From assembly GCA_900315615.1 (NCBI GenBank), contig OMZT01000083.1, forward strand, positions 1 through 41,900: 41,900 bases of DNA, given 5' to 3'. Below are positions 1-41,900 of this stretch, piece after piece. The DNA is from an uncultured Veillonellaceae bacterium (GTDB lineage Bacteria; Bacillota; Negativicutes; Selenomonadales; Selenomonadaceae). The first letter of the stretch is position 1. Each line of letters begins with the position of its first letter. The translations under genes and the position numbers were made by a program. The notes below the pieces were generated by a model. The model was not told the DNA's origin. It worked only from the letters and a program-made list of their open reading frames with translations, and did not search any database.

Positions 1-34
1 ACGCTGTAGGTGCAAGGTGTCTATGTAATAGTAC

Positions 35-62
35 CTGACATTGTTCCGCTAATCTGTATAAT
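35..62 (+). promoter_or_regulatory. Candidate sigma-A promoter, upstream of tandem pair
   Basis: A -35 element CTGACA (35-40) is separated by 16 bases from a perfect -10 TATAAT (57-62). It points toward the broken helix-turn-helix gene at 130. Five of six bases match the -35 consensus. It is one of two promoter-like elements within 110 bases. Confidence 0.5.
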
Positions 63-97
63 ATTATTACGCAAAATCCCACATTATACCGCTAACG

Positions 98-106
98 TGA
101 TATAAT
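98..106 (+). promoter_or_regulatory. Extended -10 promoter, downstream of tandem pair
   Basis: A perfect TATAAT (101-106) is preceded by TG at 98-99, the extended -10 arrangement. The -35 position 17 bases upstream (CCCACA, 78-83) is poor, as is usual for extended -10 promoters. Transcription would begin near 113, just before the ATG at 130. Confidence 0.5.
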
Positions 107-129
107 GGGGAAATTGGAAGTGTGGCAAC

Positions 130-353
130 ATGTATATGACAGCGAAGCAGGCGGCGGAAAAATGGGGTATCTCAGACAGAAGGATTCGTGCTCTCTGCTC
201 CGCCGGTAAAATCCCGGGAGCCTATCGGGAGGGGCGAAGCTGGAAGATACCTACGGACGCGCCAAAGCCACCAGCGTACTGAACCACTTGATTGACAAGG
301 GGCTGGTCGTTCGCGTTGACAATGGGCGGGGACCCAAATATAAAAAGGCTTAG
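130..353 (+). pseudogene. Broken HTH gene: excisionase-type helix-turn-helix fused out of frame to a winged-helix tail
   Basis: From ATG 130 a 50-codon frame (stop TGA 280-282) encodes an intact HTH_17/excisionase-like domain: MTAKQAAEKWGIS at residues 3-15, then an RRIRALC helix and a GRSWKIP wing. This type is common in small DNA-binding proteins found beside Fic or mobile-element genes. In another frame, about codon 255 to stop TAG 351-353, the sequence reads as a winged-helix C-terminus (SVLNHLIDKGLVV, then GRGPKYKK) like the tails of Fic- or AlbA-type regulators. Both readings make sense across 255-269, so the two remnants probably joined there by deletion. The 50-residue N-terminal part may still be made; the tail is not translated in frame. 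Function of the remnant is unknown. Confidence 0.6.
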
Positions 354-404
354 CCATACGATGGATTTTGTGCCAGATTCGACAGTTAAGGGGGGGCAGT
401 CAAT

Positions 405-1805
405 ATGGCAATGCTCCAAAAAATCAAATTTTCCATTGGCGGATTTTTTTCGACGACAACAACGGTTCATGTCAGAAATAAAGGTGGCAAGCTAAGGGGC
501 AAGAGTAATCAAATGCCGCCGTCAGGCCAGGATTTGCACTGCGTCCTGGAATTGAGTGGCGAGGCATGCCAGGCGTGGCTGCTTGAGTTTGAAGCTCTTG
601 ACATAGAAAATTGGGAGGACGAATATGTAGATCCTCACGTACTTGATGGGACGCAGTGGTCGCTAAAGTGTAAATGGAAGGATGGCAAACAAAAGCGCAT
701 AGGTGGGAGCAATGCTTATCCTGAACAATGGCGAAGCCTTTTACACCTTTTGGGGCAATTCGAACCGTCTCTTTTGACGGAAATGGAAACAGACGATGAT
801 GAAACGGATAAAACACCGACAAATAAAATCATGTACGCCAGCGTGGTTTTTGGCAGCGGTGGCAAAGCGTATCATTATATCTCCGATGATCCTAGCCTAA
901 AGATTGGTGATCGGTGCATCGTGCCCACAGGACCCGGCAATGATGAGACTATCGCCGAGGTAGTCGCTATAGAGTACTGCACGGAGACGGACGCGCCTTA
1001 TCCGCCAGGTCGCACAAAGCATATTTTGAGGAAATACATTGCTGTGCACGAAGAAGGGGCGGAAGAGAGCGAGGACATGCAAGAAGACCTGGACGAGATG
1101 CAGGCTTTGATAGATAGGGAAGAGTGGAGTGACCTGCTTGACTGGGCGCGGGAGCACCATGATGACCAGCGTCCAGGTATGGGGCTCAAAGTCTTGGATG
1201 CTTACGAACTATGTAGCAAAGCGGGCTTGGATGACTATGGCGACATTGCACTGGATATCGGTGCGCTCTACTACAGTGGTCTGTCTGTACCGCAGGATTA
1301 CGCGAAAGCGATGGAGTACTATGAGCAGTCAGCCAGAATAGGCAATCTGCGTGCTTTGGGGAACCTGGGTTATTGTTATTACTATGGCCGCTCCGTACCA
1401 CAGGATTATGCTAAGGCCTATCATTACTTTATTCTGGGAGTTCTCCTGGGGAATGATCCCAACTGCCTGTATAAGCTTGGAGATATGTATCTGAATGGCT
1501 ATCATGTGGCAGCAAATGAGGATTATGCATTCCAGCTTTATCAGCTCGCTTGGGATGCCAATAAAGAATATGGGGATTTCTTCACGCCGGATATTTACTT
1601 TCGTCTTGGGAAATGCTATTTGCAGGGAATTGGCACCAGATGTGACAAGGAAGAGGCGCATGGGTATCTGAGCCGGGCTCTGGATGGTTTCTATCGCAGA
1701 CGCAAGGATGACCCGTTCGTAGGCAAATTAATATCTTCCTGTGAAAAAATACTACGCGATCTGGAGCAAGATATGCAGCATGAAATAGTGGGATATAGGC
1801 ACTGA
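405..1805 (+). CDS. Three-part protein with C-terminal Sel1-like repeats
   Basis: The protein has 466 residues. Residues 1-125 resemble a widespread uncharacterised domain with DGTQWSL (81-87) and GSNAYPE (101-107). Residues 141-212 (YASVVFG, IGDRCIVPTG, TKHILRK) look like a small beta-barrel of the kind seen at the N-terminus of PriA-type proteins. Residues 275-430 are Sel1-like helical repeats, with two copies of VPQDYAKA at 295-302 and 331-338. Sel1 repeats are known protein-interaction scaffolds; the role here is not known. There is no signal peptide, so a cytoplasmic location is likely. ATG 405 is preceded by a run of G at 391-396 that can serve as ribosome binding site. The crcB start follows the stop by 18 bases, but a shared function is not evident. 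Confidence 0.75.
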   Translation: MAMLQKIKFSIGGFFSTTTTVHVRNKGGKLRGKSNQMPPSGQDLHCVLELSGEACQAWLLEFEALDIENWEDEYVDPHVLDGTQWSLKCKWKDGKQKRIGGSNAYPEQWRSLLHLLGQFEPSLLTEMETDDDETDKTPTNKIMYASVVFGSGGKAYHYISDDPSLKIGDRCIVPTGPGNDETIAEVVAIEYCTETDAPYPPGRTKHILRKYIAVHEEGAEESEDMQEDLDEMQALIDREEWSDLLDWAREHHDDQRPGMGLKVLDAYELCSKAGLDDYGDIALDIGALYYSGLSVPQDYAKAMEYYEQSARIGNLRALGNLGYCYYYGRSVPQDYAKAYHYFILGVLLGNDPNCLYKLGDMYLNGYHVAANEDYAFQLYQLAWDANKEYGDFFTPDIYFRLGKCYLQGIGTRCDKEEAHGYLSRALDGFYRRRKDDPFVGKLISSCEKILRDLEQDMQHEIVGYRH

Positions 1806-1823
1806 AGTGGAAAGGATGGTTTC

Positions 1824-2219
1824 ATGCCACAGGTGTGCTTGGTGTTTTTAGGCGGTGGGCTGGGGGCAGTTTGCCGTTATCTCGTCACGACGCAGGTCGG
1901 TGCGCGCTTCGGTACGGTTTTCCCTTTCGGCACGCTGACGGTCAATACGGTGGGCAGCTTTCTCATGGGCTTGATTATGGGCGTGCTGCTATTGCTTGCT
2001 GAGCAAGCACACTTCGTGGCGGGGCCGTGGAAACTGTTGTTGACGGTCGGCTTCCTCGGAGGGTTTACCACGTTCTCATCGTTTTCCATGGAGACGCTGA
2101 CGCTTCTGCGCGGTGGCAGCTACCTTTATGCAGCGTTTAATGTGCTCGCTAATCTTGCCTGCGGTTTTGTTGCCGTCGTGGGCGGTTTTGCGCTTGGGCG
2201 CATACTTTTGCGCGTGTGA
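1824..2219 (+). CDS. crcB: Fluoride channel CrcB/FluC
   Basis: This 131-residue membrane protein belongs to the CrcB/Fluc family, small dual-topology dimers that let fluoride leave the cell. Four hydrophobic segments are visible. Family signatures include the N-terminal GGGLGAVCRY (residues 10-19), the FGTLTVNTVGSF segment, and GGFTTFSSFSMET, which holds the pore-lining Phe/Ser residues. The length is normal for the family. ATG 1824 follows a GGAAAGGATGG stretch. Only one copy is present here, consistent with a homodimer, whereas some Firmicutes carry a pair. I saw no fluoride riboswitch upstream; the region before it is the coding end of the Sel1 gene. The next gene starts 16 bases after the stop and is probably co-transcribed. 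Confidence 0.93.
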   Translation: MPQVCLVFLGGGLGAVCRYLVTTQVGARFGTVFPFGTLTVNTVGSFLMGLIMGVLLLLAEQAHFVAGPWKLLLTVGFLGGFTTFSSFSMETLTLLRGGSYLYAAFNVLANLACGFVAVVGGFALGRILLRV

Positions 2220-2235
2220 AGCTGGAGGCGATACT

Positions 2236-2961
2236 ATGAGCATCGAAACAGAGATTTTTCGGCGCTACCGGTTGGATGAGGCGCGGTGCTTCGCGTATGG
2301 TTTTCAGCGTGTGGATGGGGGCTGGCGTTATGAACGGACGTTCCTAGATGGCGCGTTCCGGGCTGCCTTGACGATCGATGCGACAGGGCAGGTGACGGGG
2401 AGCGTCATCGACACGATGACGGACGAGGAGTATCTGCCGCTTAGGCAGACGAATCCTGCGGGCAACTATGTTTACGGCGTGCGCTATGCGTATGAGGAGC
2501 TTTTGCGCAGCATCGCGGAGGATTGCTTCGTTCGTGTGCCGTTCGCGTCGGCGCAGGCAAACCGCATTTCTAAGCGAGTGCGTGAAACGTGGGGTGATAC
2601 ACCGGAGTTTCCGTGGAAGGAAAAAGCGTATGCGGCAAGCGGCGTGTTTCGTCATCCTGCGACGCAGAAGTGGTATGGTCTTATCATGCCGGTCGCGTGG
2701 ACAAAGCTCGTGCCGGGGCGGGACGGGCGCGTGGAAATCCTCAATGTCAAGGTCACTGATGCCGCCCGTGCGATCGAGCAAGACGGCTGCTACCCCGCCT
2801 ATCATATGAATAAGCGGTATTGGATTTCTATCGCACTCGACGATACGGTGACGGACGAGGAGGTCTGGACATTTCTAGTCGAGAGTCATGCGTTCTCAGC
2901 AAAGGGGAAGAGAGCAGTGAAGTGTACGAGAGACACGACAGCCGCGAAAGGGAAGAAATGA
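2236..2961 (+). CDS. MmcQ/YjbR-family protein
   Basis: The protein has 241 residues. The second half matches the MmcQ/YjbR (DUF419) fold: FPWKEKAYAASGVFRHP, KWYGLIM, then a VEILNVKV strand, the AYHMNKRYWISIALDD strand and a final VTDEEVWTFLVESHAFS helix. Family members adopt a CyaY-like or double-wing DNA-binding fold, and their biochemical role is poorly defined. The N-terminal 100 residues look like an extra domain found in longer YjbR proteins. The start ATG 2236 has GGAGG eight bases upstream; longer in-frame readings would overlap crcB and are rejected. The stop overlaps the next gene's start as ATGA, so it is translationally coupled to a DNA glycosylase gene, which supports a DNA-related role by context only. 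Confidence 0.82.
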   Translation: MSIETEIFRRYRLDEARCFAYGFQRVDGGWRYERTFLDGAFRAALTIDATGQVTGSVIDTMTDEEYLPLRQTNPAGNYVYGVRYAYEELLRSIAEDCFVRVPFASAQANRISKRVRETWGDTPEFPWKEKAYAASGVFRHPATQKWYGLIMPVAWTKLVPGRDGRVEILNVKVTDAARAIEQDGCYPAYHMNKRYWISIALDDTVTDEEVWTFLVESHAFSAKGKRAVKCTRDTTAAKGKK

Positions 2962-3614
2962 TGCTGACTTCAAGGAAATTATACAACTGCCTGCTTGATA
3001 CTTTCGGCCCGTCTGAAGGCTGGCCAGGTAATACCGTCACGATCATGGCGACTGCCGTCATGGTGCAGAATACGGCGTGGACGGCGGTCGTGCGGGCGAT
3101 GGAGCGCTTTCCGCATGAGCTCACGGCGAAGTATCTGCTAGCATTGTCCGTGGAGGAATTGATGGACTACATCCGCCCGTGCGGCTTCATGCGGCGGAAA
3201 GCCGAGACGATCCAGACGGTCATGGCGTGGTATGGACGGTACGGCTTTGATGCGGCGAAGGTGGAGGCCACGACACAGGAGCGGCTGCGCGAGGAGCTTT
3301 TGGCGATTAAGGGTATCGGCGAGGAGACGGCGGACGTGATTCTACTCTATGCGTTCCACAAGCCGGTGTTCGTGCTCGATGCGTACACGAGACGCTTGCT
3401 CTTGCGGCTTGGCAGTACGGCACGGACGGATGCAGAGCGGAGGGCGTGGTTCACGGCAGACGTGCCGGAGACAGATGCGGTGTACGCTGACTACCATTGG
3501 CTGCTCTTGGAACATGGCAAACGCTACTGCAAGAAGCAGCCGCTGTGCGACGAGTGCCCGCTCGCCGATGCGTGCGCAAAAAAACGGGCTGGACGAAGGA
3601 GGCGGGCGGCATGA
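2958..3614 (+). CDS. Endonuclease III-like HhH-GPD DNA glycosylase, iron-sulfur type
   Basis: This 218-residue protein has a helix-hairpin-helix (IKGIGEETADVI, about 117-128) followed by the catalytic Asp in VFVLDAYTRR (D141). A C-terminal 4Fe-4S motif uses Cys 191, 197, 200 and 206, spaced C-X5-C-X2-C-X5-C. The position of the endonuclease III catalytic Lys (GRKTA in E. coli Nth) is Glu here (GEETA). A monofunctional glycosylase is therefore expected, like the MagIII/HP0602 3-methyladenine group, rather than an AP lyase. It would remove damaged bases to begin base-excision repair. ATG 2958 overlaps the previous stop as ATGA; ATG 2961 is equally possible. Substrate is inferred from family resemblance and neighbours. 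Confidence 0.88.
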   Translation: MMLTSRKLYNCLLDTFGPSEGWPGNTVTIMATAVMVQNTAWTAVVRAMERFPHELTAKYLLALSVEELMDYIRPCGFMRRKAETIQTVMAWYGRYGFDAAKVEATTQERLREELLAIKGIGEETADVILLYAFHKPVFVLDAYTRRLLLRLGSTARTDAERRAWFTADVPETDAVYADYHWLLLEHGKRYCKKQPLCDECPLADACAKKRAGRRRRAA

Positions 3615-4222
3615 TTGACTACGGGCAGGAGGAAATGGACTACCTCTCAGGCAAAGATCCGGTCATGGCGCGGCTCATCGCGCATTACGGTCATTTCGAA
3701 CGCGGCGTGGAGGAGACGGTGTTTTCGTCGCTCGTCACGCATATCGTAAGCCAGATGCTTTCGAACAAGGTCGGGGCGGTGCTGAATGGTCGCCTGCATG
3801 CGCTTGTCGGCGTGTACACGCCGGAGAATATCCTGAGCCAGCCGCGAGGCAGTATCAAGGGCATCGGCATCAGCCAACGCAAGGCGGACTACATCGTCAA
3901 TCTAGCAAAGGGAGCAGCAGAAGGACGATATGATTTCGATGCTTTGACGGGGATGACGGATGCGGAGGTCGTGGCGTATCTCTGCAAGATTCAAGGCGTG
4001 GGAAAATGGACGGCAGAGATGATTGCGGAGTTCACGCTCGGTAGGCTTGATATTTTCAGCTACGGCGATGCTGCCTTGCGCGGCGGCATGGTGAAGGCGC
4101 ATGGCTTCAAGACGCTCTCGAAGCTCAGGTTTAAGCGCTACCGCAAGAAATACGCGCCGTACTGCTCGGTCGCATCACTCTATTATTATGCGGTGAATGA
4201 TGATGACGATGCGTGGCTATAA
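3611..4222 (+). CDS. AlkA-like DNA-3-methyladenine glycosylase
   Basis: This 203-residue HhH-GPD protein has the hairpin IQGVGKWTAEMIAE (about 127-140) and a catalytic Asp in DIFSYGDAALR (D153), matching the AlkA pattern of Trp-Thr-Ala after the hairpin. It lacks the N-terminal domain of E. coli AlkA and has no Fe-S cysteine cluster. It is a minimal glycosylase-2 family member, expected to excise 3-methyladenine and other alkylated purines. The start ATG 3611 overlaps the upstream glycosylase stop as ATGA, so the two glycosylases are translationally coupled. Codons in 1824-4222 look more GC-rich than in the two methyltransferase genes that follow, so the segments may have different histories. 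Confidence 0.88.
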   Translation: MIDYGQEEMDYLSGKDPVMARLIAHYGHFERGVEETVFSSLVTHIVSQMLSNKVGAVLNGRLHALVGVYTPENILSQPRGSIKGIGISQRKADYIVNLAKGAAEGRYDFDALTGMTDAEVVAYLCKIQGVGKWTAEMIAEFTLGRLDIFSYGDAALRGGMVKAHGFKTLSKLRFKRYRKKYAPYCSVASLYYYAVNDDDDAWL

Positions 4223-4281
4223 AAAAGCGAAGATATTTAAATATGTCGCAGCTTAGGAGCAACTCAAAAAAGGGTATAGGC

Positions 4282-4298
4282 CATGCAAGATTTGCATG
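4282..4298. repeat. Perfect inverted repeat upstream of the first methyltransferase gene
   Basis: CATGCAA (4282-4288) and TTGCATG (4292-4298) form a perfect seven-base inverted repeat with a three-base centre. It lies 22 bases before ATG 4320 and upstream of the GGAGG ribosome site. The geometry suits an operator for a dimeric regulator or a short RNA hairpin. No U-tract follows, so it is not a terminator. Confidence 0.4.
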
Positions 4299-4319
4299 AA
4301 AAATTATGGAGGTAATACC

Positions 4320-4853
4320 ATGCACTATACGTCGATATACCAGTCGCCCGTTGGCGAAATCCTTTTAGCTGCTGACGAAGCAGGTGTTGTTGGCATTTGG
4401 TTTAAGGGTGAAAAGTATTTTGCCTATTGCCTGGATGAAGAAAATGAGCCAAGGGAAACGGATATCATCAAAGAGGTGAAACGCTGGCTCGATATATATT
4501 TTGAAGGAAAAGATCCTGAATTTACCCCGCCGTTACACATGATTGGAACGCCGTTTCAGATCGAGGTGTGGAATATTTTAAGAGAAATCCCTTTTGGCGA
4601 AACAACGACGTATAAAGAAATTGCAAGAAAGATTGCGAAAAACAGAGGCATAGAAAGGATGTCGGCTCAGGCGGTCGGGACAGCAGTAGGAAAAAATAGT
4701 ATAAATCTTATTGTGCCCTGTCATAGAGTCGTTGGTACAAATAACAGTTTGGCGGGCTACGCCGGTGGTATTGATAAAAAAATCACATTTTTGAAGCTTG
4801 AAGGGTCATACAAGGATGAATATTTTGTCCCTAAGCACAGTACAACACCATGA
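4320..4853 (+). CDS. ogt: Methylated-DNA--protein-cysteine methyltransferase (Ogt/MGMT)
   Basis: This 177-residue suicide repair protein takes the methyl group of O6-methylguanine (or O4-methylthymine) onto its own cysteine. The acceptor Cys134 lies in IVPCHRV. The DNA-binding helix region TPFQIEVWNILREIPFGETTTY (77-98), the helix with QAVGTAVGKN, and the Asn of GKNSINLIVPCHR fit the Ogt family, and the N-terminal ribonuclease-like domain is present. Length is normal. GGAGG ends about six bases before ATG 4320, fixing the start. The stop overlaps the next gene's start as ATGA. Codons are AT-richer than in the glycosylase genes before it, which hints at separate acquisition. Confidence 0.93.
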   Translation: MHYTSIYQSPVGEILLAADEAGVVGIWFKGEKYFAYCLDEENEPRETDIIKEVKRWLDIYFEGKDPEFTPPLHMIGTPFQIEVWNILREIPFGETTTYKEIARKIAKNRGIERMSAQAVGTAVGKNSINLIVPCHRVVGTNNSLAGYAGGIDKKITFLKLEGSYKDEYFVPKHSTTP

Positions 4854-5179
4854 TGAGTGAAGATTTAATTTACGAGATCCTTTCCGTTGTCGGAGAAATA
4901 CCGGAAGGTAAGGTCGCAACATATGGTCAGATTGCACGGTTGATTGGTAGGGATAAGAACGCACGTCTTGTAGGAAAGGTTCTTTCTATGGCAGAGTTTT
5001 ACGGCAATTACCCGTGCCATAGAGTTGTAAACCATGCGGGGCGACTTGTGCCAGGCTGGTCGGAGCAGCGATTATTGCTCATGGCAGAGGGCGTTGAGAT
5101 GAAAAACTCAAACCATGTAAATTTACGGAGTGTCAGTGGGACTGTTAAAAAAAGATTTAAACCTATCTGCCCCAATTAA
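4850..5179 (+). CDS. Small second MGMT-family protein
   Basis: This 109-residue protein consists of just the C-terminal MGMT domain: a winged-helix part (VGEIPEGKVATYGQIARLIG, residues 14-33) and the active-site segment NYPCHRVV with Cys56. Because the cysteine is kept, it is not a Trp-containing alkyltransferase-like (ATL) protein by motif, although its size and lack of an N-terminal domain resemble ATLs. It could be an active alkyl acceptor or a lesion-binding partner. The region after the active site is short (GRLVPGWSEQRLLLMAEGVE) and the tail is basic. It overlaps the upstream methyltransferase gene as ATGA and must be co-translated with it. Two adjacent ATGs (4850, 4853) are both possible starts. 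Confidence 0.85.
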   Translation: MMSEDLIYEILSVVGEIPEGKVATYGQIARLIGRDKNARLVGKVLSMAEFYGNYPCHRVVNHAGRLVPGWSEQRLLLMAEGVEMKNSNHVNLRSVSGTVKKRFKPICPN

Positions 5180-5400
5180 ACCGGACGGATGTCAACGGAG
5201 CAATCTATAGGAACTTCGGAAGCTGTACATTCATAAAAGATTAATCGATGCTTTGAGGTAGATGAGAGTGAGACAATACGGTTAAGCTTCTGTTAGATAT
5301 TGATTTTTGACTTAAGGAATGAAAGTCGGGTTTCGATAAAAGTATAGAAATCGAATTAATGGTATGGGCTGGAGACGGTCCGGAGGGAAGTGGAAAGATA

Positions 5401-6285
5401 ATGAGAAAGAGAAGCTTTTTAGCAGGGACTTTCGCGTTACTTGCCGTACTGATGTTCAGCATGGCAACTGTTTTTGCTGCAGGTGCTGATTTTGGCACGG
5501 GTGTGATAACGGCAGAAGGATATGGAGTTGCTCCAGCTAATGCACGTACACAGGGACAAGCCAGGGCACTTGCGAGGCGTGCTGCCATGGTTGATGCATA
5601 TCGCAATCTGGCAGAACAGATCAAAGGAGTAAACCTGGATGCCGATACCACGATTGAAAATATGGTAACGACAAGTGATGTAATCCACACCAGGACGAGT
5701 GCACTGATAAAAGGTGCGCGTCCAATCTCTGAGAAATATAATTCTGATGGTTCATATCAGGTAACGGTAGAGGTTTCAATCTATGGCGTGACCGATTCAC
5801 TGGCGAGTGCAGTCCTTCCAAAGAATGAGACGCAAGAGGCATTTCCGAGTGTCTCATCAGGGGCAATGATTTCAAGTCTCCCATCTGTGAGCGACAACCC
5901 GACATATGCGTCATCTGCAGCACCAGTGCCGTATGATGCACAGAATGTGAAGGCGGCTGGAAACTTTACGGGACTCATCGTAGACTGCAGGGGGCTGGGG
6001 CTTGTTCCTATGATGTCACCTGTTATCCGTAATGCTGAAAGCCAGCCAATTTATGGATATAAGAACCTGAACTACAAGAAGGTTATTGCAAAGGGAATGG
6101 CCGGATATGCTACGAATATGTCAGGCGCATCACGTGCTGGCAGCAATCCTATGGTCGTGAAGGCTGTGCGCCTTGAAGGACATAACGGCTACCCTGTTGT
6201 TGCTACGGCTGATGCTAATCGCATTCTTGTAGAGAATGCGGCTTCGGGTTTCTTGGATAATTGCAATGTCGTTTTCCTCCGCTGA
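5401..6285 (+). CDS. Exported LPP20/FlgP-like protein
   Basis: The protein has 294 residues and begins with a clear Sec signal peptide (basic RKR, a hydrophobic stretch to about residue 24, AxA-type cleavage near FAAG). There is no lipobox Cys, so it should be released to the periplasm or surface rather than lipidated. Residues 35-130 match the LPP20 pattern (ARALARRAAMVDAYRNLAEQI, with conserved Ala/Arg spacing), shared by Vibrio and Campylobacter FlgP outer-membrane flagellar proteins. The C-terminal half (GLIVDCRGLGLVPMMSP, SRAGSNPMVVKA) recurs in longer LPP20 proteins. ATG 5401 was chosen because it opens the signal peptide; an earlier in-frame ATG at 5359 would put polar residues in front. 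The 221 bases before it show no convincing promoter. Its role is unknown. Confidence 0.78.
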   Translation: MRKRSFLAGTFALLAVLMFSMATVFAAGADFGTGVITAEGYGVAPANARTQGQARALARRAAMVDAYRNLAEQIKGVNLDADTTIENMVTTSDVIHTRTSALIKGARPISEKYNSDGSYQVTVEVSIYGVTDSLASAVLPKNETQEAFPSVSSGAMISSLPSVSDNPTYASSAAPVPYDAQNVKAAGNFTGLIVDCRGLGLVPMMSPVIRNAESQPIYGYKNLNYKKVIAKGMAGYATNMSGASRAGSNPMVVKAVRLEGHNGYPVVATADANRILVENAASGFLDNCNVVFLR

Positions 6286-6321
6286 CCTCGCAGGAGGATA
6301 TGAGAATATGGTCTAGGCAGG

Positions 6322-6353
6322 CGGTCGGCAGAGTGTTATGTATCTGCCGACCG
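6322..6353 (+). other. Strong intercistronic RNA hairpin
   Basis: Arms 6322-6332 (CGGTCGGCAGA) and 6343-6353 (TCTGCCGACCG) pair perfectly over eleven bases around a ten-base loop, with two more G-U pairs possible outside. Only three T residues follow, so it is a weak terminator at best. It may attenuate transcription or protect the 3' end of the upstream mRNA. An in-frame ATG at 6338 falls in the loop. Confidence 0.75.
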
Positions 6354-6376
6354 TTTCGCAGGTTGAGGAGGTAGGC

Positions 6377-7219
6377 ATGAAAAAAGAGGCTATTGCCGTA
6401 CTGACGGCTACGATAATGTCTTTAGCGGGTACTGTATCAGCAGGGACGACTGAGGTTCCGCGCGGTACGGCACAGACTTCTAGCCAGTCACGGCAGAGCA
6501 GTGTAGAGCAAGATACCAATGCGCAGCATGTAGATTCTAATGCATCAACAAGAAATCCACAGCATGTAGAGACTGCTGATACCGACACATCGGAAAGCCA
6601 TCGTGCTGATGCGGCAAGTCCTTTGGATGAACATCTAAATCACGAAGATGGTACAAGTAATACGAAAGGTGCGTATGGAAAGGCACGACTTGCGGGAGAT
6701 CGGAAAAATGAAGCAGCTGCAGAGGCTGAAAGGGCGGCAGAGCCTCTTGATATATGGCAGAGATATGATAAACTGCCTGAAGAAGCACTCGCACAAGTCA
6801 TAGATATAGTAGCAGCAGGTGAAAAACCTGAAATAGACGATCTTGTGGCGAAGCTATTTACCATGAAGGCACAACGCGATGGATTCGCCGGTGTCAATAA
6901 TCTTACTGGCAATGGACAGGCACACAATATAGTAGACTTAGGATTGGCAGATGGGGCATTCGATGCAGAAAAACTTCATGAGTATGGAGTAACGGGCACA
7001 TATATTGTTGCACTGAGGCCTGTACGCATATCGAGACAGTCTGATGGTACATCGCGTGTTACATTGTTCCTGGATGTTATAAACAGCAGCAATGGTGCAA
7101 TCGTGTACAGCGATAATACGACGAGTGCCGTTCCGGAAAGCAAGGGTGGCGCGTGGAAAGCAGCAGCAAATGATACTGCTCTTCTTATACAGCATGTGCT
7201 GAATAAGTTTAAACTCTGA
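6377..7219 (+). CDS. Exported protein with CsgG/FlgO-like C-terminal region
   Basis: The protein has 280 residues. It starts with a signal peptide (MKKEAIAVLTATIMSLAGTV, cleavage near SAG). Residues 20-120 are low-complexity, polar and Ser/Thr/Gln/Asp rich, probably an unfolded linker. The C-terminal 130 residues are folded: EYGVTGTYIVALRPVRIS, then VTLFLDVINSSNGAIVYSD, a pattern of alternating strands and an S/T-G-x-V-x-x-S turn seen in CsgG, TolB-N and FlgO-type proteins. I do not recognise a named family. GAGGAGG lies about six bases before ATG 6377; an upstream in-frame ATG (6338) sits in a hairpin loop and would spoil the signal peptide. It follows the LPP20-like gene and is closed by a terminator, so the two form a likely bicistronic unit. 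Confidence 0.72.
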   Translation: MKKEAIAVLTATIMSLAGTVSAGTTEVPRGTAQTSSQSRQSSVEQDTNAQHVDSNASTRNPQHVETADTDTSESHRADAASPLDEHLNHEDGTSNTKGAYGKARLAGDRKNEAAAEAERAAEPLDIWQRYDKLPEEALAQVIDIVAAGEKPEIDDLVAKLFTMKAQRDGFAGVNNLTGNGQAHNIVDLGLADGAFDAEKLHEYGVTGTYIVALRPVRISRQSDGTSRVTLFLDVINSSNGAIVYSDNTTSAVPESKGGAWKAAANDTALLIQHVLNKFKL

Positions 7220-7244
7220 TAGCATACGAATGGTAAGCTTACGC

Positions 7245-7274
7245 ATAGCAGCAATCTTCTTGCTGCTATTTTTT
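7245..7274 (+). terminator. Rho-independent terminator after the exported-protein pair
   Basis: Arms 7245-7254 (ATAGCAGCAA) and 7260-7269 (TTGCTGCTAT) pair perfectly over ten bases around a five-base loop, followed by a T run to 7274. It separates the exported pair from the mreB promoter. Confidence 0.92.
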
Positions 7275-7302
7275 ATGAAATCATTTCTGAATATTTTTTT
7301 CG

Positions 7303-7331
7303 TTTACAATCGCGTTCTTTTGCACTATAAT
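7303..7331 (+). promoter_or_regulatory. Sigma-A promoter of the mreB operon
   Basis: TTTACA (7303-7308), a 17-base spacer and a perfect TATAAT (7326-7331) form a near-consensus promoter. The leader to mreB is about 95 bases. A second extended -10 element (TG at 7367-7368, TAAAAT at 7370-7375) lies closer to the gene but has no clear -35. Confidence 0.85.
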
Positions 7332-7433
7332 TCTAATGTTAAAAGATAGATTTTGGCATAGATATATGCTAAAATGGTAAATATGTCAAAATGCGATAAC
7401 AGGCAGCAAACTTGAAGGGAGTTTTTAAATAAA

Positions 7434-8471
7434 ATGTGGAGTCTTTTTGGTGGTCTTTCTCGTGATATGGGTATCGATCTTGGAACAGCGAATACACTCG
7501 TCCATGTCAAGGGACGTGGCATTGTGCTGCGTGAACCATCTGTAGTAGCGATAAAGAGCGATAATGGCGAAGTGCTTGCTGTTGGAGAAGAGGCAAAGCG
7601 CATGATTGGCCGTACGCCTGGTAATATAATTGCTATACGTCCGATGAAGGATGGAGTCATAGCTGATTTCGATGTCACTCAGGCGATGCTTAAGTATTTC
7701 ATCCGTAAGGCTATGAATGCGAAATCATTTGTCCGCCCTCGCGTCGTGGTCGGCGTACCATCTGGAGTTACAGAGGTTGAGAAGCGTGCTGTCATCGATG
7801 CAGCTCAGCAGGCTGGTGCACGTGAAGCATACCTCATCGAAGAGCCTATGGCTGCTGCGATTGGTGCTGGACTTCCTGTCGAGGAAGCAACTGGCTCGAT
7901 GGTTGTCGATATCGGTGGTGGCACGACAGAGATAGCGGTCATTTCTCTTGGCGGTATAGTTACCAGCCGTTCCATACGCATAGGTGGAGATGAAATGGAT
8001 GATTCCATCGTACAGTATATAAAGCGTATGTATAATCTCATGATTGGTGAGCGTACGGCTGAGGAAGTCAAAATCAGTATTGGCTCTGCAATCGTTGCAC
8101 CTACATCGGATAAGACGATGGATATCCGTGGACGCGACCTTGTGAGTGGATTGCCTAAGACACTCACGATAAAGGCGAGCGAAGTCAGAGAAGCACTGGA
8201 CGAGCCGATATATAAGATCATAGATGCAGTTAAGGGTACACTCGAAAAGACACCTCCAGAACTGGCTGCTGATGTGATGGATCATGGAATCATGATGACC
8301 GGCGGTGGCGCATTGCTCCAGAATCTAGACAAGTTGCTGTCTAATGAGACGGGTATGCCTGTCCTTATCGCAGAAGATCCGCTTTCGTGTGTTGGCGAGG
8401 GCACTGGCAAGTCGCTTGAGAACATTGAGCTTCTGAAGCGCGTTGTGATGACCTCCAAGAAGCTGAACTGA
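7434..8471 (+). CDS. mreB: Rod-shape actin homologue MreB
   Basis: This 345-residue bacterial actin forms membrane-bound filaments that guide wall elongation. The phosphate-1 loop [16 protein letters not shown] lies at residues 12-27, the connecting and phosphate-2 motif [15 protein letters not shown] in the middle, and the adenosine motif [16 protein letters not shown] near the C-terminus. The first residues (MWSLFGGLS) make the short amphipathic segment that binds the membrane. The length is standard. The start ATG 7434 follows AAGGGAG at a slightly long distance. It heads an eight-gene shape and division operon transcribed from the promoter at 7303-7331. Its stop is followed at once by mreC, with the stop TGA and the mreC ATG sharing a base. 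Confidence 0.98.
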
Positions 8472-9415
8472 TGAGCAGGGTTAGACGCGAGCATGACTCG
8501 AACCGCAAGCTTTGGATATTGCTGTTTGTCGTTATAGCCGTGTTCTGCCTGATCTTCTTTTCTGCTCGCGGGCGTTTCAGTACACCATACACTAGCAGAG
8601 CTATGACGATGGTGATTTCGCCTTTCCAGCGTGTGGCATCCTGGGTTGGAGACCAAGCACACTGGGTGACGTCTAACATATGGGATATCATTACCGTCCA
8701 TGAGCAGAACAAGATGCTTCGCAATGAGGTTGCGCAGCTTCGTGTGCAGAATTTGCAGGCTAACGAGGCCTTGGCAGAAAATGAGCGGCTTCGTGCATTA
8801 TGGGGATATAAGCAGTCAGCTGTTAAGTTTGATATGGTGACTGCACGTGTTATAGGTCGTGAATCTGATACATGGACACGTATGATCGTAATAAATAAGG
8901 GTACGATGGATGGACTGGAAGATGATATGCCAGTTGTTACAGAAAAAGGCCTGGTGGGACGTATCTCTGAGGCTGGCCCTTATTCATCAAAGGTACAGTT
9001 GATATTGGATCCGCGCTCATCTGTCGGCACTTTGGTTCAGCGTGGGAATTCGCGTGTATTTGGTATAGTTGAGGGGGACTCTGGGAATCCCTTCATGCCT
9101 CGTATGAAGAATATATCACGCAATGCTGATGTCGAAGAGGGCGATATGATAGTGACATCGGGATTCGGAGGCGTGTATCCTAAGGGGATAGCAGTCGGCA
9201 CGGCGAGCAAGGTGGAAAATGATGGTGATGGGCTGCTGAAGCATGCTGTCATAGAGACAGCTGTTGATTTCCAGACGCTGGAGGATGTTGCTGTGATAAC
9301 AGCATCTAGGGAGGCTCCTCCTGAACCTTTAGTGCCACCAGAGCAGACGCCAGGTACGGAGACGAATCCAACGGAGCCGGCAAATGCTGGCGGGAACGGC
9401 GGTGCTGCTAATTGA
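8471..9415 (+). CDS. mreC: Rod-shape protein MreC
   Basis: This 314-residue single-pass membrane protein links the MreB filament to periplasmic wall synthases. A basic cytoplasmic N-terminus is followed by one membrane helix (about residues 14-32), a coiled coil (about 76-112, repeated Glu/Leu/Gln) and two beta-barrel domains. Characteristic segments are ARVIGRESDTWTRMIVINKG, KGLVGRISE, DPRSSVGTLVQ and VTSGFGGVYPKGIAVG. The last 40 residues are Pro/Glu/Gly rich and probably disordered. ATG 8471 uses the last base of the mreB stop, and the gene ends in a TTGA overlap with mreD, so translation is coupled through the cluster. Confidence 0.97.
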   Translation: MSRVRREHDSNRKLWILLFVVIAVFCLIFFSARGRFSTPYTSRAMTMVISPFQRVASWVGDQAHWVTSNIWDIITVHEQNKMLRNEVAQLRVQNLQANEALAENERLRALWGYKQSAVKFDMVTARVIGRESDTWTRMIVINKGTMDGLEDDMPVVTEKGLVGRISEAGPYSSKVQLILDPRSSVGTLVQRGNSRVFGIVEGDSGNPFMPRMKNISRNADVEEGDMIVTSGFGGVYPKGIAVGTASKVENDGDGLLKHAVIETAVDFQTLEDVAVITASREAPPEPLVPPEQTPGTETNPTEPANAGGNGGAAN

Positions 9416-9906
9416 ACAGGGTTTTTATTTTTTGGTTTGTGATTGCAGCATTGCTTTTCGTCGTACAGACTGCGCTTATGCCATTCCTTGCATGGGATGG
9501 CATTACTGCGGATCTGCTTCTCTTGATGACGCTGTCATACAGCTTTTTCCGCGGCGCTCAGATGGGCACCTTGATGGGCTTTTTCCTCGGAGCAATGCAA
9601 GACCTGGCTACTGGGACATTTTTCGGGATTAATATATTCCCTAAGATGGTGCTGGGGTATCTATGTGGTTCCTTTGCAAATAATCTTTTTCGTGAGCGTG
9701 GCTTCTTACCTATACTCACGACTGCAGCCGGTACGGCAGCGGAGTATTTCATTCAGTTAGTAATTGTATTGCTATTGGGATATAAGTTCAATGTCTTTAT
9801 AAATATTGAGCGTACGCTGCTTCCGATGATGTGCTGGAATCTTTTACTGGCATATCCGGTATTCGGGCTTATTCATTGGGCTGTAAAAAAAACACGTGAT
9901 ACGTAA
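9412..9906 (+). CDS. mreD: Rod-shape membrane protein MreD
   Basis: This 164-residue integral membrane protein has about five hydrophobic helices, the usual size and profile of MreD, which completes the MreBCD elongation scaffold. Recognisable parts are LPILTTAAGTAAEYFIQ and the early VIAALLFVVQTALMPFLAWDG. The start is taken as TTG 9412, overlapping the mreC stop as TTGA, because the first membrane helix begins directly after it and no ATG precedes that helix. A short hairpin (9922-9943) lies between its stop and mrdA. Sequence conservation in this family is low, so the call rests largely on position and topology. Confidence 0.95.
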   Translation: MNRVFIFWFVIAALLFVVQTALMPFLAWDGITADLLLLMTLSYSFFRGAQMGTLMGFFLGAMQDLATGTFFGINIFPKMVLGYLCGSFANNLFRERGFLPILTTAAGTAAEYFIQLVIVLLLGYKFNVFINIERTLLPMMCWNLLLAYPVFGLIHWAVKKTRDT

Positions 9907-9921
9907 ATGTAGTTTGCCATG

Positions 9922-9943
9922 AGCCGGGGCTGAATCCTCGGCT
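9922..9943 (+). other. Intercistronic hairpin between mreD and mrdA
   Basis: AGCCGGGG (9922-9929) pairs with CCTCGGCT (9936-9943), seven Watson-Crick pairs and one G-U, around a six-base loop. No U-tract follows. It may tune the mrdA:mreD ratio or stabilise mRNA. It ends 24 bases before the mrdA start. Confidence 0.55.
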
Positions 9944-9967
9944 TATCTGGGATTAGGAGAGATTTCT

Positions 9968-11761
9968 TTGGCGGAAGAGAATGACTACGGCGGCCGTCTG
10001 AAGGTCCTATTGGGAATAATGGTGCTTGTAATCGTTGTCCTGATAGGCAGACTGAGCTATCTGCAGCTTTATGATGGCGAACATTATCGTGAATTGTCTG
10101 ATGGCAATCGCATAAGGATTATTCCGTCTGTTGCACCGCGCGGAGCGTTCTATGACCGAAATGGTGAGCTTCTTGTTGAAAATAGACCAGGATTTACCGT
10201 TTCGCTGTTGCCATTATCTGCGCCGATTTCAGAAGAGGTCATCGATAGGCTGTCAGATCTCCTTAAGGTACCGCAGGATGAGATACATAAAAAAATAAAA
10301 GCACATAGTGGATTCGATCCAATCAGGATAAAGAATGATGTTGGAGCGGATATCGTGACTATCATCGAGGAGCAGAAAAAGCTCTATCCTGGGGTCGTCA
10401 TAGAGGTACAGCCTATACGTAAATACCTATACGGCACCGAAGGTGCACATGTCTTTGGTTATGTCAGTGAAATCAATGACGAGGAACTCAAACGATACAA
10501 GAACGATGGATACAAGATGGGCGACGTCATCGGGAAGTTCGGCCTGGAGAAGATATATGATAAGGAAATACGCGGCACTAATGGTGGCAACCAGGTTGAA
10601 GTAGATGTATCCGGTAAACCGGTAAGCGTGCTTGGTATGAAGCCACCAGTACCTGGATGCGATTTGGTGCTTACGATCGATCAGCATATACAGGCGGCTG
10701 CAGAAAAAGCGGTTGATGATCAACTGAAACTTATACATGCAGGTGCTGCTGCGGTTGTAGTCATGAATCCGCAGACAGGTGAGATACTTGCGATGGTGAG
10801 CCGCCCAGCCTTTAACCCTAATCTTTTCACCTTCGGAATATCCGAAAAGGATTGGAAGGTCATAAATGATAATCCATTCCATCCAATGGATAATAAGGCA
10901 ATCACAGGCGAATATCCACCGGGGTCAACATTCAAGATCATCACAGGAACTGCGGCACTCGAAGAGGAAAAAGTGACTCCTCAAGAGAAGATACTCGATA
11001 CAGGTCATCACTGGATTATACCAAAAGGCAATGCAGACGGTGAAGCATTAGGATGGATTAATTTCACTGAAGCGTTGGCTCATTCCGATAATGTGTATTT
11101 CTACGAAATGGGAAACCGATTGGGAATAGACAATATAGAGAAGTATGCACGGATGTTCGGGCTTGGTGAGCAGCAAAAGATAGACCTGCCATATGAGGCT
11201 AAGGGACTTGTCGCTAACAGAAAGTATAAGGAACTTAACTTTCATGATGATTGGTATCTATCTGAGACATTTGATGCATCGATAGGCCAGGGATTCAATC
11301 TGGTTACGCCACTTCAAGCCGCAGTCGTAATGGGAGAGATCGCTGCGGACGGTAAACGCTATAGACCACATGTCGTCAAGCAGATCATCAATCCGGATGG
11401 GAGTGTAAAGAAGGAATTCAGCCCGGAGTTGCTTTCTACGCTTGATGTAAAACCAGATATTATAAAGGTCGTGCAAGGTGGATTGAGGCAGGTAACGAAG
11501 ATTGGTACTGCAGCGTCTATATTCGGACCAAATTTCCCCGTTGATATAGCAGGCAAGACTGGTACAGCGGAGAATCCACATGGAAAGGACCATGGCTGGT
11601 TCGTAGCGTACGGACCTTTTAATAATCCTAATATCGTGGTTGCGGTTATCGTCGAAAATGGTGGTTATGGATCGCAGTCCGCGGTGCCTATCGGTAAGAA
11701 AATCATAGAGGCAGCTTTCGGGCTTGATCAGCCTCAAAAGCCGCAGCAGAAAAAGCAATGA
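9968..11761 (+). CDS. mrdA: Penicillin-binding protein 2 (elongation transpeptidase)
   Basis: This 597-residue class B PBP cross-links peptidoglycan during cell elongation as partner of RodA. One membrane anchor spans about residues 11-32, then comes the PBP dimerisation domain with APRGAFYDRNGELLVEN (56-72). The transpeptidase domain carries the catalytic SxxK motif STFK (Ser320, Lys323), SDN (373-375) and KTGTAE (530-535). The start is TTG 9968 with AGGAGA about seven bases upstream. The gene lies inside the mre operon and is separated from rodA by minCDE. A C-terminal Gln/Lys-rich tail ends it. Paralogues used in division or sporulation are less likely because of the mre context. Confidence 0.95.
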   Translation: MAEENDYGGRLKVLLGIMVLVIVVLIGRLSYLQLYDGEHYRELSDGNRIRIIPSVAPRGAFYDRNGELLVENRPGFTVSLLPLSAPISEEVIDRLSDLLKVPQDEIHKKIKAHSGFDPIRIKNDVGADIVTIIEEQKKLYPGVVIEVQPIRKYLYGTEGAHVFGYVSEINDEELKRYKNDGYKMGDVIGKFGLEKIYDKEIRGTNGGNQVEVDVSGKPVSVLGMKPPVPGCDLVLTIDQHIQAAAEKAVDDQLKLIHAGAAAVVVMNPQTGEILAMVSRPAFNPNLFTFGISEKDWKVINDNPFHPMDNKAITGEYPPGSTFKIITGTAALEEEKVTPQEKILDTGHHWIIPKGNADGEALGWINFTEALAHSDNVYFYEMGNRLGIDNIEKYARMFGLGEQQKIDLPYEAKGLVANRKYKELNFHDDWYLSETFDASIGQGFNLVTPLQAAVVMGEIAADGKRYRPHVVKQIINPDGSVKKEFSPELLSTLDVKPDIIKVVQGGLRQVTKIGTAASIFGPNFPVDIAGKTGTAENPHGKDHGWFVAYGPFNNPNIVVAVIVENGGYGSQSAVPIGKKIIEAAFGLDQPQKPQQKKQ

Positions 11762-11774
11762 TACGGGGGAAATC

Positions 11775-12431
11775 ATGAGCGAGGAAATCGTAAAGATTAA
11801 AGGTACCAAAACGGGACTCCGGATTGTTTTTGACAAGGGGACGGAGTTTGATGAGGTAGAGCGTGATATACTTGGAAAGCTAGAATCGGGCTCGCAGTTT
11901 TTTTATCGTGGGACAGTAGTGAGCATAGATCCAGGTCTGCTTAATGATGAGGACACGGAAAGATTATCACGTATGTTCAGGCAGCACGGTATGCTTCTTC
12001 GCATTGAGAACAGTGCAAAAGACTCCGAGAAGGTCTCTCACAAGGCTGTGGTACATGAAGAAAAGAAAAATGATGATGTGCAGGCTTCTCCACAGCAGAT
12101 GACTGTACTGAACCGTACGCTTAGAAGTGGGCAGGAGCTTAGATGCGAAGGCGGATGCCTCATTGTCGGTAATGTTAATCCCGGTGCACAGGTCATAGCG
12201 GGTGGAAGTATTGATATCCGTGGTACTTGCCGTGGTATAGTACATGCAGGAGCTTTTGGAGACTATAATGCATTTATAGTTGCAGATAGGCTCATGCCTG
12301 TTCAGATAAGGATTGCAAATCTCATAGCGCAGCCACCTGATCAATCAGAGCAGCCGGATTATCCGGAACGTGCGTCTATAAGGGATGGGCGTATAATCAT
12401 CGAACCAGTGGAAAGGAAGGCAAATTCTTGA
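11775..12431 (+). CDS. minC: Septum-site inhibitor MinC
   Basis: This 218-residue protein blocks FtsZ ring assembly away from midcell. The N-terminal domain (1-95) carries the FtsZ-inhibiting fold with LLNDEDTERLSRMFRQHGM. A charged linker leads to the C-terminal beta-helix (about 118-200): RTLRSGQELRCEGG, IVGNVNPGAQVIAGGSIDI and GTCRGIVHAGAFGD, the surface that dimerises and binds MinD. The start ATG 11775 follows a GGGGGAA site; longer in-frame readings run into mrdA. The stop overlaps the TTG/ATG start region of minD. The gene belongs to the mreB-rodA unit, tying septum placement to elongation genes. Confidence 0.95.
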   Translation: MSEEIVKIKGTKTGLRIVFDKGTEFDEVERDILGKLESGSQFFYRGTVVSIDPGLLNDEDTERLSRMFRQHGMLLRIENSAKDSEKVSHKAVVHEEKKNDDVQASPQQMTVLNRTLRSGQELRCEGGCLIVGNVNPGAQVIAGGSIDIRGTCRGIVHAGAFGDYNAFIVADRLMPVQIRIANLIAQPPDQSEQPDYPERASIRDGRIIIEPVERKANS

Positions 12432-13216
12432 TGAGCGAAGTAATAGTAATCACCTCTGGAAAAGGTGGAGTAGGTAAATCCACAACGACAGCGAATCTTG
12501 GAGTCGGACTTGCAAAACGCGGCAAGAAAGTTGCTCTTGTTGATACAGATACTGGATTAAGGAATCTGGATATCTTGCTTGGATTGGAGCGCCGCATAGT
12601 ATATACTCTTGTAGATGTCGTCGCCGGACGTGCTACGTGGAAGCAGGCACTGGTTCGCCATAAGAAGTATGAGAGCCTTTTCCTGCTGCCGACATCTCAG
12701 GTCGCCGATAAGACGGCAATCGAGCCCGATCAGATGGAAGCATTGATAAATGACATGAAACAGGAATTCGACTATATCCTTGTGGACTGCCCAGCTGGTA
12801 TTGAGCAAGGCTTCAAGACGGCCGTGGCCGGGTCTGACTGGGCTATCGTCGTAACGATGCCTGAAGTGGCTGCCGTGCGCGATGCAGATAAGATCATCGG
12901 ACGCCTTCAGGCTGATAATAAAGATATCAAACTCATAGTAAATCGTATCAGGCCTCAGATGGTCAAGGATGGGATCATGCTTAGCATGGCTGATATTGAC
13001 GACATACTGTCAATTCCATGTATGGGGCAGGTTCCATATGATGAAAAGGTCGTTGACTCATCAAACCGTGGAGAACCAGTCGTTGAGTGGGAAGAGTCAC
13101 AGGCAGGACAGGCATATAGAAACATCGTATCACGTATTCTCGGAGAGGATGTTCCGTTCATGGAGTTCCGTACGGAAGGATTCTTTGACCGTCTGAAGCA
13201 TGTCTTCAAGCACTAA
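12431..13216 (+). CDS. minD: Septum-site ATPase MinD
   Basis: This 261-residue ParA/MinD-type ATPase has the deviant Walker A KGGVGKST at residues 11-18. It dimerises on the membrane with ATP, recruits MinC and is released by MinE. Other signatures are LVDTDTGLRNLDILLGLE, DYILVDCPAGIEQGF (Walker B) and VTMPEVAAVRDADKIIG. The C-terminal FFDRLKHVFKH is the amphipathic membrane-targeting helix. ATG 12431 is the preferred start, sharing the last base of the minC stop; TTG 12428 in frame gives a one-residue longer form with a tighter ribosome-site spacing. Both agree with the AGGAAGG at about 12414-12420. Confidence 0.97.
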   Translation: MSEVIVITSGKGGVGKSTTTANLGVGLAKRGKKVALVDTDTGLRNLDILLGLERRIVYTLVDVVAGRATWKQALVRHKKYESLFLLPTSQVADKTAIEPDQMEALINDMKQEFDYILVDCPAGIEQGFKTAVAGSDWAIVVTMPEVAAVRDADKIIGRLQADNKDIKLIVNRIRPQMVKDGIMLSMADIDDILSIPCMGQVPYDEKVVDSSNRGEPVVEWEESQAGQAYRNIVSRILGEDVPFMEFRTEGFFDRLKHVFKH

Positions 13217-13228
13217 GGGGGCGATTTT

Positions 13229-13498
13229 ATGCTGGAAGCACTTATGAAGATTTTTGGGAAGCAGGAAAAATCCTCACAGCAGATTGCTCATGATCGCCTG
13301 AAGGTTGTGCTGATTCATGATAGGGCGAGCATTTCGCCGGAAGTCATGGACAAGTTGCGCGATGATATTATCCGTGTCATTTCAAATTATATGGAAATCG
13401 ATAAGAAAGATATGGAGATAAATCTCGCCAATGATGATGACTCGGTTGCTCTGGTGGCCAATATACCTGTCAGCAAGATGAAACCAGCCGGACATTGA
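13229..13498 (+). CDS. minE: Topological specificity factor MinE
   Basis: This 89-residue protein stimulates MinD ATPase activity and confines division inhibition to the poles. A short N-terminal amphipathic segment (LEALMKIFGK) is followed by the anti-MinCD helix region HDRLKVVLIHDRASISPE (22-39) and the C-terminal dimerisation domain with MDKLRDDIIRVISNYMEI and SVALVANIPV. Length and order are typical. GGGGG upstream of ATG 13229 gives the ribosome site. A full MinCDE set implies pole-to-pole oscillation, as in clostridia and Gram-negative rods, not the DivIVA-only Bacillus arrangement. Confidence 0.96.
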   Translation: MLEALMKIFGKQEKSSQQIAHDRLKVVLIHDRASISPEVMDKLRDDIIRVISNYMEIDKKDMEINLANDDDSVALVANIPVSKMKPAGH

Positions 13499-13514
13499 GC
13501 AGGGGGCACTGTAC

Positions 13515-14621
13515 ATGCTGAAAAAAAGATGGCTTAGAAGAATGGACTTCAAGCTTATCGGTGCGTCTTTGGCTATACTCTTGATGAGCCTCGTCATTAT
13601 TGGTAGTGCAACGCACATAAATACGCCGAGTGATGAAAGGTATTGGTTCGTTCAGAGACAGGGCATCTTTGCCATACTTAACATAGCTCTTGCTGCGTTC
13701 CTGATGAATTTTGATTATAAGATGCTGCAGGCATATGGTAAGAAGCTGTACATATTCAATCTTGTCATGCTTCTTGCGGTTATGCTTATTGGACACTCGG
13801 CGCTCGGAGCACAGAGGTGGATACAGATAGGCCCTATAACATTGCAGCCGTCTGAGTTCTCTAAGATAATCATGATTGTCTGTATGGCATCCATATTGCA
13901 GGATAAGATAGGGAAGCTTAATACGGTAAAGGATGTATTGCCAGTCGCAGCCTATGTGGGAGTTCCATTCTTGCTGGTGCTCAAACAGCCTGACCTTGGA
14001 ACGTCACTGGTGTTTATGGCCATTTTTATCGGCATGATCTTCGTATGCGGAGTGAACCTGAAGCTGCTTGGTGGGACATTTTTGGCGGGATTAGCATCAA
14101 TGCCTATATTGTGGCATTTCCTGAAGGAATATCAGAAGCTTAGGATACTTGTATTCATCGATCCGAATGTGGATCCATTGGGATCTGGGTATCATATCAT
14201 TCAGTCAAAGATTGCAATCGGCTCCGGAATGCTCTTCGGAAAGGGGCTTTTCTCGGGGACGCAGAGTCAGCTGAATTTCCTTCCGGAGAATCATACAGAC
14301 TTCATTTTTGCCGTTGTGGGTGAGGAGTTCGGATTTATCGGTGGCGCATTACTGCTTTTGCTGTATCTGATCGTTCTATGGCGTGGTATAGAGATCGCCA
14401 AAGATGCGAGTGATACATTCGGCCGCCTGCTTGCAGTTGGAATCACGTCAATGCTTGCGTTCCACGTGCTTGTGAATGTCGGTATGACGATGGGAATCAT
14501 GCCTGTCACAGGCATTCCACTCCCGCTTATGAGCTATGGCGTAAGCTCGCTTACGACTAATATCATGTCGATAGCGATATTGCTGAATATACAAATGAGA
14601 AAACAGCAACTGTTATTCTGA
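13515..14621 (+). CDS. rodA: Peptidoglycan glycosyltransferase RodA
   Basis: This 368-residue SEDS-family membrane protein polymerises lipid II during elongation with PBP2. About ten hydrophobic helices are visible. Conserved segments include GAQRWIQIGPITLQPSEFSKI (residues 97-117), KQPDLGTSLVF with the functionally important Asp, GSGMLFGKGLFSGTQSQLNFLPENHTDFIFAVVGEE, and GIMPVTGIPLPLMSYGVSSL near the end. The length fits RodA, and the mre/mrdA neighbours favour RodA over FtsW or SpoVE. ATG 13515 opens a basic cytoplasmic tail before the first helix. The operon ends right after this gene at a strong terminator. Confidence 0.96.
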   Translation: MLKKRWLRRMDFKLIGASLAILLMSLVIIGSATHINTPSDERYWFVQRQGIFAILNIALAAFLMNFDYKMLQAYGKKLYIFNLVMLLAVMLIGHSALGAQRWIQIGPITLQPSEFSKIIMIVCMASILQDKIGKLNTVKDVLPVAAYVGVPFLLVLKQPDLGTSLVFMAIFIGMIFVCGVNLKLLGGTFLAGLASMPILWHFLKEYQKLRILVFIDPNVDPLGSGYHIIQSKIAIGSGMLFGKGLFSGTQSQLNFLPENHTDFIFAVVGEEFGFIGGALLLLLYLIVLWRGIEIAKDASDTFGRLLAVGITSMLAFHVLVNVGMTMGIMPVTGIPLPLMSYGVSSLTTNIMSIAILLNIQMRKQQLLF

Positions 14622-14630
14622 AGCGGATCG

Positions 14631-14659
14631 GCTGCTGCAGTCATCTGCAGCAGCTTTTT
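14631..14659 (+). terminator. Rho-independent terminator of the mreB-rodA operon
   Basis: Ten-base perfect arms GCTGCTGCAG (14631-14640) and CTGCAGCAGC (14645-14654) flank a four-base loop and are followed by TTTTT. It closes the shape/division operon ten bases after the rodA stop. Confidence 0.95.
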
Positions 14660-14756
14660 GCATATATGAAAATCCTGAGACTTGGGATTTAGTACGTAAT
14701 CAAGCTGTGAAATGAAATAATGATGAAATGGAAATGGTTATAGAAAGGAAACGACA

Positions 14757-16619
14757 ATGGTGAAGCTTCCTCCAGATATGCTGCTTAGGGTAACGAAGCC
14801 TGCTCGGTATACTGGCAATGAATGGAACGAAATAAAGAAAGAACATAGCGGAGTGAAATGCTTATTTGCATTGGCTATGCCGGACATATATGAAGTTGGA
14901 ATGTCAAATCTTGGACTGAAGATCCTATATGAGATACTTAACAGAGATAGCGACATCGCGGCTGAACGTGTGTACGCTCCTTGGATAGATATGGAACGTG
15001 AAATGCGTGACCATAATATACCATTATATGCATTGGAATCATTTGAAGAGATTTCGAAATTCGACTTCATAGGCTTTACGCTTCAACACGAGATGAGTTA
15101 TACGAATGTTCTCAACATGCTTGATTTAGCTAATATACCGGTCATGTCGGCAGAGCGTGCTGAGGATGCTCCTTTTGTAGTAGGTGGTGGTCCATGCGTA
15201 TATAATGTAGAGCCGCTGACCGATTTCTTCGACCTATTCCTTGTAGGAGAAGGTGAAGAAGCTATACTAGAGCTTTCTCATGCGTATATAGCCTGGAAAG
15301 AGGAAGGGCGTCCAGGAGGGCGTAGGGGATTCCTGCTGCGTGCCGCATGCATAGATGGATTCTATGTGCCATCATTATATGAGCCGCATTACGACGAGAA
15401 TGGTATATTCACGCATATAGAGCCACTTGTTGAAGAGGCAAAGCCGATTGTCTATAAGCGTATAGTCAAGGAGTTCGATAAGGCAGCCGCAGCGGATCAT
15501 CCTGTTGTGCCTTATATAAATATCGTTCATAATCGTATCATGCTTGAGCTGTTTCGTGGATGCTCCAGAGGATGCCGCTTCTGCCAGGCCGGAATCTGCT
15601 ATAGGCCAGTGAGAGAGCGTAAGGCTGATACGCTTCGTGATGAGGCACGGCATATGATAGATTCGACGGGCTACGATGAAATGTCGCTCACATCATTAAG
15701 CTCAGCAGATTACTCATGCCTGGGAAATCTTGTAGATGATCTCATGTATGATTTTAGACATGAGAAAGTAAGCTTTTCACTTCCTTCGCTAAGGATAGAC
15801 AGCTTTTCCGTAGAGCTTGCACATAAGATGCAGCAGATACGTAAGAGTGGACTTACATTTGCGCCAGAGGCAGGTACGCAAAGGTTGCGCGATGTGATTA
15901 ATAAGGGCGTTACAGAAGAAGATCTCATGACGTCGGTAAAAGCGGCTTTCAGACAGGGATGGAAACAGGTTAAGCTTTATTTCATGATGGGGTTACCGAC
16001 CGAAACAGATGAGGACGTTATCGGTATAGCAAAGCTTGCCGAAAAGGTCCTGGATGCATATCAAGAAATCCATGGCAAGCGCGGAGCGAAGGTTACAGTC
16101 AGCGTTTCATGCTTCGTGCCTAAGCCATATACACCGTTCCAGTGGTTTGGGCAGGTGTCAATGGAGGAATTTGAACGCCGGCAGAGACTTCTTAAGGAAC
16201 ATATAACAGATAGATCCATAAGATTCAATTATCATGACGCAAAGACGAGCACGCTCGAGGGCGTGCTTGCACGCGGAGATCGCAGGCTGAATAAACTTAT
16301 ATATGCGGCATGGAAAAATGGTGCAAAATTCGACAGCTGGACGGATGAATTCAACGAGGATGCTTGGCGTGATGCTTTTGCTAAGACGGGCATAGACCCA
16401 CATGATTATAACCAGCGTGAACGCGGTGATGATGAAGCATTCCCATGGGAGCATACATCGCCAGGAGTATACCGTTCTTTCCTTGAGAAGGAGAGGAATA
16501 AAGCCAGAGAGGCCAGGCTAACACATGATTGCCGTAGATCTACCTGTACAGGCTGCGGTATATGTCCTACGCTGGAGGCACATGTAATCGACTGGAAGGT
16601 GAAAAATGACTGTGAGTGA
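14757..16619 (+). CDS. B12-binding-type radical SAM protein (TIGR03960 family)
   Basis: This 620-residue protein carries the radical SAM cluster motif in RGCSRGCRFCQAG, C-X3-C-X2-C, in the middle. The N-terminal 250 residues have a B12-binding-like Rossmann pattern (PDIYEVGMSNLGLKILYEILN, then VVGGGPCVYNVEPL). FAPEAGTQRLRDVINKG and YFMMGLPTETDEDV are typical of the MiaB/methylthiotransferase-like branch. The C-terminus has a further Cys group (CRRSTCTGCGICPT). The family is widespread next to RNase G but has no proven reaction that I know. The stop region overlaps the next gene by 14 bases; in other species the two are often fused, which suggests a joint role, perhaps in RNA or ribosome modification. 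Confidence 0.93.
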   Translation: MVKLPPDMLLRVTKPARYTGNEWNEIKKEHSGVKCLFALAMPDIYEVGMSNLGLKILYEILNRDSDIAAERVYAPWIDMEREMRDHNIPLYALESFEEISKFDFIGFTLQHEMSYTNVLNMLDLANIPVMSAERAEDAPFVVGGGPCVYNVEPLTDFFDLFLVGEGEEAILELSHAYIAWKEEGRPGGRRGFLLRAACIDGFYVPSLYEPHYDENGIFTHIEPLVEEAKPIVYKRIVKEFDKAAAADHPVVPYINIVHNRIMLELFRGCSRGCRFCQAGICYRPVRERKADTLRDEARHMIDSTGYDEMSLTSLSSADYSCLGNLVDDLMYDFRHEKVSFSLPSLRIDSFSVELAHKMQQIRKSGLTFAPEAGTQRLRDVINKGVTEEDLMTSVKAAFRQGWKQVKLYFMMGLPTETDEDVIGIAKLAEKVLDAYQEIHGKRGAKVTVSVSCFVPKPYTPFQWFGQVSMEEFERRQRLLKEHITDRSIRFNYHDAKTSTLEGVLARGDRRLNKLIYAAWKNGAKFDSWTDEFNEDAWRDAFAKTGIDPHDYNQRERGDDEAFPWEHTSPGVYRSFLEKERNKAREARLTHDCRRSTCTGCGICPTLEAHVIDWKVKNDCE

Positions 16620-17319
16620 TGTTAATATGTCTGCAGAGCATCAGAAATATCGTGCAGAGGTTACTAAGGGTGCAGGTTTGAGATTTATATCACATCTTGA
16701 TTATGCAGCACTTTTTCAGCGTGCCATATGCCGTGCAAAATTACCGGCAGCATATTCCGAGGGATTCAATCCCCATATGAAAATGTCGTTCGCATCGGCG
16801 TTGCCTTTAGGGGTACGCAGTGAATCGGAGTATATGGATTTTGAACTGAAGGAACCGCTACAGGGAATCGAGGTCTACAAAAAGCTTGGGACTCAGCTTC
16901 CACCAGAGGTCAAGATAAAGCGCATCGCCATGATCCATGGTAAGCATAAAGCACTCATGGCAGAGATGGATATGGCTGAGTATGAGGTCATCCTTCCGTA
17001 CTCTGGTACAGCCGATGATGTACATGATGCTATCACTCGTTTTAAGCATGCGGGGGAAGCTCTGTTTCATCGCGTGACGCCAAAGAAGACACGCGATATC
17101 GATGCAAAGAAGTATGTAAGGAGTATAGAGTACCATATAGAAGGTGATCGCCTGCTGCTAAATCTTGCGATAGCGTCGGGAAGTACAGGCAGCATAAAGC
17201 CTGGAGAGGTCTTGAATGTATTGAATGAGCAGTTCAGTTTATACATAGAGCCATATCAGGCTGATATCTGCCGTACAGCTATAAAATCCGGCGGCAGGCC
17301 GTTGATAGAGCTTGTATGA
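16606..17319 (+). CDS. TIGR03936/DUF2344-family protein
   Basis: This 237-residue protein matches the DUF2344 family: GLRFISHLDYAALFQRAICRAKLPAAYSEGFNPHMKMSF near the N-terminus (residues 25-63) and ALPLGVRSESEYMDFEL next. Family members occur beside or fused to the TIGR03960 radical SAM protein. Biochemical function is unknown; a tRNA- or rRNA-linked role has been guessed because of the neighbours. The start ATG 16606 lies inside the upstream gene, with GGAAGGTG eight bases before it, so this site decides the start. An internal ATG at 16627 is less well placed. The RNase G gene begins directly after the stop. Confidence 0.9.
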   Translation: MTVSDVNMSAEHQKYRAEVTKGAGLRFISHLDYAALFQRAICRAKLPAAYSEGFNPHMKMSFASALPLGVRSESEYMDFELKEPLQGIEVYKKLGTQLPPEVKIKRIAMIHGKHKALMAEMDMAEYEVILPYSGTADDVHDAITRFKHAGEALFHRVTPKKTRDIDAKKYVRSIEYHIEGDRLLLNLAIASGSTGSIKPGEVLNVLNEQFSLYIEPYQADICRTAIKSGGRPLIELV

Positions 17320-17340
17320 ATGTTGCATGGTGGTGATAGG

Positions 17341-18759
17341 ATGCAGACCATATTGGTAGATTCAATACCAGAGGAAACACGCATAGCCGTAATTGAAGAT
17401 GAGCATGTGACGGATTTTTTCGTCGAGCGCCCCATGCATTCACATCTGGTAGGCAATATATATCTTGGACGTGTGCAGAATGTGCTGCCAGGCATGCAGG
17501 CGGCATTTGTAGATATCGGATGGAAGAAGAATGCATTCGTATATATAGGCGCAGATAAAGGTGGAGTGAATCCGTCAATACATAAAGGACAGCAAGTATT
17601 GATACAAGTTTCCAAGGAAGCCACGGACATGAAGGGGCCTAGGGCTACTTTTCACCTAACTATACCTGGACACATGATGGTATTGATGCCACAGTCAGCA
17701 TATATTGGAATGTCCCATCGTATCGATGATGAGGATGAGCGTTCCCGCCTTCATGATATCGCAGAAAAGCTATGCCCTGACGGTATGGGTTTGATAGTAC
17801 GCACGGCAGCCGAGGGTCAGTCAGAAGAAGCTATTAGTGATGACATAAATTATATTGTCCATATTTGGAATGGTATAAAAAAACGTGCTGCAATAGAGAA
17901 AGCACCAGCAATGCTCTATCGTAATGTTGACCTGGCAATACGTATCGTAAGAGATGTTTTTACACGTAATACGGATGAATTAATCGTCAATGATACCGAG
18001 ATCGCGAGACGTTCAAAAGATCTCATATCGAGTTTTGCACCACCCTTAGCAGAACGTGTGAGCTATTATGATGGCGCTGATCTTTTTCATGAATATGGGG
18101 CGGATGAGATATCAGAGCACATAGCCGATAGGATCATCACTCTGCCATCAGGGAGTTTCCTCGTAATAGACAGGACAGAAGCATTGACTGTTATCGATAT
18201 AAATTCGGGAAAATATGTTGGAAGCACGAATCTGGCGGATACTGCCTTTCAGGTGAATATAGAATGCGCAGACGAAGTCATGCGGCAAATCCGGCTGCGT
18301 GATATCGGTGGTATAATAATTGTCGATTTTATTGATATGGCAAAGCCTTCGCAAAGACTGGAACTGCTTGATAGGCTACGTGAAATAGCCAGGCATGATC
18401 GCACGCGCACAAATGTCGTAGACATAACGGCACTTGGTCTTGTGGAGATTACACGCAGGAAAACGCGTGAAAGCACGGATAGCATGTTATATACGGATTG
18501 TCCATTCTGCCATGGGCGCGGCAGAACGGAGTCTCCAGAGACAACGGCGGTTAAACTGCTTCGGCGTTTGAGAAGCCTTGAGGCCGAAGCACATGCCCCC
18601 ATGGGATATCTCGTGAAGGTCAGTACTGAGGTTTATAATGAACTTATAGATAGTTCGTTCTTCAAAAGTTTCAAAAATGAATTTACGGCGCAGATAGAGG
18701 TCGCTCCAGATGAAAGCATGGCATCGGAACGATATGTCATAATACAAAAGAATGGGTAA
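17341..18759 (+). CDS. rng: Ribonuclease G (RNase E/G family)
   Basis: This 472-residue endoribonuclease cuts single-stranded A/U-rich RNA and helps mature rRNA and decay mRNA. An S1-like domain spans about residues 32-120 (LVGNIYLGRVQNVLPGMQAAFVDIG). The catalytic core has two metal-binding Asp motifs, LTVIDINSGKYVG and GGIIIVDFIDM. The zinc-link Cys pair sits in DCPFCHGRGR. Length fits RNase G rather than full RNase E, since the scaffold tail is missing. ATG 17341 is chosen because GGTGGTG lies five bases upstream; ATG 17320 in frame adds seven residues. No terminator follows, so transcripts may run into the rpsB leader. Confidence 0.95.
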   Translation: MQTILVDSIPEETRIAVIEDEHVTDFFVERPMHSHLVGNIYLGRVQNVLPGMQAAFVDIGWKKNAFVYIGADKGGVNPSIHKGQQVLIQVSKEATDMKGPRATFHLTIPGHMMVLMPQSAYIGMSHRIDDEDERSRLHDIAEKLCPDGMGLIVRTAAEGQSEEAISDDINYIVHIWNGIKKRAAIEKAPAMLYRNVDLAIRIVRDVFTRNTDELIVNDTEIARRSKDLISSFAPPLAERVSYYDGADLFHEYGADEISEHIADRIITLPSGSFLVIDRTEALTVIDINSGKYVGSTNLADTAFQVNIECADEVMRQIRLRDIGGIIIVDFIDMAKPSQRLELLDRLREIARHDRTRTNVVDITALGLVEITRRKTRESTDSMLYTDCPFCHGRGRTESPETTAVKLLRRLRSLEAEAHAPMGYLVKVSTEVYNELIDSSFFKSFKNEFTAQIEVAPDESMASERYVIIQKNG

Positions 18760-18779
18760 TGTATTTTAATAAAAAATAT

Positions 18780-18808
18780 TTGCCAATATAGCTGTCGTAT
18801 GGTATACT
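18780..18808 (+). promoter_or_regulatory. Sigma-A promoter of rpsB
   Basis: TTGCCA (18780-18785), a 17-base spacer and TATACT (18803-18808) form a strong promoter. It begins 20 bases after the rng stop and would start transcription near 18815, giving a leader of about 125 bases. Confidence 0.85.
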
Positions 18809-18814
18809 CATAAA

Positions 18815-18939
18815 CGGCGTCCGGGGAAGCGCATATTTCTTCCCCAATTATCAGACACGCATATAGATTGCCAGCCTGTGTCCTTAGAGGATGGTCTGGC
18901 AGATGAAGTATGCGGATGCATAACAGGAGGTGCATTTTC
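18815..18939 (+). promoter_or_regulatory. Structured 5' leader of rpsB, candidate S2 autoregulatory element
   Basis: Two hairpins are seen. The first pairs GGGGAAG (18823-18829) with CTTCCCC (18839-18845). The second pairs GCCAGCC (18870-18876) with GGTCTGGC (18893-18900, one bulged T) and encloses an inner stem TCCT/AGGA (18881-18884 with 18888-18891). Neither has a U-tract. The GGAGG ribosome site is at 18926-18930. Autogenous control of rpsB by S2 is known in other bacteria; its occurrence here is inferred. Confidence 0.6.
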
Positions 18940-19656
18940 ATGGCAGTTATTTCCATGAAGCAGTTGTTGGAGTCAGGTGTACATTTTGGTCACCAGACGA
19001 GAAGATGGAATCCGAAGATGGCAAAGTACATCTTCACAGAGCGTAACGGCATTTATATCATCGATTTGCAGAAGACCGTTCATATGGTTGACGATGCTTA
19101 TAATTTCCTTCGTAAGGTTGCACAGGATGGCGGCTCTGTTCTCTTTGTAGGTACAAAGAAGCAGGCTCAGGATGCAGTAAAGGAAGAGTCGTTGAAGGCT
19201 GGTCAGTTCTATGTAAACGAGCGCTGGCTCGGCGGAATGCTGACGAATTTCCAGACGATCCAGAAGCGTATCAAGCGCCTTAAAGAGCTTGAGGCTATGG
19301 AGGAAGATGGAACGTTTGAGGTTCTGACCAAGAAGGAAGTCCAGAAGCTGCGTCATGAGATGGAAAAGCTCGAGAAGTTCCTCGGCGGTATCAAGGAAAT
19401 GAAGAAGCTTCCAAGTGCTCTGTTCATTGTTGATCCTCGCAAGGAGCGCATTGCCGTTGCAGAGGCACGCAAGCTTAATATCCCTATCGTTGCAATCGTA
19501 GACACAAACTGCGATCCAGATGAGATCGACTATGTCATCCCAGGCAACGATGACGCTATCCGCGCAGTACGCTTGCTGACGGGCTGCATGGCAGATGCTG
19601 TCCTCGAAGGGCGTCAGGGTGATGGAGAAGAAGCTCCAGCTGAAGAGGAAGCTTGA
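18940..19656 (+). CDS. rpsB: 30S ribosomal protein S2
   Basis: This 238-residue small-subunit protein binds late to the 30S head-body junction and is needed for mRNA docking together with S1-type interactions. Signatures are [22 protein letters not shown] at the N-terminus (residues 6-27), [29 protein letters not shown] and the late [27 protein letters not shown]. The acidic Glu/Ala tail is normal. ATG 18940 has GGAGG nine bases upstream; an earlier in-frame ATG would add ten unrelated residues. Ile codons are ATC or ATT only, with no ATA, in contrast to the neighbouring genes, as expected for a very highly expressed gene. A terminator separates it from tsf. Confidence 0.98.
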
Positions 19657-19682
19657 GTAGGCTGGTCATAAGATGAAATAAA

Positions 19683-19713
19683 GGGGTAAGGGGCTATCCC
19701 TTACCTCTTTTTT
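19683..19713 (+). terminator. Terminator/attenuator between rpsB and tsf
   Basis: GGTAAGGG (19685-19692) pairs with CCCTTACC (19698-19705) around a five-base loop, with extra outer pairs, followed by six T. No clear promoter is seen between it and tsf, so it likely acts as a partial terminator that sets the S2:EF-Ts ratio. Confidence 0.9.
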
Positions 19714-19760
19714 AAAACGTACTGGTTGTTGTATCAGTTATTTTAGGGGAGGAAAATTAT

Positions 19761-20633
19761 ATGGCAAAAATTACTGCTGCTATGGTCAAGGAGCTCCGTG
19801 AAAAGACGGGAGCAGGCATGATGGACTGCAAGAAGGCACTCACGGCTACTGATGGTGATCAGGAAAAGGCAGTAGACTTCCTTCGCGAGAAGGGAATCGC
19901 TAAGGCTGAGAAAAAGGCAGGCCGTATAGCAGCTGAGGGCGTTGTGGCTGTATATAGAAGCGATGATGGAAAGGTCGTTTCGATGGTTGAAGTAAACTGC
20001 GAGACCGACTTCGTTTCCGCTACGGATAATTTCCATGCTGTTGCAGACAAGATTGCAAAGCAGATTGCAGATGTTGATCCTAAGGATCTTGATGACCTCA
20101 ACGACAGCGAGCTCGATGGCAAGAAAGTATCTGACCTTGTGACAGAGACGATCGCAAGCATCGGCGAAAAGGTAGCAATTCGCCGTTTCGCTCGTTATGC
20201 TGTAGAAGATGGCCAGATTGCAAGCTACATCCACATGGGTGGTGCAATCGGCGTGCTTGTTGACCTCGATGGTGGCGATGCACAGCTCGGTAAGGATATT
20301 GCAATGCAGGTTGCTGCGTCCAATCCAGATAGCATTGATAGCACTGGCGTCAGCCAGGAGGCAATCGAACGCGAGAAGGAAGTTGCGCGTGCAAAGGCAA
20401 TAGAGGAAGGTAAGCCGGAGAAGATTCTCGACAGGATTGTTGAAGGCCGTATCAAGAAGTACTACAAGGAAGTCTGCCTCGTTGAGCAGCCTTTCGTCAA
20501 GGACGACAAGAAGAGTGTCCAGGATGTACTCGGAAATGTCAAGGTTCGCAGGTTCGCTCGTTTCCAGCTTGGCGAAGGCATCGAGAAGAAGCAGGAAGAC
20601 TTCGCAGCCGAGGTTGCAGCACAGATTAAATAA
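19761..20633 (+). CDS. tsf: Elongation factor Ts
   Basis: This 290-residue factor exchanges GDP for GTP on EF-Tu. The N-terminal UBA-like domain begins ITAAMVKELREKTGAGMMDCKKAL (residues 4-27), followed by the core with VEVNCETDFVSATDNF (74-89), whose TDFV motif contacts EF-Tu, and a second core half with VEQPFVKDDKKSVQDVL near the end. Length is standard. ATG 19761 has AGGGGAGGAAAAT just upstream. Codon use is almost as biased as in rpsB, with only two ATA codons by eye. It is followed closely by pyrH. Confidence 0.98.
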   Translation: MAKITAAMVKELREKTGAGMMDCKKALTATDGDQEKAVDFLREKGIAKAEKKAGRIAAEGVVAVYRSDDGKVVSMVEVNCETDFVSATDNFHAVADKIAKQIADVDPKDLDDLNDSELDGKKVSDLVTETIASIGEKVAIRRFARYAVEDGQIASYIHMGGAIGVLVDLDGGDAQLGKDIAMQVAASNPDSIDSTGVSQEAIEREKEVARAKAIEEGKPEKILDRIVEGRIKKYYKEVCLVEQPFVKDDKKSVQDVLGNVKVRRFARFQLGEGIEKKQEDFAAEVAAQIK

Positions 20634-20666
20634 TTTGCATTCGGCGTGGTTTGGAGGTCTTTGATC

Positions 20667-21392
20667 GTGGAAACAGTGAAATACAGGCGCATTGTACTAA
20701 AGCTTAGTGGAGAGTCCCTCGCAGGGGGCCAGGGCTTCGGTATCAATCCTGAGGTTGTCAATGATGTTGCAGAGCAGATCAAGAAGGTCCGCGAGCGTGG
20801 CATAGATGTAGCAATCGTCGTTGGCGGTGGCAACATCTGGCGTGGGCTCGCTGGCAGCGCAAAGGGAATGGAGCGCTCTACTGCTGACTATATGGGCATG
20901 CTTGCAACAGTCATGAATGCACTTGCTTTACAGGATGCATTAGAAAAGATAGATGTAGACACACGGGTGCAGAGTGCCATATCCATGCGTCAGGTCGCAG
21001 AGCCGTATATTCGCCGTAAGGCGATACGCCATATGGAGAAAGGCAGAGTAGTGATATTTGCAGCGGGCACGGGCAATCCGTATTTTTCTACGGATACTAC
21101 GGCCGCATTGCGTGCCGCTGAGATTGAGGCAGATGTCATACTCATGGCTAAGAAGGGGACGGATGGCATATACGATTCGGATCCAAATAAGAATAGTGAT
21201 GCACATAAGTTCGATAAGCTCGCTTACAAAGAAATCCTAAACCGTGGCTTGCAGGTCATGGACTCCACGGCAACGAGTTTGTGCATGGATAACAAGATAC
21301 CACTTGTTGTTTTTAATATCGATGATCATGAGAATATACTGCGTGCCGCTCTTGGTGAAGAGATTGGTACGACGGTAAACGCCGATAATTGA
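20667..21392 (+). CDS. pyrH: UMP kinase
   Basis: This 241-residue amino acid kinase-fold enzyme phosphorylates UMP to UDP in pyrimidine nucleotide synthesis. Features are [21 protein letters not shown] at the start, [10 protein letters not shown] (nucleotide-binding Gly loop), the [21 protein letters not shown] helix, [17 protein letters not shown] and the UMP-contacting end. The start is GTG 20667, nine bases after GGAGG (20653-20657); upstream in-frame starts are too close to that site. In many Firmicutes frr follows pyrH; here a terminator and mscL follow instead. Confidence 0.96.
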
Positions 21393-21400
21393 TTATATGA

Positions 21401-21429
21401 CCCGTCCTGCTTTTGCAGGGCGGGTTTTT
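21401..21429 (+). terminator. Rho-independent terminator after pyrH
   Basis: CCCGTCCTGC (21401-21410) pairs with GCAGGGCGGG (21415-21424), one G-U pair, around a four-base loop, followed by TTTTT (21425-21429). The mscL start lies only about eight bases beyond. Confidence 0.93.
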
Positions 21430-21436
21430 GCGAAGG

Positions 21437-21892
21437 ATGTGGAACGTAGTGCGTGGTATATTAGAAGAGTTCAAGACGTTCGTGATGCGTGGAAACGTGT
21501 TGGACATGGCAGTCGGTATAATTATTGGAGCTGCATTTGGCAAAATCGTAACATCATTTGTTAATGATGTGCTTATGCCACCTATTGGAATGCTGCTTGG
21601 AAGGGTTGACTTCTCAGACCTGTTCATTAACCTGTCATCGCAGCCTGTAGCATCTCTTGCTGAGGCAAAGGCGCAGGGGATACCAGTTATAGCCTATGGT
21701 GCCTTCCTTAATAATATCATCGATTTCCTGATTGTTGCGGCGGCGGTGTTTATACTTGTCCGCAAGGTCAATCGTCTTGTGCCGAAAAAGAAAGAGAAGG
21801 CACCGCACCTTTGCCCGTTCTGCAAGGAGGAAATTCCAGATGGAGCGACAAGATGTCCACATTGCACATCAGAGCTTCCTGCTGACAGCTGA
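21437..21892 (+). CDS. mscL: Large-conductance mechanosensitive channel MscL with C-terminal zinc ribbon
   Basis: About 151 residues. MscL opens under membrane tension to release solutes during osmotic downshock. The [40 protein letters not shown] region is the amphipathic N-terminal helix and pore-lining TM1; TM2 is [28 protein letters not shown]. The C-terminus carries a CPFC...CPHC zinc ribbon, a known variant in Firmicutes. The start is uncertain: ATG 21437 stands eight bases after a terminator and lacks a proper ribosome site; GTG 21449 is four codons downstream, with GAAGGATGTGG nearby, and gives a more usual N-terminus. A terminator follows. Confidence 0.93.
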
Positions 21893-21926
21893 TGCCTATC
21901 ATGATATGATATAGTTATAATTTCCT

Positions 21927-21956
21927 AAGAAACGCTGATATTTCAGCGTTTCTTTT
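21927..21956 (+). terminator. Rho-independent terminator after mscL
   Basis: Twelve-base perfect arms AAGAAACGCTGA (21927-21938) and TCAGCGTTTCTT (21943-21954) flank a four-base loop and end in a short T run. The dprA -35 element begins at its last bases. Confidence 0.9.
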
Positions 21957-21983
21957 GTCATAAAGAGTGAAATATGTTACAAT
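21955..21983 (+). promoter_or_regulatory. Sigma-A promoter of the dprA-topA-trmFO-hslVU unit
   Basis: TTGTCA (21955-21960), a 17-base spacer and TACAAT (21978-21983) fit sigma-A well. The dprA start is 41 bases downstream. The next obvious promoter lies after hslU, so this probably drives five genes. Confidence 0.8.
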
Positions 21984-22023
21984 GTATTTTGTATTTTGAA
22001 AAGTTTGTTTAGAGGAAATACAA

Positions 22024-23121
22024 ATGGACGATGAAAGATATTATCTGGCAGCTTTGTACATGGCCAATGGCGTCGGAAAAATCCAGATGTCCAAGATCCT
22101 GAATAAGTATGGGTCTGCAAAAAGTGCATGGGAGAATGGGTCTGTGCGCGCGGCAGACGGTATATCTGCTGCTGCTGCATCTTCAGTTGAGAATCTTTAC
22201 TCTGAAGAACCGGAGCTTCCCGAACGGATATATGAGTCATGCCGTGTGGAAAATATAAGATTGATAACACAGGACGAATCGGTGTATCCAGATATTCTCC
22301 GCAATATAAGCGACGCGCCCGACTTGATCTATGTACGTGGCAATATACCAGATGATTGTATATGTATAGCGATGGTGGGCTCGCGTAAGGCTACTCCGTA
22401 TGGTAAAAGTGTGGCGGAAGAGCTCTCATCAGAGCTCTCTGCAAATGGGATTACCGTTGTAAGCGGGGCAGCATACGGAATCGATACCGCTTCACATAGA
22501 GGCGCACTGAAGTATGGGAAAACGATAGCCGTTTTAGGGTGCGGCGTTGATGTTGCATATCCGAGACAGAATAAACGAATGCTTGATGAGATAGCATCGA
22601 ATGGTGCAGTCATATCTGAATATGCACCTGGAGTCCAGCCAAAGCCAGCGTTTTTCCCGCGCAGGAACCGTATCATAAGTGGACTATCACGTGGAACCGT
22701 TGTCGTCGAGGCGGCAGAGAGAAGTGGATCCCTTATAACGGCTGAGATGGCGTTATCTGAAGGACGAGATGTATTCGCTGTACCAGGGAGTGTATTCTCA
22801 CCTATGAGCAAGGGGTGCCATAGACTGATACAGCAGGGTGCGAAGCTTGTAACGAGAGCCGAAGATATATTGTCAGAGTATGATTTTTGCCAAAAAGCAA
22901 CGACATCATCCGGAAATGTTGCCGTACTAGACAAAGATGAACAGGCGGTGTATGATATACTTTCATGGGACGTTCCTGTCACCATGGATGAGATTATCAT
23001 ACGGCTTCACGGGAATGTATCGAATGTTTCGTTCCTTCTCGTAAGGATGCAGATTGAAGGACTTATAAAGGAAGACAGCACGCATGGTTTTCTGCGTGCA
23101 TCGAAGGAAGGCGTTTTGTAA
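22024..23121 (+). CDS. dprA: DNA-processing protein DprA/Smf
   Basis: This 365-residue protein loads RecA onto incoming single-stranded DNA during natural transformation. A helical N-terminal domain (1-80, with a helix-hairpin-helix-like VGKIQMSKILNKYG) is followed by the Rossmann-like DprA domain (about 95-290): MVGSRKATPYG, VSGAAYGIDTASHRGAL, FFPRRNRIISGLSRGTVVVEAAERSGSL and GRDVFAVPGS. A winged-helix C-terminus (about 300-360) completes the three-part form. ATG 22024 follows TAGAGGAAA. The stop abuts the GTG start of topA. DprA alone does not prove competence, since the gene is widespread. Confidence 0.96.
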   Translation: MDDERYYLAALYMANGVGKIQMSKILNKYGSAKSAWENGSVRAADGISAAAASSVENLYSEEPELPERIYESCRVENIRLITQDESVYPDILRNISDAPDLIYVRGNIPDDCICIAMVGSRKATPYGKSVAEELSSELSANGITVVSGAAYGIDTASHRGALKYGKTIAVLGCGVDVAYPRQNKRMLDEIASNGAVISEYAPGVQPKPAFFPRRNRIISGLSRGTVVVEAAERSGSLITAEMALSEGRDVFAVPGSVFSPMSKGCHRLIQQGAKLVTRAEDILSEYDFCQKATTSSGNVAVLDKDEQAVYDILSWDVPVTMDEIIIRLHGNVSNVSFLLVRMQIEGLIKEDSTHGFLRASKEGVL

Positions 23122-25341
23122 GTGGCGGCAGAGACAAAAAAAGCGACAGTGCGTAAAGCAAGGAAGACAAAGCCAAGGAATAAGGCACTCGTAGTTGTTG
23201 AGTCTCCGGCGAAGGCAAGGACGATAGAGAGATATCTGGGTAAGAATTATATAGTGCGCGCGTCGATGGGGCACTTGCGCGATTTGCCTAAGAGTCAATT
23301 CGGCATAGATGTTGATAATGATTTTGCCCCAAAATATATAAATATACGTGGTAAGGGACCAATCATAAAGGAATTGAAGAAGGATGCACAGAAAGCGTCG
23401 CGTGTATATCTGGCATCAGACCCTGATCGTGAGGGAGAAGCAATCGCGTGGCATCTGGCATATATACTCGGAATCGATCCAAATACTGACTGCCGCATTG
23501 TATTTAATGAGATAACAAAGCCAGCGATAAAGGCGGCTATAAAAGAACCGCATAGCATTAATATTGACCGTGTTGATGCACAGCAGGCTCGTCGTATGCT
23601 TGACCGCATAGTCGGATATAAGCTCAGTCCACTCCTGTGGCGTAAGGTGCGCAAGGGACTTTCGGCGGGCAGGGTACAGTCTGTTACCGTGAAGATGATA
23701 TGCGAACGTGAGCGTGAGATCCAGGCATTTGAGTCGGTTGAGTACTGGACTATCGATGCTAAGTTCCGAAAGGGGCGTACTCAGTATAAAGCAGAACTCG
23801 TTGAGATAGATGGTGAAAAACCGTCGATAAGTAATAAAACGTCAGCGGATTCTATCGTGAGTGAGCTTTCACAGCAGGCGTTTGTTGTCAAGGATATCCG
23901 CAAGAGCAGTAGGAAAAGGAAACCATCAGCGCCATTTACGACGAGCAGTATGCAGCAGGATGCCGCGAGAAAGCTTGGATTTACTTCGAGACGTACGATG
24001 AGCATTGCGCAGCAGCTTTATGAAGGCATCGAACTCGGTAGAAGTGGTCCAGTTGGACTTATAACATATATGAGAACCGATTCGACTCGTATATCTGCCC
24101 TGGCACTGGGCGAAGCCAGACAATACATTGAATCCGAATTCGGTACTGAGTATCTTCCAGATAAAGCTAATATATATGCTGCAAGTAAGCAGGCGCAGGA
24201 TGCACATGAAGCTATACGGCCAACCAGCGCTGAGCTTGTACCATCTAAGATAGAGAAGTACCTTACGAAGGAACAGTTTAAGCTCTACAGGCTGATTTGG
24301 CAGCGTTTTATTGCTAGTCAGATGAAGCCAGCTGTTTATGATACGATGACAGTATCGATCGTGGCTGGCAGCAGATATGTCCTTAGGGCGCGTGGATCAA
24401 GACAGGTATTTCCTGGCTTTATGAAAGTGTACGCAGGACCGGAGAAAAAGGAAAAGGATGTTTTGCTTCCAGAATTATCAGAGGGTGAGCAGCTCTCACT
24501 CTCCAATCTGGATCCAGAGCAACATTTCACAGAACCACCACCAAGATATAATGATGCATCTCTCGTAAAGACGTTGGAGGAGAAAGATATAGGCCGTCCA
24601 AGCACGTATGCGCCTATCATAGAAACGATAATACATCGTGGATATGTAGTGAGGCGAGATAAGCACTTTCAGCCTACCGAACTGGGGTTCATAGTAACAG
24701 AGCTTCTCGAGAAACACTTTAAGGATATAGTAGATGAGAAGTTTACCGCGGGACTTGAAAACGAGCTGGATGAGGTCGCTGAGGGAAAAGTGAATAAGAA
24801 CGATCTGCTTCGTGAATTCTACAAACCATTTAGCGAGACATTAGAAAAAGCCGATGAGGCTATAGGACATGTGGAGCTCCCCGTTGAGGTGTCTGATGTC
24901 AAATGTGAGCTGTGTGGTCGTATGATGGTTGTAAAGCAAGGCAGATATGGCAAGTTCCTAGCATGTCCTGGATTTCCTGAGTGCCGGAATACAAAACCGT
25001 TGCTAGTGGATACAGGTGTGAAATGCCCTAAATGCGGTGGAAGCATAGTGGAACGGAAATCACGCAGGGGGCGTGTTTTCTACGGTTGTGCCAATTATCC
25101 AAAATGTGATTACGTGACATGGGATCAGCCTCAAAAAGAAAAATGCCCCAAGTGTGGAGCCTTCATGATGAAGCACCGATATAAGAATGGTCGTGCCATA
25201 CTGTATTGCAGCAATGATGACTGCGAGACGCGCGTAAATCATCCAATAAATAAAGAACTCGAGAAGATGCGAAAGAAACAGGCCGAGAAGAAAGCCGCTG
25301 CGGCCGAGGATAAGAACCTAAAACCGGAGGATAATGAATGA
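23122..25341 (+). CDS. topA: DNA topoisomerase I
   Basis: This 739-residue type IA enzyme relaxes negative supercoils. A basic tail of about 20 residues precedes the TOPRIM domain with [11 protein letters not shown] (catalytic Glu27) and the acidic SDPDREGEA motif (99-107). The active-site Tyr is Y316 in [12 protein letters not shown]. The C-terminus holds three Cys4 zinc ribbons (CELCGR...CPGFPEC, CPKCGG...CANYPKC, CPKCGA...CSNDDC), as in other Firmicutes TopA, followed by a charged tail. The start is GTG 23122, the first base after the dprA stop, and the gene ends in an ATGA overlap with trmFO. Order dprA-topA-trmFO matches Bacillus. Confidence 0.97.
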
Positions 25342-26651
25342 AGAAGGTCGTTGTTATAGGCGCTGGGCTTGCAGGAAGTGAGGCTGCCTGGCAGGCTGCA
25401 GTGCGAGGGTGCCGAGTGGAGCTGCATGAGATGCGCCCTCGTGTTCAGACGCCAGCGCATAAGACAGGAGCGTTTGCTGAGCTTGTGTGCAGCAATTCTC
25501 TGAGAGCGGCAGGTATGGAGAATGCGGCTGGCCTTCTTAAGGAAGAGATGCGTACTCTAGGATCGATCATCATGGAGGCAGCGGATGCCACAGCAGTACC
25601 TGCGGGTGGAGCACTGGCAGTGGATCGAGTCGGGTTCAGCAGCTACGTGACAAAGAAGCTAAAGGAGCATCCCCTTATAGATATCATCGAAGAAGAGGTA
25701 GAGCGGATACCGACTTCTGATGATGCCGTGACTATAGTGGCTACCGGGCCACTTACATCGGGAAGTATAGCAGAGGATATTACTGAACGCACAGGCAGCG
25801 AAGATTTACATTTCTTCGATGCTGCGGCACCTGTCGTAGAAGCGTCATCCATAGATATGTCTAAGGCGTTTCGCGCTTCTCGCTATGGAAAGGGAGAGGC
25901 TGCTTATATCAATTGCCCTATGAATGAGGATGAATATGATGCTTTTTGGACTGAACTTGTGAATGCTGAGACGGCTGAAGTGCATGGATTTGAAAAAAAG
26001 ATGGTTTTTGAAGGATGCATGCCGGTTGAGGTCATGGCATCGAGGGGAAAGGATACACTGCTTTATGGACCACTGAAGCCTGTTGGACTTGAAGATCCAC
26101 GCACAGGCTCAAGACCATATGCAGTCGTTCAGCTTAGGCAGGATAATGCGGCTGCAACATTATATAATATCGTTGGCTTCCAGACGCATCTGAAGTGGCC
26201 GGAGCAGAAGCGGGTATTCCGCATGATTCCTGGATTGGAGAACGCATCATTTGTACGATATGGTGTTATGCATCGCAATACATTCATGAATTCGCCGAAG
26301 TATATGACAGCCTCTCTAGAGCTGAAAGGAGAGCATGGTCTATTCTTCGCAGGGCAGATGACGGGGGTAGAGGGCTATATCGAGTCAGCAGCTTCTGGAA
26401 TCGTTGCTGGTATAAATGCCGCTAGAGAGGCTGCCGGACGCAATACTGTCGTGTTCCCACCTGAGACTGCTCATGGTGCGCTTTGCCATTACATCACATC
26501 GGCGGAGGGCAAGCATTTTCAGCCTATGAATATAAATTTCGGCATTATGCCACCTTTGGGTGAGCGTATACGCGATAAAAAGGAAAAGAAGCGCAGGATA
26601 TCTGAGCGTGCATTAGAATCGCTCAGGGTATTCGCGCGTGAAGAACTATAA
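25338..26651 (+). CDS. trmFO: tRNA uridine-54 C5 methyltransferase TrmFO
   Basis: This 437-residue FAD- and folate-dependent enzyme makes ribothymidine at position 54 of tRNA, using methylenetetrahydrofolate. The FAD loop [18 protein letters not shown] lies at the N-terminus (residues 4-21), followed by [30 protein letters not shown]. The C-terminal half shows [22 protein letters not shown] and [14 protein letters not shown]. The Cys in ELVCSNSLR and a later Cys (FEGCMPVE) correspond to the catalytic pair. Length fits. ATG 25338 overlaps the topA stop. The Bacillus neighbour codV/xerC, usually next, is absent; hslV follows after 16 bases. Confidence 0.96.
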
Positions 26652-26667
26652 CAAAGGAGATAATAAG

Positions 26668-27207
26668 ATGCAAGAATTTCATGCAACTACAATATGTGCG
26701 GTAAGGCACGGAGGAAAAACAGCTATGGCTGGTGATGGGCAGGTCACCATGGGAGAGAGCGTCGTTATGAAGGCAACGGCACGCAAGATACGTAAGATGT
26801 ATCATGGGAAGGTACTTGCTGGCTTTGCTGGATCAGTTGCAGATGCATTTGCATTACTCGAGAGGTTTGAATCAAAGCTGGAATCATACAGCGGTAACAT
26901 TGAGCGCGCGGCAGTTGAGCTCGCTAAGGATTGGCGCACAGATCGCGCACTACGTAAGCTGGAAGCATTACTGTTACTAGCTGATAATAAGCACATGCTT
27001 GTCCTGTCGGGTACTGGAGAGGTCATAGAGCCTGATGGAGACGTGGCAGCAATCGGTTCAGGTGGCTTTTTCGCAATGGCAGCAGGCCGTGCGATGGTGG
27101 CACATACAGATATGTCTGCGGCAGATATAGCCAGAGAATCACTGAATATCGCATCCGACATTTGCGTGTTTACGAATCATAATATTATCGTGGAGGAATT
27201 AGACTGA
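26668..27207 (+). CDS. hslV: ATP-dependent protease subunit HslV (ClpQ/CodW)
   Basis: This 179-residue peptidase of the proteasome-beta fold degrades proteins unfolded by HslU. The conserved start of the mature enzyme is [23 protein letters not shown], but six residues (MQEFHA) precede it. In E. coli the mature N-terminal Thr follows the initiator Met; in Bacillus CodW a Ser is exposed. Here Met is followed by Gln, so a further cleavage would be needed to expose Thr7. Other conserved parts are [45 protein letters not shown] and [24 protein letters not shown] lies eight to nine bases before ATG 26668. HslU follows one base after the stop. Confidence 0.95.
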
Positions 27208-27208
27208 T

Positions 27209-28603
27209 ATGTATATGAATGAACAGACACCAAGGCAGATAGTAAAAGAACTCGATAAGTATATTGTCGGTCAGAGTGAGGCCAAGCGCTCTGTTGCAAT
27301 CGCACTCCGCAATCGCTGGAGAAGTCGCCAGCTGTCAAAAGAAATGAGCGACGACATTATACCTAAGAATATACTGATGATTGGATCTACCGGAGTTGGT
27401 AAGACGGAGATAGCACGCAGACTGGCGAAGTTCGTGGAAGCGCCATTCATAAAAGTAGAGGCGACGAAGTTCACTGAAGTCGGTTATGTCGGAAGAGACG
27501 TTGAATCCATAATAAGGGACCTGACAGAGATAGGTGTAAGGATGGTTCAAAAGGATCGCCTTGCCGGAGTACAAGAAAAGGCAAAGAAGCTTGCTGATGA
27601 ACGCATACTCGACGTGTTCGTACCAGAACCGGCGCAATCCTCGAATCCACTTTCTCGTCTATTCGGATCAGAAGAGAATGGTGAGGAAAAGAAGCAGGAT
27701 GATGATGAGAACCAGCCAAAATATGCAGCAGGCCGTGAATGGTGCCGTAAACGCCTTGAAAATGGTGAGCTTGAAGAAAAAGTCATAGAGATAGATGTCG
27801 CAGACAATAGCAAGCCCGTGACGGGAATGTTTGCAGGCTCTGGGTTTGAAGGCATGAGCGATAATATACAGGATATGATTGGCAGTCTCGTCCCTAAGAA
27901 GCATAGAAAGCGCAAGGTTACTGTATCTGAGGCGCGCAAGATATTTACCCAGGAAGAAGCAATGAAGCTCATCGATATGGAAGACGTACAGGAAAAGGCT
28001 GTACAGCTTGTTGAGCATACGGGAATCGTATTCCTTGATGAGATAGATAAGGTCGCATCGTCTAGCAGCAGCAATGGTGCTGACGTCTCTCGTGAGGGCG
28101 TGCAGAGGGATATTCTGCCGATAGTTGAGGGCTCTACGGTCATGACAAAGTACGGTCCCGTGAAGACAGACCACATATTGTTCATTGCGGCAGGTGCTTT
28201 CCATGTCTCTAAGCCGTCTGATCTTATACCGGAGCTGCAGGGAAGGTTCCCAATCCGTGTGGAGCTTAAATCATTGACGAAGGATGATTTCAAAAAGATA
28301 TTGACAGAGCCTCAGAACGCTTTGGTCAAGCAGTATAAGGCACTGCTATCAACGGAGAATATAGATTTGGAGTTCACAGACGATGCCATTGATCGTATCG
28401 CTGAGCTTTCTTGCGAGGTAAATGAATCCGCTGAGGATATCGGAGCACGACGCTTGCATACACTTCTTGAGAAGCTGCTTGAGGAGCTCTCATTCGATGC
28501 ACCTGACATGGATGAGGAAAAATTCACTATAGATGCGGCATACGTGGACGATAAGCTATCAGATATCGTCGTGAATAGAGATCTGAGTCAGTATATTCTG
28601 TAA
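27209..28603 (+). CDS. hslU: HslU ATPase (ClpY), unfoldase of the HslUV protease
   Basis: This 464-residue AAA+ protein forms a hexamer that unfolds substrates and feeds them into HslV. The N-terminal [23 protein letters not shown] precedes Walker A GSTGVGKT (59-66). The pore-loop region shows GYVGRDVES. The I-domain (about 110-240) is charged and variable. Walker B is IVFLDEIDK, and the sensor region and C-terminal domain with [21 protein letters not shown] follow. Length is usual. ATG 27209 is one base after hslV; ATG 27215 in frame is also possible because GGAGG lies about twelve bases before the first start. A promoter-like element and codY follow. Confidence 0.97.
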
Positions 28604-28606
28604 TAA

Positions 28607-28621
28607 AATTTACAGATTATA
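28607..28621. promoter_or_regulatory. Possible CodY box upstream of codY
   Basis: The 15 bases match the Bacillus CodY consensus (AATTTTCWGAAAATT) at 11 positions. It ends one base before the -35 TTGACA, where a bound repressor could interfere with polymerase. AT-rich DNA gives such matches by chance, so this is tentative. Confidence 0.35.
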
Positions 28622-28622
28622 T

Positions 28623-28650
28623 TTGACAATTAAGAAAAATATGATAGAAT
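28623..28650 (+). promoter_or_regulatory. Sigma-A promoter of codY
   Basis: A consensus TTGACA (28623-28628), 16-base spacer and TAGAAT (28645-28650) lie 20 bases after the hslU stop. The leader to codY would be about 57 bases. Confidence 0.85.
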
Positions 28651-28713
28651 AAAAAATAAGTATATTGATGTTAGCGTATGGGGTTAAGAACGGAAAAGGG
28701 GAGATATAATATT

Positions 28714-29493
28714 ATGGCAAAGGGTCTGTTAGAAAAGACACGTAAGATCAATCGTCTGCTGCAGCGCTCAAAAAGCGTGAAATATGACGACATATCGCGT
28801 GTCCTTAGCAATGTGATTGATGCAAATGTATATATTGTCGACAAAAAGGGTAAGATTTACGGATATGCTTTCGTGGACGACTTTGAATGTAATCTGATGA
28901 TAGACAACGTCGTTGATAATGGCGAATTTCCTAAGCATTATGTGAATTGGCTGCTGAAGATTGATGATACGTCACCAAATCTTCGCTCGAAGACCGGCAA
29001 ATGTGCTTTCGCTGAGAATAGTAAGTGTATTTATAATGGAAAAAATACGACCATAGTGCCGATCTATAGTGATGGTGATCGTATCGGCACCCTTGTCGTA
29101 GCAAAGTATGGCGAAGAATTTACAGATGATGACCTGCTTCTTGCAGAGTATGGAGCAACTGTCGTCGGTATGGAGATGCTTCGAGACCATACTAAGGAAG
29201 TAGAGATAGAGGCGCGTGAGAAAGCTACCGTTCAGATAGCGCTCTCAACACTTTCTTATTCGGAGATAGAAGCAGCCATCAGCATATTTGGCGCTATGCA
29301 AGATACGGAGGATCTTATCGTTGCATCTAAGATCGCTGACAAGGTGGGCATCACTCGCTCTGTAATCGTGAATGCACTTCGTAAGTTTGAATCTGCAGGG
29401 CTTATAGAATCCAAGTCACTTGGCATGAAGGGCACATTCATCAAGATAAAGAATGAGCATCTGCTTGATGAGATAGAGAAACTCAAACATTGA
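28714..29493 (+). CDS. codY: GTP- and branched-chain-amino-acid-sensing repressor CodY
   Basis: This 259-residue global regulator of nutrient-limited genes has an N-terminal GAF sensor domain (1-155) with the linker EYGATVVGMEMLRD and a C-terminal winged helix. Its recognition region ASKIADKVGITRSVIVNALRKFESAGLIES (204-233) is nearly identical to Bacillus and Clostridium CodY. By eye the GAF domain is of clostridial type: the Bacillus Arg61 that holds the amino-acid carboxylate aligns with Met62, and two Cys (97 and 105) are shared with clostridial forms. ATG 28714 follows GGGGAGA; an upstream in-frame ATG at 28678 adds twelve unlike residues. It has its own promoter and terminator and sits upstream of flgB, a gene order conserved with Bacillus. 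Confidence 0.97.
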   Translation: MAKGLLEKTRKINRLLQRSKSVKYDDISRVLSNVIDANVYIVDKKGKIYGYAFVDDFECNLMIDNVVDNGEFPKHYVNWLLKIDDTSPNLRSKTGKCAFAENSKCIYNGKNTTIVPIYSDGDRIGTLVVAKYGEEFTDDDLLLAEYGATVVGMEMLRDHTKEVEIEAREKATVQIALSTLSYSEIEAAISIFGAMQDTEDLIVASKIADKVGITRSVIVNALRKFESAGLIESKSLGMKGTFIKIKNEHLLDEIEKLKH

Positions 29494-29505
29494 TACAAAT
29501 ATACT

Positions 29506-29541
29506 AAAGAGGCAGGAAGGATGAATCTTTCCTGTCTCTTT
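29506..29541 (+). terminator. Probable terminator after codY
   Basis: About thirteen base pairs form between 29506-29518 (AAAGAGGCAGGAA) and 29529-29541 (TTCCTGTCTCTTT), one of them G-U. The U-tract is short, so termination may be partial. Confidence 0.75.
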
Positions 29542-29644
29542 GCTTATATTGTATAAGACGAACGAAAAAAGCTTGGATATCTATAAAATACTGTCGATTA
29601 ATCATTATATATTACAGATACTGTACATAATGGGAAAAAGGTCA

Positions 29645-29659
29645 CTTTTTCAAAAAAAT
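29645..29659. promoter_or_regulatory. Possible CodY box upstream of the flagellar operon
   Basis: This AT-rich 15-mer matches the CodY consensus at 11 of 15 positions. It lies in the region between the codY terminator and the candidate flgB promoter, where Bacillus CodY is known to repress the fla/che operon. The match includes homopolymer runs and is weak alone. Confidence 0.3.
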
Positions 29660-29690
29660 ATATTTAGAGCTTTTTCTTAATAAAAAAAGA

Positions 29691-29699
29691 TGGTAAAAT
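29691..29699 (+). promoter_or_regulatory. Candidate extended -10 promoter of the flagellar operon
   Basis: TG (29691-29692) one base before TAAAAT (29694-29699) makes an extended -10 element; the -35 region (TTTTTC, 29671-29676) is poor. The rest of 29542-29690 is AT-rich with no gene. The leader to flgB would be near 87 bases. No sigma-28-type promoter was convincing. Confidence 0.45.
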
Positions 29700-29792
29700 G
29701 GATAGCGGTTATTTTTGCTTAAAAGAGGATTTAAAAGAAAAAACGTAGAAAATGACATATACGTGTGTGTGGTATGTTGGGAGGGAAAAGCC

Positions 29793-30209
29793 GTGCTGGA
29801 GAATATAGTTGCGAATAAACCAATCGATGTTATGGAGCGTGGATTACAGGCAGCAAATCTTCGTCAGGCAGTGACGGCTGATAATATAGCGAATGTCAAT
29901 ACTCCAAATTTCAAGAAAAGCAGCGTTATCTTTGAAGATATGCTTGCAAAGGAATTGGGATTGGATGATGATAAGAGGAAGCTGAAACTTGTTAGGACTA
30001 ATGACAGGCATCTGCCAGTGCTTCCTCCAGGGAAAGTCTACGCGAAGACTCAGCTTGATAATTCTACCACGATGCGCGTCGATAATAATAATGTCGATAT
30101 AGATAAAGAAATGGCAGGATTAGCAGAGAATCAGATATATTTTAATGCGTTGACGCGCAGCATAGGCTCTTATATGAGCCGAATTAAGAGTGTAATAACA
30201 AGCAGATAA
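29793..30209 (+). CDS. flgB: Flagellar basal-body rod protein FlgB
   Basis: This 138-residue protein forms the proximal part of the flagellar rod in the periplasm. The N-terminal rod motif LRQAVTADNIANVNTPNFKKSSV (residues 24-46) and the C-terminal IDKEMAGLAENQIYFNALTRSI helix are typical of rod/hook proteins, which lack a cleaved signal and are exported by the flagellar type III apparatus. The start is taken as GTG 29793, preceded by GGGAGGG; a longer reading from 29715 adds 26 unlike residues. It opens a long operon whose order flgB-flgC-fliE-fliF-fliG-fliH-fliI-fliJ matches Bacillus. Confidence 0.95.
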   Translation: MLENIVANKPIDVMERGLQAANLRQAVTADNIANVNTPNFKKSSVIFEDMLAKELGLDDDKRKLKLVRTNDRHLPVLPPGKVYAKTQLDNSTTMRVDNNNVDIDKEMAGLAENQIYFNALTRSIGSYMSRIKSVITSR

Positions 30210-30239
30210 ATACGATTTTGTTATGAAAAGAGGGATATC

Positions 30240-30689
30240 ATGAGCATGTTCGGCAATATAGAGGCATCTGCCTCGGGCATGACCGCGGAGCGTTTGCGCA
30301 TGGATGTAATTTCCAATAATCTGGCTAATGCGAACACGACCAGAACAGCTGGCGGAGGACCTTATAAACGCCGCTATGTCGTTTTTCAGCCAAGAGATAA
30401 TAATGACCCGTCTTTTTTGAAGATGCTTCGTGGACAGATAGATCGTTCACAGCCAGGGGATGGTGTCAGAGCAGTGGGGATAGGTACTGATAACACACAG
30501 GGACCACTTGTATATGATCCTGGTCATCCAGATGCGAATGCGCAGGGATATGTTGAACGTCCAAATGTGAATGTCGTTGCTGAGATGATTGATATGATTA
30601 CGGCTTCAAGAGCTTATGAGGCTAATGCTACGGCAATCAGCTCGGCCAAGAGTATGGCTTCGCAGGCATTGAGCATAGGACGTAGCTGA
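30240..30689 (+). CDS. flgC: Flagellar basal-body rod protein FlgC
   Basis: This 149-residue rod protein has the shared N-terminal motif ASASGMTAERLRMDVISNNLANANTTR (residues 9-35) and a C-terminal helix with YVERPNVNVVAEMIDMITASRAYEANATAISSAKSM, the diagnostic FlgC end. It assembles next to FlgB above the MS ring. Length is standard, and ATG 30240 follows AGAGGGATATC. It lies 30 bases after flgB and 33 bases before the fliE start. Confidence 0.97.
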   Translation: MSMFGNIEASASGMTAERLRMDVISNNLANANTTRTAGGGPYKRRYVVFQPRDNNDPSFLKMLRGQIDRSQPGDGVRAVGIGTDNTQGPLVYDPGHPDANAQGYVERPNVNVVAEMIDMITASRAYEANATAISSAKSMASQALSIGRS

Positions 30690-30722
30690 TAATGTTTTTT
30701 CATAATGATAGAAGGTGACGTA

Positions 30723-31025
30723 ATGCAGGTAGAAGCATTGCAGATGACGCCGGTGCAGATGACCGGTGAAAGTCATCTGGGGGAGACGACCCCAAAGGAA
30801 GAAGCAAAGTCATTCGGTGATTGCCTCATTGATGCACTTAAAGAAACGAATGCGTTGCAGCATCGTTCCGATGAGCTTAATGAGGCATTGGCTGCAGGCA
30901 GGATAGATGATGTATCACAGGTGGTTATAGCGAGTGAAAAGGCAGAGATTGCTATGCAGCTCACTATGCAGGTTAGGAACCGTGCTGTAGAGGCATATCA
31001 GGAAATATCCCGTATGCAGATTTAA
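30723..31025 (+). CDS. fliE: Flagellar hook-basal body protein FliE
   Basis: This 100-residue protein joins the MS ring to the rod. The C-terminal region VVIASEKAEIAMQLTMQVRNRAVEAYQEISRMQI is the conserved FliE helix pair; the N-terminal third is variable. ATG 30723 has AGAAGGTGA four to five bases upstream, better than the ATG at 30705, which would add six residues and has no such site. The gene sits between flgC and fliF, its usual place. Confidence 0.95.
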   Translation: MQVEALQMTPVQMTGESHLGETTPKEEAKSFGDCLIDALKETNALQHRSDELNEALAAGRIDDVSQVVIASEKAEIAMQLTMQVRNRAVEAYQEISRMQI

Positions 31026-31097
31026 TGTTATAGCGCTGAGATACGGCCGTCACATTGATGACAGCCGATAGATTGAAGATGCGAAGGGATTGAGATA

Positions 31098-32684
31098 ATG
31101 GCAGATTGGAAAGAGCGGTATCTGCAGCTTTGGCAAAAATTCAATAAGCGTCAGCGCTATATGATAATCGGTGTTGCTGTACTTCTTCTGGTGGTCATAC
31201 TTGGCACTAGCTTTTGGTATGGCAGCAAACCTGACATGGTACCTTTGTTTACCAATATGGAAACCAAGGATGCAGGGGAAGTTGCATCGAAGCTGAAGGA
31301 AAGCAAAGTCGAATACAAGGTGCAGCAAGGGTCAAAAGGCACTACTATTCTGGTGCCATCGGCTCGGGTCGATACATTGAGACTGGATCTTGCTTCACAG
31401 GGACTCCCACGCGGACCTAAGGGATTTGAGATATTCGATGACAGTAAGCTTGGTGTCACCGAATTCCAGAATAAGGTTAATTATTTGCAGGCATTGCAGG
31501 GTGAGCTGACGCGTACTATAGAGCAGCTGGATGCTGTTGAGAGCGCACGTGTTCATATAGTCCTTCCAGAGGACAGCCTGTATAAGAAGAATGAGAAGCC
31601 GGCAACAGCTTCTATAATGTTGCATATAAAGCCTAATCAGTCACTGAAGCGGAAGGAGATAAAGGGCATAGTCAACCTTGCTGCGCATAGCGTGCAGGGA
31701 CTGCGGCCAGAAAATATCACTATCGTTGATGAGACAGGTAAAATACTCAATGATCCTGACGATCAGGAAGATGGCGTCAGCACGAAGACTGTTACCCAGA
31801 TTGAAATGACCAAGAAGATGCAGGATAATATGACGAAGGATATACAGACACTTCTTGATCAGACTCTAGGTGAGGGTCGTGCAGCTGTTCGCGTTAATCT
31901 TGAGCTTGATTTCGATCAGCGCCAGACTGACAGCCAGACATATACACCAGTTGTCGATGATGCTGGAATAGTACGTAGCGAGCAGACGACCAACGAGACA
32001 TATAATGGAACGTCTACGAACCCGGGCGGTCCTGCTGGCACTCAGTCTAACGTACCAGGCTATGTTGCAGAAGCTGGTAATTCCCAGGCGGATTACAGCA
32101 AGAAGGAAGCTACGCGCAACTATGAAGTAAACGAGGAGAAAAAGAAGGTAATCGCTTCTCCAGGGTCCATAAAGCGCGTTAACGTGGCTGTGCTTGTCAA
32201 TGATGATGTTACACAGGCACAGCAGGATAGCATATTGAGATCAGTGACATCTGCCGCGGGTATCAATACCGACCGTGGTGATACGATTTCAGTTGAACCT
32301 TTGCCTTTCAGCACGGCTGCGGCAGATAGGCGCGCGGCCGAGGAGAAAGCTGCAAAGGATGCACAAAATCGCCTGTACGGCATGATCGCTGCAGGCATCC
32401 TGCTTGTGCTATTGATTATTGCGTATGCGATCTATGCGCGCAGAAAGAGAAAGCGTGAAGAGCAGGAAGCACTCGAGGAGCAGCAGCGTCTTGAGGCTCT
32501 TGCAAGGCAGCGTGAGGATGAGGAGCGTGCTGCAGCTATAGAGGCAGGAGAAGTAGCAGAAGAAGAGATGACTGAGGAAGAACTCCAGAACATGACGCAG
32601 CGTCAGGCATTGGATGATTTGATTCATCAAAAGCCTGCAGAGATGGCTATGCTTATTAAGACGTGGCTTTCGGAGGATGAGTAA
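31098..32684 (+). CDS. fliF: Flagellar MS-ring protein FliF
   Basis: This 528-residue membrane protein forms the MS ring, the base of the motor and export gate housing. Membrane segments lie at about residues 21-42 and 430-450. Between them are the ring-building domains, with TKDAGEVASKLKESKVEYKV, ASQGLPRGPKGFEIFDDSKLGVTEFQNKVNY and ALQGELTRTIEQLDAVESARVHIVLPE. A Gly/Pro/Thr-rich stretch (about 300-330) is the variable loop. The acidic C-terminal tail ending in MLIKTWLSEDE binds FliG. The fliG start directly follows the stop, with no gap. Confidence 0.97.
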   Translation: MADWKERYLQLWQKFNKRQRYMIIGVAVLLLVVILGTSFWYGSKPDMVPLFTNMETKDAGEVASKLKESKVEYKVQQGSKGTTILVPSARVDTLRLDLASQGLPRGPKGFEIFDDSKLGVTEFQNKVNYLQALQGELTRTIEQLDAVESARVHIVLPEDSLYKKNEKPATASIMLHIKPNQSLKRKEIKGIVNLAAHSVQGLRPENITIVDETGKILNDPDDQEDGVSTKTVTQIEMTKKMQDNMTKDIQTLLDQTLGEGRAAVRVNLELDFDQRQTDSQTYTPVVDDAGIVRSEQTTNETYNGTSTNPGGPAGTQSNVPGYVAEAGNSQADYSKKEATRNYEVNEEKKKVIASPGSIKRVNVAVLVNDDVTQAQQDSILRSVTSAAGINTDRGDTISVEPLPFSTAAADRRAAEEKAAKDAQNRLYGMIAAGILLVLLIIAYAIYARRKRKREEQEALEEQQRLEALARQREDEERAAAIEAGEVAEEEMTEEELQNMTQRQALDDLIHQKPAEMAMLIKTWLSEDE

Positions 32685-33704
32685 ATGGACGATATGTATG
32701 GTGAGGCTGAACTTACAAACGAACAAAAGGTCGCCATCCTCTTCATTGCACTTGGACCAGAAGATTCAGCCATTCTTTTCAAGCATCTGAGCGATGAAGA
32801 AATAGAAAAGATTACGCTCGAGATTGCAAATCAGAAGCAGGTTACGCCAGAACAGAAAACGGCTGTTATCAATGAATTTTATCAGATGGCGATGGCCAAG
32901 AACTATATCTCGACAGGCGGGCTTGAGTATGCTCAGAATGTACTCGAGAAGGCTTTGGGAGCAGAGAAGGCTCTAAATATCATCAACAGATTGACCACAA
33001 GCCTGCAGGTGCGGCCATTTGAATTCCTGCGTAAGACGGATCCATCGCAACTGATGAACTTTATCCAGAACGAGCATCCTCAGACCGTTGCGCTGATAAT
33101 GGCGTATCTTGAGCCAGACCAGGCTGCAACGGTGCTTAGCTCCCTGCCTCCAGATCAGCAGGCAGAGGTCGCTAAGAGAGTCGCCGAGATGGATCGTACC
33201 TCACCAGACGTGATCCGCGAAGTGGAGCGGGTACTCGAAAGGAAGCTTTCATCTCTCGTTACACAGGATTTCACGGCTGCAGGCGGCGTAAAGGCTATAG
33301 TCGAAGTATTGAACCGTGTAGATCGTGCTACAGAGAAGAGTATCACGGAGACACTCGAGGTCGACAATCCAGAGCTTGCAGAAGAGATCAAAAAACTCAT
33401 GTTTGTATTCGAGGACATCGTTCTGCTCGACGACCGTTCACTCCAGATGGTTTTGCGTCAGGTGGATACAAAAGACCTTTCACTGGCACTCAAGGCTACA
33501 CCAAAGCAAGTCTCGGACAAGGTCTACAAGAATATGTCGAAACGAGCAGGCGATATGCTGCGTGAAGAGATTGAATTCATGGGTCCGGTTAAGATCCGAG
33601 ATGTTGAGGAGGCACAGCAGAAGATCGTCAATGTCATCCGCTCGCTGGAGGACAAGGGCGAGATCGTTGTGTCCCGTGGCAAGGGAGACGAGATGATTGT
33701 CTAG
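32685..33704 (+). CDS. fliG: Flagellar motor switch protein FliG
   Basis: This 339-residue rotor protein transmits torque from the stators. The N-terminal domain (VAILFIALGPEDSAILFKHLSDEEIEKIT) binds FliF. The middle contains FIQNEHPQTVALIMAYLEPDQAA, including the EHPQ motif that contacts FliM. The C-terminal torque helix region MFVFEDIVLLDDRSLQMVLRQVD keeps alternating charged residues. Length is typical. ATG 32685 is the first codon after the fliF stop, so the two are translationally coupled. The last eight bases overlap the fliH TTG start. Confidence 0.98.
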   Translation: MDDMYGEAELTNEQKVAILFIALGPEDSAILFKHLSDEEIEKITLEIANQKQVTPEQKTAVINEFYQMAMAKNYISTGGLEYAQNVLEKALGAEKALNIINRLTTSLQVRPFEFLRKTDPSQLMNFIQNEHPQTVALIMAYLEPDQAATVLSSLPPDQQAEVAKRVAEMDRTSPDVIREVERVLERKLSSLVTQDFTAAGGVKAIVEVLNRVDRATEKSITETLEVDNPELAEEIKKLMFVFEDIVLLDDRSLQMVLRQVDTKDLSLALKATPKQVSDKVYKNMSKRAGDMLREEIEFMGPVKIRDVEEAQQKIVNVIRSLEDKGEIVVSRGKGDEMIV

Positions 33705-34488
33705 GGTTATCAAGGCTGCCGTATGGCAGGAAAAGCCATGCGTTGTCGAGATACCAAAGGAATCTGAGCAGCAGACGGAAAGCATGGATGAGGAGCTGAC
33801 GCCGGAGATTAAGGAGAATCTACTCGCCGGTATAAGAGAGAAGCAAAAACGAGCCGATGAGATTTTGAGGCAGGCTGGTATCGATGCCGATATCATAAGG
33901 CAAAAAGCGGAAGCAGAAGCTGACTCAATAAGAGCACAGGCTCGGGAGGAAGCTGAGACTGTAAAGCAGGATGCTATGAAGCAAGGTTATGATGAGGGCT
34001 TTGCTAAGGGCGAGCAGGATGGCATAAAAAAAGCTGAGGAAGCCTGCAGTGACAAGATAACAGAGGCGGCGCAAAAAGCAGAGAAGACGATTCATGATGC
34101 AGAGTATGCATGTGATGACTATGTTTCCAAGGCTGAGGATACGGTTGCGGAGCTTGCCATGCATGTGGTAGAGAAGATCCTGCCACAGCATTTCATAGAT
34201 GTGCCACAGGTCTTATTGCCAGTTGTTCGCGATGCCATAAAGAATGTGCGCGATCAGAGTAGAGTAGTTGTTTCCGTGGCACCGGCTGCTTATGATATGG
34301 TGCTGATGGCAAGGACTGAGTTCCAGTCGATGCTTTCGGGCAATGCCGCGCTTGAGATACGGTCGGATGAGACATTAGGACCTGGCGACGTCATCGTAGA
34401 AACTCCGAATGGTACTGTAGATGCAAAACTTGCAACGCAGATGGATCTCGTAAAGCAGGCATTGTCTGATATGATGTCACAACATTAA
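33697..34488 (+). CDS. fliH: Flagellar assembly protein FliH
   Basis: This 263-residue protein forms the stator-like arm that holds and restrains the FliI ATPase at the export gate. It is mostly coiled coil: residues 45-150 are rich in Glu, Lys, Ala and Gln, with GYDEGFAKGEQDGIKKAEE. The C-terminal domain with HVVEKILPQHFIDVPQVLLPVVRDAIKNV and LGPGDVIVETPNGTVDAKL resembles the FliH/YscL and V-ATPase E families. The TTG 33697 start has GGGAGACGAG about five bases upstream and overlaps fliG. Sequence conservation is low, so position is part of the evidence. Confidence 0.93.
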   Translation: MSRVIKAAVWQEKPCVVEIPKESEQQTESMDEELTPEIKENLLAGIREKQKRADEILRQAGIDADIIRQKAEAEADSIRAQAREEAETVKQDAMKQGYDEGFAKGEQDGIKKAEEACSDKITEAAQKAEKTIHDAEYACDDYVSKAEDTVAELAMHVVEKILPQHFIDVPQVLLPVVRDAIKNVRDQSRVVVSVAPAAYDMVLMARTEFQSMLSGNAALEIRSDETLGPGDVIVETPNGTVDAKLATQMDLVKQALSDMMSQH

Positions 34489-34513
34489 GGATACAGCAGG
34501 GGGGTGACCAGCC

Positions 34514-35833
34514 ATGAGAGATATAAATGTCATGAAGTTTATGGATGCAGTGGATGAGACTCATACCATGAAACTGACTGGCAGGATTACCCAGGTCATC
34601 GGGCTGGTCATAGAGTCTGAAGGTCCTAATGTAAGTATGGGAGAGCTCTGCTATGTAAGTTCTAGATTTGATGGCGTTGAGCCAGTTCCTGCAGAGGTCG
34701 TCGGTTTCCGCGAAGGAAAGGTACTCTTGATGCCGATAGGAGAAATGCAGGGGATTGGACCGGGCTGTGAAGTCGTATCTGCTCAACATACATTGAAGGT
34801 GAAGGTCGGTCCCGAAATCCTTGGGCGTGTGCTAGATGGACTAGGTCAGCCCATGGATGGGAAGGGACCGCTTCTTTGCAAGGATGAGTATCCTCTGCAA
34901 GCAGATCCTCCACAGCCACTCAAAAGACCACGCATACATGATTCGCTTTACGTTGGCGTTCGAGCCATAGATGGGCTGATAACCATGGGGCAAGGACAGC
35001 GTATTGGTATAATGGCTGGAAGCGGGGTTGGCAAGTCAACGCTGCTTTCTATGATTGCTAGAAATACAGAGGCTGACATAAGCGTGATAGCTCTTGTGGG
35101 AGAACGTGGCAGGGAGGTTCGAGACTTTATCGAGAGAGACCTCGGAGAAGAAGGATTGAAACGGTCTGTAGTCGTCGTCGCAACCTCAGATAAGCCTGCA
35201 CTTGTGCGCATAAAGGGTGCGCAAACCGCGACTGCTGTTGCTGAATATTTTCGCGACCAGGGCAAGAAAGTCGTGCTTATGATGGATTCTGTCACACGAT
35301 TTGCTATGGCTCAGCGTGAAGTGGGACTGACTGTTGGCGAACCTCCTGCAACAAGAGGATATACACCATCGGTGTTTGCGATGCTTCCAAGGCTGCTTGA
35401 GCGTGCTGGTACGAGTGATAGGGGCTCCATTACGGGGATATATACGGTTCTCGTTGATGGTGATGACATGAATGAGCCGATAGCAGATGCCGTCCGAAGC
35501 ATCCTTGATGGACACATCGTGCTATCCCGAGCCATAGCGGCTCAGAACCATTTCCCGGCCATTGATATATTAGCAAGTGTCAGCCGTGTTATGGGGGATG
35601 TCGTTACAAAAGAGCATATTAAGGCTGCGCAGCAGATGAGAGCTCTGCTTGCCGTATACAAGGAGGCAGAGGATCTGATACATATCGGTGCATATGTTAA
35701 AGGATCCAGTAAGCAGATAGATGAGGCTGTATCTAAGATAGATAAGATCAATGAATTCCTTTGTCAAGGAATATTTGAGGTTACATCGTTTGAAGATACG
35801 GAGAAGATGCTTGAAAGTATTCAGTCGCAATGA
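34514..35833 (+). CDS. fliI: Flagellum-specific ATP synthase FliI
   Basis: This 439-residue ATPase, homologous to F1 beta subunits, energises and releases export substrates from chaperones. Walker A is GSGVGKST (169-176), with GERGREVRDFIERDLG and the Walker B region VVLMMDSVTRFAMAQREVGL. RGYTPSVFAMLPRLLERAG and DGHIVLSRAIAAQNHFPAIDIL are family signatures. Length is normal. GGGGGGTGA lies a few bases before ATG 34514. The last residues are Glu/Ser rich. It is followed by fliJ after 21 bases. Confidence 0.97.
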   Translation: MRDINVMKFMDAVDETHTMKLTGRITQVIGLVIESEGPNVSMGELCYVSSRFDGVEPVPAEVVGFREGKVLLMPIGEMQGIGPGCEVVSAQHTLKVKVGPEILGRVLDGLGQPMDGKGPLLCKDEYPLQADPPQPLKRPRIHDSLYVGVRAIDGLITMGQGQRIGIMAGSGVGKSTLLSMIARNTEADISVIALVGERGREVRDFIERDLGEEGLKRSVVVVATSDKPALVRIKGAQTATAVAEYFRDQGKKVVLMMDSVTRFAMAQREVGLTVGEPPATRGYTPSVFAMLPRLLERAGTSDRGSITGIYTVLVDGDDMNEPIADAVRSILDGHIVLSRAIAAQNHFPAIDILASVSRVMGDVVTKEHIKAAQQMRALLAVYKEAEDLIHIGAYVKGSSKQIDEAVSKIDKINEFLCQGIFEVTSFEDTEKMLESIQSQ

Positions 35834-35854
35834 TCCTGAGCGGGAGGCATTGTA

Positions 35855-36316
35855 ATGAAAAAATTCCGTTTTCAGCTTGAAACGCTGCTGAAGGTTACAA
35901 GGATGAAAAAGGATCAGGCGGAGGTCGCCTTTGCAGAGGCGTCCAAGCGCTTGACAGAGGCCAGAGACCGCTTGACAGAGCTTATGCAGGAAATGCAGCA
36001 GGGGCACCATGATTATGATGAGCTCGCTAAAGGCAAAATAACATTGGGAACCTTGATGGCGTACAATAGTTTCTTTGACTGGAAGCGTCAGCAGATAGAG
36101 CAGCAACAGCATGTTATCGTTGAGGCAAACGCAGAGAGGCAAAAAAAACTCAAGTTACTTATGGAAATCATGGCGAAGCTGAAAAGCATTGAGCAGCTGA
36201 AAGAAAAAAGGCTGCAGGAATATAAGGCGGAGCTTTTACATGAAGAGCAGAAAATGCTTGATGAGATTGGTTCTCAGCTTTATACAAGGGGTCATAGGAA
36301 AGAGGATGCTGTATGA
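35855..36316 (+). CDS. fliJ: Flagellar export protein FliJ
   Basis: This 153-residue antiparallel coiled-coil protein inserts into the FliI hexamer and links it to the export gate FlhA. Nearly the whole chain is helical and rich in Lys, Glu, Gln and Leu, beginning KKFRFQLETLLKVTRMKKDQAEVAFAEA, a common FliJ opening. Length and position after fliI fit. ATG 35855 follows GGGAGGC. It ends in an ATGA overlap with the lytic transglycosylase gene, an arrangement that ties wall remodelling to basal-body assembly. Confidence 0.95.
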   Translation: MKKFRFQLETLLKVTRMKKDQAEVAFAEASKRLTEARDRLTELMQEMQQGHHDYDELAKGKITLGTLMAYNSFFDWKRQQIEQQQHVIVEANAERQKKLKLLMEIMAKLKSIEQLKEKRLQEYKAELLHEEQKMLDEIGSQLYTRGHRKEDAV

Positions 36317-36930
36317 TGAACATTGATGGTATACAGGAAATTCAGAGTAGGATCAATGAGATTCAGCATAGGTTCGGAATGGTGCAGATGACGGGTGCAC
36401 CGAGTTTCCAAAATACACTTGAACAAGAAATGGCGATAGAAAAGAAAAGTCCTGATACAGCACCCGCTAATACGCCCGTTGCAGACACTCCTCTATCTGC
36501 AAAGAAACCTGAAGATCCTGCGGTACGCGCATTTGCGGAGGCTGGTGATGTAGGCGGACCGTCTACAATAGAGAATATGATAAGACAATCTGCTATGAAG
36601 TATGGAGTAGATCCCAGGCTTGCAGATGCGGTAGCTCAGGCAGAGTCCGGTGGACGTCAGGAAGCAGTATCGGATGCAGGGGCAATCGGCGTCATGCAGC
36701 TTATGCCGGAGACGGCAGCAGGTTTGGGTGTGAATCCATACGATGCAGCACAAAACATTGACGGTGGTACCAAATACCTAAAAAGCCTGCTTGATACGTT
36801 TGGCGGGGATGTTCGTAAGGCGGTAGCCGCGTACAATGCCGGCCCCGAGGCTGTAAAGAGATACGGCGGAGTACCTCCTTATCAGGAAACGAAACAATAT
36901 GTAGACAGGGTGCTTGATCTCTACAGGTAG
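36313..36930 (+). CDS. Lytic transglycosylase, Slt-type, in the flagellar operon
   Basis: This 205-residue protein has a C-terminal Slt/GEWL domain (about 85-205): the catalytic Glu in AVAQAESGGRQEAVSDAGAIGVMQLMPETAAGLGVNP and AAYNAGPEAVKRYGGVPPY. The first 80 residues are polar and Pro/Thr/Ala rich with no signal peptide. It may therefore leave through the flagellar export channel, as proposed for FlgJ-type enzymes, to open peptidoglycan for the rod. Bacillus has no such gene at this position. It overlaps fliJ as ATGA, and ATG 36316 is an alternative start. Function is inferred from the domain and operon. Confidence 0.93.
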   Translation: MMNIDGIQEIQSRINEIQHRFGMVQMTGAPSFQNTLEQEMAIEKKSPDTAPANTPVADTPLSAKKPEDPAVRAFAEAGDVGGPSTIENMIRQSAMKYGVDPRLADAVAQAESGGRQEAVSDAGAIGVMQLMPETAAGLGVNPYDAAQNIDGGTKYLKSLLDTFGGDVRKAVAAYNAGPEAVKRYGGVPPYQETKQYVDRVLDLYR

Positions 36931-37001
36931 TTTATATATTGTTTTATGCAAAGTTATAGTTTTTTCTGGAATGTACGATATATGATTAGAAAGGTGATAT
37001 C

Positions 37002-37598
37002 ATGGCGCGAGAGCAGGAGGTATATCTGCCAGATGATTTAGGCGAAGAAAAGAAGCCTGGCAAAGGAAAGCGGATATTGAAGATATTCCTTCTTCTTCTG
37101 CTGATTATAGTGCTAGTCATAGGTGGCTTCTTGCTTGGTGTGTATTTGAAGATATTCGATACGCAAGAAATGAACGAGAAGCTGGCACTTTACAATGTCC
37201 CTGTTATAGGACAATTCTTCGTGAAGCCTGGACCACCTGCTACGCAGGAAGAACCTGATCGTGAGACAGAGGAGCTTGAAGAGCCTGAGCCTGAGCCAGA
37301 TGATCAGAAGAAAAAAGTCGTGCTTACGAAGAAGGACATCGAGCGCCAGCGTAAAGAACAGGAAGCAGCAGAGCGCAAGCGTGTATCCAAACTCGCTCGT
37401 CTCTATAATGAGATGAAGCCTAAGGATGCAGCCGCGGTTATGGATGACCTTGATGATGATATGGCGATTTCTATTCTACAGAGAATGGATGAATCACAGG
37501 CATCTGCTGTACTGAGCCAGTTTGAACCATCTAAGGCAGCAAGACTTACGCGCATTATGTATTCCGGTGCGCCGAGACGCGTAACCGACAACCAGTAA
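37002..37598 (+). CDS. MotE/YlxF-like membrane protein
   Basis: This 198-residue protein has a basic N-terminal tail, one membrane helix at about 25-47 (LKIFLLLLLIIVLVIGGFLLG) and a charged coiled stretch (95-130). A C-terminal MgtE-N/FliG-like helical region follows: YNEMKPKDAAAVMDDLDDDMAISILQRMDESQASAVLSQFEPSKAARLT. This pattern is that of MotE and of Bacillus YlxF, found between fliJ and fliK. MotE-type proteins act as periplasmic chaperones of motor parts. GAAAGGTG lies before ATG 37002, and the 71 bases upstream are AT-rich with no clear promoter. Confidence 0.85.
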   Translation: MAREQEVYLPDDLGEEKKPGKGKRILKIFLLLLLIIVLVIGGFLLGVYLKIFDTQEMNEKLALYNVPVIGQFFVKPGPPATQEEPDRETEELEEPEPEPDDQKKKVVLTKKDIERQRKEQEAAERKRVSKLARLYNEMKPKDAAAVMDDLDDDMAISILQRMDESQASAVLSQFEPSKAARLTRIMYSGAPRRVTDNQ

Positions 37599-37623
37599 CG
37601 CCTTTCTGATAGGAGGGAATGAA

Positions 37624-39330
37624 ATGCAGACAACAATGAAGATCGATGCGGCTGTGAGCGTTTCTCCAAGCACACAGAAGGTATCGGCATCGAAGCCTCA
37701 TGCGACATCCAGAAAAAACTCCAAAGGAAAAGCGTCAGGGCAGGGCGATTTCGACGATACTCTCAATAAGATAAAGGACGATGAGTCGGCCGATACGCCG
37801 GAGGAGAAGAAGCTGAAGGCTGTGGATGAACCGGCAGATGATGAGACAGCTGTGAATCCGCAAGCAACTGCAGCAGCACCCGCAGAGGTATCTGAAACCA
37901 CGGAGGATAGTAGCCAGGATTCGGCTGCCGAACTGCTAGCAGCAGTAGACAGTGCTAAGCCACAAACAGAGGATGATGCACGCACTTCAGTAAGTATATC
38001 TCTTGATAGTATGCTCCCACAGGATGATACGGCTAAGGTACAGGCTGGTAAGAATAAGGGACTTTTGATGATGCTCTCTGGTAATGGCACGGTTGCGACT
38101 GCTGGGAAAGCGAGCAATCCACTTTCTGCTACGGCAAACACTCCAGATATTGCATTGGAAAATGTGAAGGAGATGAATGCAGAAGCAGGAATTATGCCAT
38201 TTACGGAGAATGGGGAAAGTAATCCTGCAAAAGCATCGGTTAATACGGATGTAAGGATACCTAGTGGTATCGTTTCAGTTTCGACGATACCTGCCAATGA
38301 TATTCCAGATACAATGCCTACGCAGAACCTGCAGTACACTCAGATCAATACACCTGAAGGTGTCGTACAAAATGCGCCTTCAAGCGCACAGACTGCTGTT
38401 TTGCAGACTGAAATATTACAGGATGAGGTGCTTGGGCAGACAGCTTCCAATGATACGAAAGCGCAGGGCACAACTGTTTTATCCGTTGAGACCAGGGTCA
38501 GCATGCCGCAGGCAAGTACTGCACAAAAAGCAGCTGTAACTGATGCAGGCGGAGTCGTTGCGGAGCTCGTCCCTACTCAAGGGAGCGTGCAGAATACCTC
38601 TGATTTGCCACAGCTGCATCAGCTGCAGCCTCAAGAGGCACAGCAACCCACAGTTCAACCTGCATCTATAGTGCAGACGTCATTGCAGGGAGACGGGCAT
38701 AACCTGAACGGAGGAAATCCTCAGCAGCAGGGATTTGACATGACTGATGGAATGCAAGATGCCGATACGGGGTCAGGAAGCACAGATCTAAGACCACAGA
38801 ATGGAGCAATACAGCAGTCATCTTTCCAGCAGTCCATGCAGGAAGTATCTGCAGCAGAGCAGCCGCAAGCTACGTCGCGTACTGCCAGGACCTACGATAT
38901 ACCGCAGCAGATTGTCGAGCAGGCTAGGCTCATAAGAGCAGACAGAGATGCTGAGATGGTGATACGTCTTAAGCCAGAACATTTGGGGCATTTGACATTA
39001 CGCATATCAGTCACCGAAAATGGCTCTGTTAATGCTTCATTTCATAGTGATAATGCGCAGGTTAGGGCTATAATAGAAAGCTCTATGATTCAGCTAAGGC
39101 AAGATTTGCAGGCGCAAGGTATACAAGTTGATAAGATTGATGTTTATTCTGGACTTGGAGATGGATCTTTGCCGGACAGCAATCCTGGGCAACAGGGAAT
39201 GGGACAGAGTGGTCGTCACTACACTGGACGCGATCAGGAAATGGGATATTCTGTTCTTGAAGATAGTGTCGATCCAATGCCTGCAGACGATACAGCAGAT
39301 AATGAAGATGGGGTTGATTATCGCGTTTGA
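37624..39330 (+). CDS. fliK: Flagellar hook-length control protein FliK
   Basis: This 568-residue exported ruler protein stops hook growth and switches export to filament proteins. The first 450 residues are low-complexity, rich in Ala, Thr, Gln, Ser and Pro, as expected for a secreted ruler. The conserved C-terminal switch domain is about residues 440-515, with [26 protein letters not shown] and [28 protein letters not shown]. The Gln/Gly-rich tail (GQQGMGQSG) is variable. ATG 37624 has AGGAGGGAATG directly before it. It sits between the MotE-like gene and flgD, as in Bacillus. Confidence 0.95.
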
Positions 39331-39350
39331 TTGCGCGGGAGGTAATAAAG

Positions 39351-39830
39351 ATGTCGAATACGCTTAATACTATCACGGTCGATGGCGTTACCTACGATGC
39401 AGCAGACTATGCAGCGTCTCAGAATGCATCCAATGTGAAGAAAAATTCTTCGTTGGATAAGGAGGCGTTTCTTTCGTTGCTCGTCACGCAGCTTCAGTAC
39501 CAGGATCCACTGAGCCCAATGGATAACTCTGAATACCTTGCTCAGTTGGCGCAGTTCAGTGCACTCGAACAGATGACGAATGTCGCTGATAACCTTAGTA
39601 GCTTGTCTGATGTGGTAAAGAATATGGACACATCAGTGCTGGTTGGTCAGCTCAGCAGTATGATAGACAAGAATGTTACATGGTCTGATGGGCATAATGT
39701 GGTCAATAAAGGCGCAGTGAAGGGTGTCAGTATATCTGATGGTATACCGAGCCTCATAGTAGAGACAGCAGATGGTAAGCAGACTTCGGTGTCTGTCAGT
39801 GAGATAGTTCGCATAGATTCTGTAGCATGA
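39351..39830 (+). CDS. flgD: Flagellar hook-cap protein FlgD
   Basis: This 159-residue protein forms the cap under which hook subunits polymerise. The diagnostic N-terminal region is [43 protein letters not shown] (residues 44-86), and a small beta domain makes up the rest. Length is close to the short Bacillus FlgD. ATG 39351 follows GGGAGGTAATAAAG; a TTG at 39327 would add eight unlike residues. The hook gene flgE, normally next, is missing here: 48 bases later comes flbD, with no remnant visible between. Confidence 0.94.
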
Positions 39831-39878
39831 TTTTGTGAATAAGCATGGATGTATTATTGTGCGAGAGGAGCAGCTTCA

Positions 39879-40079
39879 ATGATTAAGCTCACAAAATTTA
39901 ATTCCAAGACAAATAAAAAAGGGGAATTCGTTCTCAATGCAGAAATAATAGAAACTATAGAGCAAACTCCAGATACTGTTATTACCCTGACGGATGGTAA
40001 GAAGCTCATTGTCGAGGAATCAATGGATGATGTTGTCCGCAAGACGATGGCATATCGCAGGGCTTTGCGCCAGTACTGA
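39879..40079 (+). CDS. flbD: Flagellar protein FlbD
   Basis: This 66-residue small protein matches the FlbD/SwrD family: IKLTKFNSKTNKKGEFVLNAEIIETIEQTPDTVITLTDGKKLIVEESMDDVV. In Bacillus the homologue SwrD raises flagellar motor power; elsewhere its role is not clear. ATG 39879 has GAGAGGAGC about nine bases upstream; an earlier in-frame ATG at 39849 adds ten residues unlike the family. Its position before fliL fits the Bacillus order once flgE is ignored. It should not be confused with the Caulobacter FlbD regulator. Confidence 0.92.
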   Translation: MIKLTKFNSKTNKKGEFVLNAEIIETIEQTPDTVITLTDGKKLIVEESMDDVVRKTMAYRRALRQY

Positions 40080-40116
40080 GACAGAATATCAGATGAGTTT
40101 ATGAGGAGGATACGTT

Positions 40117-40629
40117 ATGCCAGATGAACCAAAAGAAGGAACAGCGCAAGCTGCGCCTGAGCCCAAGAAAAAATCACCGATTATTTTGGTGGTTGTTCTG
40201 ATAGTAGTCGGCCTGTTGCTGGCATGCGGGATTTCCTATGTTGTCACGTCAAAACTGATGGCCGATTCTGCGGCTGGTAGTGAAGCAGCCCACCACGACC
40301 CAGGTGTATTCATAAAGCTTGGCGATGCGAAGGAAGGCACGATTCTTGTAAATGTTGGCGGCATAAAATCTGGCCGCTTTCTGAAGGTAGGACTTGTTGT
40401 TGAGTTCAATCCAGGAAAGAAAGACAACATCGCTGATGGTGTCCTTACGCCTGCTGCAGCAACTAAGGTCAATGATGTGGCACTGCAGGTCCTGCGCAGC
40501 GTGAAAATCGATGAGCTTGATGCAAGTAAACAGGATGAGCTGAAGGCAAGACTCAAGGATGATCTCAATGCATCACTCGGATCGGGATCTGTATATGATG
40601 TGTATATAACGAGCTTCGTCCTGCAGTAA
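40117..40629 (+). CDS. fliL: Flagellar basal body-associated protein FliL
   Basis: This 170-residue single-pass membrane protein surrounds the stators and supports motor torque. A charged, Pro-rich cytoplasmic tail precedes the membrane helix at about residues 25-47 (IILVVVLIVVGLLLACGISYVV). The periplasmic domain has ILVNVGGIKSGRFLKVGLVVEF and ends KDDLNASLGSGSVYDVYITSFVLQ, a typical FliL C-terminus. The GAGGAGG site is five to ten bases before ATG 40117. It precedes fliM by 34 bases. Confidence 0.96.
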   Translation: MPDEPKEGTAQAAPEPKKKSPIILVVVLIVVGLLLACGISYVVTSKLMADSAAGSEAAHHDPGVFIKLGDAKEGTILVNVGGIKSGRFLKVGLVVEFNPGKKDNIADGVLTPAAATKVNDVALQVLRSVKIDELDASKQDELKARLKDDLNASLGSGSVYDVYITSFVLQ

Positions 40630-40663
40630 TCTGCAGAATCATGTCAGGGAAGGAGGATGAAGC

Positions 40664-41668
40664 TTGGCAGATGACGTATTATCACAAAGCGAGATAGATA
40701 AACTGCTTTCTGCTATCTCGACGGGTGATGTATCAGCTGAAGAAATAAAAAAAGAAGATGAGCAAAAGAAAGTCAAGGTTTATGACTTCAAACGGCCGGA
40801 TAAGTTTTCTAAGGATCAGATTCGCACACTTTATATGCTCCATGAGAACTTTGCAAGGTTGCTCAACACTTATCTTTCAACTCATCTGAGGACAATGGTC
40901 AATGTGGAGGTTGCATCTGTAGAGCAGCTTACATATCAGGAATTCATCCAATCGCTGACCAATCCGAGCGTAATCGGAGTGGTAGCTGTCCCACCGTTGA
41001 AGGGCAATATCATTATGGAGATCAATACAGGGATCTCATTTTCAATTATCGATAGAGTACTTGGTGGTAAAGGCGAGAATACAATTAAGCCTAGGGTGCT
41101 CACGGAGATAGAGATTGCCATCATGCGGCGTGTGATAGATCGTGCGCTTGACCAGCTTAAAGAAGTCTGGACCAACGTCGTGAGGTTTGAGCCAAAACTT
41201 GAAGCAACTGAAGATAATCCACAGTTCGTTCAGATTGTCCCACCAAGCGATATGGTTGTTATAATAACATTGCAGATGAAAGTCGGCGATGTAGAAGGCT
41301 TTATGAATATCTGTATGCCTTATTTGGTACTAGAGCCAGTCATGTCTAAGCTGACTACTACATTCTGGGTTGCTTCATCTGTTTCAAGGGAAGACAATCC
41401 TGAGCAGGTTGAAGTACTTAAGAGGCGTATAGAGAAGACATATGTGCCTTTCATCGTGGAGTTAGGGGAAATCAATATCTCCATCCGCGAGTTCCTGACA
41501 TTGGGATTTGGAGATGTATTGCAGCTTGATACCAAGGTTAAAGATGAGTTGCGATGCAAGGTTGGTACACATACCAAGTTTTATTGTAGGCCAGGAACAT
41601 CAGGGAAGAGATCTGCGGTACAGATTACACGCGTAGCCCCGGAAGGAGATGAAGATACTGATGAGTGA
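40664..41668 (+). CDS. fliM: Flagellar motor switch protein FliM
   Basis: This 334-residue C-ring protein binds CheY-phosphate and sets rotation direction. The N-terminal LSQSEIDKLLSAI (residues 6-18) is the CheY-binding motif. The middle CheC-like domain includes YDFKRPDKFSKDQIRTLYMLHENFARLL, and the C-terminal SpoA domain has VELGEINISIREFLTLGFGDVLQLD. The start is TTG 40664, with GGAGGATGAAGC before it. The stop overlaps the fliY start at 41661-41668. Confidence 0.97.
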   Translation: MADDVLSQSEIDKLLSAISTGDVSAEEIKKEDEQKKVKVYDFKRPDKFSKDQIRTLYMLHENFARLLNTYLSTHLRTMVNVEVASVEQLTYQEFIQSLTNPSVIGVVAVPPLKGNIIMEINTGISFSIIDRVLGGKGENTIKPRVLTEIEIAIMRRVIDRALDQLKEVWTNVVRFEPKLEATEDNPQFVQIVPPSDMVVIITLQMKVGDVEGFMNICMPYLVLEPVMSKLTTTFWVASSVSREDNPEQVEVLKRRIEKTYVPFIVELGEINISIREFLTLGFGDVLQLDTKVKDELRCKVGTHTKFYCRPGTSGKRSAVQITRVAPEGDEDTDE

Positions 41669-41900
41669 TGATTTGATCTCGCAGGAGGAGATAGATGCAC
41701 TGCTGAAGGGAAACCTGGGAGGCGGGGATGCTCCAGCTGCAGACGAACCTGCCTCAGGTGCAGCTGCAGCGGATGCACCTGAGGCAGATGCTGCTGAAGC
41801 TGGCAGTGTCGCTGCTGATGAAGCATCTGTCTCTGCTGTGACAGGAGTCGAGCTCACAGATATTGAGAAAGATGCCCTGGGTGAGATAGGTAATATCTCC
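41661..41900 (+). CDS. fliY: Flagellar motor switch phosphatase FliY, partial at the window edge
   Basis: The first 80 residues are visible; the gene runs off the right edge. ISQEEIDALL (residues 6-15) is a CheY-binding motif like that of FliM. An Ala/Asp/Glu/Pro-rich linker (20-60) follows, and then the start of a CheC-like domain: LTDIEKDALGEIGNIS. FliY proteins dephosphorylate CheY-P and form part of the C ring with a C-terminal FliN domain, which is not in view. FliN alone would not have a CheC-like part. ATG 41661 overlaps the fliM stop by eight bases, with GGAAGGAGAT upstream. Confidence 0.9.
   Translation, partial: MSDDLISQEEIDALLKGNLGGGDAPAADEPASGAAAADAPEADAAEAGSVAADEASVSAVTGVELTDIEKDALGEIGNIS

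Follow-up and report, generated by a model that had tools for sequence, protein, structure and literature searches.

A secreted FlgP-family protein with a Tp0624-D2-type domain that does not track flagella within Selenomonadales

The analysed window, a stretch of 41,900 nucleotides from contig OMZT01000083.1 of an uncultured Veillonellaceae bacterium (assembly GCA_900315615.1), encodes a secreted protein, P0001, which belongs with FlgP by its family, its insert and its predicted fold and which carries an additional C-terminal domain of the Tp0624-D2 type. The P0001 family recurs beside a FlgT_N-like gene and is not associated with flagella at the level of the order Selenomonadales. FlgP, FlgT and FlgO are known parts of flagellar outer-membrane rings, and a sequence-only reading of this DNA had raised the prospect that P0001 and the product of the next gene, P0002, form an analogue of such a ring or another envelope assembly. 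On balance, we favour P0001 as an exported, non-lipidated FlgP-type protein of a flagellum-independent, outer-membrane-proximal envelope assembly, with P0002 as a separate protein.

Gene, export signal and family membership of P0001

The gene and the parts of its product map to the window as follows.

5401..6285, + strand: P0001 coding sequence, 294 aa; secreted protein with a FlgP/LPP20 domain and a Tp0624-D2-type C-terminal domain
5401..5478, + strand: signal-peptide-like segment (residues 1-26) of the SPase I type, without a lipobox Cys (by eye)
5488..5778, + strand: FlgP/LPP20 (SHS2-like) domain, residues 30-126, from Pfam, the A1 profile and the model
5620..5718, + strand: insert, residues 74-106, between the SHS2 helix and the second strand; matches the ring-forming beta-hairpin of FlgP
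5953..6282, + strand: C-terminal domain (residues 185-294), a homologue of Tp0624 domain D2 from Treponema

Both open reading frames, P0001 and P0002 (6377-7219), lie on the + strand where the sequence-only reading had placed them and are coding, with codon usage of 0.236 and 0.217 bits per codon, respectively, in frame 1, like that of the neighbouring genes, and negative values in the other frames. Their N-termini are signal-peptide-like and end in SPase-I-type sites read by eye (...ATVFA-AGAD in P0001 and ...GTVSA-GTTE in P0002), and neither protein has a lipobox, since Cys occurs in P0001 only at positions 196 and 288 and is absent from P0002; these points of the reading were borne out.

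P0001 is the sole match to LPP20 (PF02169) in its genome (E=1.6e-7, 32.0 bits against a Pfam gathering cut-off of 25.9, residues 53-125), and the same model is matched at E<=0.01 by 19 of the 20 Selenomonadales homologues that make up profile A1; a FlgT_N match in P0001 falls below the Pfam cut-off. Profile A1 aligned with Campylobacter jejuni FlgP (9hmf) at E=2.8e-22 over residues 30-121 and with Vibrio FlgP at E=1.8e-9, and A2, the profile of the 56-member family, reached E=4.6e-23 with the former and E=7.5e-11 with the latter (8z5n). Judged by these profile comparisons, P0001 is a true relative of FlgP, homologous over the full SHS2-type domain including the hairpin insert and far above chance, which is a stronger relationship than the resemblance initially claimed. 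It scores above the Pfam gathering threshold of the family of Helicobacter Lpp20 and differs from that protein in not being a lipoprotein and in its FlgP-like architecture and insert. The family reaches up to 14 copies per genome (genus g11), so that paralogues may differ in function, and the linker between the two domains ranges from 17 to 126 residues.

Predicted structure, hairpin insert and C-terminal domain

An AlphaFold2 model of P0001 based on a larger alignment (pLDDT 85, pTM 0.75) superseded one that was built on a 20-sequence alignment (pLDDT 63.6). The model contains strands at residues 35-43, 107-113 and 118-126 and a helix at 51-73, and when it was used as a Foldseek query the only structures returned at E<0.001 were Tp0624 of Treponema pallidum (5jir; 5.7e-10 and 1.6e-8) and C. 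jejuni FlgP (8.8e-7), the latter in agreement with the fold first suggested.

The insert measures 33 residues in all 56 of 56 family members and aligns without gaps to the C. jejuni FlgP hairpin, and the model renders it as a hairpin with strands 80-83 and 95-98 at a pLDDT of about 52-66, a low value obtained for a monomer. PMC12222027 reports a correlation between ring oligomerisation in the FlgP family and the presence of an insertion here, and from the insert we reasonably infer that P0001 could polymerise. Unlikely, in our estimation, is that P0001 is a non-polymerising periplasmic protein of SHS2 fold, for instance a soluble factor for outer-membrane biogenesis or ligand binding, whose similarity to FlgP reflects fold ancestry only. 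Such a protein would be in keeping with the low hairpin pLDDT of the monomer model and with dodecin and Helicobacter Lpp20, both of which share the SHS2 fold without a ring-forming hairpin (PMC12222027), but the constant length of the insert and its gap-free alignment to a ring-forming FlgP argue against it.

With reference to the C-terminal domain, residues 175-296 of A2 matched positions 126-261 of the Tp0624 chain (5jir) at E=9.4e-6, a span that comprises linker L1 and D2 and not the OmpA-like D3, by the boundaries of PMC5104382 with numbering inferred from chain length. An OmpA-like C-terminal domain, such as that of Tp0624, was considered for P0001 and discarded because the sequence match lies within D2 and Foldseek found nothing OmpA-like. 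The structural alignment to Tp0624 extends over almost the whole P0001 model (283 columns in both domains, TMq 0.57, rmsd 9.0); D2 is homologous by sequence, whereas D1 is without a sequence match and its correspondence comes from the structure alignment only. P0001 differs from Tp0624 in having no D3, and D1-D2 pairs without D3 are described in nearly 50 proteins from varied bacteria in PMC5104382, in which Tp0624 D1 is not called FlgP-like.

Distribution of the P0001 family in relation to flagella

Among 189 Selenomonadales genomes, the P0001 family was detected in 158, fliF in 173 and FlgH in 172. The family was present in 145 of the 173 genomes with fliF (28 without it) and in 13 of the 16 lacking fliF (3 without it), which is no difference (p=0.73), and when fliF and FlgH were considered jointly it was present in 140/166 both-positive and 9/10 both-negative genomes (p=1.0). 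Gene absence in draft genomes may equal an assembly gap, as shown by one genome that lacks fliF and yet contains FlgH (G161); the both-negative genomes alone form a firm set. The P0001 family thus does not track flagella within Selenomonadales. Two Mitsuokella-like genomes (G040 and G041) belonging to the both-negative set carry P0001 homologues; fliF-lacking genomes are also among the sources of its nearest homologues (G042, 60% identity; G126, 59%), and a further homologue occurs in G188, likewise negative for fliF and FlgH.

Across a class sample of 301 Negativicutes genomes, the family showed a raw association with fliF (112/52 versus 19/118, odds ratio 13), which, in raw counts uncorrected for ancestry, looks clade-driven, with large clades lacking both. 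The co-occurrence with flagella that the sequence-only reading proposed to check is seen in the raw class-wide counts and not within the order. In one family of the class (f15), fliF was found in none of the sampled genomes and yet 11 genomes hold the P0001 family, which speaks against a purely flagellar role.

These counts bear directly on the proposal that P0001 is a component of the flagellar basal disk or H-ring, and that the homologues in relatives without flagella are paralogues that were kept or put to new use, which we regard as unlikely. True FlgP homology with the insert, the raw positive association in the class and the flagellar operon that the host carries on this contig (fliF at 31098, fliG at 32685, fliM at 40664) are in its favour, as is the precedent of Acetonema longum. 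This organism is a Negativicute. Its FlgP served as a query in PMC5758724, so that a Negativicute FlgP homologue was known to the authors of that work, and a cryo-ET motor map of A. longum is available (EMD-5297). Against the flagellar assignment stand the equal frequency of the family with and without fliF in the order, the 26 Selenomonadales genomes that possess fliF and FlgH and lack the family, its retention in Mitsuokella-like genomes and in f15, the fliF-lacking genomes among the nearest homologues and the position of the copies away from detected flagellar genes; within the order, the same frequencies go against the flagellar outer-membrane ring first envisaged for the pair. P0001 resembles the basal-disk/H-ring FlgP of Campylobacter (9hmf) and Vibrio (8z5n) in its SHS2-type domain, its insert of matching length and its export. 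Unlike FlgP, it has no lipobox, bears an extra C-terminal domain and is not encoded within a flagellar gene cluster, and genomes without detected flagellar genes retain its family.

A literature search returned no relevant paper connecting FlgP with Selenomonas.

Gene neighbourhoods of the P0001 family

The gene surroundings of the family vary widely within Selenomonadaceae, but one arrangement, c5-c6-c1-c7-P1, recurs and is often followed by a TPR gene. The c1 product matches FlgT_N, and six loci outside Selenomonadales (L170, L171, L173, L174, L177 and L178) have a c1 homologue adjacent to P1 or close by. A protein with CsgG and FlgT_C matches joins the P1/c1 loci in three of the regions (L173:9941-10813, L176:6011-6946 and L178:8232-9053), of which L178 comes from a genome of f15, the family without detected fliF, and in L176 the P1 match follows c1 outside the ORF calls. 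The recurring partner across families is the FlgT_N-like gene; the P0001-P0002 pair is not a conserved unit, as P0002 has no convincing homologue in the Negativicutes genomes searched. Other members of the class do pair a P0001 homologue with a CsgG/FlgT-type protein, namely at L173, L176 and L178, but the evidence does not identify P0002 with this protein.

At 13 P1 loci, of which 12 come from outside the order, the surrounding 9 kb or so contained no detected flagellar gene. When these 13 regions and L070 were compared by BLAST with the flagellar proteins of the window and with the FlgH loci, none gave a match, in a search that would miss very diverged genes. The recurrent neighbours match the models FlgT_N, CsgG and FlgT_C, recalling FlgT of the gamma-proteobacterial H-ring and CsgG/FlgO-type proteins, and differ from these systems in not being found beside flagellar genes. 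In the window's own genome a c1 gene is located on another contig (C54), unlinked to P0001. An ftsZ-like neighbourhood of the family in Mitsuokella, with ThiF-like and CarD-like neighbours assigned by eye, was judged incidental.

P0002 and the intergenic sites

Downstream of P0001 the following features were recorded.

6322..6353, + strand: inverted repeat with a perfect 11-bp stem, between the P0001 and P0002 genes; no T-tract, unique in the window
6377..7219, + strand: P0002 coding sequence, 280 aa; secreted orphan
7245..7275, + strand: terminator-like hairpin and T run after P0002; consensus match
7303..7331, + strand: promoter-like site upstream of mreB, TTTACA-17-TATAAT, 11/12; consensus match only

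P0002 has no homologue in the 189 Selenomonadales genomes, no convincing one in the 301 Negativicutes genomes (best others E=0.075-0.095) and none in viral contigs, and it gave no Pfam, NCBIfam or PDB match of weight, the CsgG and FlgO Pfam domains included. Residues of about 24-120 are low-complexity and the C-terminal part has the stronger coding signal. Because its codon usage is that of the neighbouring genes and in frame 1 only, the P0002 reading frame probably represents a genuine gene despite its orphan status.

The likeness of P0002 to FlgO or CsgG, which the sequence-only reading had claimed, did not hold up: domain and PDB searches gave nothing of weight, motif scores were low, and the assignment was rejected as unproven. 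Against the FlgT-like profile A3 the protein scored 7.2 bits, a value reached by 0/500 shuffles and uncorrected for the trial of about a dozen profiles, and the match covers a single strand-turn-strand motif; against a CsgG-like profile it scored 1.5 bits, which 17/500 shuffles reach. With about a dozen profiles tried, this motif-level likeness to FlgT/CsgG is a hint only. The matches of hhalign to a TPR cluster (c2) covered few columns and were set aside as alignment artefacts.

It is decidedly unlikely, in our view, that P0002 represents a fast-diverged functional equivalent of the CsgG/FlgT-type partner and that the conserved module is present in the window in degenerate form. Secretion, a position directly downstream of P0001 and the A3 score unmatched by shuffled sequences would accord with such a history; the lack of any domain match or convincing homologue, the restriction of the match to one motif among so many profiles, the low CsgG-like score, reached by some of the shuffles, and the presence of a c1 FlgT_N-like gene elsewhere in the genome weigh against it. 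P0002 is best explained as a separate, lineage-specific secreted protein.

The two genes were described as an apparent bicistron, and they are indeed adjacent on the same strand with a gap of 91 bp, but the strong hairpin at 6322-6353 between them renders this doubtful. Co-transcription is possible, and the hairpin is a possible mRNA processing or attenuation element.

Position beside mreB and nearby genes

The position of the pair upstream of mreB was correctly noted, but proved not to be meaningful. Terminator-like and promoter-like sites intervene, although chance alone would yield consensus matches in this region at roughly the rate observed, and in relatives whose loci are listed, with names given by eye, the gene upstream of mreB is mostly radC, often preceded by maf, while a few have other genes in that place. 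No P0001/P0002 pair lies beside mreB among those loci, and with radC in that place the arrangement appears peculiar to the lineage of the window; linkage of the pair to mreB was consequently discarded. That the pair assists the MreB/elongasome locus and contributes to cell shape, as its adjacency to mreB and the genes after it might suggest, is highly improbable given these intervening sites, radC in the listed relatives and the occurrence of homologues in many unrelated contexts elsewhere.

Several further genes were observed in the surroundings. Just upstream of P0001 (window 2820-5179) lies a cluster of DNA-repair genes. Two resemble HhH-GPD glycosylases, although the second of these narrowly misses the Pfam cut-off, and another two, which overlap, are of the O6-alkylguanine methyltransferase type, one of them encoding 109 aa with the DNA-binding domain only. 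At 28678-41668 a CodY gene precedes the flagellar operon, which comprises a rod gene, fliF, fliG, a T3SS-type ATPase gene and fliM. A second mreB is located at the edge of contig C30 of the same genome (106-1092, L163), and in relatives such an mreB paralogue shares its strand with flgH at a distance of no more than about 4 kb, an odd link to a flagellar L-ring gene. FlgH had no match in the window's genome; loss of the L-ring was dismissed, with an assembly edge as the likely cause, the second mreB, which is near flgH in relatives, ending at the edge of C30.

Proposed role and meaning

Relatives of P0001 are kept without flagella, so P0001 probably builds another cell-envelope structure. Computation supplied its family membership, insert, domain architecture, predicted fold and recurrent FlgT_N-like neighbour and the absence of an association with flagella in the order; its polymerisation, outer-membrane-proximal location, physical partnership and envelope role are inferred, and they would combine in the following way. 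P0001, a FlgP/LPP20 domain fused to a Tp0624-D2-type domain, would be exported by Sec and remain non-lipidated in the periplasm, where the FlgP-type domain may polymerise edge to edge through its hairpin insert into rings, arcs or sheets. The polymer would sit on the periplasmic face of the outer membrane, with the variable linker and the D2-type domain presenting the scaffold to partners. In Negativicutes these would be a FlgT_N-like protein and, in some lineages, the CsgG and FlgT_C protein as well, and the assembly would constitute a cell-envelope structure outside the flagellar motor.

The envelope assembly that we favour has points against it: the usual lipid anchor to the outer membrane is absent from the P0001 family, the hairpin is predicted with low confidence, c1 is unlinked in this genome, the class-wide odds ratio is high and the copy number is expanded in some genomes. 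FlgP homologues without a lipid anchor are described from Helicobacter (PMC11756786).

Overall, the fold of P0001 would connect the uncharacterised D1-D2 unit of Tp0624 from Treponema with the FlgP family. Possible but doubtful is the broader proposition that diderm Firmicutes hold a flagellum-independent ring or lattice machine of the outer membrane, made of FlgP and FlgT_N-like proteins and in part CsgG/FlgT_C proteins, and that the H-ring and basal disk of Proteobacteria were recruited from such a system. If the proposed role of P0001 is true, FlgP-, FlgT- and CsgG-like parts would serve a wider envelope structure, and the recruitment of the flagellar ring from it would become testable.
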